A DNA stretch of 64,000 bases. Source: Echinarachnius parma. Taxonomy: Eukaryota > Echinodermata > Echinoidea > Clypeasteroida > Echinarachniidae. Positions within the stretch are counted from its first letter, which is position 1. Each line of letters begins with the position of its first letter. The DNA is taken from positions 1 to 64,000 of the forward strand of contig JBAMJV010001321.1 of the NCBI GenBank assembly GCA_037951105.1, read 5' to 3'. Shown here in pieces: positions 1 through 64,000 of this stretch. Position numbers and translations under genes: made by a program. The notes beneath the pieces were generated by a model, which was given only the letters and a program-made list of their open reading frames with translations, was not told the origin of the DNA and did no database searches.

Positions 1-185
1 ATTGTGATGTCAGAGAAGTCAATTGTGTAGGGTTTTTTTAGGGGTGGATCTTAGCAGGTAGAATAAAAATAATAGAAAAAATAATATTAAAAATATGACA
101 GAAATGTACATGAAATAGTCAACAGATATGTGATGTATTCATTATCATAGATCAACCAAAGCGTTTTTATTTTTTAATTTAGTCA

Positions 186-540
186 CCCTTTAAATAAATG
201 AAAATGAGCAAATGAGAAAAATAGGGCATCAACGTAATAAGGAATATCAACCATGATTCAAGCCCCAAAACGACAAAACGGCAAAAGCTCCCTAATAGGT
301 AATACAGTCGTACAGTGTATGGGAGGAGAACGCCCCCTCCCACAGTCCCCTCGCTCGGTTGCTTCGATCGCTCCGTCGCAATATCCACGTACCACTATCA
401 CCATGGAAACCTTCCTAACATCAGATCCAATTACATGTAATTGGTAATCTTCGGAAGATGAAAATTCATCAAAACCCCCTTAGCTAGCGTTTACCTTGGT
501 ATGGTATTAATTATGTAACCATTAGAAACCGAAATATGTG
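186..540 (+). repeat. dispersed repeat copy A (family also at 2400 and 3228)
   Basis: Shares long stretches with 2400-3010 and 3228-3610, including GCATGGGAGGAG-like, CACCATGGAAACCTTCCTAA and TTACCTTGG blocks. Two of the copies are followed by (AAT)n tracts. No coding potential recognised. Confidence 0.8.
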
Positions 541-563
541 GTGATTCAATTAAAAAGGTTGTC

Positions 564-564
<1 letters not shown>

Positions 565-628
<64 letters not shown>

Positions 629-660
629 AATAATACTAATAATAATAATACTACTACTAC

Positions 661-728
<68 letters not shown>

Positions 729-764
729 TTACTACTACTACTACTACTAATAATAATAATAAAG

Positions 765-806
<42 letters not shown>

Positions 807-811
807 CAATT
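565..811. repeat. (AAT/ACT)n microsatellite
   Basis: Almost pure trinucleotide repeat of AAT with ACT blocks and GATAAT at its end. The apparent Ile/Ser-rich reading frame on the minus strand is an artefact of this repeat. Confidence 0.95.
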
Positions 812-828
812 AGTGGATACTATATATA

Positions 829-1810
829 CTCCGCAAAAAAAGAAACTGGACACTTGTATAAGTTGAAATATTTCATACTAATGTACGATAAAGTGTACAT
901 GATCATATATCAAATTAAGGGATTTTAGTCCTCTACATGCAGGGTATAACTTAAAGGTATAATCGTTCATGCATGAAATGCCATGGTCAATTAACAATAG
1001 CAAGGTCTGTTTTCAAAAATAGCAAAACATTGGGGGACCACACCATTCGACTGAAATGATAGTAAGCGTTTCACTTAAAACAAGATGAGCGGGGCAACTA
1101 AATTATGACATTATTCAACTTTATTGTTATGAACAAAGTCTGGAAAAACAAATTTGTCAATAAAACAGGGCCAGGTTATGAGAGAATTATCATACTGGTC
1201 TGTATTAGAGGCATGAAGCTTGTCTATTTCATGTGTCCCCTGCAATTTTAACCATATTTACCTAGAGAAATGGCATGTTAAAGACTGCCCAACTGTTTGA
1301 CCAAGGGTGGCTTCAGGTTTTGAAGATCTTTGGACTACGGAGAATTCTTGAGAAGAATTTATACCATTTTCATGCTGAAATAAGGGCACAAACTGTGGTT
1401 TTGACTAATAAAGCTTTGCCATGGAATTCCCCATTTTGTTACTTTTTGATTAAAATAACACCTATAACGTTCACAATTTGTCATCATTTATACTCTTTAT
1501 TGAGATGAAGATAGAAAAGGTCACATTTGTAATGAAAAAATATGCCATCTCATGAATATAGCGTTTTAGATTATGCTTATCAACATTTATATGGTTGCGT
1601 GGATGTTCCATTTTTGCTATTTTTGAAAACAGACTTGGTGTGGTTAATTGACCGTGACAAGTCATGCATGAATGATTTCATCTGGATTTTATGCGAATAT
1701 TGAAGAGGGTAATTTTATCGTTAATTTGATATACAATATCATATATTTTATCGTTAATGAATACGAAATATTTGGTCTCATACAAGTGTCCAGTTTCTTT
1801 TTTTGCGGAG
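829..1810. mobile_element. TA-flanked inverted-repeat element (Tc1/mariner-like non-autonomous)
   Basis: Left end CTCCGCAAAAAAAGAAACTG is mirrored at the right end (1785-1810), each flanked by TA. Imperfect inverted homology runs deep inside (TGACCATGG/AATTGACC region near 985 against 1645). No transposase frame. TA target duplication and length suggest a Tc1/mariner-type MITE. Confidence 0.75.
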
Positions 1811-2016
1811 TATGCGCATGTTCCGTCTATCGAAGCTCATGGAGATTTTGGACAAAAACCCCCCAAAATAAACAAACAAACCAAACACAAACACACAAAC
1901 AAACAACCAAACACACAAACAAATTAAAGTACACGGACGTATTGTTCAAATAAATAGGTGTTCGACAAAGTTTGAAAGGTATGTAAGGGAGGCGATTGCC
2001 GAATTTCAATGGGAGG

Positions 2017-2040
2017 GGGGGGGGGGGGGGGGGGGGGGTG
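2017..2040. repeat. G homopolymer
   Basis: Near-pure run of more than 20 G interrupted only at its edges. The length may be inexact in the assembly. Confidence 0.9.
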
Positions 2041-2399
2041 GTATTCCAATGCTTTGGTCCAAGGTATGAGAAGGAACGATCTCCCCAGTAACGCTTTACT
2101 CTGCTATATGTAATGTATGAGTATCACTGCATGGAACGATTTTGTTGTCGCCCGAATTATACGAAAGAGATATTACTCTTCTTTGAGTAAAGCCACGTAA
2201 ACTTCTGCTTTGTATCCATTCAAAATCAAATTAAATTTTAGATATGAAGAAATATTGAATAAAAAGTCCGAACACATAAACAGGTCAGTTCACAATGAAA
2301 TGTAAATATAACAAAGTAAAAACCTATATAAATTAAACAAATATACATGTATAATTGAAATTGAATTCAAACACTAAAGGAAACTGACTAGAAATATTT

Positions 2400-3010
2400 C
2401 AAATAAATGAAGATGAGCTAAGAAAAATAGGGCATCATCCTAATGAACAGGCGCGGATCTACGGGGGGTTTAGGGGGTTTAACCCCCCCCTCCCCCTTGG
2501 GCTGCCAAGTGAAAATGTGATGTGTATAGAAAAACACCATCATGGCTCGTGGACGATGCTCTGCATCGTCATTTTGTCAACCCCCCCCCCCCCCCCCCCT
2601 TAGCAAAAAGACATCACTTACGGGGGTTCAAAATAGCCAAAAAAATCGCCTCGCCGCTACGCGGCTCGTGGACGATGGTCAACCCCCCCCCCTTAGCAAA
2701 AAGCTAGATCCGCCCCTGATGAATATCAACCATGATTCAAGCCCCAACACGGCAAAACGGCAAAAGCTCCCTAATACAGTGCATGGGAGGAGGACATCCC
2801 CTCCCACACCCTTCGCTCCCTCGCAATGTCCACGTATCACCATGGAAACCTTCCTAACATCAGATCTTGATCAGATCCAATTAATTGGTCGCCCTTGCTT
2901 GAATTGTATTTCTTCGGATGATGAAAATTTATCATAACCCCCTTAGCTAGCGTTTACCTTGGTATTTATTCTGTAACCATTAGAAACCGAAATATGTGGT
3001 GATTCAAGTA
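2400..3010 (+). repeat. dispersed repeat copy B, interrupted by an inserted element
   Basis: Second copy of the family at 186-540. It is split after CCTAATGAA by a 271-bp insertion (2448-2718) and resumes with ATGAATATCAACCATGATTC, the same junction that is uninterrupted in copy A. Confidence 0.8.
2448..2718. mobile_element. short inverted-repeat DNA element with CAGG(G/C)GCGGATC ends
   Basis: Left end CAGGCGCGGATCTAC, right end CTAGATCCGCCCCTG, flanked by ATGAA on both sides. Copy A of the host repeat gives the near-empty site. Inside are C-rich runs and two internal direct repeats (CTCGTGGACGATG). The ends resemble hAT-type termini, but the visible duplication is 5 bp rather than 8. Confidence 0.75.
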
Positions 3011-3113
3011 GCCTATAGCTACGTTAATCTATTATCTAAAAATAATGATAAAGATCACAATATCGTATTATCACTCTGAAACAATCGATATCCCATACAA
3101 TTAAAAAGGTTGT

Positions 3114-3195
3114 TATAATAATAATAATAATAATAATAAAAATACTACTACTACTACTACTACTTCTAATAATAATAATAATAACATTAATTGTA
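3114..3195. repeat. (AAT/ACT)n microsatellite
   Basis: Trinucleotide tract following repeat copy B, parallel to 565-811 after copy A. Confidence 0.9.
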
Positions 3196-3227
3196 ATAAT
3201 AGTGGATAATGATATATAATAATATAT

Positions 3228-3610
3228 AAAGCTCCCAGGTTTAATACAGTGCATGGGAGGAGGACCCCTCCGACACCCTCCCCCGCTCGGTTGCTTCGCT
3301 CCCTCGCAATGCACACACCCCCCCCCCCCCGGGCCCCCACACTTTTGTGAAGTTGTTGACGCCCCTAGCCGGGTGGCAGCAAAGATCATTCTTTTCCATG
3401 TATCACCACGGAAACCTTCCTCACATCAGATCCAATTAATTAATTAATTAATTGGTCCAATTAATCCAATTAATTGGTCGCCCTTGCTTGAATTGTATTT
3501 CTTTGGATGATGAATATTATCATAACCCCCTTACATAGCGTTATACCTTGGGATTAATTCTGTAACCATTAGAAACCGAAATATTATGGTGATTCAAATA
3601 TAGCTACGTA
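3228..3610 (+). repeat. dispersed repeat copy C, 5' truncated
   Basis: Third copy of the 186-540 family, starting at AATACAGTGCATGGGAGG. It contains a C-run (3311-3330) and an (AATT)n stretch at 3436-3475. Confidence 0.75.
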
Positions 3611-3857
3611 AATCTATCATCTCAAAATAATGATAAAGATCACAATTCCCTATTTTTCTTTGCTCATTTTCACTCATTTGAAATATTTCTCGTCAGTTTA
3701 CCTTATTTCAATTAATAAAAAGCTGCATCACTTCGCGTGACCCCTCGCACTTTCTAAATTGAATTACATGATTATCTTTGGGTTTTTAAGGCCAGGTTTA
3801 TATAGGTTCTGACTTAACGAGCAAAGAAAATGGTAAATGGGAACGTCCCCCATTCAA

Positions 3858-3930
3858 GGGTCTTTGTGGCTCGATGGTTGAACGTCGGTCTACCATTCCG
3901 GAGGTCTCGGGTTCGATTCCCGGCGAAGCC
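3858..3930 (+). mobile_element. tRNA-derived SINE-like segment
   Basis: Has a pol III A-box-like stretch (GTGGCTCGATGGTTGAACG), a B box (GGTTCGATTCC) and a T7 run right after. The acceptor stem pairs poorly, so it is not a functional tRNA. Its 3' half (TCCGGAGGTCTCGGGTTCGA) is identical to that of the tRNA-like unit at 19167-19243, showing a dispersed family. Confidence 0.7.
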
Positions 3931-3940
3931 TTTTTTTCTT

Positions 3941-5940
3941 TGCTAATTTTCATTCGAATAATTATGATATTATCATCACTGTACACCTGCTAACTAAACT
4001 CGAAATATAATCCAGACCAAATAAATTCATCTAGAGATATTGTACAAAGCATATTTAATATAAATATTCAAATGTATTTGTTATATTATTCTCTCTCCAA
4101 GGACCATTATATATCTTGCGTGAAGTAATTTTCTTTCAAATTCTTTTATTTCTGATCAGCATATTTTCCTGAAATCAATAATTCAACATGAGCTGGCGCT
4201 CTTCATCTTTTTCAATCTCGATCGCATGCATGCGCATGCATGCAGCGCAAGCTAACACACATAATGTACCAGGGTATCTGTACCGTACCCCGTGCATGCA
4301 TGTAATAGATCGAATGCAAGCAATTCAAGCAAGCAAAACACACAATCGCTATTTCCTGGTTTATTGAAATCCGCCTGACGCGACCTACGAAATACGAGGT
4401 GGATATGCGGCGCATATTTCCTACTTTCAAAGTTTTATCGCAGGATATCTCATATTTCACGTTGCCAAGATATTCATCACGCAAGATGCCTGAAAAATCA
4501 AGGGGTGTTGTCTGTTGAATTCGCTGTCGAAGAAAGTTTATTTCAGATTTTGGACTCTTTATTTTGTAGCTTCCTCAAAGGCTCAATGAATGATACGGGA
4601 GGAGTTGGAAAGTGCCTTTGCCTTGGCTTTGCATACCGTACAACTGCGGGGAACCTATCCCGTGCATAGCGCATTGGCATTGCATTGCATGCCATCGCGT
4701 CGCCAATGAAGATTGTGTGAGTATTAATTATAACGCTTGTCAGTTCTAGTAGTATTCTACTTCTAAAACAAGACAGTCATGATTATATAAGATAGGTTTG
4801 ACATGTTTAACGAGTAACGTCTTCATGATTAGTTACAAAGACAAAGTCAAATTAACAATAACATAACATTAACTATTTAACAATAATATTAATAACAACA
4901 TGATCGATGTCTTTTTCAGTTTTTGTTTGAAAACTTTGTCTTTGATGATATGAATTTATCATTTTTGTTCAATAAAGATTTGTACTAATTCTATCATACA
5001 TGTCTATGAAGTATGAGTATTTATGGCAGACCTACTGTACCAAGTCTCGCGCATCAGGCGTGAGAGTCGTGCCTAAACAAAAATGTAAAAAAAACCGACG
5101 CATTTCCGCAATGCGATATTATTATTGTACCGTAATATAATATGAACGTACAGTATTGGCAATGACAGCCGGTGGCCCATGGCATGGGTAGAGCTCTAGC
5201 CGACCTGTTCTTTTTGTTATATATGCATGTGAATGTCTTGTCATGGACGCACATAGCCAACACTCTAGGGCCACTCTCATAGGCAGGCTGCAGTAAACAA
5301 ATTTGTGAGACTGGCAAAAATCATAAAATCATTTCTAGCTAAAATCTCACCAATTAATCAAACTTAACATGACAGTGGGTTAGAATTGAATATAATTTAA
5401 AACTTACATGAGCTTTCCAATGTCAGAAGCACTTTAAATTCCAGTTTTTAAAATATTTGATCTATGACTTGAAGCTCCAATCCTTGCATGAGCTTTCTGA
5501 CTGTGCAGCCCTCAACCACAGGTTTTAGAACAGTTGTTTACATGTTTAGGCTTGTCTGCCAGCCAGTATTATCAAAAGGCTGAAGGGATTATTTCAGAGA
5601 TTAGTGTCTGAATGACCTAACTGACAATGGGTTCTGCAAAGTACTCTGACTTGTACTATTTGCAGGGGTGCAGCATTTGAATAGGTGCCTGGACAAGACA
5701 ATAATCAATACATGTGGCTTTTGTATCACATTCCAAAGTATATAACAATGAATATAGGTCAATTTGTGACTCTAAGGAATTCTTTACAACCAGCTTTGAA
5801 CTACTTATAAGATTAACACAATGATTCAATGAAGGCATGCTATAATTGTTTGTTGAACAAAGGCCAAAGCCATATTATGCAATTTATACAGACATACACA
5901 GCATCAAATTGATCAATAGTGTGAAAAACATCTAGTGTTA
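3941..5940. other. unassigned region
   Basis: Contains GCATGC-rich palindromic sequence around 4224-4265 and AT-rich sequence. I see no convincing exon. It could hold the upstream non-coding exon or promoter of the p85-like gene, but nothing in it identifies these. Confidence 0.4.
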
Positions 5941-6027
5941 AGGCTAGGTAGACAGGGGAATTCCCCAGTGTTTACTTGGACAATGAGGGCAGCTGACTAT
6001 CAGGCTTTTTTCAAGGCAATGGAGTAA

Positions 6028-6070
6028 GGGGTTAATGCAGCATGCTGTTAACCCCTTGTCTTGTAGGGGT
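6028..6070 (+). repeat. hairpin-bearing direct repeat, copy 1
   Basis: GGGGTTAA ... TTAACCCC encloses TGCAGCATGCTG. The 40 bases from 6031 recur at 6612-6651. Confidence 0.8.
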
Positions 6071-6611
6071 GCATAGCCAATAGGTACATAGCGTTGTGCG
6101 GAGATCAACCTCTTCCGCCTGCTGCGCTATATCCAACACAAAAACATTTTTTGTTGGCTGATTTCTCCCTCTATCATTCATTTACCAGCAAATGCAAAAA
6201 AACTTTTGTTTATGTGATCCAAAATTCATATACTTTGATAATAATTACTGAATCTGTTGTTTTGAAGAACGCAAAATGTAGGAAAAAAATTATTATTTCC
6301 CGTCCGTTTTCCTTACCGATGCGTCCTAAAACATAGCGTTCAACTATTGAACGGTACAGTGTACGAATGGGCGGTATGCTTATCTCTAGCCTATTAGCGT
6401 ATATTGCACGTACATGTATTAAATGGTCCAACTGATTGGACCATTTACTTTAGTAGATGTGGTCATGGACACGTTTCAGAACACAGTCATGACAGTGCCC
6501 CAAAATATTGGTTATAAAATGTAGTAAAACTTGTTATTAATGTGGCTGTGACTGTCTGTCATCGACAGAGATGAGGTACGAGGATGATTTTCAAAGGAGG
6601 TGCCATGCCCC

Positions 6612-6651
6612 GTTAATGCAGCATGCTGTTAACCCCTTGTCTTGTAGGGGT
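6612..6651 (+). repeat. hairpin-bearing direct repeat, copy 2
   Basis: Same 40 bases as 6031-6070, about 580 bases downstream and some 180 bases before the SH3 exon's acceptor. The opening GGGG of the stem is CCCC here, so the hairpin is shorter. Confidence 0.8.
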
Positions 6652-6833
6652 GGCCATGCCCATGGCATAGACATGATACTGTCCACACTTGCTGCCTGGT
6701 TGTAATGATTTGGGGCTACTTTATTGTTATTATTACTTTCACATGTATGTATGTGTACATTCTTTCAAATATTTTTTATTCATTAAGTATTTTCACATGT
6801 ATTCTTTCATTTCTTTTAAACAGCTCATTCCAG

Positions 6834-7010
6834 TTCTGCCCAGGCAAGTCACTGCACTCTGCGAGATGCTGTCCGGATTAAGAGGAAGAACTTGGAAATC
6901 CTGGAGTCACTTCTAGCTTGAAGCAACTCAACAACAACTTTTTAAGAAGACTTCTTTACAAGTTTGTAAATTAATGCCATATTGGCGGAGGGAATAATTT
7001 ATCGGACAAG
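6834..7010 (+). other. 5' UTR within an internal exon, with two upstream ORFs
   Basis: A T-rich tract ending in AAACAG at 6833 is a good splice acceptor, so at least one non-coding exon lies upstream (not identified). Before the main ATG there are two short upstream ORFs: 6866-6916 (16 codons, MLSGLRGRTWKSWSHF) and 6974-6997 (7 codons, MPYWRRE). The main ATG at 7011 has a strong context (A at -3, G at +4). The second uORF stops 13 bases before the main start, so it could limit re-initiation. That regulatory role is inference. Confidence 0.5.
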
Positions 7011-7341
7011 ATGGGGGAAATCGTGAGGTACGTCGCGCTCCACGACTATGACCCGACGTCGGAGCAGGACATTCAGATGAAAACGGGTCAGATTCTGACC
7101 GTAAAGAACCCGCTACAACTTAGCTATTTTAAAGGGACGGTTGAAAAGCCTGAGAGCTGGCTAGAAGGAACCAATGAAAGTACTCAAGAGAGCGGAACTT
7201 TTCCCGGAACTTACGTTAAATACCACGATAAGAGAACGATCCCGGTGCCGCAAGTGCGGCCGCAGGTGCAACGGCAGAGTTATGAGAGCGTTCTGCCGCG
7301 ACCGATGAGATCAACGTCCTCGGATTCAGCAGGATCAACAG
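7011..7341 (+). CDS. coding exon 1: p85-type SH3 domain
   Basis: Encodes residues 1-110 plus one base. The SH3 domain contains the ALHDY motif (9-13), an acidic RT loop (SEQD), GQILTV (26-31), W50 and FPGTYV (64-69). SH3 domains bind proline-rich ligands. The long insert between GQILTV and the conserved W, and the pattern W-L-x-G-x-N-E-x-T, are characteristic of PI3K p85 SH3 rather than Src-type SH3. The tail (about 76-110) is basic, with many P, R, S and Q residues, like the linker after p85 SH3, but I see no clean PxxPxR site. The donor is CAG/GTGAGC at 7342, phase 1. Start chosen because it is the first in-frame ATG, lies 8 codons before the SH3 core and has a strong context. Confidence 0.88.
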
Positions 7342-10300
7342 GTGAGCGTTTGATGTTATTGGGAACCAGGGAAAACAAATATTTTGCTACGATATACTGT
7401 ATACGCCATATATTTCGCAAGGGTTTTATTTTTGCGAATTTCGCAAATTGCTTGTGAATCTCTAAATTAGTTCATGCTAAATTTAGCTAAAATATTGACA
7501 CCAAATGCAAAGTAATACACATGTATACCGTGTATTGCATGCATTAAGTAAGTCTAGCATCTCTTTCAAGACAGTCATGAATGCAACATGTTGGTAACAG
7601 CTGAATGCAAATTTAACCACTCGCGAAACTGTCGTAAAGATTTGCGCAAATGTATACTACTTGTAAACTAAATATATGGCGTATACATACAGAATGGTGG
7701 CAATAAATATCTACCAACCTACACTTAGCATTTGGGGTACATGATAACTTTGGCATTCTCTACAGTCTACCAAGAAGCCCCCACTGCATGACTTTACGAA
7801 CAACATCACATCTGATGCACATAAAAGAACATCTAGTCTCAAATGGAGAAAGGTGTTTTAAAACCCAATTGATTTTTATATAAACCCTTGTAAACATATC
7901 TTTGAAAACCAAAATAAAATTGCAAGAATCTTCTGAAAAGAAGATTTTAGTTTTGCCTACATTGTATTAAATTCATGAGATTTTTCTTTGGTAACTCAGG
8001 AGAAAAAGATGAAGAAAGACAGAGTTTGATGAATAGCATTAATTCAAACTTTTAAGAACCCCCTGAAATGTAAACAAAAATCCTGTCTGATTGGCACAAT
8101 CTATCAAATTGGCTGTATTAAAATAAAAAATTAATTTACATTAATTATTGGTAGTACTATATGTAGTCATTATCTTACAATGAACAGGTTTAATTTTTCT
8201 TCAGTCTAATTGTAGAATTAAAAAAGACAATGTTGATACTGGAGGTAAAGTTATCGATAAAATGTACTAGTTTACAATTTACAGCATGTCATAAAAAAAA
8301 ACGACTAGTGTACGATACATTCTACAAAGAAAAAAGATACATGTTTACATATCATAAAAATAAACATGATGTATAGTTTACAATACAAAAAAGACATGAT
8401 ACGCAGAATAGAATGTATTACACATTGTAAAAAGACATACAATTCTATGAATAGAAGTAGAGATATAAGGCATAGATTACAGTATGCACCCATGATGAAT
8501 ATGTGCACTTGACATTTAGCGTTGCCCAACAGAGGATAACCTTTGGTCAAAAGGAACTTCAAGTCTTAAAATCTTGAGGATAGAGGAAGGTGAATCGTAA
8601 GTCATGGAAAATGGTTTCGGATTTAGACGGCACATGTGGGAACTTGAAACAAAACTTCTTAACAGCTGGGCTCCACACCAACTTTGTTTTTCCTGGGGGG
8701 TGTTTCCTGCAAAGATCCGAAGTTAAATTTATCTCTTAAGTTGGACCTAAGTAACAATTATGGAAAGCCATTTGTAGTCTTGGAATTATATTCAAAAGTA
8801 AAATTTTGAAAATTCCAACCAAAAATTATATAAATTATTTCAAGGCTCCCTGATAAAAACAAAATGAACTGATTTTATCAAACATAAAATGCCTTTTCAA
8901 TAGAACTGATTCAAAAGTGTTACAAAAATGTTACAAAGAAAATGATGGCTTCTCTGGTGGCTGCCGACCAGTGGCCTGTTGAGGGGGGTGTTGCATAAAG
9001 AGCTGGATCAATCACAAAGTTGCGATAAATGGTAAGTCGGAAAATGTGCCTAAATGCCCAAATCTGATTGGTTGAAAATTGAAATGCGCAATTTCTGACT
9101 TGTGTTTAATCTCCCTTTTTATGCAACACCCCCTGGCCAGTAAAAATGTTTAACATTTTCAGTTTGGGTGGCCCAAATAAGAAATTGACTGGTCTGAAAA
9201 AAAGCAACGAAGAAGAACCTTAATTAAGATGTTCAAAGTTTTAATTAAAATTTAAATTATATTCCTACTCACTTAGTTAAACCTAAGATGAGATTTATAA
9301 CCAGAATCATAGTTGCTTTTATAATTGGGCCACTAAAATTCTATTAATTTAAGAAATATTACTGGCCCAAATTCAAGTTTTTCCTTGCCCCAGGCCATGG
9401 GGCAAGGGCTACATGTACATGTAGTTGTCAAGCCCTGTGGTGCTTCACACATTTTCCCATGTCTCGTGTGAAAACTTCAACTATTGACTACGTAGATCTA
9501 ATTAGATGTGTTTTTGTAGAATTGTGTGCACAGTCAACATTTTTGAAGGCCTGCAGTGAACAGTGAAGAAACCCCCAAATCAGTGAATTCAGCTAACCAA
9601 CAATCCTGAATGTATCAAAAAAACAAAAAACTTTTGGCAAACTAAGTAAAAACATACATACTTGTACTTGTATAAAATGTAATTTCCTTCTTCTTTCAAA
9701 GTCAGGGAATAATTTTCCTGGTATCGCATCGCAATTTGCTATGCATTTTTGCAGGACTGCTATGCAAAATATCTTTTGTGTAGCAGTTTTCTTCCATAGA
9801 AGTGTACAGAATTTCATTTGAAATATTTATCCATCAGCTGAAATTGCTAATCAAATTTGAGGAGGAAAATTATTCCCTGAAAGTATGCTCACTTTATTAC
9901 AGTGTGAACACTATTTGAGAGTACTTGCTATTTGTTGCACAGCACTACATGTATACATACAAGGAAGTGATTAAAGTTATCAGACAAGCACTTAATTAAA
10001 GCTTAAAGGGATCTAGAAACTCTGTCTGAAACGCCCAAACTCACTTGCAACTCAAGATTGTGGTTCTTCAAATTCAAAAATTTACCGTCCTCTTTTCTCA
10101 GATTGAACATTTGGAATTTATGTATTCTGAACAAAATAAAATTCATAAAAACTTTGTTTAAATTTTTAAGACAATTTGTGCGAATTAATTTGAAAAAAAA
10201 TATGGATTTATGATTATATTTCAAACATTGTACAAACCTAGGGTAAGGAGTCAGCAAATAACAGCAGAGTGGAACCTCTTTATAACGAGCTCTGTTACAA

Positions 10301-13300
10301 CGAAGTACCTGATATAGTGAGGTAATTTCACAGGTCCAAGTTCTATTGTTTTTAAGCCCTGATACAACAAGATATCTAACAAGGTACATTCAATGGACAC
10401 AAGGTACTCGTTATAATGAGGTTTCACTACAACTGAAATCATACATTTTGAAATTATACTTGCCCCAATATAACATTCACTTGCCCTCTTACTTTTTTAC
10501 ACGTATGAAATTGCATTGTTCTCTCGGAGCTGGACAATTATCTAGTTGCCCGATAGGGCAGCCAAGCAAACCGGACCATTTATGAAATTTTACTTGCTCG
10601 TCAGGTTGACACGAATTTTTACTTGCCCTTAGCCAGCAGGCATGTGTTAGTGTCGAGCACTGATGTAGTAATTCATGTACATGTATTTACCAGGTAAGCA
10701 GACCTTCAAAGCAACTAAATACAAAATTGTCTTCTTTTCAGACTGAAAGGATTGTTTTCTTTTCTTTTCAGATAGATTTCTACATGTACATTTTTCAAAC
10801 ATAGTCATCCTTATAAAGAGAAAATGTTAAAAAGGGATTTCCCATTATTTATGTTGCTTACGTGATGAACATTGTACCTTGTGAAGTGGAGCAAACAATC
10901 ATGAGTCGTTTTACATCCTAGTATCGATTGATTCAACTCTAGCAGTGCTTCATGTAGTATTGGTTGTATCGTAATTTAGGTAAACACACACAATGTATTT
11001 TGATAAGGGCCCTCCCTATTCATACAATCTCACTAGTAGTCTAGTTCCACTCTAAGCCTGTTTTAGAATATAGAGCTAAAAAGTCATGTGCACAGTATGC
11101 AACAAGAGATCATTTTAGCTGCCAACTAGGGTTAATGGCTTGTAAACCCAGAAAATATGCTTGCCCGATCGGGCCACCAAAATATGACTTTCATACATTT
11201 TTTGCTGGCCCGAAGCGCAATTTGACTACTGTACGTATGCGTTTCTTGTTCAGTGAATGCGTCCCTTGTCAGGAGATGTCCACCGTTTTATCCGGCGGAA
11301 TGTTTTGTGCATGCAGCAATGGAGATAGAGCTTGACACCAACTTTTGTTTGTGCTAGTGACTTGTTTTAACATGTAAGGGTGTTGTCACATATCATCGGA
11401 CAGTTCAAACGGACGCCCGGCAGAAACAAAAATTACAAAAACAATTTATCCGGTGGTGAAAGTTGTCTCCATTGCTGCATGCACAAAACATTCCGCCGGA
11501 TAAAACAACGGACATCGCCTGACAAGGAACGGATTCGCCGAACAAGAAACGGATGAAAAATTTTGCTCACCATCGGGAGTCCACTAAATATTTTTTCTTA
11601 TTTCTCTTGTATTTTATACAGAAAACAATGGCATTTTGCATGGCAATACATGTACGCTTAGGAGATGCTCACTGAGGAATCAGCATCTTTGTTCTGTTTC
11701 TTATAAATAAATCTCACATACATATTCCACATCTACCATTTTCTACAACTATAAACTTTAATACAAACATGTGTACTGCTAATGGTACCAATTATGTGTA
11801 GTCGGTATTTCACTGTTGCATACTCTGTACATAGTATTCAAAGTCATTAACTGTTAATTGCAAGATCTGGGAGCTGAAACAAGGAAGTAATTCATACAAA
11901 TGGTGTGGATCTTGTACTGCGTGTGACACACGTTAAAAGGGATAATCACACTGCACTGTAGTCAATGCTCATAGCATGTATAGGCACGCTGGTCTGGGGC
12001 CGTGACAAAAATACTTGGGGGGGGCAAATTTGCCCCCAAATGCCCAAAACAGCCCCCGAAAATTAAAAAACGAGCCCCAAATTTGCATTGAGTTCAATGC
12101 AACAAATTTTGGAGTGTCATTTTTATGCTGGCAAGCTTGAAAATTTAAAAATTTGCTCTGGGCCACCAGTATTTCATCAGCACATAATATGCAAAAGTTT
12201 ACTTGCACAAATGGGCAGCCCAAAATATATGCAAATTGTCTTTACAAATTATCAGGCCCTCCTATAACTTTATGAGCCTATCTAGTGCATTGCATTATGT
12301 GCACCAGCGCCAGTGGCACCTAATAGTAACGTTCTAGTAACGTTTTAAAAAACCACACAACTTACTAAGAACTCTAGATTCTCTCATACTGTACCTTGTT
12401 ATAATATTCATATCATCAATAGTAGCATGGAACAGGTTTTTTTTGTCCCTTTCATTAAAAACATATTTAAATGTATGATTGTACTGTTTTGATTTTTTTT
12501 TTTGTTATCCACAGGATTGTTATAATTGTGTACACAGTCAGTGCAATGAGTAAGGGAATATCACTTTGCATTTCTGCTCATTTCTTGACCAATATACATG
12601 TATGGAATAACACAGAACTGAGCTATGAACTGTATAGATACCACGTTATATTATAAAAGCAACCCTCAATTTGTACGGTTATTGTGTGTACACACAAATC
12701 CCAGATAAGCTTTTTAATGTACTGTACGTTCCATTACAAGTATGCACTGCACATACAGAAACAAATTTATTGTGACAATTCAATGCAAGAAAAAAATGTA
12801 ATGTATGCCTTTGCCTGGAAAATTACTCTTACTGGTACTCAAATGTACATGTAGTATGCTCTCAACTTCAAATTTCTGAAACGACCAAAGTTGCATCTCT
12901 TGTGGTTCTTTCATGCCATCTAGTGAAAAAACCTACACAGTGACTTCGGCTAACCAAAAATGCAGCAAGAGCCCCTGATAGTCACAAAAGAGCCCCTGTC
13001 ACAAAAGAGCCTCTGATAGTCACAAAAGAGCCCCGGATAGTCACAAAAGAGCCCTGGATAGTCACAAAAGAGCCCTGGATAGTCACAAAAGAGCCCTGGA
13101 TAGTCACAAAAGAGCCCCGGATAGTCACAAAAGAGCCCCGGATAGTCACAAAAGAGCCCTGGATAGTCACAAAAGAGCCCTGGATAGTCACAAAAGAGCC
13201 CTGGATAGTCACAAAAGAGCCCCGGATAGTCACAAAAGAGCCCTGGATAGTCACAAAAGAGCCCCGGATAGTCACAAAAGAGCCCTGGATAGTCACAAAA

Positions 13301-16300
13301 GAGCCCTGGATAGTCACAAAAGAGCCCTGGATAGTCACAAAAGAGCCCCGGATAGTCACAAAAGAGCCCTGGATAGTCACAAAAGAGCCCTGGATAGTCA
13401 CAAAAGAGCCCCGGATAGTCACAAAAGAGCCCCGGATAGTCACAAAAGAGCCCTGGATAGTCACAAAAGAGCCCCGGATAGTCACAAAAGAGCCCTGGAT
13501 AGTCACAAAAGAGCCCTGGATAGTCACAAAAGAGCCCCGGATAGTCACAAAAGAGCCCCGGATAGTCACAAAAGAGCCCTGGATTGTCACAAAAGAGCCC
13601 TGGATAGTCACAAAAGAGCCTCTGATAGTCACAAAAGAGCCCTGGATAGTCACAAAAGAGCCTCTGATAGTCACAAAAGAGTCCCTGATAGTCACAAAAG
13701 AGCCCAGCTATAAATTTGCATTGAGTTCAAAACAAATTAAAGAGTGTTGTTTTCATGCAGGCAAGCTTGAAAGGTAGCCCCCCCCCCCAAAAAATAATTA
13801 AAATTTTTTTTTTTCCTGATGCATGTAGTTCCTTTTCTCCTACTAATAGAGTACCGAAGCTGTGACATCATACAAATCTATTTTTAGAATTTCTCAATTT
13901 GCACTTCATTTTCTGAAAAAGCATACAAAATAATGCCTAAAGGTTGAAAATCAATTGAATATGTGATGTATTGGCTGAGATATGACCATCCGAATAAATA
14001 TATTTCAATAGGAAATCACTGTTATAAAATTTGGATCTGGTTCGTAACGTTATGAACCAGAGCAAAATAACAGTGATTTCCTATTGAAATATATTTATTC
14101 GGATGGGCATACATGTACATGTATCTCAGCCAATACTTCAAGTTAAAATTTGGAATTTCTAAAAATAGGTTTTTGATGACGTCACACTTGACCACTCTAT
14201 AGAAGTATGAAACTACCTAAGTTGGTTTTTAAAATTATCTTTTTGTTATTGGAATATTTATGTTTTTTTTTGTAACAATCCTGGGGATCATTTCAACATA
14301 TAAAAACCTATGACAGTGAGTTAGCAAAAAGAACTGCATTTTGGTTCATTACTCGACCATTGGACATTCATTTTACATGGAATTTCCACATTAATTTCTC
14401 AATGGACAATATCACATCACAGAAATACACATTTTTATCAACCATTGAATTTAAAGATCCCTTTATTAACTGGAAAACTAATTTTCAGATTAAGAGGAAG
14501 AATTACAGGACATGTCAATCATCATAAATAACAACAATTGGTCAAAAAAAAAAAAAAAATATGACCTTTGCCCTGTTTTATTTTTTTTTTATTTTGTACA
14601 TTTTGTAATCGATTGATCTCCACTTATGCTCTATTGATGCCAGATTGATTAGACAGCCATTTTGGCAATAGTTCATCATAAATTCATAGTAAATTTATCT
14701 ACAATTACTACATTTTCACTAGACATGACAAATTTAAAGGGATTATTCAATTAAATCTTGTTTTTATCTACTTTTTCTCTGCATACAGGTTCAGCCAATG
14801 GAGGATTGGTCAGTCAAGGAATTGTTACCCCAGAATTCTGTGAACATTGTAAGTCTTTCTCACTTTTTGCTAATTTATAACATCATTTTGCCCCTGAGCA
14901 CCTTGCAAAAGGTGGAATTGGAGCATTAGAAGCCTTCTATATTATTGATAAAGATTCTGCTATCATCTTTATTACTTTTTGTCTGTTAATTGTACATTTG
15001 TGTATGTTTTTCTTTCTTTCTTTAGTTTTTCTCTTAAACCTAAATTTGTTTCCAGTCCAATTGTGTTGTACAATCCACTGTCACCACTGTGACTTTTGTT
15101 GTTGTAAATCTCCCGGTCGTACATTTAAGTAAAGTGTTTGAATGTTTGGATACTGAAACAGACTCAACAAAATGGTGTAACTTAAGAAAAATGTCCTGAA
15201 TGTTGTAGAACTTGTCCATATTTTTGGTAGCCTGATCTGGCAACTAGATGTTTCAAACCAACAAGTCTCATTTACTGACAGTGCAGTTTGGAGCAATGAA
15301 GGGAGTGAGGTTTCAACCTTTAGGTAGACAGTCAAGTTTTGTTTCGGGCCACCAAAGATTCTAAGGAAATATTTTGTACTGTAGGTGCCTGGGCCACTCT
15401 GTGACTCCATATATAGTGTAGAGCCAGTGAGCAAAATACAGAATCAATTTCCAGCATTGGTTCTGTTTTCTTCCACAGGCCAAGATTACATATGGGGCAG
15501 TGGGCCTATAGCAGCGCGGTATCCCAACTGCCAAAACCTCTTCCATAAAATGTGCGCCCCGTTTGCTGACCGCTACGAGAGACAGCCGTTACCTGGTGGA
15601 CTGGATCCATTCAAAGAAGAAGTAAGTGATTATAAAGTATTATTAGGAGTACAATTGTATGTTGATCCTTTCGTACCGTCGCACAATGTCCTGCCAATGG
15701 CGGGAAGGGTTAACGTTGTTGAAACAATACAAGTGATTATTTTGTATTCAATTGTTTTGACCCTTTCAAGACGATTTTTTTGGTGCTAAAATACACAATC
15801 TCCACAGACCCCAGCCCAAGTATTTTTGGGACCAGTCCTGAATGGGTTAAAACATAATGTTAACTTAATTATGTAATGTTTGTTGACAATAGAAGCTTTG
15901 TAATTGTAAAATAACTTCAATTGGACATCACATTTTATTCAAACATTTAATTTCATTTGAAAGCTAACTGAATCTGAACATTGTGAAACTTTCTATTTAT
16001 TTTATTATCATTATTACTTGTTGCTTTGCCCGAGTTAAAGTCTTTTGATTATTTTAGATTGGGGATAGTGCAAAGTTTCCAATAGCTTAATGTTACTGAT
16101 CTTGGCAGTGTATTTAAGCCATTCTGTTTTCATATATATTGCATTGCCTTGCAGTTTGTTGATTACTGGGGAGTGGAGGATGTGTTGAACTGGATGGCCG
16201 TCACCAACATGTACCGCTACGGGGAGCTGTTCAAAGCCAGAGATATCGACGGAGCCAAATTAATAGCCATCAACGAGGAATTCTTACAGGTAAATATTAT

Positions 16301-19300
16301 TCAGAGACAGTCAAACCTGCTCTAGTGACCACCTGTCTATAGAAGACCACTAATCTGTAGCCCATTTCATAAAAACACTTGCAATTGTTGTAAGAGTCCA
16401 ATTATTGTAACTTTCTTGTCATCAGCCAATCAGCATGGAGCATTACAGCTGTTGCCATGGTAGTTACAATAATTGGACACTTACAACAATTGCAAGTGGG
16501 CTACTGGTTGTTTGTCTCAATGCCAAATTTAGACTAAACTTGGGCACGGAATACAGAGCGACGCAATCCCAAACATATAATTAAAACAAAACTTGCATTC
16601 GGCCATCACCAAATTTATATTATTTCGAAGGACCCAAAATTTGTCGGTGTGAGGTTGGCCTGGATTCGGTTCAAGTGGCGGTGTGACTGGGCCTTAACTC
16701 TTTGTGCGCTGTGCAGTAGATCCCCCCATCGCCAGATTATTTTAGGCGCGTGCCGCACACATCGTTTATTGTATGCGCGCGCGCGTCGCACGCATCGTTG
16801 TCGGTGACTAAAGTCGAACGAAGCGCGCCGCTGTTTGTGACTAAAGTCGAACGAAGCGCACAAAGAGTTAAGGGATCAGAGACCTTTTTCATGAAACTTT
16901 TCAAATTGTTGTAAATGTCCAATTATTGTACATAACTATCGTGTCAACAGCCAATCAGCATGGAGCATTATAGCTGTTGCCATGGTAGTTACGATAATTG
17001 GACACATAACTTACTTTTAAAACTTAACTTAGCCAGTTTCTATCAAACCTTTTTTGCCTTCCCTCCTTAATTAGAGTGGATGTGGTGTGCATGGGCGTCA
17101 ATCTGTAATTGATACCCATTCATCAAGGGGATGATCTATTCATTCATCCCCCCCTGATGAATGGGTATTACGTAAGTATCGACGCCCATGGTGGTGTGGC
17201 AAGATTGAGATCCCGAGTTCAAACCCTGCCCACCGCCTTTGTCCTTCAGCAAGACAATTTATCCACAATTGCTGCTCTCTACCCAGGTGTATAAATGTGG
17301 ACCCGGTAGGAGGTGAAAGCATTTATGTGAACGATCTTCCCAATGCCCATGAGCCGCTTGGAAGGAATGCTCCCCAAGGAGTGGAGATGGTGCACACAAT
17401 GTGTGCTGGTTTGAATCGTATCTTATGACCGGGGTAACAGTGTAAAGCGCTTAGAGATAATAATAATAATACACAACATTTATTAGGGGCTTAATACGGT
17501 TGTTTCTAAGCGCACCATTGTCGGTCTACAATTTACTGCCAAAACTTATACTAAACACACAAATTATAAATGATGATAGTGTATCGTATTATTTGCTAAA
17601 TCAAACCTATTATTATTATTAATTGATTGATTGAGTGATGGGTACATTTCATCCTTTACCTTTCCTTTGCTGTTTACATTAGATTAATTACATTCATATG
17701 GGTACAGTCCATCCTTTACCTTTCCTTTGTTGTTTACATTAGATTAATTACATTCATATTTTTGTTATAGTGTGCTCTTCGGTTCTTTGTCCTTTACATT
17801 TACATGTACTTAGCTTTTTTCTGTTTTTTATTGTGGATTAATTAAATTTGTTGTACTTTGTGAAGTGCACTTTGGTATTTCGTCCTTTACCTACATGTAG
17901 AATTACCTTTAAAGGGGACCACCACGCAAAGAATAACAGGGTTAAATACATATATGTTTTGGTACCATTGTTTGATATCAAATAGATGTTCATCACTTTG
18001 CAAAGGTTTGTATTATTAAAAAACAATGCAATTACCAAAACTCACGGAACCAACAGGGCAGATGGTTCCGTAAGCGCCAAACGTTTGCGATAACACGAAT
18101 TATATACCTGCGTACGTTTGGAGAAAGTAGAACCACAGTAAACGCGTACAATGTACGTCCTAGACAATAGTAGACTAGTCTGTCTGCAGACCCATGAACA
18201 TTTACTATAGGAACGTGATGTTTTTTCAAAAATATAATTTGTCTGGAAACCAATTTTTCTGAACTTGTTGGTGGAATGGACTACTAAAACTAATGCATTT
18301 CATTTATAAGTATATTATTTTGGGGTGGTAGTTCCCTTTAATGTACTTATCTTTTTTTTGGTGATGAGAATCAATGTATCAATTACATTCATTTTTGGGC
18401 AAGATGTTGAAAGATGATATTCCATGGGAATTTGTAATGAATGTGTACCAGCATTTCCCAATTCATACATTAAGTGCATTCTGTCCTTTCCCTGTACTAG
18501 TATGTAAAGCTATATACATTGAGTGCATTCCGTCCTTTACCTACTAGTACTGTAGTATGTAAAGCTGCATGCATTGAGTGCATTCCATCCTTTACCTTTA
18601 CTAGTACCAGGTATGTAAAGCTACATACATTGAGTGCATTCCGTCCTTGTCCTTTACTAGTATGTAAAGCTACATACATTACGTACATTCCATCCTTTAC
18701 CTTTACTAACTTAGGTCAAGCTACATTCATTAAAGGGATAGTTGAGTTTTGGTATAGACGGCGCTACACATAATAATTTTTTTGTGAGATAATGAAAAAC
18801 TGAGTGTCAAATTTGAAAGAGCATAATATTTTAATGATGGAATGAACTTGATTTGATCAAAATCGGTTCAGAAATGGCTGAAATATCCATAAACATAACC
18901 ATTCGTAATAAATGTGGGGCCCCACAATTATTGGAGAATATTGAACCAGCCGTTAATAATTTTTTTGAACTGCTTCCTCTTTTCAAAAATTAACAAAAGA
19001 TGTTTTTAAATAGTTGTTGATTATGTCTCTATCAAATCACTATTTCAACAAAACATCACATGCACAATATTTTATTTAAAATGGATGAAACCAATGAGTT
19101 TTGAGAGGGTGCCCTCTTGAGTTTTAACGGCTCTTTTTTTAGTGATTAAAAGAAGGCAAAGAAAATGGGATTCCAACGGGATTCGAACCCGAGACCTCCG
19201 GATTGCTAGACTGGTGCTCTTCTGACTGAGCTATAGAAAACCCTAAACGGTGCTCGTCCCTGAAACCCCTTAATTCTCATTGCCAGAATGGTCAGAAGCT

Positions 19301-22300
19301 AGTATAACCTGCATAAACCCGAAGGATACAAATCAACTTAGGGATATATCAGGCATTTTACTTAGTCATTTGTTATTTTGTATTCCTTTCGAGCATGGTG
19401 GAGTTATAACTGTTAGTTTTTAATGTAATGGTGCATGTTTTGGTTACTAAAATTCAGTTTGACCAAAACACATACTCTTTTTACCCAAACTCAACTATCC
19501 CTTTAAGTACATTCCGTCCTTTACCTTTACTAGTATGTAAAGCTACATACACGTATATATATTAAGTGCATTCCGTCCTTTACCTTTAAATACTAGCATC
19601 AACTTTTCGGTGTATGAGAATGTGTTACTTACATTTTATAACTAATTGAGTATTTGAGCAAGATATGTAATATTTCATGGGAAATAATGTACCAGCACTT
19701 GCCAATTACTGGAAATCAAATGCAATGTGAGGGACGGACACAGCCATGTGCTCCTAGTGCAGTCATGTGAGTTTCTGTCCAAACTTTGTTTGCTTTCCAA
19801 GATCTATATTTAGACGCCAAGTGATGAGCGCATTTCGTCCTTTGCCTCATCTAATGCTAGAAATTAACCCCTTTTTCCTCATGGCCCAGTTGGGAACTTT
19901 GTACAAATATATATACAAAATGTTCTCTGATCTGCCCGAAACCTGAATCTGTTGGCCCCAAGCAGAGAAAAACATTAATAATTCTGTTATATTTGGGCAA
20001 GTAGAATTTAACTACCGTAATGAAATGTTAGTGGCCAGAAGATAATTATTAGTGGCCCTTGACCAAAGGGCTTGTGCCAATTTAGAGCATTGCCTTATTA
20101 TGTCTTTGTGTGCCTCCTTCAGCAAAGTGTTGTGGTCCGAGGATCGCTCTAGATTCTGCTTTCATAATATGAGAATGTTTTTTTACATAATTTGAATCTT
20201 CTGAAGTATTTCATGGAAAGTTTTATTCCTATACCAGCACTCCCAATTAATGGAAACTGATTAACTACACTCTATTTTAGTAGAGTTATGTAACCTTTTA
20301 TATGTGCCTCCTTTTATTTGATGAAGTGTATCAGTATATCAGACAAGTGTCTTGTTCTCCAGCAATGCATATTAAATGGATAGTTGAGTTCTGGTAAAGA
20401 GAGTACAGTTTGGTCAAACTGAATTTTAGTAAGCAAAACCTGCATCAGTAACTATATGTATATGGGGCTGAGGGCGATTTTCCCCCCTAATTTTCAAAAT
20501 AGCCCCCTGAAATCAGTAGGTAGCCCCTAAAATTACCATCCATAGGGTATTTACTATTATGTGAGTTTTTTTGGGATATCCATCAGATTGGAAAAGTAGC
20601 CCCCTAAAATTGAAAATTAATTCCTGCATTGTTTCAGACCATCAGCGTGCTAGATCAGCAATGCATACTAATAGCTCGGGATGAGTTATGTTGGAAGAAT
20701 TAATGAACCAATTCTAGCTCAATCATAAGATACATGCAACTACATTATACATTTGTGTTCTTCATTTTTTTTTCTAGTCATTTCAATGTCATCGCCTTTT
20801 TTCTTTTCTTTCTTTTCAGACGATCAGCGCGCTAGACAAGTTCCATCAGCAGTGCATTCTAATAGCTCGGGATGAGTTGTGTTGGGGAGAGTCAATGAAT
20901 TGGGCTAGAGTGAAAAATAACCAGATTTGTTGACCTTCAATTCATTTGAGCTGTGTTTAATTTCACTACCTTTTTATTTCCTGTTGTTTTCTGTACAGAC
21001 AATCAGTGTCCTAGACAAGTTCCATCAGCAGTGCATTCTGATAGCTCGGGATGAGTTGTGTTGGGAAGAATCAATGAATTGGGCTAGAGTGAAAAATAAC
21101 CAGATTTGTTGACCTTCAATTCATTTGAGCTGTGTTTAATTTCACTACCTTTTATTTCCTGTTGTTTTCTTTACAGACAATCCGTGTCCTAGACAAGTTC
21201 CATCAGCAGTGCATTCTGATAGCTCGGGATGAGTTGTGTTGGGAAGAATCAATGAATTGAGCTGTGTTTAATTTCACTACCTTTTATTTCCTGTTGTTTT
21301 CTGTACAGACAATCAGTGTCCTAGACAAGTTCCATCAGCAGTGCATTCTGATAGCTCGGGATGAGTTGTGTTGGGAAGAATCAATGAATTGAGCTGTGTT
21401 TAATTTCACTACCTTTTATTTCCTGTTGTTTTCTGTACAGACAATCAGTGTCCTAGACAAGTTCCATCAGCAGTGCATTCTGATAGCTCGGGATGAGTTG
21501 TGTTGGGAAGAATCAATGAATTGAGCTGTGTTTAATTTCACTACCTTTTATTTCCTGTTGTTTTCTGTACAGACAATCAGTGTCCTAGACAAGTTCCATC
21601 AGCAGTGCATTCTGATAGCTCGGGATGAGTTGTGTTGGGGAGAGTCAATGACCAGATCGGGACACAAAGAATCTCCTCCAATCGCTCCGAACTGTGAGTA
21701 CAAGCACTCATTTTCAGGACTACACCAACAGTCCTTTTTCAGGACTACACCAACAGTCCTTTCTAGGACTACCATAGTCCTTTTCAGGACTCTCCATAGT
21801 CCTTTTCAGGACTCACCAATCCTCCCCTCTCACATGGTGCAACCGCAAACCAAGAATATTATATACACCACCATGGAAACCGATACTTACAAGCAACATT
21901 TAAGCACTCATTGTTTAACACTTTGAGTGCCAGGGATTTGAATGCTCTATGGCATTTGTGTGTATAGTAACTCGCAAAAATTTGAGAGTGGCACTCAAGG
22001 AGTTAACCCGAAGCCTCCACACTAACTTTTGTTGTTTTTTTTCTTCTAATTTTACTTCCCCAAACAGAAAATGTACTTGTCCCCCCAAAATGTACTTACA
22101 TACTTCAAAATATTGATCAGTCTTAAATTTGTTTTACATGAAACCTTGTGGGAAATAAGGGGGGGGGGGGGGGGGGTGGGGATGTTCTTTTATGATTTTG
22201 AGAGATGTTTAATTGGCAATTCGTATTTTTATTTATTCTATTTTTTTGCCTGTTAAGTGTTTTTTTTCTTTTTTCTGAGTGTTTTTAAATGCTATCTGTA

Positions 22301-25300
22301 CTGAATGAGGTACATATATACGCCACGTGGTGCAGTGTTTAAAATCTTGTTAAAATCTTCCAGGGTCACGTCCCAGGTCTCCTGTGACATGCTTCCAGGC
22401 ACACTGGCACAGTTTCTCTCTCTTACAGATGCTGGTACAAACACACAACATATTCCAAGAAATGTCTATGATTGACATTAAATTTATAAAAATAAATAAC
22501 TTGGGGAAAATCTTGAATTTCCTGATAAATGCTGGTAGGGTTCAACAGCAGCACTTGGCTGATGGCGCGGAGCCAGTGGAAAAAATACACGGGGGCTCGG
22601 GGCGAATTCGCCCCTGAAATGGCAAAAAGAGCACCGGAAAACCATAAAAGAGCCCTGGAAAACCATATATACATGTAAGAGCCCTGTAAAATTGCATAGA
22701 TGTATAGAGTTCCATGCAAATCCAATTTTGGAGTGCTATTTTCATGCAGGCAAGTTTGAAATGTAGCCCCCCCCAACAATACAAAAAAATGTTTTCCCTG
22801 CGCGGAGCAAGTAAAGATTGCCGCCGGACAACCAACATGTCTGTAATGTCAAATTTGAATTGCATATATCCAGTATATACATATATGGGCAACCAGCTAA
22901 ATTAAAAATTAATTCCTTCATTGAATTTATAATAGGTATCTTTAGGTGCTTATGAATGTGTTCCTTGTGATAATTTTTTGTTTGCACCACTCTAGAGAAA
23001 TCAGTTTGCTTCATCTGTTGGGTATATTTTAGATGATTTGAAAATCTTAATAATCCTGACTGTGTTTATCATTTTTTATAAACTCTCTTCACTCTTCACT
23101 AATCCTACCTCATCACTCACACCCCGTGTTCACACACAAAAATGTCATCGTATAGCTAATCAGGAGCTGACTAAAGAATCGGCTCCTGATTAGCTATACG
23201 ACGGAAATTGTCGGAAATTGTGTGTCTGAACGATCGCTTAACGAAACGACGTATAGAGAATCATGATTAACGAAACGGGGGGTTTGAGCATCGTTTCGTA
23301 CGAGAGCTGACTAAAGAATCACGGTCGTTTCATGTGTGAATGTCCGGTGACTCGCTAATCATGATTAACGGGGCGTGGCTTAACGTGACCGCGCGCAAAA
23401 GGAGACCTGACCTCTGATTTGTGTGTGTTCCCTCCAATCACAGCCCAGTTTGATTGGCCACTCACAGCCTCTTTATTGTTCTATGTCTCCGCCCCCTTCC
23501 TTAGCCGTATGCATGTGTTTGTATCATGTTTAGTATATAGTATTATGTATTTTATGTTTCCTCGTTAGTTAGCCTCTGAAGAAGATTCTGCTAGGATAAA
23601 AAATTTAGGCCCTATATCGACTCTCATTTTATTATACACGCATTATTATAGTAGATAAGCAGTTTTCAGCAGTATTTTTGCATCATTTTTATAAACAACG
23701 CTCTAGAGAAAACAATCAAACAAATGTGAGATTACGTATGTATCTTTTTTTTCAAATCTGAATAATTGTGCGTAATAATTTTTGTTTACCGCTCTAGAAT
23801 GATAGTCCACTTGATCTATTGGGAAAATTTGAAATTATTTTTTGTGAAAATGTGAATAATCGTGACTTTGTAATCATTTTTCTTTACTCCGCGTTAGAGA
23901 AAACATCATTCTCCTTCATCAGTTCAGAAAATTTGAAATTGTTGTTATTTGAAAATCTGACAAATTTGTGAATTAATGTCTTCTAATATTGTACTTTTTC
24001 TAGGCACCAACCCTCAGAACGAACACCGACTGAGAGAGAGGACGTTCTCCACGCTGCAGTGGTGCGATAAGTGCGGCAAGTTCATGTTCGGTTTAGTGCA
24101 ACAAGGACTCGAATGCTCACGTGAGTTTTACACTTTCCATTTTTATGTGATGTGTTTATGGTACTGTAGCTGGAAAAAAAAAAATCTGCTCAGTTCTCCT
24201 TTACACCGTGTTATGGTGTGATAAATGAAATTCTAAAGGAAATTAGTCTGACTTATTTGAAAAGAGTAGAATGTTTTCCAACCTTCAGTGGTGCGATAAG
24301 TGCGGCAAGTTCTTGTTCGATTTAGTACAACAAGGACGTGACGTAGGCCTACTTCACTTTATCTTCCAGTCTTTATTTATTTATTTTTTAGAGATTTACA
24401 AACAAAGACAAAGACTTGTTGAGTATTCACATAATTATTAAGTTCACAATTTCCTACTGTGCACTTGTGTTTTAATATTTGGCACAGATTATACAAAGTT
24501 CAAATTAGATGTGGAATGTTTCAGTTGGAATGGCTTCATGGTTTACCGTCAGTGTTGGTTTAAAAATGATGAGATAAATGGTGGTTTTTGTGCTGAATTG
24601 TAGGAGAACCTGAATTTGACTGGCAATTTAAGCAAAACAAAAAAAGATGTCTTTACAATCAATTGAATAACTTGAATGTATTCAGTATTTTTATGTCATG
24701 TTTGGCACATAATATGGGGATCAATTACTGTAGTTTTGCTCCTGGTCATAATTATTTATTTATTTATATACAGCCACAATTTCATTAAATTTGCAATCAA
24801 ACAATAAGCAATACATCATGATTTAATAAAGATGTTAAGCATGCTGGGCAGCTATGACAGCATTCATCACACTTCAATAGACTTATCATGTGTAGAAAAT
24901 TATTAATGTCTCGTTTGTCAAGTGCAACAATGTGAATCTGTTTCATGTCATTTGATAATTTGTATGCCACAGGCAAAACTATACTGAAAGAAATGTGACA
25001 TAATGAAACATTGGAAAAATTCTCGGCTTATTATAAAATGCTTGATGCTCAGCACATGTTCAAGTGGTGGACACACATGTAGTAAGCATGTCATTTTTCT
25101 TCTTCTCATAACGACTTAAAGGGGACCACCACACAAAGAACAACACAGGCTTACATTGTATGTTTCAGTTACGTTATTTGAGAATAAATACATGTAGATC
25201 TGTCCAACACTTTGCAAAGGGTTGTTTATTTAATAAATAATGTAATTAATCACTTGAACTTATGGAACTTTTAAATTAATAACAGGGTCTCATGTTCTGT

Positions 25301-28300
25301 AAGTGCCAAAACCTTTTACTGTATGTTTGGAGACTATAAAATGTGTAGATCCTAGACAATAGAATTTTCTGAACTTGCAGGTGGAATGGATGTTACCAAA
25401 ACAATTACTTTTCATTTATAAGAATTTTATTTGTGGGTGATGGTTTCCTTTAAATCCAACTTGAAGAGGGATTATATTCTGCTAAAATGTGATTGTTTCA
25501 TAATTAAATAATATAACGCGAACTGTGAACTAGGTATCTGTTTGCATAGTAAATATTTCAGGTACCATAATATGCAACAGATTATGTTACTGTTCAGTGA
25601 TCCAGTAACTTCATTCGATTTTTCCAAAATTTTGAGATTTCTTACCAGTAATATTAGTTGTAAGATTTTTTCTGAATGATGTGTGATTATGGTTTGGTAG
25701 AAAAAGAAACTGTTAACCTAATTATGAAGACAAAAAAGTGAAAATGGGTACATGTCATATTTTTTCACCTACTGCCCATTCAATTTAATTTAACTAGAAT
25801 TGAAAAATCATTCCAGAACACTTTTCAATTCAATCATAATTAGGGAGACAATAAACAAAATCAAACCCTTTTCATTTTCTTCTGTTATCACAAGCCAAAC
25901 AAAAAGTTGCATACGTATAAGAGAAATTTGTAGAAGTTCTAAGTGGTTTTGGTTGAATTTGACTAATTTAATGATCACTTTAAGCCTCTTTAGGCCTCTT
26001 GAGGAGTGCGAGTGTCGAGCCCTGCTTATAATGTTTTGGTTCTTCTATAGATTGCAGGAGTATTTTCCACCGAACATGTGCAGCTACAGCACTAACGGCT
26101 TAATACTTATGACTTCCAAACGTCAAGGAAGCATAGACTTCTATTTTCATGATTCATTTCCGTAATTGTACAACAATCTGATGGTCTGTTTTTTGTTATT
26201 TACCTTTGATAGATTGTGGATGTATCTTCCATCGAACCTGCGCAGCTACCGGAGTACCAGCTTGTGACCCTTCCACCATGAGGCCTCGGAGGGACAGTGC
26301 TATACGAGGTGAGATAGTCATGATGATGATGATGATGGTGATGATGGATCCTGATGATGATGATGATGATGATGGCGGTGATGATGATGGTGATGATGAT
26401 GATGATGACGATGATGATGACGATAATTACGATGATGACGATGATGACGATGATGATGATGATGATGAAATATTATGTTTGGCCAGCACAACATACTAAA
26501 AGTCTTCCTTTTGGTGGCCCGATAGGGCAAGAAGATTTTCAAACTTACAATGACAGAATGAACAAATTATTTATATCAAGCCGCAAAAGTAATTACAGGT
26601 TTGATAAATTTAGGGTGAGAGGTTTTGAATGATATTTAGTTTACAAATGAAAAGTAATTATTTGGCCTGAACAATTTAATTTAGGGCCAAAGACTAATTG
26701 GCCCAACAGTGCCACTAGCAAAACAAGTATGGAGTTCTGCCTTGTGTACATGTAGATATATATTAAGATCTACATGATGATGACTGCATGTATGAAACTA
26801 AATTATGTTTTTTAGAATCTGAAACAAATTTTGTTTTAAATTTCCTGTAATGAGCTATTCGCGGATTGAGGGAAGTGAAACTAGTCATATTCAGTGTAGT
26901 ACACACCTGGGTGAAATGCGTAAACTAATGACCACTGTCTCATCATTATAAATAGTATGCACCGCCCAGATTTCTGATTTTAATTGGGCTGTAGTGAGTG
27001 TGATTTTTTTTCTATTTCTCTTTCTCTAGAGACTAGAGCTACATGTATCTTTCTGCATATTACCAGCTCACTGTATCTCTCTCTCTCTCTCTTGCGAGCT
27101 CTCCTGCTCTACCTAGTTACCTTTTAATACATATTTTGTTCCTCTATTCAATTAGTGAGTGTACATGTAATGTCTCCATTTCTATATCTTTCTGCCTGTT
27201 ACTAGCTTTGTCATTCACTACCTTTTTTATAATCCATATTTTGTCTCTTAATAGTTCAACTGCACTACATACGTATTTACATTCATGAGTGTAATGCAAT
27301 GCTAGAGATGAACCTTTTTGCCTTGTGGCCCAGTAGGGCAAGTCAAAACAAGATTGTTCAACTTTGAGTGGCCCGGAAACTAAATCTGGTGGCCCCATAC
27401 GAAGAATAACATAACAATTTCTGTTAAATTTGGTTGCCCGAACGGGCCAGTAGAATTTAGGATCAATGAAATTTGGTGGCCCGGAGCTAATTTTTAGTGG
27501 CCCCGGGCCAGCGGGCCTATGCTAATTTTGAGCACTGGTGTAATGTCTTCATGTGGCTATAGAGCCATCTTTCTTCCTATAATTACCAGCTCTCTGTATC
27601 TCATTTATTTACTACCTTACATGTTGGAATCCACAGTTTGTCTGTGTTTGTCTAGTTTAATTGCACTACATGCATGTACAGTTTGTTTGTTTGTTTGTTT
27701 GTTTGTTTGTTTGTTTGTTTGTTTGTTTGTTTGTTTGTTTGTTTGTTTATTTCCGAAATCACAACAATAAATACAGCAATGAAGTGCAATGGGGGATTGA
27801 CCCAATTCAGCAGAATAAAAAAAGACAAAACCGCTGTTCTTCCTTGGGGTCCCAAGTGAATGTATTATGTTCTCATCTCTTTCTATTTCTTTCTGCCTGT
27901 TACTAGCTGTTTGTATTTCACTTTATCACTACTTATCATGTTGGTAATACATATTTTGTCTCCCTAATTCAATTGGACCATTTAGAACTATTGTTCAGTA
28001 AAAACTGAACACATTACTGTGTAAAGGCATGTACATACATGAATACACTGTACAGTAGTAGTCTGTGCCCACATACGAATGTACACACCTGTACATGTAC
28101 ATGTAATGTATTAAATTGCATACATTTGCAGCATTTTAATTAATAAGGCTCAAGTTCTCAATTAATGCTGTTATCCGATCCGGATCCGATCCGAGATCCC
28201 GGCGGTAATGGCTTCCGAGCCGATTCCGAGACGGATCCGAGAAATATTTTTTCTTGGTAGAAAATATCGGAAGATTTTGCCGACCCATTTTCTCCAGTGA

Positions 28301-31131
28301 TAATTGAACATGTGAATGTTTGACAGTCCATTAAGTAGTGTAATTTAAATAAGAAATGGGGAAATCAATATTGTTTACTTTATGAGTGGTTATTTTGGAG
28401 AAATTCTTGGTTCGTCAGTTCGTTTTGCAGTCGAAAATTGAACAGGATGCGCGAAATTGCTAGTCATTTGAACGATGTTGTGGACGGATGTGCAATCAAA
28501 GTTACGCCGATACTCGAGGGGAGACGTCTGTTGGATGTCTGTATGATCGAGCTAATAAGCCAGTGCATTCAAAATGTGGCTCTGAATACGTTTTTATTGT
28601 CATTTGCACATTTAAAAATGTTCTGATATTCTACTTACATGATTTCTTGGCGTTTGATAGCTGGGCGGAAACAAAAATATGCCCCTAAACAATGAAAACA
28701 ATTGCGCAAAATATTGATAAAAAATTACTACACCGCTCCCGTTTGCTTGTATAATTGCGTGTGCAGATATAGATCCGCCGCCGGGAATTCCCCAATTTTC
28801 GGCGGATGGATCTCGCGTAAGAAAAAACGTTCACCATAACACACGCAAAGTAATACGACCAAATTAACGCCTAATAACTTGTTGCATGTGCATGCAAGCT
28901 ATAGCTAGCTAACTCATTGGAGTTCTCTCGAGGCCTAGCCGTCCGTAATCCGATTTTTTTTCTTTGGAAATATATCGATAATTCAGCAGTTTTGTCTTTG
29001 ATTTGGGGGGTTATTTTGTATTCTGTTCGGCTTTCAGATGCCATTTTATCATGTAAGTAGATTACCAGAATTGTGTGGTTCCCTAAAAGGGTAATTTATA
29101 GCCGATTTTTGAGGGCAGTGGCCCGGCAGTGGCTCACAAGCGCGGTTTTCCACGCGATTGGCGGGTTGAGTTTCTGTGAAACGTGTGGTGCGATGCCGAA
29201 CAAACCATCGAAAAAATACTTTTCTTGCGAAACTCTGAATAATCTGAATATTATTTTTCCGTAAAAATTGATATGTACATGCCTCGAAACGTCATTATTA
29301 TTAATATTTTTGCCATATAAAACAAGAAAGATGAGTCTACAACGCTGCATTTTTTCAGAGCAAATTGCAATATTTTTTTTCTCCGAGATCCGATCCGATC
29401 CGAGATCTCGTTAGCGATATAGAATTCTAACGATCCGAGAACGGGCCGGGATTTTTTGTTTACCTAACAGCGTTATTCTCAATAATTGTGTGTGAAAAAA
29501 TAAATTCTTAGCTTTCAAGTTCTCCCTAATTGTATGTGAAAAAATATATTCTCAGCAATTCAAGTTGTCACTAGTTGTGTGTGAAAACGAAAGAAATTAG
29601 CAGCATACCTTCTTAGCTGTCTAGTTTGATCCAGTATACTGTATATACATGCCAACCTGTTCCCATTGTCAAATCTTATGCCTTGAGGTTACGAACATAC
29701 TAATTCATGGCATGCACAGCAAGTTGACCTGGGGGGTGTTTCACAAAGATCCTAAGTTGAACTCAAATCTAAGTATGGAAAGCCATTTGTAGCCTTGGAA
29801 TAAAATATATTCATAAGCACTCGTGCAAGTATTTTAGACTTTTCATACATTTTACATGAAGAACATGAAATCGCCTTGGTAATAGACAAATACATGTATG
29901 AATGATTTGAAGCTACATTTTATGCCTATTTACAGGACTGTTACAAACAAAATTCAATGAAACTAACGGCTTTCCATACTTTTTAAGTCCAACTTAGAGT
30001 TAAGTTCAACTTAGGATCTTTGTGAAACACCCCCTGGGCAACTACTACAAGGCTGTCTGAATATCATGGTTGAGAAAGAGAAGGCCGCTAACGATGACGC
30101 TAAGTCATTTTTTGTACTTGAGAGATAAATAATCATGTTTTAAGATTAAAGGTAGCTTGGATTCGTAAATCATATGCACAGTGCCATCTTGTGAACGCCC
30201 TGCTAACCCTAACCCTAACCCAGGGTAGGAAATATACGGGGGCTGAAGGCGATTTTGCCCCCTAATTTTCAAAATGGCCCCCTGAAATCAGTAGGTAGCC
30301 CCTAAAAGTACCTTAGGGTATTACATAAAAAAATTCTGGATATCCATCAGATTGGAAAAGTAGCCCCTAATTCCTACATTGCCCTGCGCACGATTTGCAA
30401 CGCACACTTGCTCGGTGTTATGCAGTATACTGTACATGTATACCAACCTGTTCCCATCGTCAAGTCTCTTGCCTAGAGGTTAGAAACATAATAATTCATG
30501 GCATGCGTAACAAGTTAACCTGGAAAAATACTGCAAGGCTGTCTGCATTTATTACATTGACATTCAGCTCACATATATTGCTTCAAGGTCCTCATTCAAA
30601 GATATAAGACAATTCCTGATTCCTTGTACTTTATAATTCTTTGATAGAAATGCACCCTTGATTTAAAAACTCCTTATTTTATTTGCAATTTTCCTCAAGA
30701 CATGATTTGTTTGTTGAATAGAAATAATAATTTTCTCCCTTAATCATTTTTCTCCTGTGCAGCCAATGTATTTAGTCAACAGTTTTGGTGACCAGTTTGA
30801 CCCAGTGCAGTCAGCCACCCTCATAGTCATAGAGGTCACCAAGTGTGTAGAAGCCATGTACATTACATATTGTGCAATGTGTAGTTGTAGAAATAATTGT
30901 CACACTGTCTTTTAATGTTTTCTTCTCTTCTGCAGCAAAGATATTTAGTCAGATGAATGTCTGAAACGATACTTTGCAGAACTTCATAGAAAATATAATT
31001 TTTCTCTCTTAAACATTTGTTCTCCTGTGCAGCCAATGTATTTAGTCAGAGTTTGGCTGACCAGTTTGACCCAGCGCAGTCTCCCGCCCCCATAGTGGTC
31101 ACCAAGTGTGTGGAAGCCATAGAGAGTAAAG
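7011..31131 (+). CDS. p85-like PI3K regulatory / RhoGAP adaptor, 5' part of gene (8 coding exons)
   Basis: Seen: eight exons with AG acceptors and GT donors join without frame conflict (331+60+143+135+121+117+96+99 nt = 367 codons plus one base). Domain order is SH3 (about residues 5-75), degenerate C1 (115-164), SAM (about 179-248), complete C1 (271-320) and the start of RhoGAP/BH (335 onward). Known: p85 subunits of class IA PI3-kinase have SH3-BH(RhoGAP)-SH2-iSH2-SH2 and bind p110 under receptor tyrosine kinases; chimaerins and related proteins have C1-RhoGAP. Inference: the SH3 carries the p85 hallmark tail (W50, then NEST, FPGTYV 64-69), so this is a p85-like adaptor with SAM and C1 domains placed between SH3 and BH. 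The 3' exons are not found in the remaining 33 kb, so SH2 domains and p110 binding are unproven. A RhoGAP protein with a p85-like SH3 is the alternative. An undetected small phase-compatible exon cannot be excluded. Confidence 0.82.
7399..7686. mobile_element. inverted-repeat MITE with GTATACGCCATATATTT ends
   Basis: GTATACGCCATATATTT at 7399 is exactly reverse-complemented at 7670-7686. The interior contains further inverted TTTGCGAA-type sequence. No ORF. It begins 58 bases past the exon 1 donor. Confidence 0.75.
8984..9133. mobile_element. fold-back element with GGGGGTGTTGCATAAA ends
   Basis: Left GGGGGGTGTTGCATAAAG, right TATGCAACACCCCC, with an inverted interior (TAAGTCGGAAA against TTTCTGACTT). 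150 bp. Confidence 0.75.
10264..10432. mobile_element. inverted-repeat element with GAACCTC..TATAACGAG ends
   Basis: Left GTGGAACCTCTTTATAACGA and right TCGTTATAATGAGGTTTCAC are inverted partners with several mismatches. No coding frame. Confidence 0.6.
10450..11220. repeat. GGGC/GCCC-rich hAT-like dispersed repeat fragments
   Basis: Fragments with TTGCCCGATAGGGCA, CACTTGCCC and GTCGAGCACTG. Related to the dated insertion at 39508-39718, whose ends and target duplication show the family is mobile. Confidence 0.6.
11240..11553. mobile_element. large hairpin element with about 88-bp arms
   Basis: The arm at about 11240-11327 (ends in TGCATGCAGCAATGGAGA) is reverse-complemented at 11467-11553 (starts TCTCCATTGCTGCATGCA) with few mismatches. 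A loop of about 140 bases separates them. CpG-rich for this window (TTATCCGGCGGAATG). Confidence 0.8.
12000..12240. repeat. dispersed repeat family with GGGGGCAAATTTGCCCCC start
   Basis: Same family as 22580-22795 and 31665-31805: a GGGG..TTTGCCCC palindrome, then AGCCCC units, TTGCATTGAGTTCAATGCAA, and CATGCTGGCAAGCTTGAAA. The element surrounding the minisatellite at 12985 is another copy. Confidence 0.75.
12418..12600 (+). repeat. diverged copy of the arm sequence of the element at 37113-38431
   Basis: Reads AGCATGGAACAGG, GTTATAATTGTGTACACAGT and GAGTAAGGGAATATCACTTT, matching the arm at 37695-37830 and its inverse at 38206-38345. Confidence 0.6.
12985..13705. repeat. 21-bp minisatellite, about 34 units
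   Basis: Unit GATAGTCACAAAAGAGCCCTG with two main variants (CCCTG and CCCCG). Because 21 is a multiple of three, the minus strand reads as an uninterrupted FVTI(R/Q)GS repeat of 237 residues, which I regard as fortuitous. Flanks on both sides (AGCAAGAGCCCC upstream; TTTGCATTGAGTTCAAAACA and CATGCAGGCAAGCTTGAAA downstream) show it expanded inside a copy of the AGCCCC dispersed repeat. Confidence 0.95.
13857..14205. mobile_element. palindromic element, near-perfect centre
   Basis: A core arm of about 55 bp (ATCCGAATAAATATATTTCA) at 13988 is mirrored at 14050-14105, with outer arms extending to a TGATG(A)CGTCA-type end. The loop is only about 30 bases (GGTTCGTAACGTTATGAACC, itself palindromic). 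Probably an unstable snap-back MITE. Confidence 0.85.
14789..14848 (+). CDS. coding exon 2: linker and first CxxC of a degenerate C1 finger
   Basis: A 60-nt exon (CATACAG acceptor, GTAAGT donor) encoding residues 111-130, with both ends in phase 1. It ends in TPEFCEH, and the next codon, completed by exon 3, is Cys, giving C128-x2-C131. Thirteen residues before C128, where a C1 domain has its first His ligand, there is Gly115. Confidence 0.8.
15479..15621 (+). CDS. coding exon 3: second half of a degenerate C1 finger
   Basis: Residues 131-178, acceptor CCACAG, donor GTAAGT, ending in phase 0. After C131 the spacing follows C1 exactly: x13, Y145, x2, C148, x4, H153, x2, C156, x7, E164. The IWG motif typical of C1 fingers is at 135-137. 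C1 domains use eight ligands in two zinc sites. Here the site made of C128, C131, H153 and C156 is complete, while the other site keeps only C148 (H to G115, C to Y145, C to E164). Inference: a one-zinc, atypical C1 fold that is unlikely to bind diacylglycerol and more likely serves as a protein interface. The rest of the exon (RQPLPGGLDPFKEE) links to SAM. Confidence 0.78.
16155..16289 (+). CDS. coding exon 4: SAM domain, N-terminal two thirds
   Basis: A 135-nt exon, phase 0 at both ends, acceptor TTGCAG, donor GTAAAT. It encodes residues 179-223 and reads through the SAM core: W183 with VEDVLNWM (helix 1), then Y-x-x-LF and DIDGAKLIAINEEFLQ (the IDG-x-x-L-L-x-L motif). SAM domains are about 65-70 residues and mediate homo- or hetero-oligomerisation. 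The last helix comes from exon 5. SAM is absent from vertebrate p85. Confidence 0.85.
16371..16500. mobile_element. fold-back element, copy 1
   Basis: ACACTTGCAATTGTTGTAAG at the left is mirrored by CTTACAACAATTGCAAGT at the right, and TCCAATTATTGTAAC by GTTACAATAATTGGA. The centre contains AGCCAATCAGCATGGAGCAT. Copy 2 lies at 16886. Confidence 0.85.
16886..17010. mobile_element. fold-back element, copy 2
   Basis: Same family as 16371-16500, with the same centre (CCAATCAGCATGGAGCAT), about 515 bases downstream; its right end is diverged. Confidence 0.8.
17195..17470 (+). mobile_element. SINE-like repeat, copy 1
   Basis: Starts near a B-box-like CGAGTTCAAACCCTG, then TTTGTCCTTCAGCAAGACAA, CTCTCTACCCAGGTGTATAAA, a GGGGTAACAGTGTAAAGCGC tail and (AAT)n. 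Related copies at 33298-33603 (+) and 35405-35745 (-). The layout (pol III box, conserved body, microsatellite tail) fits a tRNA-derived SINE. Confidence 0.75.
17913..18337. mobile_element. TTAA-flanked inverted-repeat element, family 1
   Basis: TTAA, then AGGGGACCACCAC; the right end is GGGTGGTAGTTCCCT then TTAA. 425 bp. A second full copy is at 25120-25449 and a 3' fragment at 32317-32404. TTAA duplication is the hallmark of piggyBac-type insertion; no transposase inside. Confidence 0.85.
18734..19502. mobile_element. TTAA-flanked inverted-repeat element, family 2, carrying an inserted SINE
   Basis: Starts AGGGATAGTTGAGTTTTGG, ends CCAAACTCAACTATCCCT, with TTAA on both sides (18730-18733, 19503-19506). 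It shares interior blocks with 45541-46097 in the opposite orientation, but is about 210 bp longer because a tRNA-derived segment sits inside. Related fragments at 20376-20450 and 57000 onward. Confidence 0.9.
19167..19243 (-). mobile_element. tRNA-Ala-like SINE head (not a functional tRNA)
   Basis: On the minus strand: A box TAGCTCAGTCAGAAGAGC, an anticodon-loop-like CTAGCAA (AGC, Ala) and a perfect B box GGTTCGAATCC. There are extra bases before the D arm and mispairs in the anticodon stem. It shares its 3' half with 3858-3930. Its tail continues to about 19350. Confidence 0.7.
19853..20080. mobile_element. hAT-like GGCC-rich repeat copy
   Basis: Begins TGCTAGAAATTAACC, contains GGCCCAGTTGGG and ends with AGGGCTTGTGCCAATTTAGAGCA. 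Same family as 27301-27536 and 39508-39718. Confidence 0.65.
20462..20630 (+). repeat. dispersed repeat (GGGGGCTGAGGGCGATTTT family), copy 1
   Basis: Copies at 20462, 30231-30384 and 32617-32775 share GGGGCTGAGGGCGATTTT, AGTAGGTAGCCCCTAAAA and CAGATTGGAAAAGTAGCCCC, ending in AATTCCT(G/A)C. Roughly 160 bp; no coding frame. Confidence 0.8.
20638..20700 (+). pseudogene. decayed copy 0 of coding exon 5
   Basis: After GTTTCAG the sequence reads TIS-VLDQQCILIARDELCW in frame, with an internal 12-nt loss relative to exon 5, and then hits a stop at EELM-equivalent (AAGAATTAATG). It sits directly at the 3' edge of a dispersed repeat (20462-20630). Most diverged member of the series. Confidence 0.7.
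20820..20932 (+). pseudogene. copy 1 of coding exon 5 with acceptor, stop-terminated
   Basis: A strong polypyrimidine tract and TTTTCAG precede an open copy that reads TISALDKFHQQ and CILIARDELCWGES, then MNWARVKNNQIC and a stop. No GT donor matches that of exon 5. If used, it would give a protein truncated just after SAM. Confidence 0.75.
20999..21572 (+). repeat. tandem copies 2-5 of coding exon 5 with their acceptors
   Basis: Copies begin at 20999, 21177, 21309 and 21441 and lead to the functional copy at 21573. Spacings are 178, 132, 132 and 132 bases; copy 1 to copy 2 is 179. Each unit carries a TTTCCTGTTGTTTTCTGTACAG-type acceptor (TTACAG at copy 3) and the open segment to ELCWEESMN. 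Copies 3-5 stop at MN*, copy 2 at KNNQIC*. The 132-base form arose from the 178-base form by a 46-base deletion between SMN and the AGCTGTG motif. Near identity between copies indicates recent expansion or gene conversion. Confidence 0.85.
21573..21693 (+). CDS. coding exon 5: SAM C-terminal helix and linker (the only complete copy of a tandem exon family)
   Basis: Residues 224-263; acceptor TGTACAG, donor GTGAGT. It starts with TISVLDKFHQQ, followed by CILIARDELCW, which forms the final SAM helix, and continues in frame to APN. It is the seventh and last member of a tandem series of exon copies starting at 20638. Only this copy continues past ESM into TRSGHKES and a consensus donor; the others hit stop codons. 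I therefore take it as the constitutive exon. The donor is followed within 20 bases by a palindromic minisatellite. Confidence 0.85.
21711..21816 (+). repeat. palindromic minisatellite beside the exon 5 donor
   Basis: Five or so units built around AGTCCTTTTTCAGGACT (self-complementary arms AGTCCT/AGGACT) separated by ACACCAAC or CTCCAT. Starts 18 bases after the GT donor of exon 5, and each unit contains a TTTTCAG acceptor-like string. Confidence 0.8.
22580..22795. repeat. AGCCCC dispersed repeat copy
   Basis: GGGGCTCGGGGCGAATTCGC, AAAAGAGCCCTGGAAAACC units, GAGTTCCATGCAAATCC and CATGCAGGCAAGTTTGAAA. Same family as 12000-12240 and 31665-31805. Confidence 0.75.
23110..23390. mobile_element. 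inverted-repeat element with internal perfect hairpin
   Basis: Perfect 19-bp arms (CGTATAGCTAATCAGGAGC at 23149 and its complement at 23182) enclose 14 bases. Outer sequence shows TTCACACA/TGTGTGAA and ATCATGATTAACG repeats. CpG-rich (CGAAACGACG). Confidence 0.7.
24004..24120 (+). CDS. coding exon 6: canonical C1 zinc finger, first half
   Basis: Residues 264-302; acceptor TTTCTAG, donor GTGAGT, phase 1 at both ends. Contains H271-x12-C284-x2-C287-x13-C301, exact C1 spacing, with the QG pair before C301. The conserved groove residues Gly (position 23 of the domain) and Gln (position 27) are present, but the usual Pro at position 11 is Leu281. Known: that Pro contributes to phorbol ester/diacylglycerol binding. 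Inference: the zinc fold is intact, and lipid response is uncertain. Confidence 0.9.
24272..24340 (+). pseudogene. partial decayed copy of C1 exon 6
   Basis: About 66 bases 150 bp downstream of exon 6 repeat its core (reads FSNLQWCDKCGKFLFDLVQQG in frame with scattered substitutions). The start of the exon, including the His ligand, the last Cys and the donor are missing, so it is non-functional. Confidence 0.8.
25120..25449. mobile_element. TTAA-flanked element, family 1, copy 2
   Basis: TTAA at 25116-25119, AGGGGACCACCACACAAAGA start, GGTGATGGTTTCCTT end, TTAA at 25450-25453. 330 bp; shares GAACTTGCAGGTGGAATGGA with the copy at 17913. Confidence 0.85.
26051..26102 (+). pseudogene. partial decayed copy of C1 exon 7 with acceptor
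   Basis: Following TCTATAG at 26050, the sequence reads (H)CRSIFHRTCAATALTA and then TAA, clearly derived from exon 7 (HCGCIFHRTCAATGVPAC) 162 bases downstream. It lacks the last zinc ligand and the donor. Confidence 0.8.
26213..26308 (+). CDS. coding exon 7: canonical C1 zinc finger, second half
   Basis: Residues 303-334; acceptor GATAG, donor GTGAGA. With the split codon it supplies H303-C304, GCIF, H309-x2-C312-x7-C320, completing all eight C1 ligands, followed by a basic linker (MRPRRDSAIRG). The donor sits directly beside a (GAT)n tract beginning about 26320. Confidence 0.9.
26320..26466 (+). repeat. (GAT/GAC)n microsatellite next to exon 7 donor
   Basis: Trinucleotide tract starting 12 bases after the GT of exon 7. 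Apparent Asp-rich or His-rich frames are artefacts of this repeat. Confidence 0.95.
27301..27536. mobile_element. hAT-like GGCC-rich repeat copy
   Basis: GCTAGAGATGAACCTTTTTG start, CTTGTGGCCCAGTAGGGCAA, GGGCCAGCGGGCCTATGC and TTTGAGCACTGG end. Best preserved relative of 39508-39718. Confidence 0.75.
27681..27810 (-). mobile_element. (GTTT)n tract joined to a retroposon-like tail
   Basis: About 17 GTTT units run directly into ATTTCCGAAATCACAACAAT and AAATACAGCAATGAAGTGCA. Comparable junctions occur at 37189 and 59930. On the minus strand this is a body ending in a microsatellite tail, as in LINE or SINE 3' ends. Confidence 0.55.
28166..29474. mobile_element. 1.3-kb element with GATCCG-rich ends
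   Basis: The left edge carries repeated GATCCGATCC/GAGATCCCGG sequence, the right edge GAGATCCGATCCGATCCGAG and GAACGGGCCGGG, and the outermost AATGCTGTTA faces TAACAGCGTTATT. Short internal frames (for example 28438-28623, starting MREIASHLND) are not recognised. Class unknown. Confidence 0.5.
29731..30034. mobile_element. fold-back element with GGGGTGTTTCACAAAGATCC ends
   Basis: GGGGGTGTTTCACAAAGATC on the left is reverse-complemented at 30014-30034. Inner arms (AACTCAAATCTAAG; TATGGAAAGCC / GGCTTTCCATA) also pair. A diverged half copy is at 8694-8780. Confidence 0.85.
30203..30221 (-). repeat. interstitial telomere-like repeat
   Basis: CTAACCCTAACCCTAACCC, three units of the metazoan TTAGGG motif, adjoining a dispersed repeat at 30231. 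Confidence 0.85.
30231..30384 (+). repeat. GGGGGCTGAGGGCGATTTT-family repeat, copy 2
   Basis: See the copy at 20462; ends in TAATTCCTACATTG. Confidence 0.8.
30763..30858 (+). pseudogene. frameshifted copy of RhoGAP exon 8 with acceptor
   Basis: The acceptor region (CCTGTGCAG) and about 95 bases match exon 8, which lies 270 bases downstream. A one-base insertion after FSQ shifts the frame to a stop, and there is an extra ATAGTCATAGAGG block. No donor. Confidence 0.8.
30936..30975 (+). pseudogene. short second copy of RhoGAP exon 8 start
   Basis: After TTCTGCAG at 30935 the bases AAGATATTTAGTCAGA resemble the exon 8 start (AATGTATTTAGTCAGA), then diverge and reach a stop (ATGTCTGA). Shorter and weaker than the copy at 30763. 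Confidence 0.45.
31033..31131 (+). CDS. coding exon 8: start of RhoGAP/BH domain
   Basis: Residues 335-367; acceptor GTGCAG, donor GTAAGG, phase 1. It begins NVFSQSLADQF, and ends with PIVVTKCVEAIESKG. This is the opening of RhoGAP-type domains: a partner loop, then the helix with V-x-x-C/L-V-x-x-I-E-x-K/R-G. It matches both the p85 BH start and C1-RhoGAP proteins. The catalytic arginine loop should lie in the next exon, which I cannot find in the window, so catalytic competence is unknown. Confidence 0.8.
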
Positions 31132-31664
31132 GTAAGGGCCGAGGTTTGACCTTGACGATCTTGGAAATTTAGATGTCGATGGACAGACATTTTATTATTT
31201 TCATCTACATGTATCAAAGCTTTTGCAGTCTTGCATGGCCCAGCCCCCACCCCCAAAGTGGCCATTAGATGTGATGAGTTAATTCAAATTCAAATCCAAT
31301 ATTGTATTGCTCCAAATCAATGGGTTCACAATATCACAATTCATAACAATTAATCAGATTCATATGATAAAAACATCTGATTATCAACATTTATAAGCAT
31401 TTATGTACATACAGTACATGTACAATTGAGAATAAAGCTAAGAATCAGAGACCCCCTTTTTAAAACAATAAGTCTCATTAATTTAAATAAAATAATATTA
31501 GAGTAAATCAATATTTTCACAAATTAATTTTAAATACAAAATGGCCACAGATTGTTAATATCTCCTTCTCATCAAAATTGCAAGTTTCTCTGTGAATTCA
31601 CAAATTGATTCAATCCACCACCCACTTACAAGATAATAAGCTAGTGATAGCAGTGAAACAAATA

Positions 31665-31805
31665 CACGGGGGACTCGGGGCAAATTCACCCCCGAAATGC
31701 CAAAAAGAGCCCCGGAAAATATAGGGTTCAATGCAAAACAAATTTCATGTTATTTTCATGCAGGCAAGCTTGCAAAGTAGCCCCCCAAAAATAAATATTA
31801 ATTTT
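31665..31805. repeat. AGCCCC dispersed repeat copy
   Basis: GGGACTCGGGGCAAATTCAC, AAAAGAGCCCCGGAAAATA and CATGCAGGCAAGCTTGCAAA. Lies in the sequence after the last exon. Confidence 0.75.
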
Positions 31806-32616
31806 TCCCCTGTAACAGTAGGTTTTCATGTACAATACAAGAACAGACACTCAGTTACAAAGGGTAGTTGCAAATTTTGTACATACAGTAAGACTAGTGC
31901 ACACTTAATGTTTTTTTTTTCTTTATTCAAAGCGGTAAAATAATGCGGGTCACAAAATCTGAAGTCAATGTACTTTTCTCATACATTTTATATATATCCC
32001 TGCTTATACCTCCGTGATGAAATTGTCAAGTTTGTGAAAGGAAATTATTATGGTTGCGAGCAGTTGGCCTGAAGTTACATTGTCTTGGGCTCACAACCTC
32101 ACACAGTCATTTCCTACATGTCGTTCCAACCTGCGATGTGTACTACCTTGTTAAAGGGATCCATTAACCATCTGAGTGCCAAAATAAATTTTGTTGAAGC
32201 GACTCGATCCAGTTCTTTAGACAAGTTTACATGAATAGCTTGATTTCACATTTGTTGACAATAAGTAGAAAGGAAGTTCACCTCGGTAAATGAGAAGTCG
32301 AGTGTCTTGATTAAACTTCTGAACTTGTTGATGGAATGGACTACTAAAAATATTACCTTTTTTGTTAAATTTATAGAATATTATTTTGGGGTGGTGGTAC
32401 CCTTTAATGGACCACTTTAACCCTCTGAGGTACCAAATTGAATTAAAATGATCTATTTGATCCAAATCTGTCTAGACAAGACAGTGTACGTAAGATGAGA
32501 TTCTTCAGACAAGTTAACACGAAGAGCTTAATCCCCGCAGTTGTCTACACTGAATAGGAAGGAAGTTCGACCTAGCATAGCCAGGTATAGTTCATTCAAC
32601 ACTCACATATTATGAA

Positions 32617-32775
32617 ATATACGGGGGCTGAGGGCGATTTTGCCCCTTAATTTTTAAAATAGCCCTCTGATATCAGTAGGTAGCCCCTAAAATTACCATA
32701 GGGTATTTATATGTGAATTTGTTTTTGATATCCTTCAGATTGGAAAAGTAGCCCCCTAAAATAAATAATTAATTC
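32617..32775 (+). repeat. GGGGGCTGAGGGCGATTTT-family repeat, copy 3
   Basis: See the copy at 20462; ends AATTAATTCCTGCC. Confidence 0.8.
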
Positions 32776-32871
32776 CTGCCTGGTTCTGAGTGCTAAACTG
32801 AATTTAAAGACTCGACTTCAAACCTAGTTCATGAGAATTGATTTCTTGAATGGCTTAACCAAGGGCTCGAC

Positions 32872-33215
32872 ACTCGCACTGGCCCCCTGGCCCCCTGGCC
32901 CGGGGCCAGTGAAATTGCATGCCAGGCCAGCAAAATGTATGAAAGTCATATTTTGGTGGCCCGATAGGGCAAGCAGATTCTCGACCCGACATTGACAAAA
33001 TTAGAAAAAATCTTGTTCTCTTGTTCTGTGTCATGCTGCATCTATAATCACAGTTTTGATCAGGAAAGAGTGAAATTTTGAATAGTTAAGTTTAGTTATG
33101 AAATTCAATTTACGGGCAAGTTAATTTTTCTTTCGGGCCACCAGAAATGGGAAAGAAATTATTTCACTGGCCCGACCGGGCCACTAACAAAAAAGGTAAG
33201 TGTGGTGCCCTGGCT
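32872..33215. mobile_element. hAT-like GGCC-rich repeat copy
   Basis: AGGGCTCGACACTCGCACTG start, GGCCCGATAGGGCAAGCAGA, and CTGGCCCGACCGGGCCACTA near the end. Longer than the 39508 copy. Confidence 0.7.
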
Positions 33216-33297
33216 TAACCACTCATTTAGCTACAGTGAATGGAAGCTTCGTTTGGAAGTCAAGTGCCAGTACAATTCATTCATCACTAGTCTACTA

Positions 33298-33603
33298 GTT
33301 CGAACCCTGTGTAGGCCCACTGCGTTTGTCCTTCAGCAAGACAATTAATCCACAATTGCAGCTCTCTACCCAGGTGTATAAATGGGTACCATGGTCGGGC
33401 GTTAATTAGCCTTAGCGCCATCATCAGTGGCAGCTCGGCTAGTATGCTCCCCGGGGAGTTGAGAAAGTATGCAATATCATTGTCTGGGTTTGAAATGTAC
33501 CTGATGACCATGGGTAATAATAATTAAATAATTAAATAAAGCGCAGTAGAGTATATATTTATAGTAGCTGCGCTATATTATAAATGTTTATATTATTATT
33601 ACT
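33298..33603 (+). mobile_element. SINE-like repeat, copy 2
   Basis: B-box-like AGTTCGAACCCTG, TTTGTCCTTCAGCAAGACAA and CTCTACCCAGGTGTATAAAT, ending AATAAAGCGCAGTAGAG and an AT-rich tail. Confidence 0.75.
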
Positions 33604-33944
33604 GTGTGCATTTTATTCTATAAGTGTTGCGACTAGTGTCGACCACGGCACTCAAGAGGTTAAGTAATAAATCCACAGATTGACCATGGCATTGAGTGGG
33701 TTAAATGATTGGCTGGTATTGTCACCCAAGGCTTTTCTGAACGCCCACTTCAATTTGCAAACACATTTTTATACAACATTGACTTCATGTGAATTGTTTT
33801 TTTCACTAGTTCTTGTATTAATGCCAATAACGTTATTGTTTTCTCAGGCATCTATGTCCTTGTATTGCCCTTGTCCTGTGTAATTGAATACTAAACAAAT
33901 ATACCATGCACTGAGAGCCTCTAGTTGAAATTATGGATTCCGAG

Positions 33945-34007
33945 GTGACAGGAAAAGCACTTTTCTGAGGGGCGAAGCCCTGAAGAAAATAGTGCTTTTT
34001 CTGTCAC
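33945..34007. repeat. 63-bp hairpin
   Basis: Arms GTGACAGGAAAAGCAC and GTGCTTTTTCTGTCAC (one mismatch), with inner pairing TTTTCT/AGAAAA and GGGC/GCCC. It could form a compact stem in DNA or RNA; no function can be assigned. Confidence 0.85.
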
Positions 34008-34835
34008 TGAGACCGGTCCCTGAGACCACCTTTAACAAATTCTTTCTTCTTGATTAATTTTGGTTCATTTTGAATGTCCTTAGTTTAAATTTCAACACTA
34101 ATCTGCCGGTACCCGTGTCCTTGATTAACTTATTATAATGATGATCATAAACCCCTTTTTAGTGGCAGTGACTTTTCACTACATATATGTCATGAAAAAT
34201 TACTGCTCATTGTGTTCCGATTTAGGAGAAACTTTTCTTTACATTAATGCAATGCGATACATATTTTAATGTTTAATATTAACCATCTGTATAACCTCGC
34301 CCCAGTTCTGAAAATATAAGCAAAGAAAATCAGGTTGTTCTGGAGAAACCCTATTTTCTGTGCTCATTTTTCATACTGTATTTCAATACAGACTCATGGT
34401 CAGTTTTTGAAGTTATATGTAAGTTATTGTAAAATTAAAGTTATGATCAATCAATATATCCTCCTAGATGATTAATTGTGAATCTTAACGGCGGTTAGCC
34501 ATTTTAAACTAGACTAGTTTGTGTGCACTACCTAACACTATAAACAGACACAGCATGTACTTTGCAACATGCGCAAGGCTTGCACAAGGCGTTCGCTAGG
34601 TGGCATTGCCCACTCGATTTATGAATCCGATCCACCTTTAAATGGAGACGTGCGGTCTAGAGATCCTGAAATGGAGTCCGATGCCACCCCAATGCGCCTG
34701 AAGACACATGGTAGACGTTTACTTGACTATATTAATGACCCCTAACTTTGAAGATGTCGTAAAACGTAGCGCTTTATTGCGAGTCCTGTTTGACTGAATA
34801 CCGATGGGTGAGAGTGAGAGTGAGAAGGGCGTTAA

Positions 34836-35382
34836 AGGGATGCCTGTAAAGTGTCTAACTCCACGAAAAAAACTTGGAGCTTCCTCGTTTCTCTTATGCC
34901 GTGTTGTTTAGCTTATGGTAAGAGAAGAATAAAATAGGGTTAGATTGTTTTCAAATGTCCCTTTAGTATGAAGATAATTAACATTGAAAATCATTATTTG
35001 AAAAGCGTTGCCAACGCTTTAAAAAAAAAGTACAATTGTCCTAGCTGAATACGTCCGGCCAACGAGCTAGCGTGGGAAACATTCCGCCCGATTGAAGTTT
35101 GAGCCGAGTGAGCGCAAATTCCATGAATTCTTCACCGTCTGTAAACATGCACGGGTGCGGATATCGTCAACAGATGAATATTACTGCTACAAATGTACAA
35201 TAGGCCATCAGTATTCGGTGATAAAATATGAATTCAATATTCGCTTTTTTCACTAGGTAAACAGTGTTCGTTTTCTTTCAAACTTTCACAAATCTTTCAA
35301 TTGTATTTTACAATGATATTGATGTAGGATTGAAGTCTCAAATGTCTCTTTCGGCAGAATTTTACACTTTACAGGCATGCCT
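34836..35382. mobile_element. TTAA-flanked inverted-repeat element, family 3
   Basis: TTAA at 34832-34835, start AGGGATGCCTGTAAAGTGT; end ACACTTTACAGGCATGCCT, TTAA at 35383-35386. 547 bp, no ORF. Confidence 0.85.
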
Positions 35383-35404
35383 TTAAGTTCATTTTTGGCT
35401 AAAT

Positions 35405-35745
35405 TGAGTATAATAATAATGTTTGCGATTTATATAGCCCCTAATATGAATGATAATCATCTCTAAAGCGCTTTACATTATTACCCCGGTCATCGGACAC
35501 ACACTCACAATTAATCCGCACATGACGTGCACTTTCTGCTCCCTTGGGAGCAATGCATTCTGGCAGCTATATGATGGTATACAAGTACAATTGCAATTAT
35601 ACACGCCCCTCTCCTTATACCGGGTCCCCATTTATACACCTGGGTAGAGAGCAGCAATAGTGGATTAATTGTCTTGCTGAAGGGCAATTCGCAGTGGATT
35701 GGGCTCGAACCACACCACGTCCATCTTGCCATACCATCTTGGTCG
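35405..35745 (-). mobile_element. SINE-like repeat, copy 3 (minus strand)
   Basis: Reads in reverse: CTCTAAAGCGCTTTACAT, CACCTGGGTAGAGAGCAGCA and TTGTCTTGCTGAAGGGCAA, with a B-box-like GGGCTCGAACCACACC at its head. (AAT)-rich edge at 35410. Confidence 0.75.
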
Positions 35746-36221
35746 TAGCCTCCGCTATGTAATGCAAAATGTTCAGATGGCAATTATGTCTTATTTGGGA
35801 AATATTCATTATATAAAAGGGAGAGTACATTACGTTTGAACTACAATTAACAAGTATGCCTTTCAAACTTTAAACATGATCATCTCCAATGAACAAATAG
35901 TGTCTTTAATAGTGCCTTTTAAAAAAATCAACAAATGATATTAAATACAGTTTTTATGGTGGAAGAAATATGATACGTAAATGAGGTCTTTACGAGTTAT
36001 CTCTGCAACATTGCTGGGTGCTGTCTCATAAAAAGTATCATTAACACTAGTCTATAAACTTTGTGAACCTTTTTCCATAAAATTTGCACATTTGACTTTG
36101 TCGTTCATGTGATTTTCCACTTAAGATCCCATTTGATCAAGACTCTAGACTTTAGGTCCCCAAAATACTTGGGCTGTGGTCTATAGAAAGTACATGTTAT
36201 ACCCAAATCAATCAGTCCAGG

Positions 36222-36360
36222 GCCCCGTTGCAGAAAGAGATACAATAGTTTGTAAGTTACAGTTAATTGTAAGTCAGAAAATTTGCCCATTTAGAACACA
36301 TGATCTGACTTACAATTAATTGTAACTGACAATCAATTGTACATGTATCTCTTTCTGAAT
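36222..36360. mobile_element. fold-back element
   Basis: GTTGCAGAAAGAGATACAAT opposite ATGTATCTCTTTCTGAAT, with inner AGTTACAGTTAATTGTAAGT opposite ACTTACAATTAATTGTAACT. 139 bp. Confidence 0.8.
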
Positions 36361-37112
36361 TGGTTAAGCTTTACAGTGTTTACAGTACTACATGTAACCT
36401 TTGGAAATTAATAACAACCTCGGGGAAAAACAGAAAAAGAAATAAAGTTGAAAACGAGATGGGATTGTCTCATATACAATGTACATGTACAAATATCAAG
36501 CTAGAAAAGAACTGTGACCATTTTTGGAAAGAATCTCCAAAATAATGCAGATTATCAATTTGAGAAGTAAAAAATAAGAATTTTTGTCCAATTATGAGGA
36601 TAAACAGAGATTATTCCCCTCAAGGAATAAAGGTTCTTTTTTTCAATTGTGGGAACCATCTTGAAAGTCATTGAAAGTGCTCCACTGAACCCATTCGGGA
36701 CTGGTCCCAAAAGTACTCAAGCTAGGGTCTATGGAGAATACATGTTATAGCCTGGAAATCAATTAGTCCTGAGGCTGAATGGGTTCAATTAGTTAAATAC
36801 TTTTGCTTGCCCTATTGTGAGGGTGAACTATCTTGAGAGTCATTGAAAGTGCTCGTCGGTGGGCGCAGGGGGAACTCAACCCACCACAAAGGCACACAAA
36901 CAGGATGGGGGTATTATAGTGGCATCCTGGCCCGCTTCTATTTTGTTGAAGATCGCAACCCCTTTTGACATTTGGAGCATTCTTTTGCTCGGAGGCGTAG
37001 GGAATACTTTTCTTGTCGATTACACAGAAGATAATTAACTCTTACCTGATTGCGCTACTTGGTGTCACCCCTCGTTACCTGTTATTGGTTTGCACTGAAT
37101 GTCAGACCTTAA

Positions 37113-38431
37113 AGGGATCTAGTAACATTGTCCAAATCCTCAAAATCCAATTGGAATTCTAGCGGTTCCCTCAAACCTTGTTGTATTTGTTTCTTTGTTT
37201 GTTTTATTTCCACTTTTTCACATCAATACAAAGAAACATCATACAAATATATTTAACAAGTTACATGTTTGTTTGACAAAAATGTTTCTAGTTAAAATAT
37301 ACGGTAAGCAAAACAAAAATATTGATCGGTGCCAATCCATCGTGAAAACATCATCTGCATATAAATACAAAATAAGAAATAAAGAGGAGACCACATATCA
37401 TTATAAGCATAAATGCTTGATGAAGACTGTGGCCTTGGCCGAGTTCACAAGTAAAAGAACAACCTATGTAAGGGACGCGTTTAAAAATCCATTTATCATT
37501 TGTTGTATAATGAGCATGGCTAGACTAACTTGGAGGGAAAATAACAAAATACATTTTAGTGACATGTTTTGTGTTAAAAAGTGCATTTGTGCATAGTGCG
37601 AAAATTTTGCACTTGAAAGTTAGTGCAAACAATAATTTAACAATAGAAACTTTTGCTCAAGTTAGTGCAAACAATAATTATTTGTATTAACAATAGAAGC
37701 ATGGGACAGGTTTCGGTTTTTTCCAATTTTCCCTTTCGTTGAAAAGATATTTCAATTGGAATGTTCAGATAGTTGTAACTGTGTACAAGTCAGTGCATTG
37801 AGTTAGTGAATATCCTTTGCCTTTTTGCTCATCACTCGGCCGATAACGTCCATTGAACTTGAAAGTTTCACACAATACCCAGTGGACATTTCAGATATAT
37901 CAACAATATACATTGTATCATCCATTCATCACTGTTTGCACATGTCAACAAAGTTACAAGATCCCTTTAAAGTAACTTTACATCAACCACACTCTCTTGC
38001 ATCTCTAGTGGTTCTTTTTTTGCCCGTTTGTTTTCATCTTACTAATAGTTTAAAGGGATCTAGTAACTTTGTTGACATGTGCAAAAAGTGATGTGGTTGA
38101 TACAATGTATATTATTGGGATCTGATATGTCCACTGGGTGTTGTGTGAAAATATCAAGTTAAATGGACCTTATATGGCCGAGTAATGATACAAAATGCAA
38201 AGTGATATTCACTAACTCATTGCACTCGCTTTGTACACAGTTTTGACGGTCCTGTGGATAATTTAACATCTGAACACTTCAATCGTAAATATCTTTTTTT
38301 AACGAACGAGGAATTTGAAAAACAGAAACCTGTCCCATGCTTTTATTGTTAATACGAATACAACAAGGTATGAGGGAACCGCTAGAATTCCAATTGGATT
38401 TTAAGGATTTGGACAATGTTACTAGATCTCT
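37113..38431. mobile_element. TTAA-flanked giant snap-back element, family 4
   Basis: Ends AGGGATCTAGTAACATTGTC and its complement, with TTAA at 37109-37112 and 38432-38435. Arms 37683-37980 and 38051-38350 are inverted copies (for example TGGGACAGGTTTCGG / AAACCTGTCCCATGC). The left arm carries a roughly 490-bp insertion (37186-37680) starting with TTTG-rich sequence and TTTATTTCC. A frame at 37195-37593 is inside that insertion and is not recognised. Confidence 0.8.
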
Positions 38432-39293
38432 TTAAAGTGAGCTTTGGTTGATAAAACTTTCTCTTTGTTAGTGAGATATGTATGATTTAATTTGAAGAAA
38501 AAAAATCCCAGGGATTGTTTCAACTGAGTTCAAATTTATGGCAACAAGTTAGCAAATAGCACTTTGTATTTTTACTAATTTCGCGGCCATGACATTCATT
38601 TAACATGGAACTTTAGCGTATCACTTGGTGGACCTGTCAGATCAATGAAATGAAAAGCCTTTGTCAGTTTTTTGCATAAGAGAAGGGTTAGGTTATTGTG
38701 ATCTATATGATCATGTTTATCTCCAATCTCTGTCTCTCTGTCTATGGCAATAACAATATAATAAGTATAATAATAATTTTATTTAGGTTAAGTTAATTGA
38801 ATACAAATTGGTTCAACCCGTTAAATTTAATTTCTTTCATATGTTGAGTAAATGTCAAATATGATTTGTTATTATTATCGCTAAAGGTCAAAACAACAGT
38901 TTTGTAAAGAAAAAACTAAAACATAATTGGTGTTATGATTTAATCATGATTTTAAATCTCCCTATTGAAAAAAACCCAGCGAGTTACTTCCTAAATGTGT
39001 TATTCAATTTTTCCAGAATCTATCACAAAGTTATTGTTATACTTTTGCATGCTAGCTATATGTATGCATACATGAATATGTTGCTGGGATCTCTCATTTA
39101 TTTGTTGTGCCTTGCGTAACCTAGCAACGGATCTCCTGGGAAGCAGGCCTGGTAGAAACATTGTTTCACTTCTACATACAGTACATGTACATTACAATAG
39201 GGACAACGGTTCAGGGGAGATTTCATAAAGATAAATGAAAATGGAAAGGTTACACATTTCTCTGGCCGAGCTGACTACAGTCTAACCCTCTTA

Positions 39294-39488
39294 AGCTGCA
39301 TTTCCATTAGAGTGAATTTCTGCGGCAAATTTCCGCCACGAACATTCGCACGGACCAAATCAGTGTTATTCATAATGGCGAATATTCGCAAGCAAATTTT
39401 TGAAATCGCTCCTCAGAGCGATTTTTTCAATAATTCGCTGAAAAAAAAAAAATTTGCCGCGGAACTTCGCTCTAATGGAAACGCAGCT
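39294..39488. mobile_element. TTA-flanked MITE inserted in the first satellite monomer
   Basis: AGCTGCATTTCCATTAGAG at the left and CTCTAATGGAAACGCAGCT at the right; TTA on both sides. Three-base TTA duplication suggests a PIF/Harbinger type. The satellite reading TCTAACC continues after it as TATAGTAACCACC. Confidence 0.85.
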
Positions 39489-39507
39489 TTATAGTAACCA
39501 CCTAAGG

Positions 39508-39718
39508 CAATCAAAAAGTAGAAATTAACCTTTTTGCCTTGTGGCCCAGTCGGGCAAGTAAAAACAAGATTGTTCAAATTTGAGTGGCCCCAAACCTAAA
39601 TCTGGTGGACCCAAACAAAGAAAAACATAACAAATTCTGTTATATTTGGTTGCCGGAACGGGCCAGTAGAATTTAGGATCAATGAAATTTGGTGGCCCGG
39701 AGCTAATTTCGAGCCCTG
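39508..39718. mobile_element. hAT-like GGCC-rich element inserted in the same satellite monomer
   Basis: CCTAAGG occurs on both sides (39501-39507, 39719-39725) while intact monomers read ACCACCTAAGGGAAAC, so this is a genuine 211-bp insertion. Its right end in reverse is CAGGGCTCGAAATTAGC, a hAT-like terminus. It defines the boundaries of the GGCC-rich family seen about eight times here. Confidence 0.8.
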
Positions 39719-42700
39719 CCTAAGGGAAACAAGAAAAATGGTCACTGCAGACAGGTGACCTCTAACAGGTTCTATCTGTCGAGCTGACTAGAGTCTAACC
39801 TGTGTACATATAGTGACCACCTTGAAGGGAAACAAAACAAATGGTCACTGCAGACAGGTGACCTCTAACAGGTTCTATTTGTCGAGCTGACTACAGTCTA
39901 AACCTGTGTATAGTGACCACCTTGAAGGGAAACAAAACAAATGGTCACTGTAGACAGGTGACCTCTAACAGGTTCTATTTGTCGAGCTGACTACAGTCTA
40001 AACCTGTGTATAGTGACCACCTTGAAGGGAAACAAAACAAATGGTCACTGTAGACAGGTGACCTCTAACAGGTTCTATTTGTCGAGCTGACTACAGTCTA
40101 AACCTGTGTATAGTGACCACCTTGAAGAGAAACAAAACAAATGGTCACTGTAGACAGGTGACCTCTAGCAGGTTCTATTTGTCGAGCTGACTACATTCTA
40201 AACCTGTGTATAGTGACCACCTTGAAGGGAAACAAAACAAATGGTCACTGTAGACAGGTGACCTCTAACAGGTCCTATTTGTTGAGCTGAATACAGTCTA
40301 AACCTGTGTATAGTGACCACCTAAGGGAAACAGATGGTCACTGTAGACAGGTGACCTCTAGCAGGTTCTATTCGTCGAGCTGACTACAGTCTAAACCTGT
40401 GTATAGTGACCACCTAAGGGAAACAGATGGTCACTGTAGACAGGTGACCTCTAGCAGGTTCTATTCGTCGAGCTGACTACAGTCTAAACCTGTGTATAGT
40501 GACCACCTTGAAGGGAAACAAAACAAATGGTCACTGTAGACAGGTGACCTCTAACAGGTTCTATCTGTCGAGCTGACTAGAGTCTAACCTGTGTACATAT
40601 AGTGACCACCTTGAAGGGAAACAAAACAAATGGTCACTGTAGACAGGTGACCTCTAACAGGTTCTATTTGTCGAGCTGACTAGATTTAAACCTGTGTATA
40701 GTGACCACCTTGAAGGGAAACAAAACAAATGGTCACTGTAGACAGGTGACCTCTAACAGGTTCTATCTGTCGAGCTGACTAGAGTCTAACCTGTGTACAT
40801 ATAGTGACCACCTTGAAGGGAAACAAAACAAATGGTCACTGTAGACAGGTGACCTCTAACAGGTTCTATTTGTCGAGCTGACTACAGTCTAAACCTGTGT
40901 ATAGTGACCACCTTGAAGAGAAACAAAACAAATGGTCACTGTAGACAGGTGACCTCTAACAGGTTCTATCTGTCGAGCTGACTAGAGTTAAACCTGTGTA
41001 TAGTGACCACCTTGAAGAGAAACAAAACAAATGGTCACTGTAGACAGGTGACCTCTAACAGGTTCTATTTGTCGAGCTGACTATACAGTCTAAACCTGTG
41101 TATAGTGACCACCTTGAAGAGAAACAAAACAGATGGTCACTGTAGACAGGTGACCTCTAACAGGTTCTATCTGTCGAGCTGACTAGAGTCTAACCTGTGT
41201 ACATATAGTGACCACCTTGAAGGGAAACAAAACAAATGGTCACTGTAGACAGGTGACCTCTAACAGGTTCTATTTGTCGAGCTGACTACAGTCTAAACCT
41301 GTGTATAGTGACCACCTTGAAGGGAAACAAAACAAATGGTCACTGTAGACAGGTGACCTCTAACAGGTTCTATTTGTCGAGCTGACTACAGTCTAAACCT
41401 GTGTATAGTGACCACCTTGAAGAGAAACAAAACAAATGGTCACTGTAGACAGGTGACCTCTAACAGGTTCTATTTGTCGAGCTGACTAGTCTAACCTGTG
41501 TATAGTGACCACCTTGAAGAGAAACAAAACAAATGGTCACTGTAGACAGGTGACCTCTAACAGGTTCTATCTGTCGAGCTGACTAGAGTCTAACCTGTGT
41601 ACATATAGTGACCACCTTGAAGGGAAACAAAACAAATGGTCACTGTAGACAGGTGACCTCTAACAGGTTCTATTTGTCGAGCTGACTACAGTCTAAACCT
41701 GTGTATAGTGACCACCTTGAAGGGAAACAAAACAAATGGTCACTGTAGACAGGTGACCTCTAACAGGTTCTATCTGTCGAGCTGACTAGAGTCTAACCTG
41801 TGTACATATAGTGACCACCTTGAAGGGAAACAAAACAAATGGTCACTGTAGACAGGTGACCTCTAACAGGTTCTATTTGTCGAGCTGACTACAGTCTAAA
41901 CCTGTGTATAGTGACCACCTTGAAGGGAAACAAAACAAATGGTCACTGTAGACAGGTGACCTCTAACAGGTTCTATCTGTCGAGCTGACTAGAGTCTAAC
42001 CTGTGTACATATAGTGACCACCTTGAAGGGAAACAAAACAAATGGTCACTGTAGACAGGTGACCTCTAACAGGTTCTATCTGTCGAGCTGACTAGAGTCT
42101 AACCTGTGTACATATAGTGACCACCTTGAAGGGAAACAAAACAAATGGTCACTGCAGACAGGTGACCTCTAACAGGTTCTATTTGTCGAGCTGACTACAG
42201 TCTAAACCTGTGTATAGTGACCACCTTGAAGGGAAACAAAACAAATGGTCACTGTAGACAGGTGACCTCTAACAGGTTCTATTTGTCGAGCTGACTACAG
42301 TCTAAACCTGTGTATAGTGACCACCTTGAAGGGAAACAAAACAAATGGTCACTGTAGACAGGTGACCTCTAACAGGTTCTATTTGTCGAGCTGACTACAG
42401 TCTAAACCTGTGTATAGTGACCACCTTGAAGAGAAACAAAACAAATGGTCACTGTAGACAGGTGACCTCTAGCAGGTTCTATTTGTCGAGCTGACTACAT
42501 TCTAAACCTGTGTATAGTGACCACCTTGAAGGGAAACAAAACAAATGGTCACTGTAGACAGGTGACCTCTAACAGGTCCTATTTGTTGAGCTGAATACAG
42601 TCTAAACCTGTGTATAGTGACCACCTAAGGGAAACAGATGGTCACTGTAGACAGGTGACCTCTAGCAGGTTCTATTCGTCGAGCTGACTACAGTCTAAAC

Positions 42701-44487
42701 CTGTGTATAGTGACCACCTAAGGGAAACAGATGGTCACTGTAGACAGGTGACCTCTAGCAGGTTCTATTCGTCGAGCTGACTACAGTCTAAACCTGTGTA
42801 TAGTGACCACCTTGAAGGGAAACAAAACAAATGGTCACTGTAGACAGGTGACCTCTAACAGGTTCTATCTGTCGAGCTGACTAGAGTCTAACCTGTGTAC
42901 ATATAGTGACCACCTTGAAGGGAAACAAAACAAATGGTCACTGTAGACAGGTGACCTCTAACAGGTTCTATTTGTCGAGCTGACTAGATTTAAACCTGTG
43001 TATAGTGACCACCTTGAAGGGAAACAAAACAAATGGTCACTGTAGACAGGTGACCTCTAACAGGTTCTATCTGTCGAGCTGACTAGAGTCTAACCTGTGT
43101 ACATATAGTGACCACCTTGAAGGGAAACAAAACAAATGGTCACTGTAGACAGGTGACCTCTAACAGGTTCTATTTGTCGAGCTGACTACAGTCTAAACCT
43201 GTGTATAGTGACCACCTTGAAGAGAAACAAAACAAATGGTCACTGTAGACAGGTGACCTCTAACAGGTTCTATCTGTCGAGCTGACTAGAGTTAAACCTG
43301 TGTATAGTGACCACCTTGAAGAGAAACAAAACAAATGGTCACTGTAGACAGGTGACCTCTAACAGGTTCTATTTGTCGAGCTGACTATACAGTCTAAACC
43401 TGTGTATAGTGACCACCTTGAAGAGAAACAAAACAGATGGTCACTGTAGACAGGTGACCTCTAACAGGTTCTATCTGTCGAGCTGACTAGAGTCTAACCT
43501 GTGTACATATAGTGACCACCTTGAAGGGAAACAAAACAAATGGTCACTGTAGACAGGTGACCTCTAACAGGTTCTATTTGTCGAGCTGACTACAGTCTAA
43601 ACCTGTGTATAGTGACCACCTTGAAGGGAAACAAAACAAATGGTCACTGTAGACAGGTGACCTCTAACAGGTTCTATTTGTCGAGCTGACTACAGTCTAA
43701 ACCTGTGTATAGTGACCACCTTGAAGAGAAACAAAACAAATGGTCACTGTAGACAGGTGACCTCTAACAGGTTCTATTTGTCGAGCTGACTAGTCTAACC
43801 TGTGTATAGTGACCACCTTGAAGAGAAACAAAACAAATGGTCACTGTAGACAGGTGACCTCTAACAGGTTCTATCTGTCGAGCTGACTAGAGTCTAACCT
43901 GTGTACATATAGTGACCACCTTGAAGGGAAACAAAACAAATGGTCACTGTAGACAGGTGACCTCTAACAGGTTCTATTTGTCGAGCTGACTACAGTCTAA
44001 ACCTGTGTATAGTGACCACCTTGAAGGGAAACAAAACAAATGGTCACTGTAGACAGGTGACCTCTAACAGGTTCTATCTGTCGAGCTGACTAGAGTCTAA
44101 CCTGTGTACATATAGTGACCACCTTGAAGGGAAACAAAACAAATGGTCACTGTAGACAGGTGACCTCTAACAGGTTCTATTTGTCGAGCTGACTACAGTC
44201 TAAACCTGTGTATAGTGACCACCTTGAAGGGAAACAAAACAAATGGTCACTGTAGACAGGTGACCTCTAACAGGTTCTATCTGTCGAGCTGACTAGAGTC
44301 TAACCTGTGTACATATAGTGACCACCTTGAAGGGAAACAAAACAAATGGTCACTGTAGACAGGTGACCTCTAACAGGTTCTATCTGTCGAGCTGACTAGA
44401 GTCTAACCTGTGTACATATAGTGACCACCTTGAAGGGAAACAAAACAAATGGTCACTGCAGACAGGTGACCTCTAACAGGTTCTGTT

Positions 44488-45540
44488 TGTAAGTACTTTG
44501 TAAATACAGAGTAAGTACTTCAGTTTACATTGTGAGTTTGAGCACATTCAATCCTGATTGTAAAGCCACAAATCCTGTGTACTAGAGGAAGTGAAAGACA
44601 CAATGCAGTCTCGTATGTACAATGCTTGTCTGGTCATTAGTCACACAGTTGCATTGTGAGTCTTAATAAGCTTGGCTTTGATTCCAAGTTGGCAAGTTCA
44701 AGCCGTATAATTTGATTGAATTTTATGAAAATGCATACATGTGGTTTTAATTGCAGTATGTTAGGTTTACTTTAATATGTCATCCATTCATTGATTAATG
44801 AAATGTACCATCGCTCAAGATAATCATTTTGAAAATTATATGTATAGTTTTATACAGACCCTGTAAATGCTGTATTTTTTTGCATAATCATTTTTCACGT
44901 TGGGCAACAGGATAAGACATTGGTCAATGGCGGGTTTTGAAAATGAAACCGACTCACGATTTGATTTATTTTTCCTTTGCAAGCTGCAAATATATGAATG
45001 AACATGAAAATTAATGTTTTTTTCATCTTCCCGCCCCACCCCCCCCCCCCCCCCAAAAAAAAAATAAATAAATAAAATAAAATAAAAACAACATGTTTAC
45101 TAACTAAGTAAAATTTGACATTTTCAAAATGTAAGTGGCCCGAAGCTCAATTTTGGCGGCCCCGGGCCAGTGGGCCTTTGCTTCTTTCAAGCTCTGCATG
45201 CCTTGTGCATGAAAATGTATATCAAGGATGATCTTAAAATATTACATTATCTTGGATTTGGATTTGGATTTGGATTTGGATTTGGATTTGGATTTGGATT
45301 TGGTATTCTGGCATCCCACCAAATATTTCAAGGATTGAGATGTCAAAGTTATTTCTTTGTTGCAAGTTTAATATCTTTTTATGTGATAGCTGGCATGTCA
45401 CCAACATATCAAGGGTGATCGCATTGATACAATTTCTATAAAGTATGATATTGTCTCTAATCAGAAGACAGATGTATTAAACAGGGCTATATACAAGTTC
45501 CATTTGTATAATCCATTAATTGTCACTATTTTGTATTTAA
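44488..45540. other. unassigned region with simple repeats
   Basis: C-run and A-run at 45038-45080, a fragment of the GGCC-rich family at 45118-45196, and (GGATTT)n at 45253-45302. No exon seen. Confidence 0.6.
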
Positions 45541-46097
45541 AGGGATACATAGTTGAGTTCTGGTAAAGAGAGTACAGTTTTGGTGAAACTGAATTTTAGT
45601 AACCAAAACCTGCATCATTACATTACAAACTAATAGTTATAACTAGAAAGGAACACAAAATTACAAATGACGTAGTAAAGATCATGTTATCATTCAAAAA
45701 GAGCCGTTAAAACGTAAGAGGGCGCTCTCTATACACTCATCGGTTTCAACCATTTTTAATAAAATATTGTGCATGTGATGTTTTGTTGAAATAGTGATTA
45801 GATAGAGAAATAACCAACAACTATTTAAATACCTATTTTGTAACTTTTTGAAAAGAGGAAGCATTTTTTTGAATTTATAACAGCTGGTTCAAAATTCTCT
45901 AATAAACCTGGGGTCCCAGCTTTATTACAAATTGTTATATTTATGGATATTTTAGCCATCTCTGAACCGATTTTGATCAAACAAAGATGATTTTATTATT
46001 TAAATATTATGCTCTTTCAAATTTTACACTCAGTTTTTCATTACCTCACAAAAAATAAGTAGTCTAGCGCCCTCTCTACCAAAACTCAACTATCCCT
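45541..46097. mobile_element. TTAA-flanked element, family 2, without SINE insert
   Basis: TTAA at 45537-45540 and 46098-46101; ends AGGGATACATAGTTGAGTTC and AAAACTCAACTATCCCT. 557 bp. Opposite orientation to the copy at 18734, which it matches on both sides of that copy's inserted SINE. Confidence 0.9.
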
Positions 46098-46269
46098 TTA
46101 AGCTTTTATTTCTTGTTGTCAAGCACTTGTTACTGGTATATAAATGTTCTTTGACATAAAGCAGGGCTCATAATTATCGCAGGCCGACTTGCCAGAGGCC
46201 ACTACAAATTTACTTTGGTCCACCATTAGTTTGATAACACCAAAGCGTACTCCCCAACCAAACATACAG

Positions 46270-46680
46270 TACTGTAATTACCCACGCCGATGAAATCGGC
46301 AGGGGGTTATGTAAAGGGTTCCGTATGTTTGTTTGTTTGTTTGTTTGTTTGTTTGTTTGTTTGTTTGTCTGTTTTTTTTTTTTTTTGTTTGTTTGTTTGT
46401 GTACAAGATAACTAGAGAACGGGTGAACGGATTTGCACCAAATTTTCAGGGAATGTTTGGATAGTGACATGGAAGAATCGATTAGATTTTGGTGATGATT
46501 GGTTGACCCCTGCAAATTCTGTGGAACCTTGAAGTTTGAGTATGTATTTAATGCACGTGTGTGCCTAAATAATATCTGCACGTTATAGGCGCGGTATGGT
46601 AACCTCGCTGAATCCAATCGAGCAGCAACTAACAAGTTTAGTCCAGGTGTGCATCGCGATCGCGCGCACGGTACCATATG
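46270..46680. repeat. dispersed repeat with (GTTT)n tract
   Basis: CCGATGAAATCGGCAGGGGG, then GTTCCGTATG and two (GTTT)n blocks around a T-run, then AACTAGAGAACGGGTGAACG and a conserved-looking GGTGATGATTGGTTGACCCC. The minus-strand frame over it is repeat-driven. Confidence 0.6.
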
Positions 46681-47109
46681 TTATGGTACGGTACTTTCGA
46701 TTCCGGGTTAATTAATACGGAACGGAATTGAATTGCAACACGCTGATCTGAACTTTGAAGCGCCAAGAAATTGGTAAGTTTCCGAAAAATACATTTATTT
46801 ATTTAATAATTATTATTGACCCGACACTAATGTGAAGATGAACAGATGTTCATTTTTACATATTGAATACATCTAGACTGGTTAGAATCAGGAAAATAGG
46901 GGAAAATGGATTGATTATACAAAAGTAAAACAGTGTGCAGTCTCATTGTCAATAATTTTGTACACTGCCTCGCCATGGGGCTGCCGCGCCGCAAGCAAGC
47001 GGCCTACACCCTGGCCTAGGCATTTTCACCAAATCGTGCCTAAAACGCGCTGGTTAGCCTGCTGTATGCGATACAACGTACGTCTGTGCATCAACTCTCA
47101 ACAACGTTG

Positions 47110-47280
47110 CCAGATCTGGCATAATTATGCTTTCTGGCATAATTTAGACCCTTTTAGCATCTGGCATTATGCCTGGCATAATTTGGCCTTTTTTTGCAAA
47201 ATTCTGGCATAATTTGACTCTTTTTAGCATAATTCTGGCATAATTTGACTCTTTTTAGCATAATTCTGGCAGAATTTGAA
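47110..47280 (+). repeat. 31-bp minisatellite (TCTGGCATAATTTGACTC units)
   Basis: About five degenerate units of CTGGCATAATTTGACTCTTT and TTAGCATAAT; the last two are nearly identical. Confidence 0.85.
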
Positions 47281-47775
47281 GAAAAAAAAAAGGTCTCGAC
47301 AATCATCACCAATGTTCTGGACGGGAATTTTTTTGGAAGATCCTGGTCTTGGCCTCTGAATTTGTGTAAAAATCCTGGTCTTGCCTCAAAAATGTGGGAC
47401 TGGACCTGGTCTTGGTCTCAAAATCGGCGATCAGCCCTAGCCTCGGCTGCCTTAATTGAAAAAAATTCTACGACTACCCCCCCCCCCCCCCCCCCCCCCC
47501 CGCTTACACAGGATTTTCCCAACCAATCGGTCCTGGTCTAGTTTTAGGATGCATCGGTAAGCAAAACAGGGTTGAGGCCGACGAAGGGGTAGAACAGGGC
47601 TAATGGGAGGCGTGGGTATGCTGACTTTGTCGGCCTTCTAGTTGTTAATGACTTTATTTGTTAGATGACATCGGAATCAGATTCTAGTTTTGGGCCATTA
47701 AAATGTGAAAAAATCTGGTGTTTACTTGCCCAACTTGGCCACAAGGACAACATTATTTATAGCACATACATGTAT

Positions 47776-48000
47776 GCAGGGCTCAACACTAGCACTTGCC
47801 CGCTTGCCCGGGGCAAGTAAAAATAAGTGTCGGGCAAGTAAAATTTAATAAATTGAGTATAGCTTGCTTGGCCAATCGGGCAACAAAATAATTGTTCAAC
47901 TATGAGAGAACAATGTTATTTTGTATGTGTAAATCTCATCTAGAAGTAAGAGGGCAAGTAAATTTTACGTTGGGGCAAGTAAAATGTCAACATTTATGGA
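47776..48000. mobile_element. hAT-like GGCC-rich repeat copy
   Basis: GCAGGGCTCAACACTAGCAC start, TTGCCCGGGGCAAGTAAAAA and GGGCAAGTAAAATTTA. Family as at 39508. Confidence 0.65.
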
Positions 48001-48169
48001 GGCTTGTCACATATATCGTCATTTATTGCTTCTTATCAACCAAAGTGAATTGAACTGTTACCTAAGTTACATTAAATTATTGATGCAATTGACCAGCAAC
48101 ATTTTTTCCTTCAAATTAAGGGACTTTCCCGTTAGTCAATCTTTATACATATGTACAGTCATGATCGCG

Positions 48170-49370
48170 TTATTCTTTCCATACGCGTAAAAACGCGTAT
48201 AACGCACGGGAAAAATAACGCGTATATACGCGTCTTGCGGGAGCGCATTGCAAGGCGCATTTTATTTCATAGCGCCATCTACGGCGACCTATTTTTAAGG
48301 CGCCTCTGCAGTGCACTGCGTGTGCATGCGCCAATGGTATGATGCGTTCCAAAAGCTGGAAATGAGCGAATGAAGTGGTAATTAAAAAAAGATGTTGCGT
48401 CTTAAACAAAAAAATGTTCTTATCGATTTCACTTCATTACAGAACTTATTTTTGTATTATTTTTCGTCCGCTAGAATTGATAGAACTAGCACAATTACGA
48501 TAATAGTATTACCAACAAATTTTCCTGCCCATTTCACTTGATTACGGAGCAGTAGTTTCAATTCATTTTTCGTCCGCTAGAACTGATCAAATCAGCGAAA
48601 TCACAATGATTGTTTGATAGACAAGTTTTCTTCCGGTTTTCACTTGAAAATGGAACTAATTTCTATTTATTTTCGTCTACTAGACTTTTCAGATAAACGT
48701 AACTACGATACTTGTGTTTATTGTATGATTTTCTTACCGACTTTACTTCATAACGGAACTCATTCCGATTTGTTTTTCGTCTTCTAGACAAATCAAATAT
48801 GCTTAATACCTGCGATCAATGTTTTATTGTGAAATAATCTTACCGATTTTGCTTACTTTCAAAACTAAGATTTAAAAAAAAACGGGATCGCATAGAAAGG
48901 CGCTTTTCTTTCTGACGACTTATTTGTTTTTCGCCCGCTAAACGATCGTTGTTTTATTGTTAAATGTTTTTATATATTTTGCTTATTAAAAAAATAGTAC
49001 CATCGTTGTTTTATTGTTAAATGTTTTTATATATTTTGCTTCCTTACGGAATTAACGCCGACTATTTTTAAATTCCTACCTCGAACAGGAAAACGCGTAT
49101 ATACGGGAGCGCTTTGATAAGCGCTTATTATGACTACTTTATTTCTTTTCCGCCCGCTATACGGGAGCGCTTTGATAAGCGCTTTTTATTATGACTACTT
49201 TATTTCTTTTTCCGCCCGCTAGACTTATTAAAAAAGCGTAATTACGATCATTGTTTGCTTGTGAAATTCTTACCGATGTTGCTCCCTTATACGGAACTAA
49301 TTTCCATCATTTTTGAATGCGTACCTCGAACGTGGAAACGCGTATATATATACCTTTATCCCGTTATACG
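48170..49370 (-). repeat. ACGCGT-rich array, inverted half
   Basis: Degenerate units in the opposite orientation to the array at 49380: TTTTTCGTCCGCTAGA, CTTACCGATTTTGCTTCC, GGAACTAATTTC and AACGCGTATATACGGGAGCG. Repeated sub-blocks GAGCGCTTTGATAAGCGCTT occur at 49105 and 49160. Confidence 0.8.
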
Positions 49371-49379
49371 CGTTTTTTC

Positions 49380-51250
49380 CCGTTAGAGGTACGCATTTAA
49401 AAATGAGCGAAATTAGTTCCGTATAAGGAAGCAACATCGGTAAGAATTTTCACAACAAAACAATGAACGTATTCTGGCTAATTAAAGAACAACTAATAAT
49501 GAAAAAATGCTAATTACGCTTAAGTCTAGCGGGCGAAAAAGCAACATGAACAAAAACATTTAACAATATAACAATGATCGTAATTAAAAGTAAGTCGTTG
49601 TTATGTAATGCGCCTAACTATATGCGCTCCCAATTTTTAACGGGAAAAAACGCGTATAACGGGAAAAAGGCGTGTATATACGCGTTTCCCCGTTCGAGGT
49701 ACGCATTTAAAAATGAGCGAAATTAGTTCCGTATAAGGAAGCAACATCGGTAAGAATTTTCACAACAAAACAATGAACGTATTCTGGCTAATTAAAGAAC
49801 AACTAATAATGAAAAAATGCTAATTACGCTTAAGTCTAGCGGGCGAAAAAGCAACATGAACAAAAACATTTAACAATATAACAATGATCGTAATTAAAAG
49901 TAAGTCGTTGTTATGTAATGCGCCTAACTATATGCGCTCCCAATTTTTTTTTTTACGGGAAAAAAACGCGTATAACGGGAAAAAGGCGTGTATATACGCG
50001 TTTCCCCGTTCGAGGTACGCATTTAAAAATGAGCGAAATTAGTTCCGTATAAGGAAGCAACATCGGTAAGAATTTTCACAACAAAACAATGAACGTATTC
50101 TGGCTAATTAAAGAACAACTAATAATGAAAAAATGCTAATTACGCTTAAGTCTAGCGTGCGAAAAAGCAACATGAACAAAAACATTTAACAATATAACAA
50201 TGATCGTAATTAAAAGTAAGTCGTTGTTATGTAATGCGCCTAACTATATGCGCTCCCAATTTTTAACGGGAAAAAAACGCGTATAACGGGAAAAAGGCGT
50301 GTATATACGCGTTTCCCCGTTCGAGGTACGCATTTAAAAATGAGCGAAATTAGTTCCGTATAAGGAAGCAACATCGGTAAGAATTTTCACAACAAAACAA
50401 TGAACGTATTCTGGCTAATTAAAGAACAACTAATAATGAAAAAATGCTAATTACGCTTAAGTCTAGCGGGCGAAAAAGCAACATGAACAAAAACATTTAA
50501 CAATATAACAATGATCGTAATTAAAAGTAAGTCGTTGTTATGTAATGCGCCTAACCATATGCGCTCCCAATTTTTAACGGGAAAAAACGCGTATAACGGG
50601 AAAAAGGCGTGTATATACGCGTTTCCCCGTTCGAGGTACGCATTTAAAAATGAGCGAAATTAGTTCCGTATAAGGAAGCAACATCGGTAAGAATTTTCAC
50701 AACAAAACAATGAACGTATTCTGGCTAATTAAAGAACAACTAATAATGAAAAAATGCTAATTACGCTTAAGTCTAGCGGGCGAAAAAAAAATGACTAGTC
50801 ATAATGAAAAGCGCTTCTCGAAGCGCTCCCGTATACGCGTTTTATCCCATTCGAGGTACGCATTTAAAAATGATCGACATTAATTCCGTAAGAAGCAACA
50901 TGAACAAAAACATTTAACAATATAACAATGATCGTAATTAAAAGTAAGTCGTTTTATGTAATGCGCCTAACTATATGCGCTCCCAATTTTTAACGGGAAA
51001 AAACGCGTATAACGGGAAAAAGGCGTGTATATACGCGTTTCCCCGTTCGAGGTACGCATTTAAAAATGAGCGAAATTAGTTCCGTATAAGGAAGCAACAT
51101 CGGTAAGAATTTTCACAACAAAACAATGAACGTATTCTGGCTAATTAAAAAACAAATAATAATGAAAAAATGCTAATTACGCTTAAGTCTAGCGGGCGAA
51201 AACAAAATGACTAGTCATAATGAAAAGCGCTTCTCGAAGCGCTCCCGTAT
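49380..51250 (+). repeat. ACGCGT-rich tandem array, about 310-bp units
   Basis: The marker CGCGTTTCCCCGTTCGAGG is at 49681, 49997, 50308, 50618 and 51034 (spacings 316, 311, 310, 416). Units contain ATTTAAAAATGAGCGAAATT, AGTTCCGTATAAGGAAGCAA, AAGTCTAGCGGGCGAAAAA and AACGCGTATAACGGG. The long unit has an extra AAGCGCTTCTCGAAGCGCT palindrome, also at the array end, which stops at a C-run (51255-51274). Confidence 0.95.
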
Positions 51251-51274
51251 ACGCCCCCCCCCCCCCCCCCCCCC

Positions 51275-52700
51275 GCCTACATACCAGACTCATTTTGCTG
51301 ACGCAGACGTTCGGACCGCATCATTGCCTTGCATGTTTTTCATTTGTTTGTTTATTTTTTTCGTTTTGTCTTGGTACGTTTTTATTTGTTTACGTTGTTG
51401 CATGATTCACGGAACTTTATTTTTAACAGGTGACATAAACAAACATCTTTTGTTTTAATTTGCTTTACATTTAAATAACCCTTACCCCGTTTCATGAAAC
51501 ATTCTATGTGAGTTACTTTCATATCAATAGTAACTACCAGGAAATTCTCGAATTTGATTCGATGAAACCAGTACTGTCATGGTAGTTACTAGCAGAGATA
51601 TTATTATATTCCTGTTTTATGGACTACCGTATTTTTTTCTATAAACTAATTTCTTATTTGCTACTTTTTGTGAAATTGAGGGTCAATTCATATATTCAGT
51701 CTTATAATTTTCAGTTGTGTTTATATTAATTTCGTCTTTGATTCCGTTTTTGATACCGTTGATTTACCATTGGGGCCATGATATGTTCATTTGTGTAACA
51801 GTAAAGGCCCACTGGACACAACAGTGGTGTCATTGTTGTCTGGTAATGCATATTCTGAGTCATGGAAGAGGTCATCGTTATATTTCATGAGCAGCGCAAA
51901 TATTCATTACCGGACATGGTTGTGGCTGTATTAGTCTCAATAAGCACAACTAGGTACATTACTGATGCAAGCCAAACGACACAAATTCCTATGTTTTATG
52001 ATCGTTCTTACTAATCAACACGTTACTACTTAAACTAACATCTTTCGAATTTTGCTGCGTTGTTACTTTATACAACCATGCCCATGTTTGAGCTGAGCTG
52101 TCGTTCGACATGTCATTCACACGTACATGTAAGTTTTTTTGAATTTATATATCGGTTTTGCATGTATTCGTTAACTTTCTTACTCGTTAATCGAATTTTC
52201 ATTTGACTATACTGTCTGTTGGTACTGCATTATTCCTTTATTTTTGTTTCGTTTAGAATTGACATTGTTATTGTTAACATTTCCGTTCTTGTTATAGATT
52301 GTTCGAATCACATCTCCCATGACTAATTAGTGTTAATCTAGATCATTTATTCATGAAAATTGTTCGACATACTTGCTATTTGTGTTGATAGATTCTCTTT
52401 TGACAGAAGGAATGATCGATCATTTTACAATGTTGGTTTGAAATGTATATTTTCTGCTTGCTTTGCATATAATTGATATATGTTTATGGTTCAAATGATG
52501 GTACACGATTACTTACGAAACTTTATAAGGAATAATCTGGATATTGTTTCATTACAAAATGTAGTGGCGTTATATTTTGAGACACCCCGTAATGTTTTGC
52601 GGCTGAGAATGCAAATTTATTTTACCTATTATCATTTTTTATGCAGAATTAACTCTAATTGCATGGAGGACGACTCTCATCGTTTCTTCTTTCGTATCTT
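51275..52700. other. unassigned AT-rich region
   Basis: No recognised repeat or exon. An open frame at 52480-52755 (starts MFMVQMMVHDY) is not recognised and has unconvincing composition. Confidence 0.5.
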
Positions 52701-52855
52701 CCAGGCATCAGCGAAGTTCCACACCTTGTCATGGCGAACGGAGCGTGTAGATTGCTGACTGCTAAATCCACTACCGGATACAATCACTGACAATATATTT
52801 GCGTCCAAGGTGAAGACTTGAGCCCAGTCTCAGGATTTATCATCTCCTTCTGCAG

Positions 52856-52971
52856 CCAAATCTAGCCCGGGCAGCGCGGCCAAAACTTGCCGGGATGGTG
52901 CTGCGAAATCAACCCCTACTGGTGCCGAACAAGAAGCTCTACGTATACCCAGCCGATCAACTGTCCACTGA
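52856..52971 (+). other. exon-like segment of unknown identity
   Basis: A GC-richer island after CTTCTGCAG at 52855. In the phase left by exon 8 it reads (A)KSSPGSAAKTCRDG, then AAKSTPTGAEQEALRIPSRS and TVH*, a short Ser/Ala-rich tail. It could be an alternative terminal exon of the p85-like gene, an exon of another transcript, or chance. The opposite strand is open over the same bases too. No homology recognised. Confidence 0.15.
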
Positions 52972-53004
52972 ATGACGAATGAACTAAATTTGAACGAATT
53001 GGAA

Positions 53005-53042
53005 TATGGATATAATTATCATGGTAAAAATGATACTTTGGT
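53005..53042 (+). repeat. direct repeat pair (with 53844-53880)
   Basis: GAATATGGATATAATTATCA followed by TGGTAAAAATGATAC occurs at both places, about 840 bases apart, in otherwise dissimilar sequence. Confidence 0.75.
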
Positions 53043-54319
53043 TTTCCGGCTCAATTTTGAGATTGTGCCAACCAAATTGACAATAGGAGTAAACGAATTC
53101 ACGCGATTTGCGATCACCGTGTCGAAGCAGCATTCAAGTTCTTCAATATATCGTTTATATTGTTCAAAATCACATTTTCATCTATCATGATTATAGTAAT
53201 TCAAAATTGTATGTAGTTGCTGCTGGCGCTTGTGCACATTCACGAATTTGAGTGCCCATTAAATAACTCTTGTGTCGATTCACAAAGGCGTATACTTGAG
53301 AAACATGCAAGAATTCGTGCGCATCTTTCTGGAATTTGAAAAAACGATACAAACGATCACGCGCCAATGCGTGATTTTCAATGACTTTTAATAAATTCGG
53401 TTGATAAGAAAGTGTCAAATTGAGCTGGAAAATCAATATTATATTTATTTTTAATTCAATCTAAAATTGATATACAACTAACGAATGGGCTTTTTGTGAT
53501 AGTCAAATCTATTACCGAGATGAGCTCACAATGATTTTTGTATTAATAATATTTGCATACATTACAGAAGCGGTCTTTTAGTGTAGTTGCATCTTTTTGA
53601 TGTGCACACGGAACACACGTCACGCTCGGCTTCCTATGTTGAATACGATTTTGGGGGTCAAACGCAACCTTCGTTTATATTTATTCAATAACCTAGTCTA
53701 AAGTGTAATGAATGTTATTTTGCTATTAGTTGTATTTTTATATTTCTAATTTAATTGATCAATCAATAATATGTGCAGCATTTATGTTGTTTTATATCAA
53801 GATTAAACCTAATCATTTTTTTTAACTATAGAGAATAGTTGAATATGGATATAATTATCATGGTAAAAATGATACGTTGGTATATAAACTGCAGTATCTT
53901 AATATTTTGTATATGATTTATTTTTAAAGTCACTGTATTTTTAAAGTATTGAACTAAATCACAGAAACAGTACTAGCTATTAGGTATATTTTAGAACAAC
54001 CTGTAATCAGAGCAAGCACGATGGTAGCTGTGATGCAACACATTGTGGTCTATATTCGCCCAGACCACTGGAATGTGGCACACACAACATAACCCAGCAG
54101 GAGGTCAACCACTGACCTCCTGCATCGACCATAGCTGAGCAATGTCAGCTGTTCAGTAAATTACATCTTTACATGTATATACTGTATAATTGTCTGTAGG
54201 GAGAGATCCACTTTTGCACGCCAAAATTTAAAAGCGAGGCTATTGTCTTATATGAAAGGAAATGTCATTTAATAATAAAATGACCACTTAAGATGTTACC
54301 TTATTTTATTCTTTGTTGA

Positions 54320-54686
54320 CAGTGTTTCTCAACCTTTTTTTAACCCTATGCCCACTTTAGCTCTTTCGAATTTCATCGAGGCGCATCTTACAAAAACATA
54401 TTAGGAAACAAATTACAATAAACCAGATAATAGAAAACTGTGTGGTATAATGTCAGTTGCAATGCCAAAAAATTGTTTACATATCTTTAATGGGTCACTT
54501 GTGTTTGCTTGTGGGAAATAAGGTCAAATCGTGGTAACATGTAACATAATATGAAAAGTTGAGCTATGGTCAATTAGAATGAGAGACGTCTCATTTTGGG
54601 GTTTTTTCGCGGCCCATTTTCGCGGCCCACCTGAAAGAGGTCCGCAGCCCACCAGTGGGCCGCGCACCGCTGGTTGAGAAACACTG
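54320..54686. mobile_element. hAT (Charlie-like) MITE remnant
   Basis: Ends CAGTGTTTCTCAACC and GGTTGAGAAACACTG, the well-known terminal motif of hAT/Charlie elements. 367 bp. Flanking 8-mers differ, so the duplication has decayed or the element was rearranged. Confidence 0.85.
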
Positions 54687-55419
54687 TATTAAAGCAAACA
54701 TAATTGTTTTAGATGAAATTGCTAATAAGGATCTATTCTCTGTCCAAATAATGAGTATCTGTTTTGCATTGGACTTTCATATGTGCCGCTATAAAGAATT
54801 GATAAGTTTCTTTTTGAGCTCGATGTATTACAAATGGTTGGGTTTATGCATATTTACGTTTTATGATCAGATTTCGATCGAATAAAGTACACACAAAAAA
54901 ACTACCCCTCACGTAAAATGTGTATATGTTTATTAACCGAACACAAACGGTAACTTCCCGGCCCATAATTTCATAACCGATTATTGTTTCAATACGTCAT
55001 CTTGGCACAATATTGGCACAGTTGTTAGGTTAAATGTGCGAAAATCAGAGATTTTCATTACTTTCTGGTATAATGAGCACAAATTGACAAAATGGCCCAA
55101 TTCAGAAGCCACAAGGTATTATACGTGCCTGTACATTGTTGTGAATCCGTATGTGGCGGAATACATTGATCATGGCTTATTGATATTTCATTCATTTTGA
55201 TTTTGTGATGGCACATGTTTTATAATGCATTAGTTGCAATTGTAAAACAGTGTATTTTTTAAAAATTTCCAACTATTCATAATTTGTAATGATGATAGTT
55301 TTTTGCGCTTTTGAAATATGACTATTTCTTCTGTAACGTGTGCTCACTAAACCATGGATTAATGGTTACCTCTTACGTTAACACATCGTTTTCCTAATGC
55401 TATGGTCACAACCCCTAAA

Positions 55420-55775
55420 AGTAGCCTGCTCGGCGGCCGGGCGGCGAGTTTTTTAGCCAAAATCGCTCGGTCGCCCAGCGGCTGCCACCCAGGCACCGCT
55501 GGTTTTTAGGCATCGCTCAGTCGCCGCTGAAGTTTTAGCGCGGAGTTAAAATTTGGGCGGCGCCTGCTCACTTTTCACTCGCCGCCCATAATACTCTCGG
55601 TGGCCGAGCGGTCGCCGCCCGGGCACCGACCTAATCGAGCGGTCACCGTCGGGCGATTTAAATAAAAAAAATATGTCAAATAAGCCATCGGCTGACGAGC
55701 GGTCGCCGTCCGGTCACCGCTGGGAGATCAGTCGGTCACCGGGCGGCGACCGCTCGGCAGCCGATGACCCATTTG
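55420..55775. repeat. GC-rich degenerate minisatellite
   Basis: Many irregular copies of CTCGG(T/C)CGCC, GAGCGGTCGCCG and GGGCGGCGA in both orientations, unlike the surrounding AT-rich DNA. Confidence 0.75.
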
Positions 55776-55780
55776 ACCTA

Positions 55781-56327
55781 TACAGGGTGGCCCCCCACCC
55801 CCCCCCCCCCCCAAAAAAAAAAAAACGGAACGGGGCACCTCCCAAATAAAATAACACGTTTTATGTCCATCGGATAGAGTGTCTTTTCAAATGAACAACG
55901 ATACCAAGAACAGTCAATTTGGTCATGTAGTTTTTGTTTTAGGACCCTGTGAGTGACACCATGTCAGGTTACTTTTTTTTGACATTTGTTATTAAGCCAC
56001 CGCGTGATGAATTGCACGAACCGCCTCTCATATCGTTGAGCATCGCGCACTATTGTTAGTGTGCACTCAGCCGTGTGCCGAGAGAATGGGCCTGCTCGCT
56101 GAATGGTATTACGGGCAAGGCGTGCAGTTAAACTGGCATTGACTATGTCGAAATCGACACTTGACATGGTCTCACTCACGGCGTCCTTTAACAAAAACTA
56201 CCTGACCAAAATTATTGTTCTTGGTATTGTTTTTCATTGGAAAGGACACCCTATCTGATGAACATAAACATTATGGTATCATGTTTTGGGAAGTGCCCCG
56301 TTCCGTTCTTTTTTGGGCCACCCTGTA
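55781..56327. mobile_element. mariner-like element remnant, TACAGGGTGGCC ends
   Basis: TACAGGGTGGCCC at the left and GGGCCACCCTGTA at the right, then AACGGAACGGGGCAC and GTGCCCCGTTCCGTT, and inner inverted ACCAAGAACA sequences. 547 bp, TA-flanked. A minus-strand frame at 55967-56194 (starts MLKDAVSETM) lies between the arms and may be the decayed end of a transposase, but I do not see the DD(E/D) catalytic residues. Confidence 0.8.
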
Positions 56328-56374
56328 TTTTACCTAAATCGAGCATTGTTGGAAAATAGGCGCTCCACAAAAAA

Positions 56375-56575
56375 GTGTGTGTATGTGTGCGCGCCTGTCT
56401 TTGTGTGTGTGAGTGTGTGTCTGTGTGTGCGTGTGTGCGTGTGTGTGTCTGTGTGACTTTCAGATGCAAAGGTATCTAGAAAATGTGTTAAACATGCATA
56501 CTTGTTTTGTAAGTTGATTCATATTCTGTTCGCATACACACACGAACACACACACATACACACTCACACATCCAT
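56375..56575. repeat. (TG)n and (CA)n simple repeats
   Basis: GTGTGTGAGTGTGTGTCTGT-type tract at 56400-56455 and a CACACACGAACACACACACA tract at 56535-56570. Confidence 0.9.
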
Positions 56576-56999
56576 AATGCGAGTCTATGTTTAATCATAT
56601 GTTTACTCTTTCATGTACCAACGCAATATATGTGCTTTAAAAATTAATGTAAAAACGGCCCAAGTCCTTAATTCTAAAAACAAGTTTGGGCTAAAAAAGT
56701 TTCCTATCTACGTCACTAAAATATGACACCGTACTTAAGTGATAGGTGAGTTTTGTTGCAATGATTTATTGTTCGATAATGAAAAACTAAGTGAAAATTT
56801 TGTTAATAACACAATATTTTAATGACCGAATAAACTTCATTTTATCAAACTTTTATCAGAAACAACTGAAATGTCCATAATCATAATCATTTGCAGTACA
56901 TGTGGATTATGTTTAAAAAACTTATTAATGTAATTTTGAACCAGCCTTTAACAAAAATGCTTCCTCTTCTTCAAAAAGTAACAAAATGGGTATTTAAAG

Positions 57000-57480
57000 G
57001 TATAGTCGAGTTTTTGGTAAAGAGAGTAAACTTTTTGTAAAAATGAATTATGGTAACCAAAGCCTGCACCACTTAAATACAAATGAACAGTGAAACTATA
57101 CTTATCCTTAAAAGGAATTTAAATTCACAAACGACTGAGTAAAGAGCCTGTAAACATTCAAACAGAAGTGTTAATGATAAAGATGGCGCTCTGTTTTAAC
57201 GCGTTAATAAACTGAATAAGTTAAGTATTTAACTCGAAAATACGCGTTTAACGAGATTGTACGCTCGGAGAGCCGGGTAGGAGTATATAATATGGAGAGA
57301 TGGCCTTGCTGTTAACAGGTAAGCGTACCCGTACATGTCATGGAAATGTGACGACACTGCAACATACATGTATGATACCCAAATAGATTTATTTAATAAG
57401 ATTATGTACATGTATGTTTACAGGCTGTTCATAGTTATATGTATTGCACTGAATGATAGAGGAAAAATGATTAACTGTTA
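57000..57480 (+). repeat. diverged single copy of the 494-bp tandem unit
   Basis: Shares, in order, TATAGTCGAGTTTTTGGTAA, ACTCGAAAATACGCGTTTAA, GGTAAGCGTACCCGTA, ATGATACCCAAATAGA and TTTACAGGCTGTTCATAGTT with 62655-64000. It may represent the ancestral, unamplified unit. Its start resembles the end of TTAA family 2. Confidence 0.8.
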
Positions 57481-58408
57481 ATCCCGGTCTGTACCACTGA
57501 CCTCCACTCGGTGGTCTGTACGAACGCCCGGCCCAGAATCCACCACTTCTCAATTGCTCCATTGCTGCCCATCGTCGCTCCTTACACCGGTTACGACCAT
57601 CTGTCAGGCTACATGACGAAATTTAGCCCGAGTAATGTTCTCGTGTGCTCTTTTCGTGAGCCTCTGCTCACCGTTCATGTTCTTGCCTGTGTTTCTTTTT
57701 AATAATTATTGTTTTAGCCTTAGCCCACACTCTCAAAGATTGGGGGGAATATAGAGTTGTGGCATGGTACTATTATCTTTCTTTTATTGCGTTGTCATTA
57801 GCTGATGATAGAGTACCCAACCCACTCTAGATACCAATAAGAGATTATATAGGTCAGGGTGGTGTGGTGACACTGCAACATGTGGTCTTTATGTATAGTA
57901 TTTTATACTGTTATGACATGGCGTTGGGGGTATAGGCACGGAATATAACACCCCGAGGGATTTTAAATGCTATCGAGGGAAGAGTTTAATAAATAAGTAT
58001 CTTCTTCACGAAATAGCATTTGAAATCCCGAGAGTGGGAATATTCCGTCCTGTACCCGACAACAAATGTAATAACGGTTTATCGTATGACTGACAAAATC
58101 GTTTGCAACTCACTCATAAACATAATATGTACAGAAGCTACAATCATCACACACATGCTGCAGAATTCATGTGCCGAACAGTCGATCGGCGTACTTGTTG
58201 AAGTAAGGTATTGAAACGTCATTACGCGCGTAACTCGCCGTGATTAGCGCGTTCACGCTCGAAATATAATGTTTCGCGCTTAATAGTGCCATGGTATAAT
58301 TTATTATACTGATTATAACACCCCATCTGCCTGTACTATATTTACTAAGTCATGTGATAAACATGTATAGTCAAGATAAGGTTATAAGAAGATGTATGTT
58401 AACAAACT
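57481..58408. other. unassigned region
   Basis: Two short frames (57511, 58020) without recognisable domains; TTTCTTTTATTGCGTTGTCA at about 57780 recurs in the array downstream. No gene supported. Confidence 0.5.
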
Positions 58409-59926
58409 GTTCATAACGCGAATAACGCGAATATAATGGAAATATACGCGTCATACGCGATGGCATGTCTCAGAGAAAAAACTATGGGAGAGTTCGACTT
58501 GTTGCTATGGAAGCACATTGATACATAGGCGCATTTCATTGTCACGACTTGTTTATTATTTTTAAATGCGTACCTCGAACGCGTAAAAACGCGTATACAT
58601 GTACATAATTATACGCATTATTTTTTTGTTAATTATTATGTATGTCATGTAATTTCCATCATTTTTAATGCGTACCTTGAACGCGTAAAAACGTGTATAC
58701 ATATACGCATTATTCTCTTTCTTTTATTGCGTTGTCATTAGCTGATGATAGCTACTATGTTCGCAGACGTATAGATTATAAGAGGCCAATGTGCGCAGAG
58801 GTTATAGGTACGCATTTCAAAATTAGTTCCGTAAGGAAGCAAAATTGTATACGCGTTTTCCGTTCGAGGTATATTATACGATTTAAAAAATGATCGAAAT
58901 CAATTCCGTAAGGAAGCGAATTAAATAAAAAACATTTCACAAAACAATGATCGAATTAACGCCTTTTAAATAAATTTGGCGTACGAAACTGTTCATAACG
59001 CGAATAACGCGAATATAATGGAAATATACGCGTCATACGCGATGGCATAATATCTCAGAGAGAAAACTATGGGAGAGTTCGACTTGTTGCTATGGAAGCG
59101 CATTGAAACATAGGCGCATTTCATTGTCACGACTTGTTTATTATTTTTAAATGCGTACCTCGAACGCGTAAAAACGCGTATACATAATTATACGCATTAT
59201 TTTTTTTTCATTATTATGTATGTCATGTAATTTCCATCATTTTCAAATGCGTACCTTGAACGCGTAACAACGTGTATACATATACGCATTATGGTACTAT
59301 TCTCTTTCTTTTATTGCGTTATCATGCATTAGCTGATGATAGCTACGATGTTGGCAGACGTAGATTATAAGAGGCCAAGGTGCGCAGAGGTTATAGGTAC
59401 GCATTTCAAAATTAGTTTCGTAAGGAAGCAAAATCGGTAAGAACATTTCACAATCAAACAATGTTCGTAGTTCCGCGTATTTGATAAGTCTAGCGCCTAG
59501 CGGGCGAAAACAAATAAGTAGTCACAAAATAAAGAGCGCTTATCAAAGCGCTCTCGTATGTACGCGTTTTCCGTTCGAGGTATATTATACGATTTAAAAA
59601 ATGATCGAAATCAATTCCGTAAGGAAGCGATTTAAATAAAAACATTTCACAAAACAATGATCGAATTAACGCCTTTTAAATAAATTTGGCGTACGAAACT
59701 GTTCATAACGCGAAAAACGCGAATATAATGGAAATATACGCGTCATACGCGATGGCATAATATCTCAGAGAGAAAACTATGGGAGAGTTCGACTTGTTGC
59801 TATGGAAGCGCATTGATACATAGGCGCATTTCATTGTCACGACTTGTTTATTATTTTTAAATGCGTACCTCGAACGCGTAAAAACGCGTATACATAATTA
59901 TACGCATTATTTTTTTGTTTATTATT

Positions 59927-60667
59927 TGATTTGATTTGATTTGATTTGATTTGAATTTATTTCCATATTTCACAAAAATAAACATTGAACAAGCAATTAT
60001 ACAAACAGACAATTCATTCTAAAACAGTACAATTGTGACCCTGCCTCGTCAAACCCACAAAAAGTCGGCAAAAATCAGTTTGGACCTTTTTATATATTTG
60101 GAAAGAGTAGAATCTTAGCTTTAATTTGATATATACCCCAACAAATTTGGACCAGTATAACATGCTCAAAAGGCGATTAAATGTAGGAGAGTGAGCAAGT
60201 CTAGTTTTACGAAATAAGGAGAAAACGGCCTCTAAAGATTTTGGATCACCCAGACATGCAGTGCAGATAAACTTTTATAACTGCTTACAAATCATTTTTT
60301 GCATCGTTTCAAGACTCAATATTTTAACAGTCGATACGTGAAAACGTACATTTTCAGGTAAAGTAAATAAAATTTATATTTTGGCTTATAACACACAAAC
60401 CAATCTGGCGACTTTTTGTGGGTTTGACCAGACAGGGTCACAATTATATCAAGAAATTGAAGATTAATACAATAAGATAATACAATAAGATATAACATTA
60501 TCAATAATTTGTTTGCAAGTAACATAACGTGAAATATGGGGGAACCAAAAAGAAGCGAAGCTGGTAAAAATATTTGGTTCCCACAAGGGGTAATTGTGTC
60601 TTGTCAATATTAATCAAGAAAAAATGTAATAAAAGAAAACGAACAAGAAAACTAAAAACAAAAAGAA
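59927..60667. mobile_element. insertion within the 704-bp array
   Basis: Starts with (TTGAT)n and AATTTATTTCCATATTTCAC, the same style of junction as at 27681 and 37189, and ends before AACGCGTAAAAACGTG, where the array resumes. Confidence 0.75.
60035..60441. mobile_element. inverted-repeat MITE nested in that insertion
   Basis: GTGACCCTGCCTCGTCAAAC at the left and GTTTGACCAGACAGGGTCAC at the right, continuing inward as CCACAAAAAGTCG / CGACTTTTTGTGG, flanked by AATT. 407 bp. Confidence 0.85.
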
Positions 60668-62654
60668 ACGCGTAAAAACGTGTATACATATACGCATTAT
60701 TCTCTTTCTTTTATTGCGTTGTCATTAGCTGATGATAGCTACTATGTTTGCAGACGTAGATTATAAGAGGCCAAGGTGCGCAGAGGTTATAGGTACGCAT
60801 TTCAAAATTAGTTCCGTAAGGAAGCAAAATTGGTAAGAACATTTCACAATCAAACAATGTACGTAGTTAATCCGCGTATTTGATAAGTCTAGCGCCTAGC
60901 GGGCGAAAACAAATACATGTAAGTAGTCACAAAATAAAGAGCGCTTATCAAAGCGCTCTCGTATACGCGTTTTCCGTTCGAGGTATATTATACGATTTAA
61001 AAAATGATCGAAATCAATTCCGTAAGGAAGTGAATTAAATAAAAAACATTCCACAAAACAATGATCGAATTAACGCCTTTTAAATAAATTTGGCGTACGA
61101 AACTGTTCATAACGCGAATAACGCGAATATAATGGAAATATACGCGTCATACGCGATGGCATAATATCTCAGAGAGAAAACTATGGGAGAGTTCGACTTG
61201 TTGCTATGGAAGCGCATTGAAACATAGGCGCATTTCATTGTCACGACTTGTTTATTATTTTTAAATGCGTACCTCGAACGCGTAAAAACGCGTATACATA
61301 ATTATACCCATTATTTTTTTTTCATTATTATGTATGTCATGTAATTTCCATCATTTTTAAATGCGTATCTTGAACGCGTAAAAACGTGTATACATATACG
61401 CATTATGGTACTATTCTCTTTCTTTTATTGCGTTATCATTAGCTGATGATAGCTACGATGTTGGCAGACGTAGATTATAAGAGGCCAAGGTGCGCAGAGG
61501 TTATAGGTACGCATTTCAAAATTAGTTCCGTAAGGAAGCAAAATCGGTAAGAACATTTCACAATCAAACAATGTTCGTAGTTCCGCGTATTTGATAAGTC
61601 TAGCGCCAAGCGGGCGAAAACAAATAAGTAGTCACAAAATAAAGAGCGCTTATCAAAGCGCTCTCGTATACGCGTTTTCCGTTCGAGGTATATTATACGA
61701 TTTAAAAAATGATCGAAATCAATTCCGTAAGGAAGCGATTTAAATAAAAACCTTTCACAAAACAATGATCGAATTAACGCCTTTTAAATAAATTTGTCGT
61801 ACGAAACTGTTCATAACGCGAATAACGCGAATATAATGGAAATATACGCGTCATACGCGATGGCATAATATCTCAGAGAGAAAACTATGGGAGAGTTCGA
61901 CTTGTTGCTATGGAAGCGCATTGAAACATAGGCGCATTTCATTGTCACGACTTGTTTATTATTTTTAAATGCGTACCTCGAACGCGTAAAAACGCGTATA
62001 CATAATTATACGCATTATTTTTTTTTCATCATTATGTATGTCATGTAATTTCCATCATTTTCAAATGCGTACCTTGAACGCGTAACAACGTGTATACATA
62101 TACGCATTATGGTACTATTCTCTTTCTTTTATTGCGTTATCATTAGCTGATGATAGCTACGATGTTGGCAGACGTAGATTATAAGAGGCCAAGGTGCGCA
62201 GAGGTTATAGGTACGCATTTCAAAATTAGTTTCGTAAGGAAGCAAAATCGGTAAGAACATTTCACAATCAAACAATGTTCGTAGTTCCGCGTATTTGATA
62301 AGTCTAGCGCCAAGCGGGCGAAAACAAATAAGTAGTCACAAAATAAAGAGCGCTTATCAAAGCGCTCTCGTATACGCGTTTTCCGTTCGAGGTATATTAT
62401 ACGATTTAAAAAATGATCGAAATCAATTCCGTAAGGAAGCGATTTAAATAAAAACATTTCACAAAACAATGATCGAATTAACGCCTTTTAAATAAATTTG
62501 TCGTACGAAACTGTTCATAACGCGAAAAACGCGAATATAATGGAAATATACGCGTCATACGCGATGGCATAATATCTCAGAGAGAAAACTTTCCCCACCA
62601 TTTTCACTTTTCATTGTCACGACTTGTTTATTATTTTTAAATGCGTACCTCGAA

Positions 62655-64000
62655 CATATTATGATACCCAAATAGACCTATTTATTAAGACGATGTATGT
62701 TTACAGGCTGTTCATAGTTATATGTATTGCAATGATAGAGGCGAAATGATAAACGTATAGGGAGAGAGTAGAATGTATAGTTGAGTTCCGGTAAAAGGGG
62801 ATATGGTCAAACTGAAACGCTGTTTATATCAAAACCTATACACCATTCCATTACAAACTAATAGATTTATAATTACATCATGCTAGAAAAGGATACATAA
62901 TTACAAACAACTAAGCAAAAGGCCTGTAATATTCAGTCACAAAGAGCCGATAAACCGCAAGAGGGCGCACTAAAAAAAAAGGTTTTAACGCGTTAATAAA
63001 CTGAATAAGAAAAGTATTTAACTCGAAAATACGCGTTTAACGAGATTGTACGCTTGGAGAGGGAGGAGTATAATATGGGAGAGATCGCCTTGCTGCTAAG
63101 AGGTAAGCGTACCCGTATGATATGTCAGGGAGATGTGATGGCACTGCAACATATTATGATACCCAAATAGACCTATTTATTAAGACGATGTATGTTTACA
63201 GGCTGTTCATAGTTATATGTATTGCAATGATAGAGGCGAAATGATAAACGTATAGGGAGAGAGTAGAATGTATAGTTGAGTTCCGGTAAAAGGGGATATG
63301 GTCAAACTGAAACGCTGTTTATATCAAAACCTATACACCATTCCATTACAAACTAATAGATTTATAATTACATCATGCTAGAAAAGGATACATAATTACA
63401 AACAACTAAGCAAAAGGCTTGTAATATTCAGTCACAAAGAGCCGATAAACCGCAAGAGGGCGCACTAAAAAAAAGGTTTTAACGCGTTAATAAACTGAAT
63501 AAGAAAAGTATTTAACTCGAAAATACGCGTTTAACGAGATTGTACGCTTGGAGAGGGAGGAGTATAATATGGGAGAGATCGCCTTGCTGCTAAGAGGTAA
63601 GCGTACCCGTATGATATGTCAGGGAGATGTGATGGCACTGCAACATATTATGATACCCAAATAGACCTATTTATTAAGACGATGTATGTTTACAGGCTGT
63701 TCATAGTTATATGTATTGCAATGATAGAGGCGAAATGATAAACGTATAGGGAGAGAGTAGAATGTATAGTTGAGTTCCGGTAAAAGGGGATATGGTCAAA
63801 CTGAAACGCTGTTTATATCAAAACCTATACACCATTCCATTACAAACTAATAGATTTATAATTACATCATGCTAGAAAAGGATACATAATTACAAACAAC
63901 TAAGCAAAAGGCTTGTAATATTCAGTCACAAAGAGCCGATAAACCGCAAGAGGGCGCACTAAAAAAAAGGTTTTAACGCGTTAATAAACTGAATAAGAAA
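62655..64000 (+). repeat. 494-495-bp tandem repeat, runs off the window
   Basis: The marker CATATTATGATACCCAAATA is at 62655, 63150 and 63644. Units are nearly identical and include ACTCGAAAATACGCGTTTAA, GGTAAGCGTACCCGTATGAT and GTATAGTTGAGTTCCGGTAA. The array starts abruptly inside a 704-bp unit (after GCGTACCTCGAA), so the two tandem systems are fused. Confidence 0.95.

Follow-up and report, generated by a model that had tools for sequence, protein, structure and literature searches.

A p85-type gene and its two haplotypes

The DNA analysed here, termed the window, comprises the first 64,000 nucleotides of contig C1320 (C1320:1-64000) within the 1.2-Gb genome of Echinarachnius parma, which is assembled into 14,790 contigs. 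Mitochondrial COX1, on contig C14600, has AAA at a position where Asn is conserved and reads well when ATA is translated as Ile, in keeping with the code of echinoderms and hemichordates; the encoded protein looks echinoderm-like. Judged by its domain content, the gene bearing the array described below is a homologue of the PI3K regulatory subunit p85, and all of its exons mapped in the window lie on the forward strand. The first mapped coding exon (7011-7340) encodes a p85-type SH3 domain with PI3K p85-alpha as its best match (3.5e-13), and is identical between the two haplotypes at 330/330 nucleotides. The next mapped exon carries the first part of a SAM domain (16155-16289) and ends in phase 0 at the donor CAG/GTAAAT; beyond the array lie two exons encoding the halves of a C1 domain. 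The first of these (24004-24120) matched PF00130 with 31.1 bits alone and, when joined to the second (26213-26308, with splice sites placed by reading the sequence), with 47.7 bits. The first exon of the RhoGAP (BH) region (31033-31131) gave no Pfam match by itself, and shared 52% identity over 27 amino acids with a p85 bait (E 0.073). Searches by tblastn with a p85 bait placed RhoGAP-like BH, nSH2, iSH2 and cSH2 regions in this order along a second contig, C2816, the RhoGAP part being matched weakly (best E 1e-5), and PF16454 scored above its cut-off on both C2816 and a third contig, C14340.

The SAM and C1 domains sit between SH3 and RhoGAP in this homologue (window 16155-26308). To our knowledge, vertebrate p85 carries neither domain at this place. 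Since the other features of p85 are present, the SAM and C1 domains are taken as a lineage difference from the vertebrate form; no description of a p85 with SAM and C1 was found in the open-access literature, searched by titles and abstract openings.

Contig C2816 represents the other haplotype of the region: 29 blocks of 80-99% identity, separated by insertions and gaps, run colinear with window positions 189-48155. Exon limits on C2816 were mostly taken from the ends of similarity matches. The iSH2 matches of the window haplotype were found on C14340 and none on C1320, and the remainder of this haplotype's p85 gene seems to lie on C14340. Other tandem arrays were also observed in the window: a large array of a 100-bp unit in about 48 copies within the p85 gene region (39722-44490), a 21-bp unit repeated 35 times (12967-13705) with several frames open on both strands, and a 494-bp tandem array that reaches the window end (62653-64000).

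Tandem acceptor-side copies of the SAM exon

Between the first SAM exon and the C1 exons, at 20638-21693, lie seven head-to-tail units on the forward strand, each made up of an acceptor followed by the initial portion of a SAM-helix exon. An earlier note, made from the letters alone, had described seven tandem SAM-exon copies here, six of them terminated by stops, and this was borne out, with the AG of the acceptor kept in 7/7 copies. The exon parts start at 20638, 20820, 20999, 21177, 21309, 21441 and 21573, so that the spacings are 182, 179, 178, 132, 132 and 132; the earlier description of units of 178 and then 132 bases thus holds except for the first spacing. Tandem Repeats Finder scored two parts of the array at 826 and 1026, beyond chance. 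The repeated piece had been read as the SAM helix exon, and Pfam agreed: SAM_1 scored 26.3 bits for the exon at 16155-16289 alone and 38.4 bits when this was joined to the last copy, indicating that the repeated piece encodes the last helix of the SAM domain.

Copy 1 (20638-20703) is a degenerate acceptor-side copy, 9 nt shorter in frame and with a poorer pyrimidine tract, in which a stop follows WKN, while copies 2-7 carry a long pyrimidine tract. Copy 2 (20820-20933) holds the acceptor and 79 nt of the exon and is stopped after NWARVKNNQIC, as is copy 3 (20999-21112), which has the same structure in a 178-type unit. Copies 4 (21177-21260), 5 (21309-21392) and 6 (21441-21524) are 132-type units stopped after EESMN. 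The readings of copies 1-6 thus end in WKN, ESMNWARVKNNQIC or EESMN, each followed by a stop, and the prediction that splicing into an earlier copy would give a protein stopped right after SAM is correct by translation. Copy 7 (21573-21693) is the complete exon of 121 nt, encoding the last SAM helix and a linker and running from phase 0 to phase 1.

Candidate donors were sought by scoring GT dinucleotides with 5' splice-site frequencies, taking a score above 0 as the threshold. No GT above this threshold was found in copies 1-6, and the donor of the complete exon, GTGAGT at 21694-21699 on the forward strand, was the only one between 20600 and 21740, in agreement with the claim that the last copy alone has a donor. 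Copies 5, 6 and 7 share all of the final 50 intron nucleotides, with a single difference in copy 4. Acceptor strength therefore cannot single out the last copy from its neighbours, and what differs is the donor.

Tandem copies of one exon also make up Dscam-type mutually exclusive exon arrays, in which the copies are complete, open and flanked by both splice sites. In the present array, however, only the last copy is complete, and stops interrupt 6/7 copies in the window and 13/14 on C2816. A Dscam-like choice among exons was rejected because the copies are incomplete. The array also resembles the minisatellites or VNTRs, in which tandem units vary in number and are homogenised: its units are arranged head to tail, variable in number and homogenised within a haplotype. 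Unlike a minisatellite, it has an acceptor and coding sequence in each unit and ends with a unit that is a working exon.

The array on the second haplotype

On C2816 the array has 14 units, namely one degenerate, twelve without a donor and one, the last, complete. Copy number thus differs between the chromosomes, 7 in the window against 14 on C2816, in a comparison of two haplotypes only, and the exact numbers could be off. The presence of a 14-unit version on a separate contig indicates that the array is real and copy-number variable. When the array DNA was searched against the whole genome, 6 matches were obtained, one on C1320 and five on C2816. Copy 2 is recognisably alike on both haplotypes, with the same pyrimidine tract and the peptide TISALD, while the order of the 178-, 179- and 132-type units behind it differs. 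The array seems to predate the two haplotypes and to have been rearranged since, as the shared copy 2 and the differing unit order suggest.

It could be argued that the array was produced by the assembler, as the window ends inside another array, the iSH2 matches lie on C14340 rather than C1320, and repeats may break assembly. However, two contigs of different sequence carry it, and their flanks, unit order and copy-specific changes differ. An assembly artefact had been named in the earlier note as a possible outcome, and the presence of the array on the separate contig speaks against it; we regard the chance of such an error as next to nil.

An insert of a few hundred base pairs, absent from the window, separates units 1 and 2 on C2816 (between 61375 and 60703), where the spacing is 740; its ends appear inverted when read by eye. 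The only two non-terminal GTs of the C2816 array scoring above 0, at 61140 (4.6) and 60827 (2.2), are both in this insert and none is in the repeat unit. Lying about 300 and 600 nt beyond unit 1, they could serve as its donors and might allow this unit to be recognised as an exon. In the donor scan the other C2816 units before the last had no GT above score 0.

Variation and probable exchange among the copies

Constraint was assessed in 17 young copies, after exclusion of units 1 and 2 on both haplotypes. Eight of the 76 exon sites vary among them (8/76), with five changing the amino acid and three not. The last 50 intron sites of the same copies hold two substitution sites and one 1-nt insertion, present in two copies; the 19 variable intron columns of the raw table were an artefact of the shift behind this insertion. 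Coding constraint on the exon parts of the decoys was thus not seen across the 17 young copies. A coding function of the decoys was rejected on this pattern of variation and on the decay of unit 1 on both haplotypes.

The two complete exons encode the same peptide and differ by 2 synonymous changes. The working copy of C2816 (B14) is identical over 79 nt to the decoys B6 and B8 and has 2 differences from the working copy of the window (A7), which suggests that the complete exon takes part in the exchange within the array. This same identity could be taken to mean that the half-exon copies act as donors of variation, from which conversion would carry changes to the working exon, as in cassette systems. 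Yet the two working copies, in the two haplotypes seen, encode one peptide, and the decoy changes S to R, S to N, R to G and C to S are absent from both of them. Sharing of sequence would in any case be expected from unequal exchange, and we find a role as a reservoir of variation barely credible.

A mirror-image donor array and the geometry of partial copies

An array of the opposite sense was found at the nSH2 exon of the same gene. Here the exon end and its donor are repeated in 65-bp units, with 6 copies on C14340 (16460-16827) and 9 copies on C2816 (22141-21579). The units end in CTCTCAG/GTATGT, the last having GTAAAT, and reading past an early donor runs into a stop. In its layout this donor array is the mirror image of the SAM acceptor array.

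Smaller partial copies accompany other p85 exons in the window, all on the forward strand. A partial copy of the first C1 exon lies downstream of it and is devoid of the exon start (24263-24337; 86.7% identity); on C2816 this copy extends to the exon end. Copies with an acceptor lie upstream of the second C1 exon (26042-26101; 75% over 60 nt) and of the RhoGAP exon (30718-30857; 84.5% over 142 nt). Larger arrays are fewer, and were found at the SAM exon, the nSH2 exon, the third iSH2 exon and an SH2 exon of another gene on C4334 and C5972. Upstream of the third iSH2 exon there are acceptor-side copies with a stop, two on C14340 (22729-23292) and three on C2816 (11224-10538), so that the array sizes are 3 and 4, respectively; on C14340 a donor-side copy lies directly downstream of this exon as well. 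The SH2 exon on C4334 and C5972, which look like haplotypes of one locus, has partial copies of its 3' part behind it, with nine against four extra matches.

As far as they were mapped, upstream copies that cross an exon boundary keep the exon start and the acceptor side. Such acceptor-side copies were found for SAM, second C1, RhoGAP a and c, iSH2-2, iSH2-3, iSH2-4, C1075, C3638, C1092 and C2794, while the downstream copies, at first C1, RhoGAP b, nSH2, iSH2-1, C4334, C3546, C7040 and C2478, keep the 3' part. At C4334, C7040 and C2478 there is no exon-end donor scoring above 2, and the donor side was assigned by position. Inner fragments, which do not cross a boundary, make up the copies at C4339 and cSH2a and one copy at C3638. 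The layout of the boundary-crossing copies necessarily follows when one breakpoint of a tandem duplication falls within an exon. No whole-exon copies were seen in the p85 and SH2 sets, where a placement model predicted 4.4 for the 19 events that cross a boundary (probability of none 0.003), or 4.8 of 20 with cSH2a included; the model is rough, with spacing used as unit length and the events chosen after the fact. We read this deficit as suggesting that whole-exon duplications are removed, since they would be spliced in.

Frequency of partial copies at exons

The frequency of partial copies was assessed by blastn, counting matches of E 1e-4 or better and at least 30 nt within 1 kb. For p85 on C2816, partial copies accompanied 14/19 segments, corresponding to 12/17 distinct exons once two copies were merged with their exons. 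Among 170-bp intronic segments of the p85 set used as controls, 58/329 had such copies (p 5e-6 against 12/17). For other genes, 20 loci were fetched from 68 SH2 matches and contained 24 matches. A first pass that allowed copies anywhere in the 6-kb loci gave 11/24 against 114/472 controls; in the final set, with the 1-kb limit and with four second haplotypes and one match that was itself a copy dropped, 9/19 SH2 exons had partial copies against 61/278 intronic controls (p 0.016). Pooling p85 and SH2 gave 21/36 exons against 119/607 controls for copies of any age (p 9e-7). For chaperonin exons (PF00118, 63 matches) there were no clear tandem partial copies at a threshold that would miss fragments of 20 codons; two matches on C7269, separated by about 1.6 kb, overlapped in the profile.

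An excess of this kind might mean that tandem duplications arise preferentially at exon edges in this genome, as mutational hotspots with some link to transcription or splicing. The proportions at the p85 and SH2 exons favour this reading, and the excess persists in the pooled set for copies of at least 90% identity (9/36 exons against 55/607 controls, p 0.006), with 3/19 against 27/278 (p 0.30) in the SH2 set by itself. When intronic flanks were scored alone, however, copies of at least 90% identity were at background (3/33 against 28/329, and 3/38 against 27/278), and it was copies of any age that were in excess (13/33, p 0.005, and 14/38, p 0.04). The excess is thus in the older copies, as would be expected if copies of constrained sequence can be recognised for longer, and we attribute it to the slower decay of such sequence; by our own estimate, copies at exons would stay recognisable about twice as long under selection. 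The rate of duplication itself is probably not raised at exon edges, though a mild preference for them may exist, and a hotspot as the explanation of the arrays appears very unlikely.

Comparison with known cases

The closest known case appears to be a duplication in the potato RdRp gene PGSC0003DMG402000361. There a tandem duplication spans an intron-exon boundary; the first of the exon copies contained a cryptic GTAAG donor, and a new spliced intron resulted, supported by 106 RNA-seq reads (PMC4974935). The SAM array shares with it a duplication crossing the intron-exon boundary in the same geometry, but differs in that no donor arose in the units, in having 6 and 13 extra copies where potato has one, and in a copy number that differs between haplotypes (PMC4974935). 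Intragenic segmental duplications, as cited in the potato study, likewise include intron and exon sequence; there entire introns are copied, whereas here half-exons are left inside an intron (PMC4974935). Multi-copy half-exon arrays were not described in the open-access literature covered by a limited search of titles and abstract openings.

The human OGT decoy exons, residing in detained introns, bear on a regulatory reading of the array, in which the extra acceptors would form a sponge or dosage rheostat. By binding U2AF and U2 they would slow the splicing of the long intron or redirect it, products with a stop would undergo nonsense-mediated decay, and copy number would tune p85. The acceptors of copies 5 and 6, which over 50 nt do not differ from that of the working copy, would suit such a role, as would the stop right after SAM that any use of them entails and the two GTs above score 0 downstream of the degenerate unit 1 on C2816. 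The OGT decoys do act in this way, and like the SAM units they are exon-like, intronic and furnished with acceptors and a premature stop (PMC12017769). However, the OGT decoy described there depends on a 5' splice site of its own, and splicing becomes constitutive once this site is mutated or blocked (PMC12017769). The SAM units are without such sites, with unit 1 of C2816 as a possible exception; from unit 2 onward no GT scores above 0 on either haplotype save the last donor. Copy number, moreover, doubles between the haplotypes, and partial copies occur at many exons of other genes. We therefore consider a sponge or rheostat decidedly unlikely.

A probably tolerated array of half-exons

The array is most probably a neutral, copy-number-variable tandem repeat in a repeat-prone genome, tolerated by splicing and joining an intron's 3' end to the initial 79 nt of the exon that follows. 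It would have arisen when a local tandem duplication, broken within the intron on one side and within the exon on the other, left an acceptor with half an exon as its upstream product and an intact exon as its downstream one. Unequal exchange would then have expanded and reshuffled the array to 7 and 14 units, and presumably homogenised it together with the working exon. The suggestion of the earlier note, that unequal crossing-over was tolerated because the last copy works, is supported by the reshuffled 7- and 14-unit versions, by the lack of constraint on the decoys and by the recurrence of partial copies at 12/17 p85 and 9/19 SH2 exons. The identity of the gene as p85, this recurrence and the mirror-image donor array go beyond what that note describes.

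Tolerance would follow from exon definition, under which the splicing of a short exon within a long intron depends on the pairing of its acceptor with a donor close by. A unit with one splice site would not be recognised as an exon, and the array would be tolerated for this reason. The extra acceptors would presumably be passed over by the spliceosome, since the last acceptor is the only one in the window that is followed by a donor at the distance of an exon (121 nt). Joining an earlier acceptor to the last donor would produce an exon of at least 253 nt with an internal stop. By the usual rule, mRNA with such an internal stop is subject to decay. The recurrence at 12/17 p85 and 9/19 SH2 exons and the doubled copy number fit tolerance better than a dedicated switch, and a decoy or dosage switch is, on the present sequence comparisons, less likely than neutral duplication.

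A wider reading, which we put forward as an improbable one, would have half-exon arrays form a genome-wide, allele-variable class of naked splice sites, with acceptors upstream and donors downstream of their exons. They would act as graded competitors whose copy number sets the level of productive p85 (and other) mRNA, and would be the raw stage for new introns once a donor mutates in. In either case, two haplotypes with 7 and 14 acceptors before one exon, and with 6 and 9 near-identical donors behind another, amount to a natural experiment on exon definition. If the extra acceptors are ignored, this would explain the persistence of duplications at exon edges and show a step before intron gain; if they are not, the haplotypes would provide a natural dosage series in a signalling gene.
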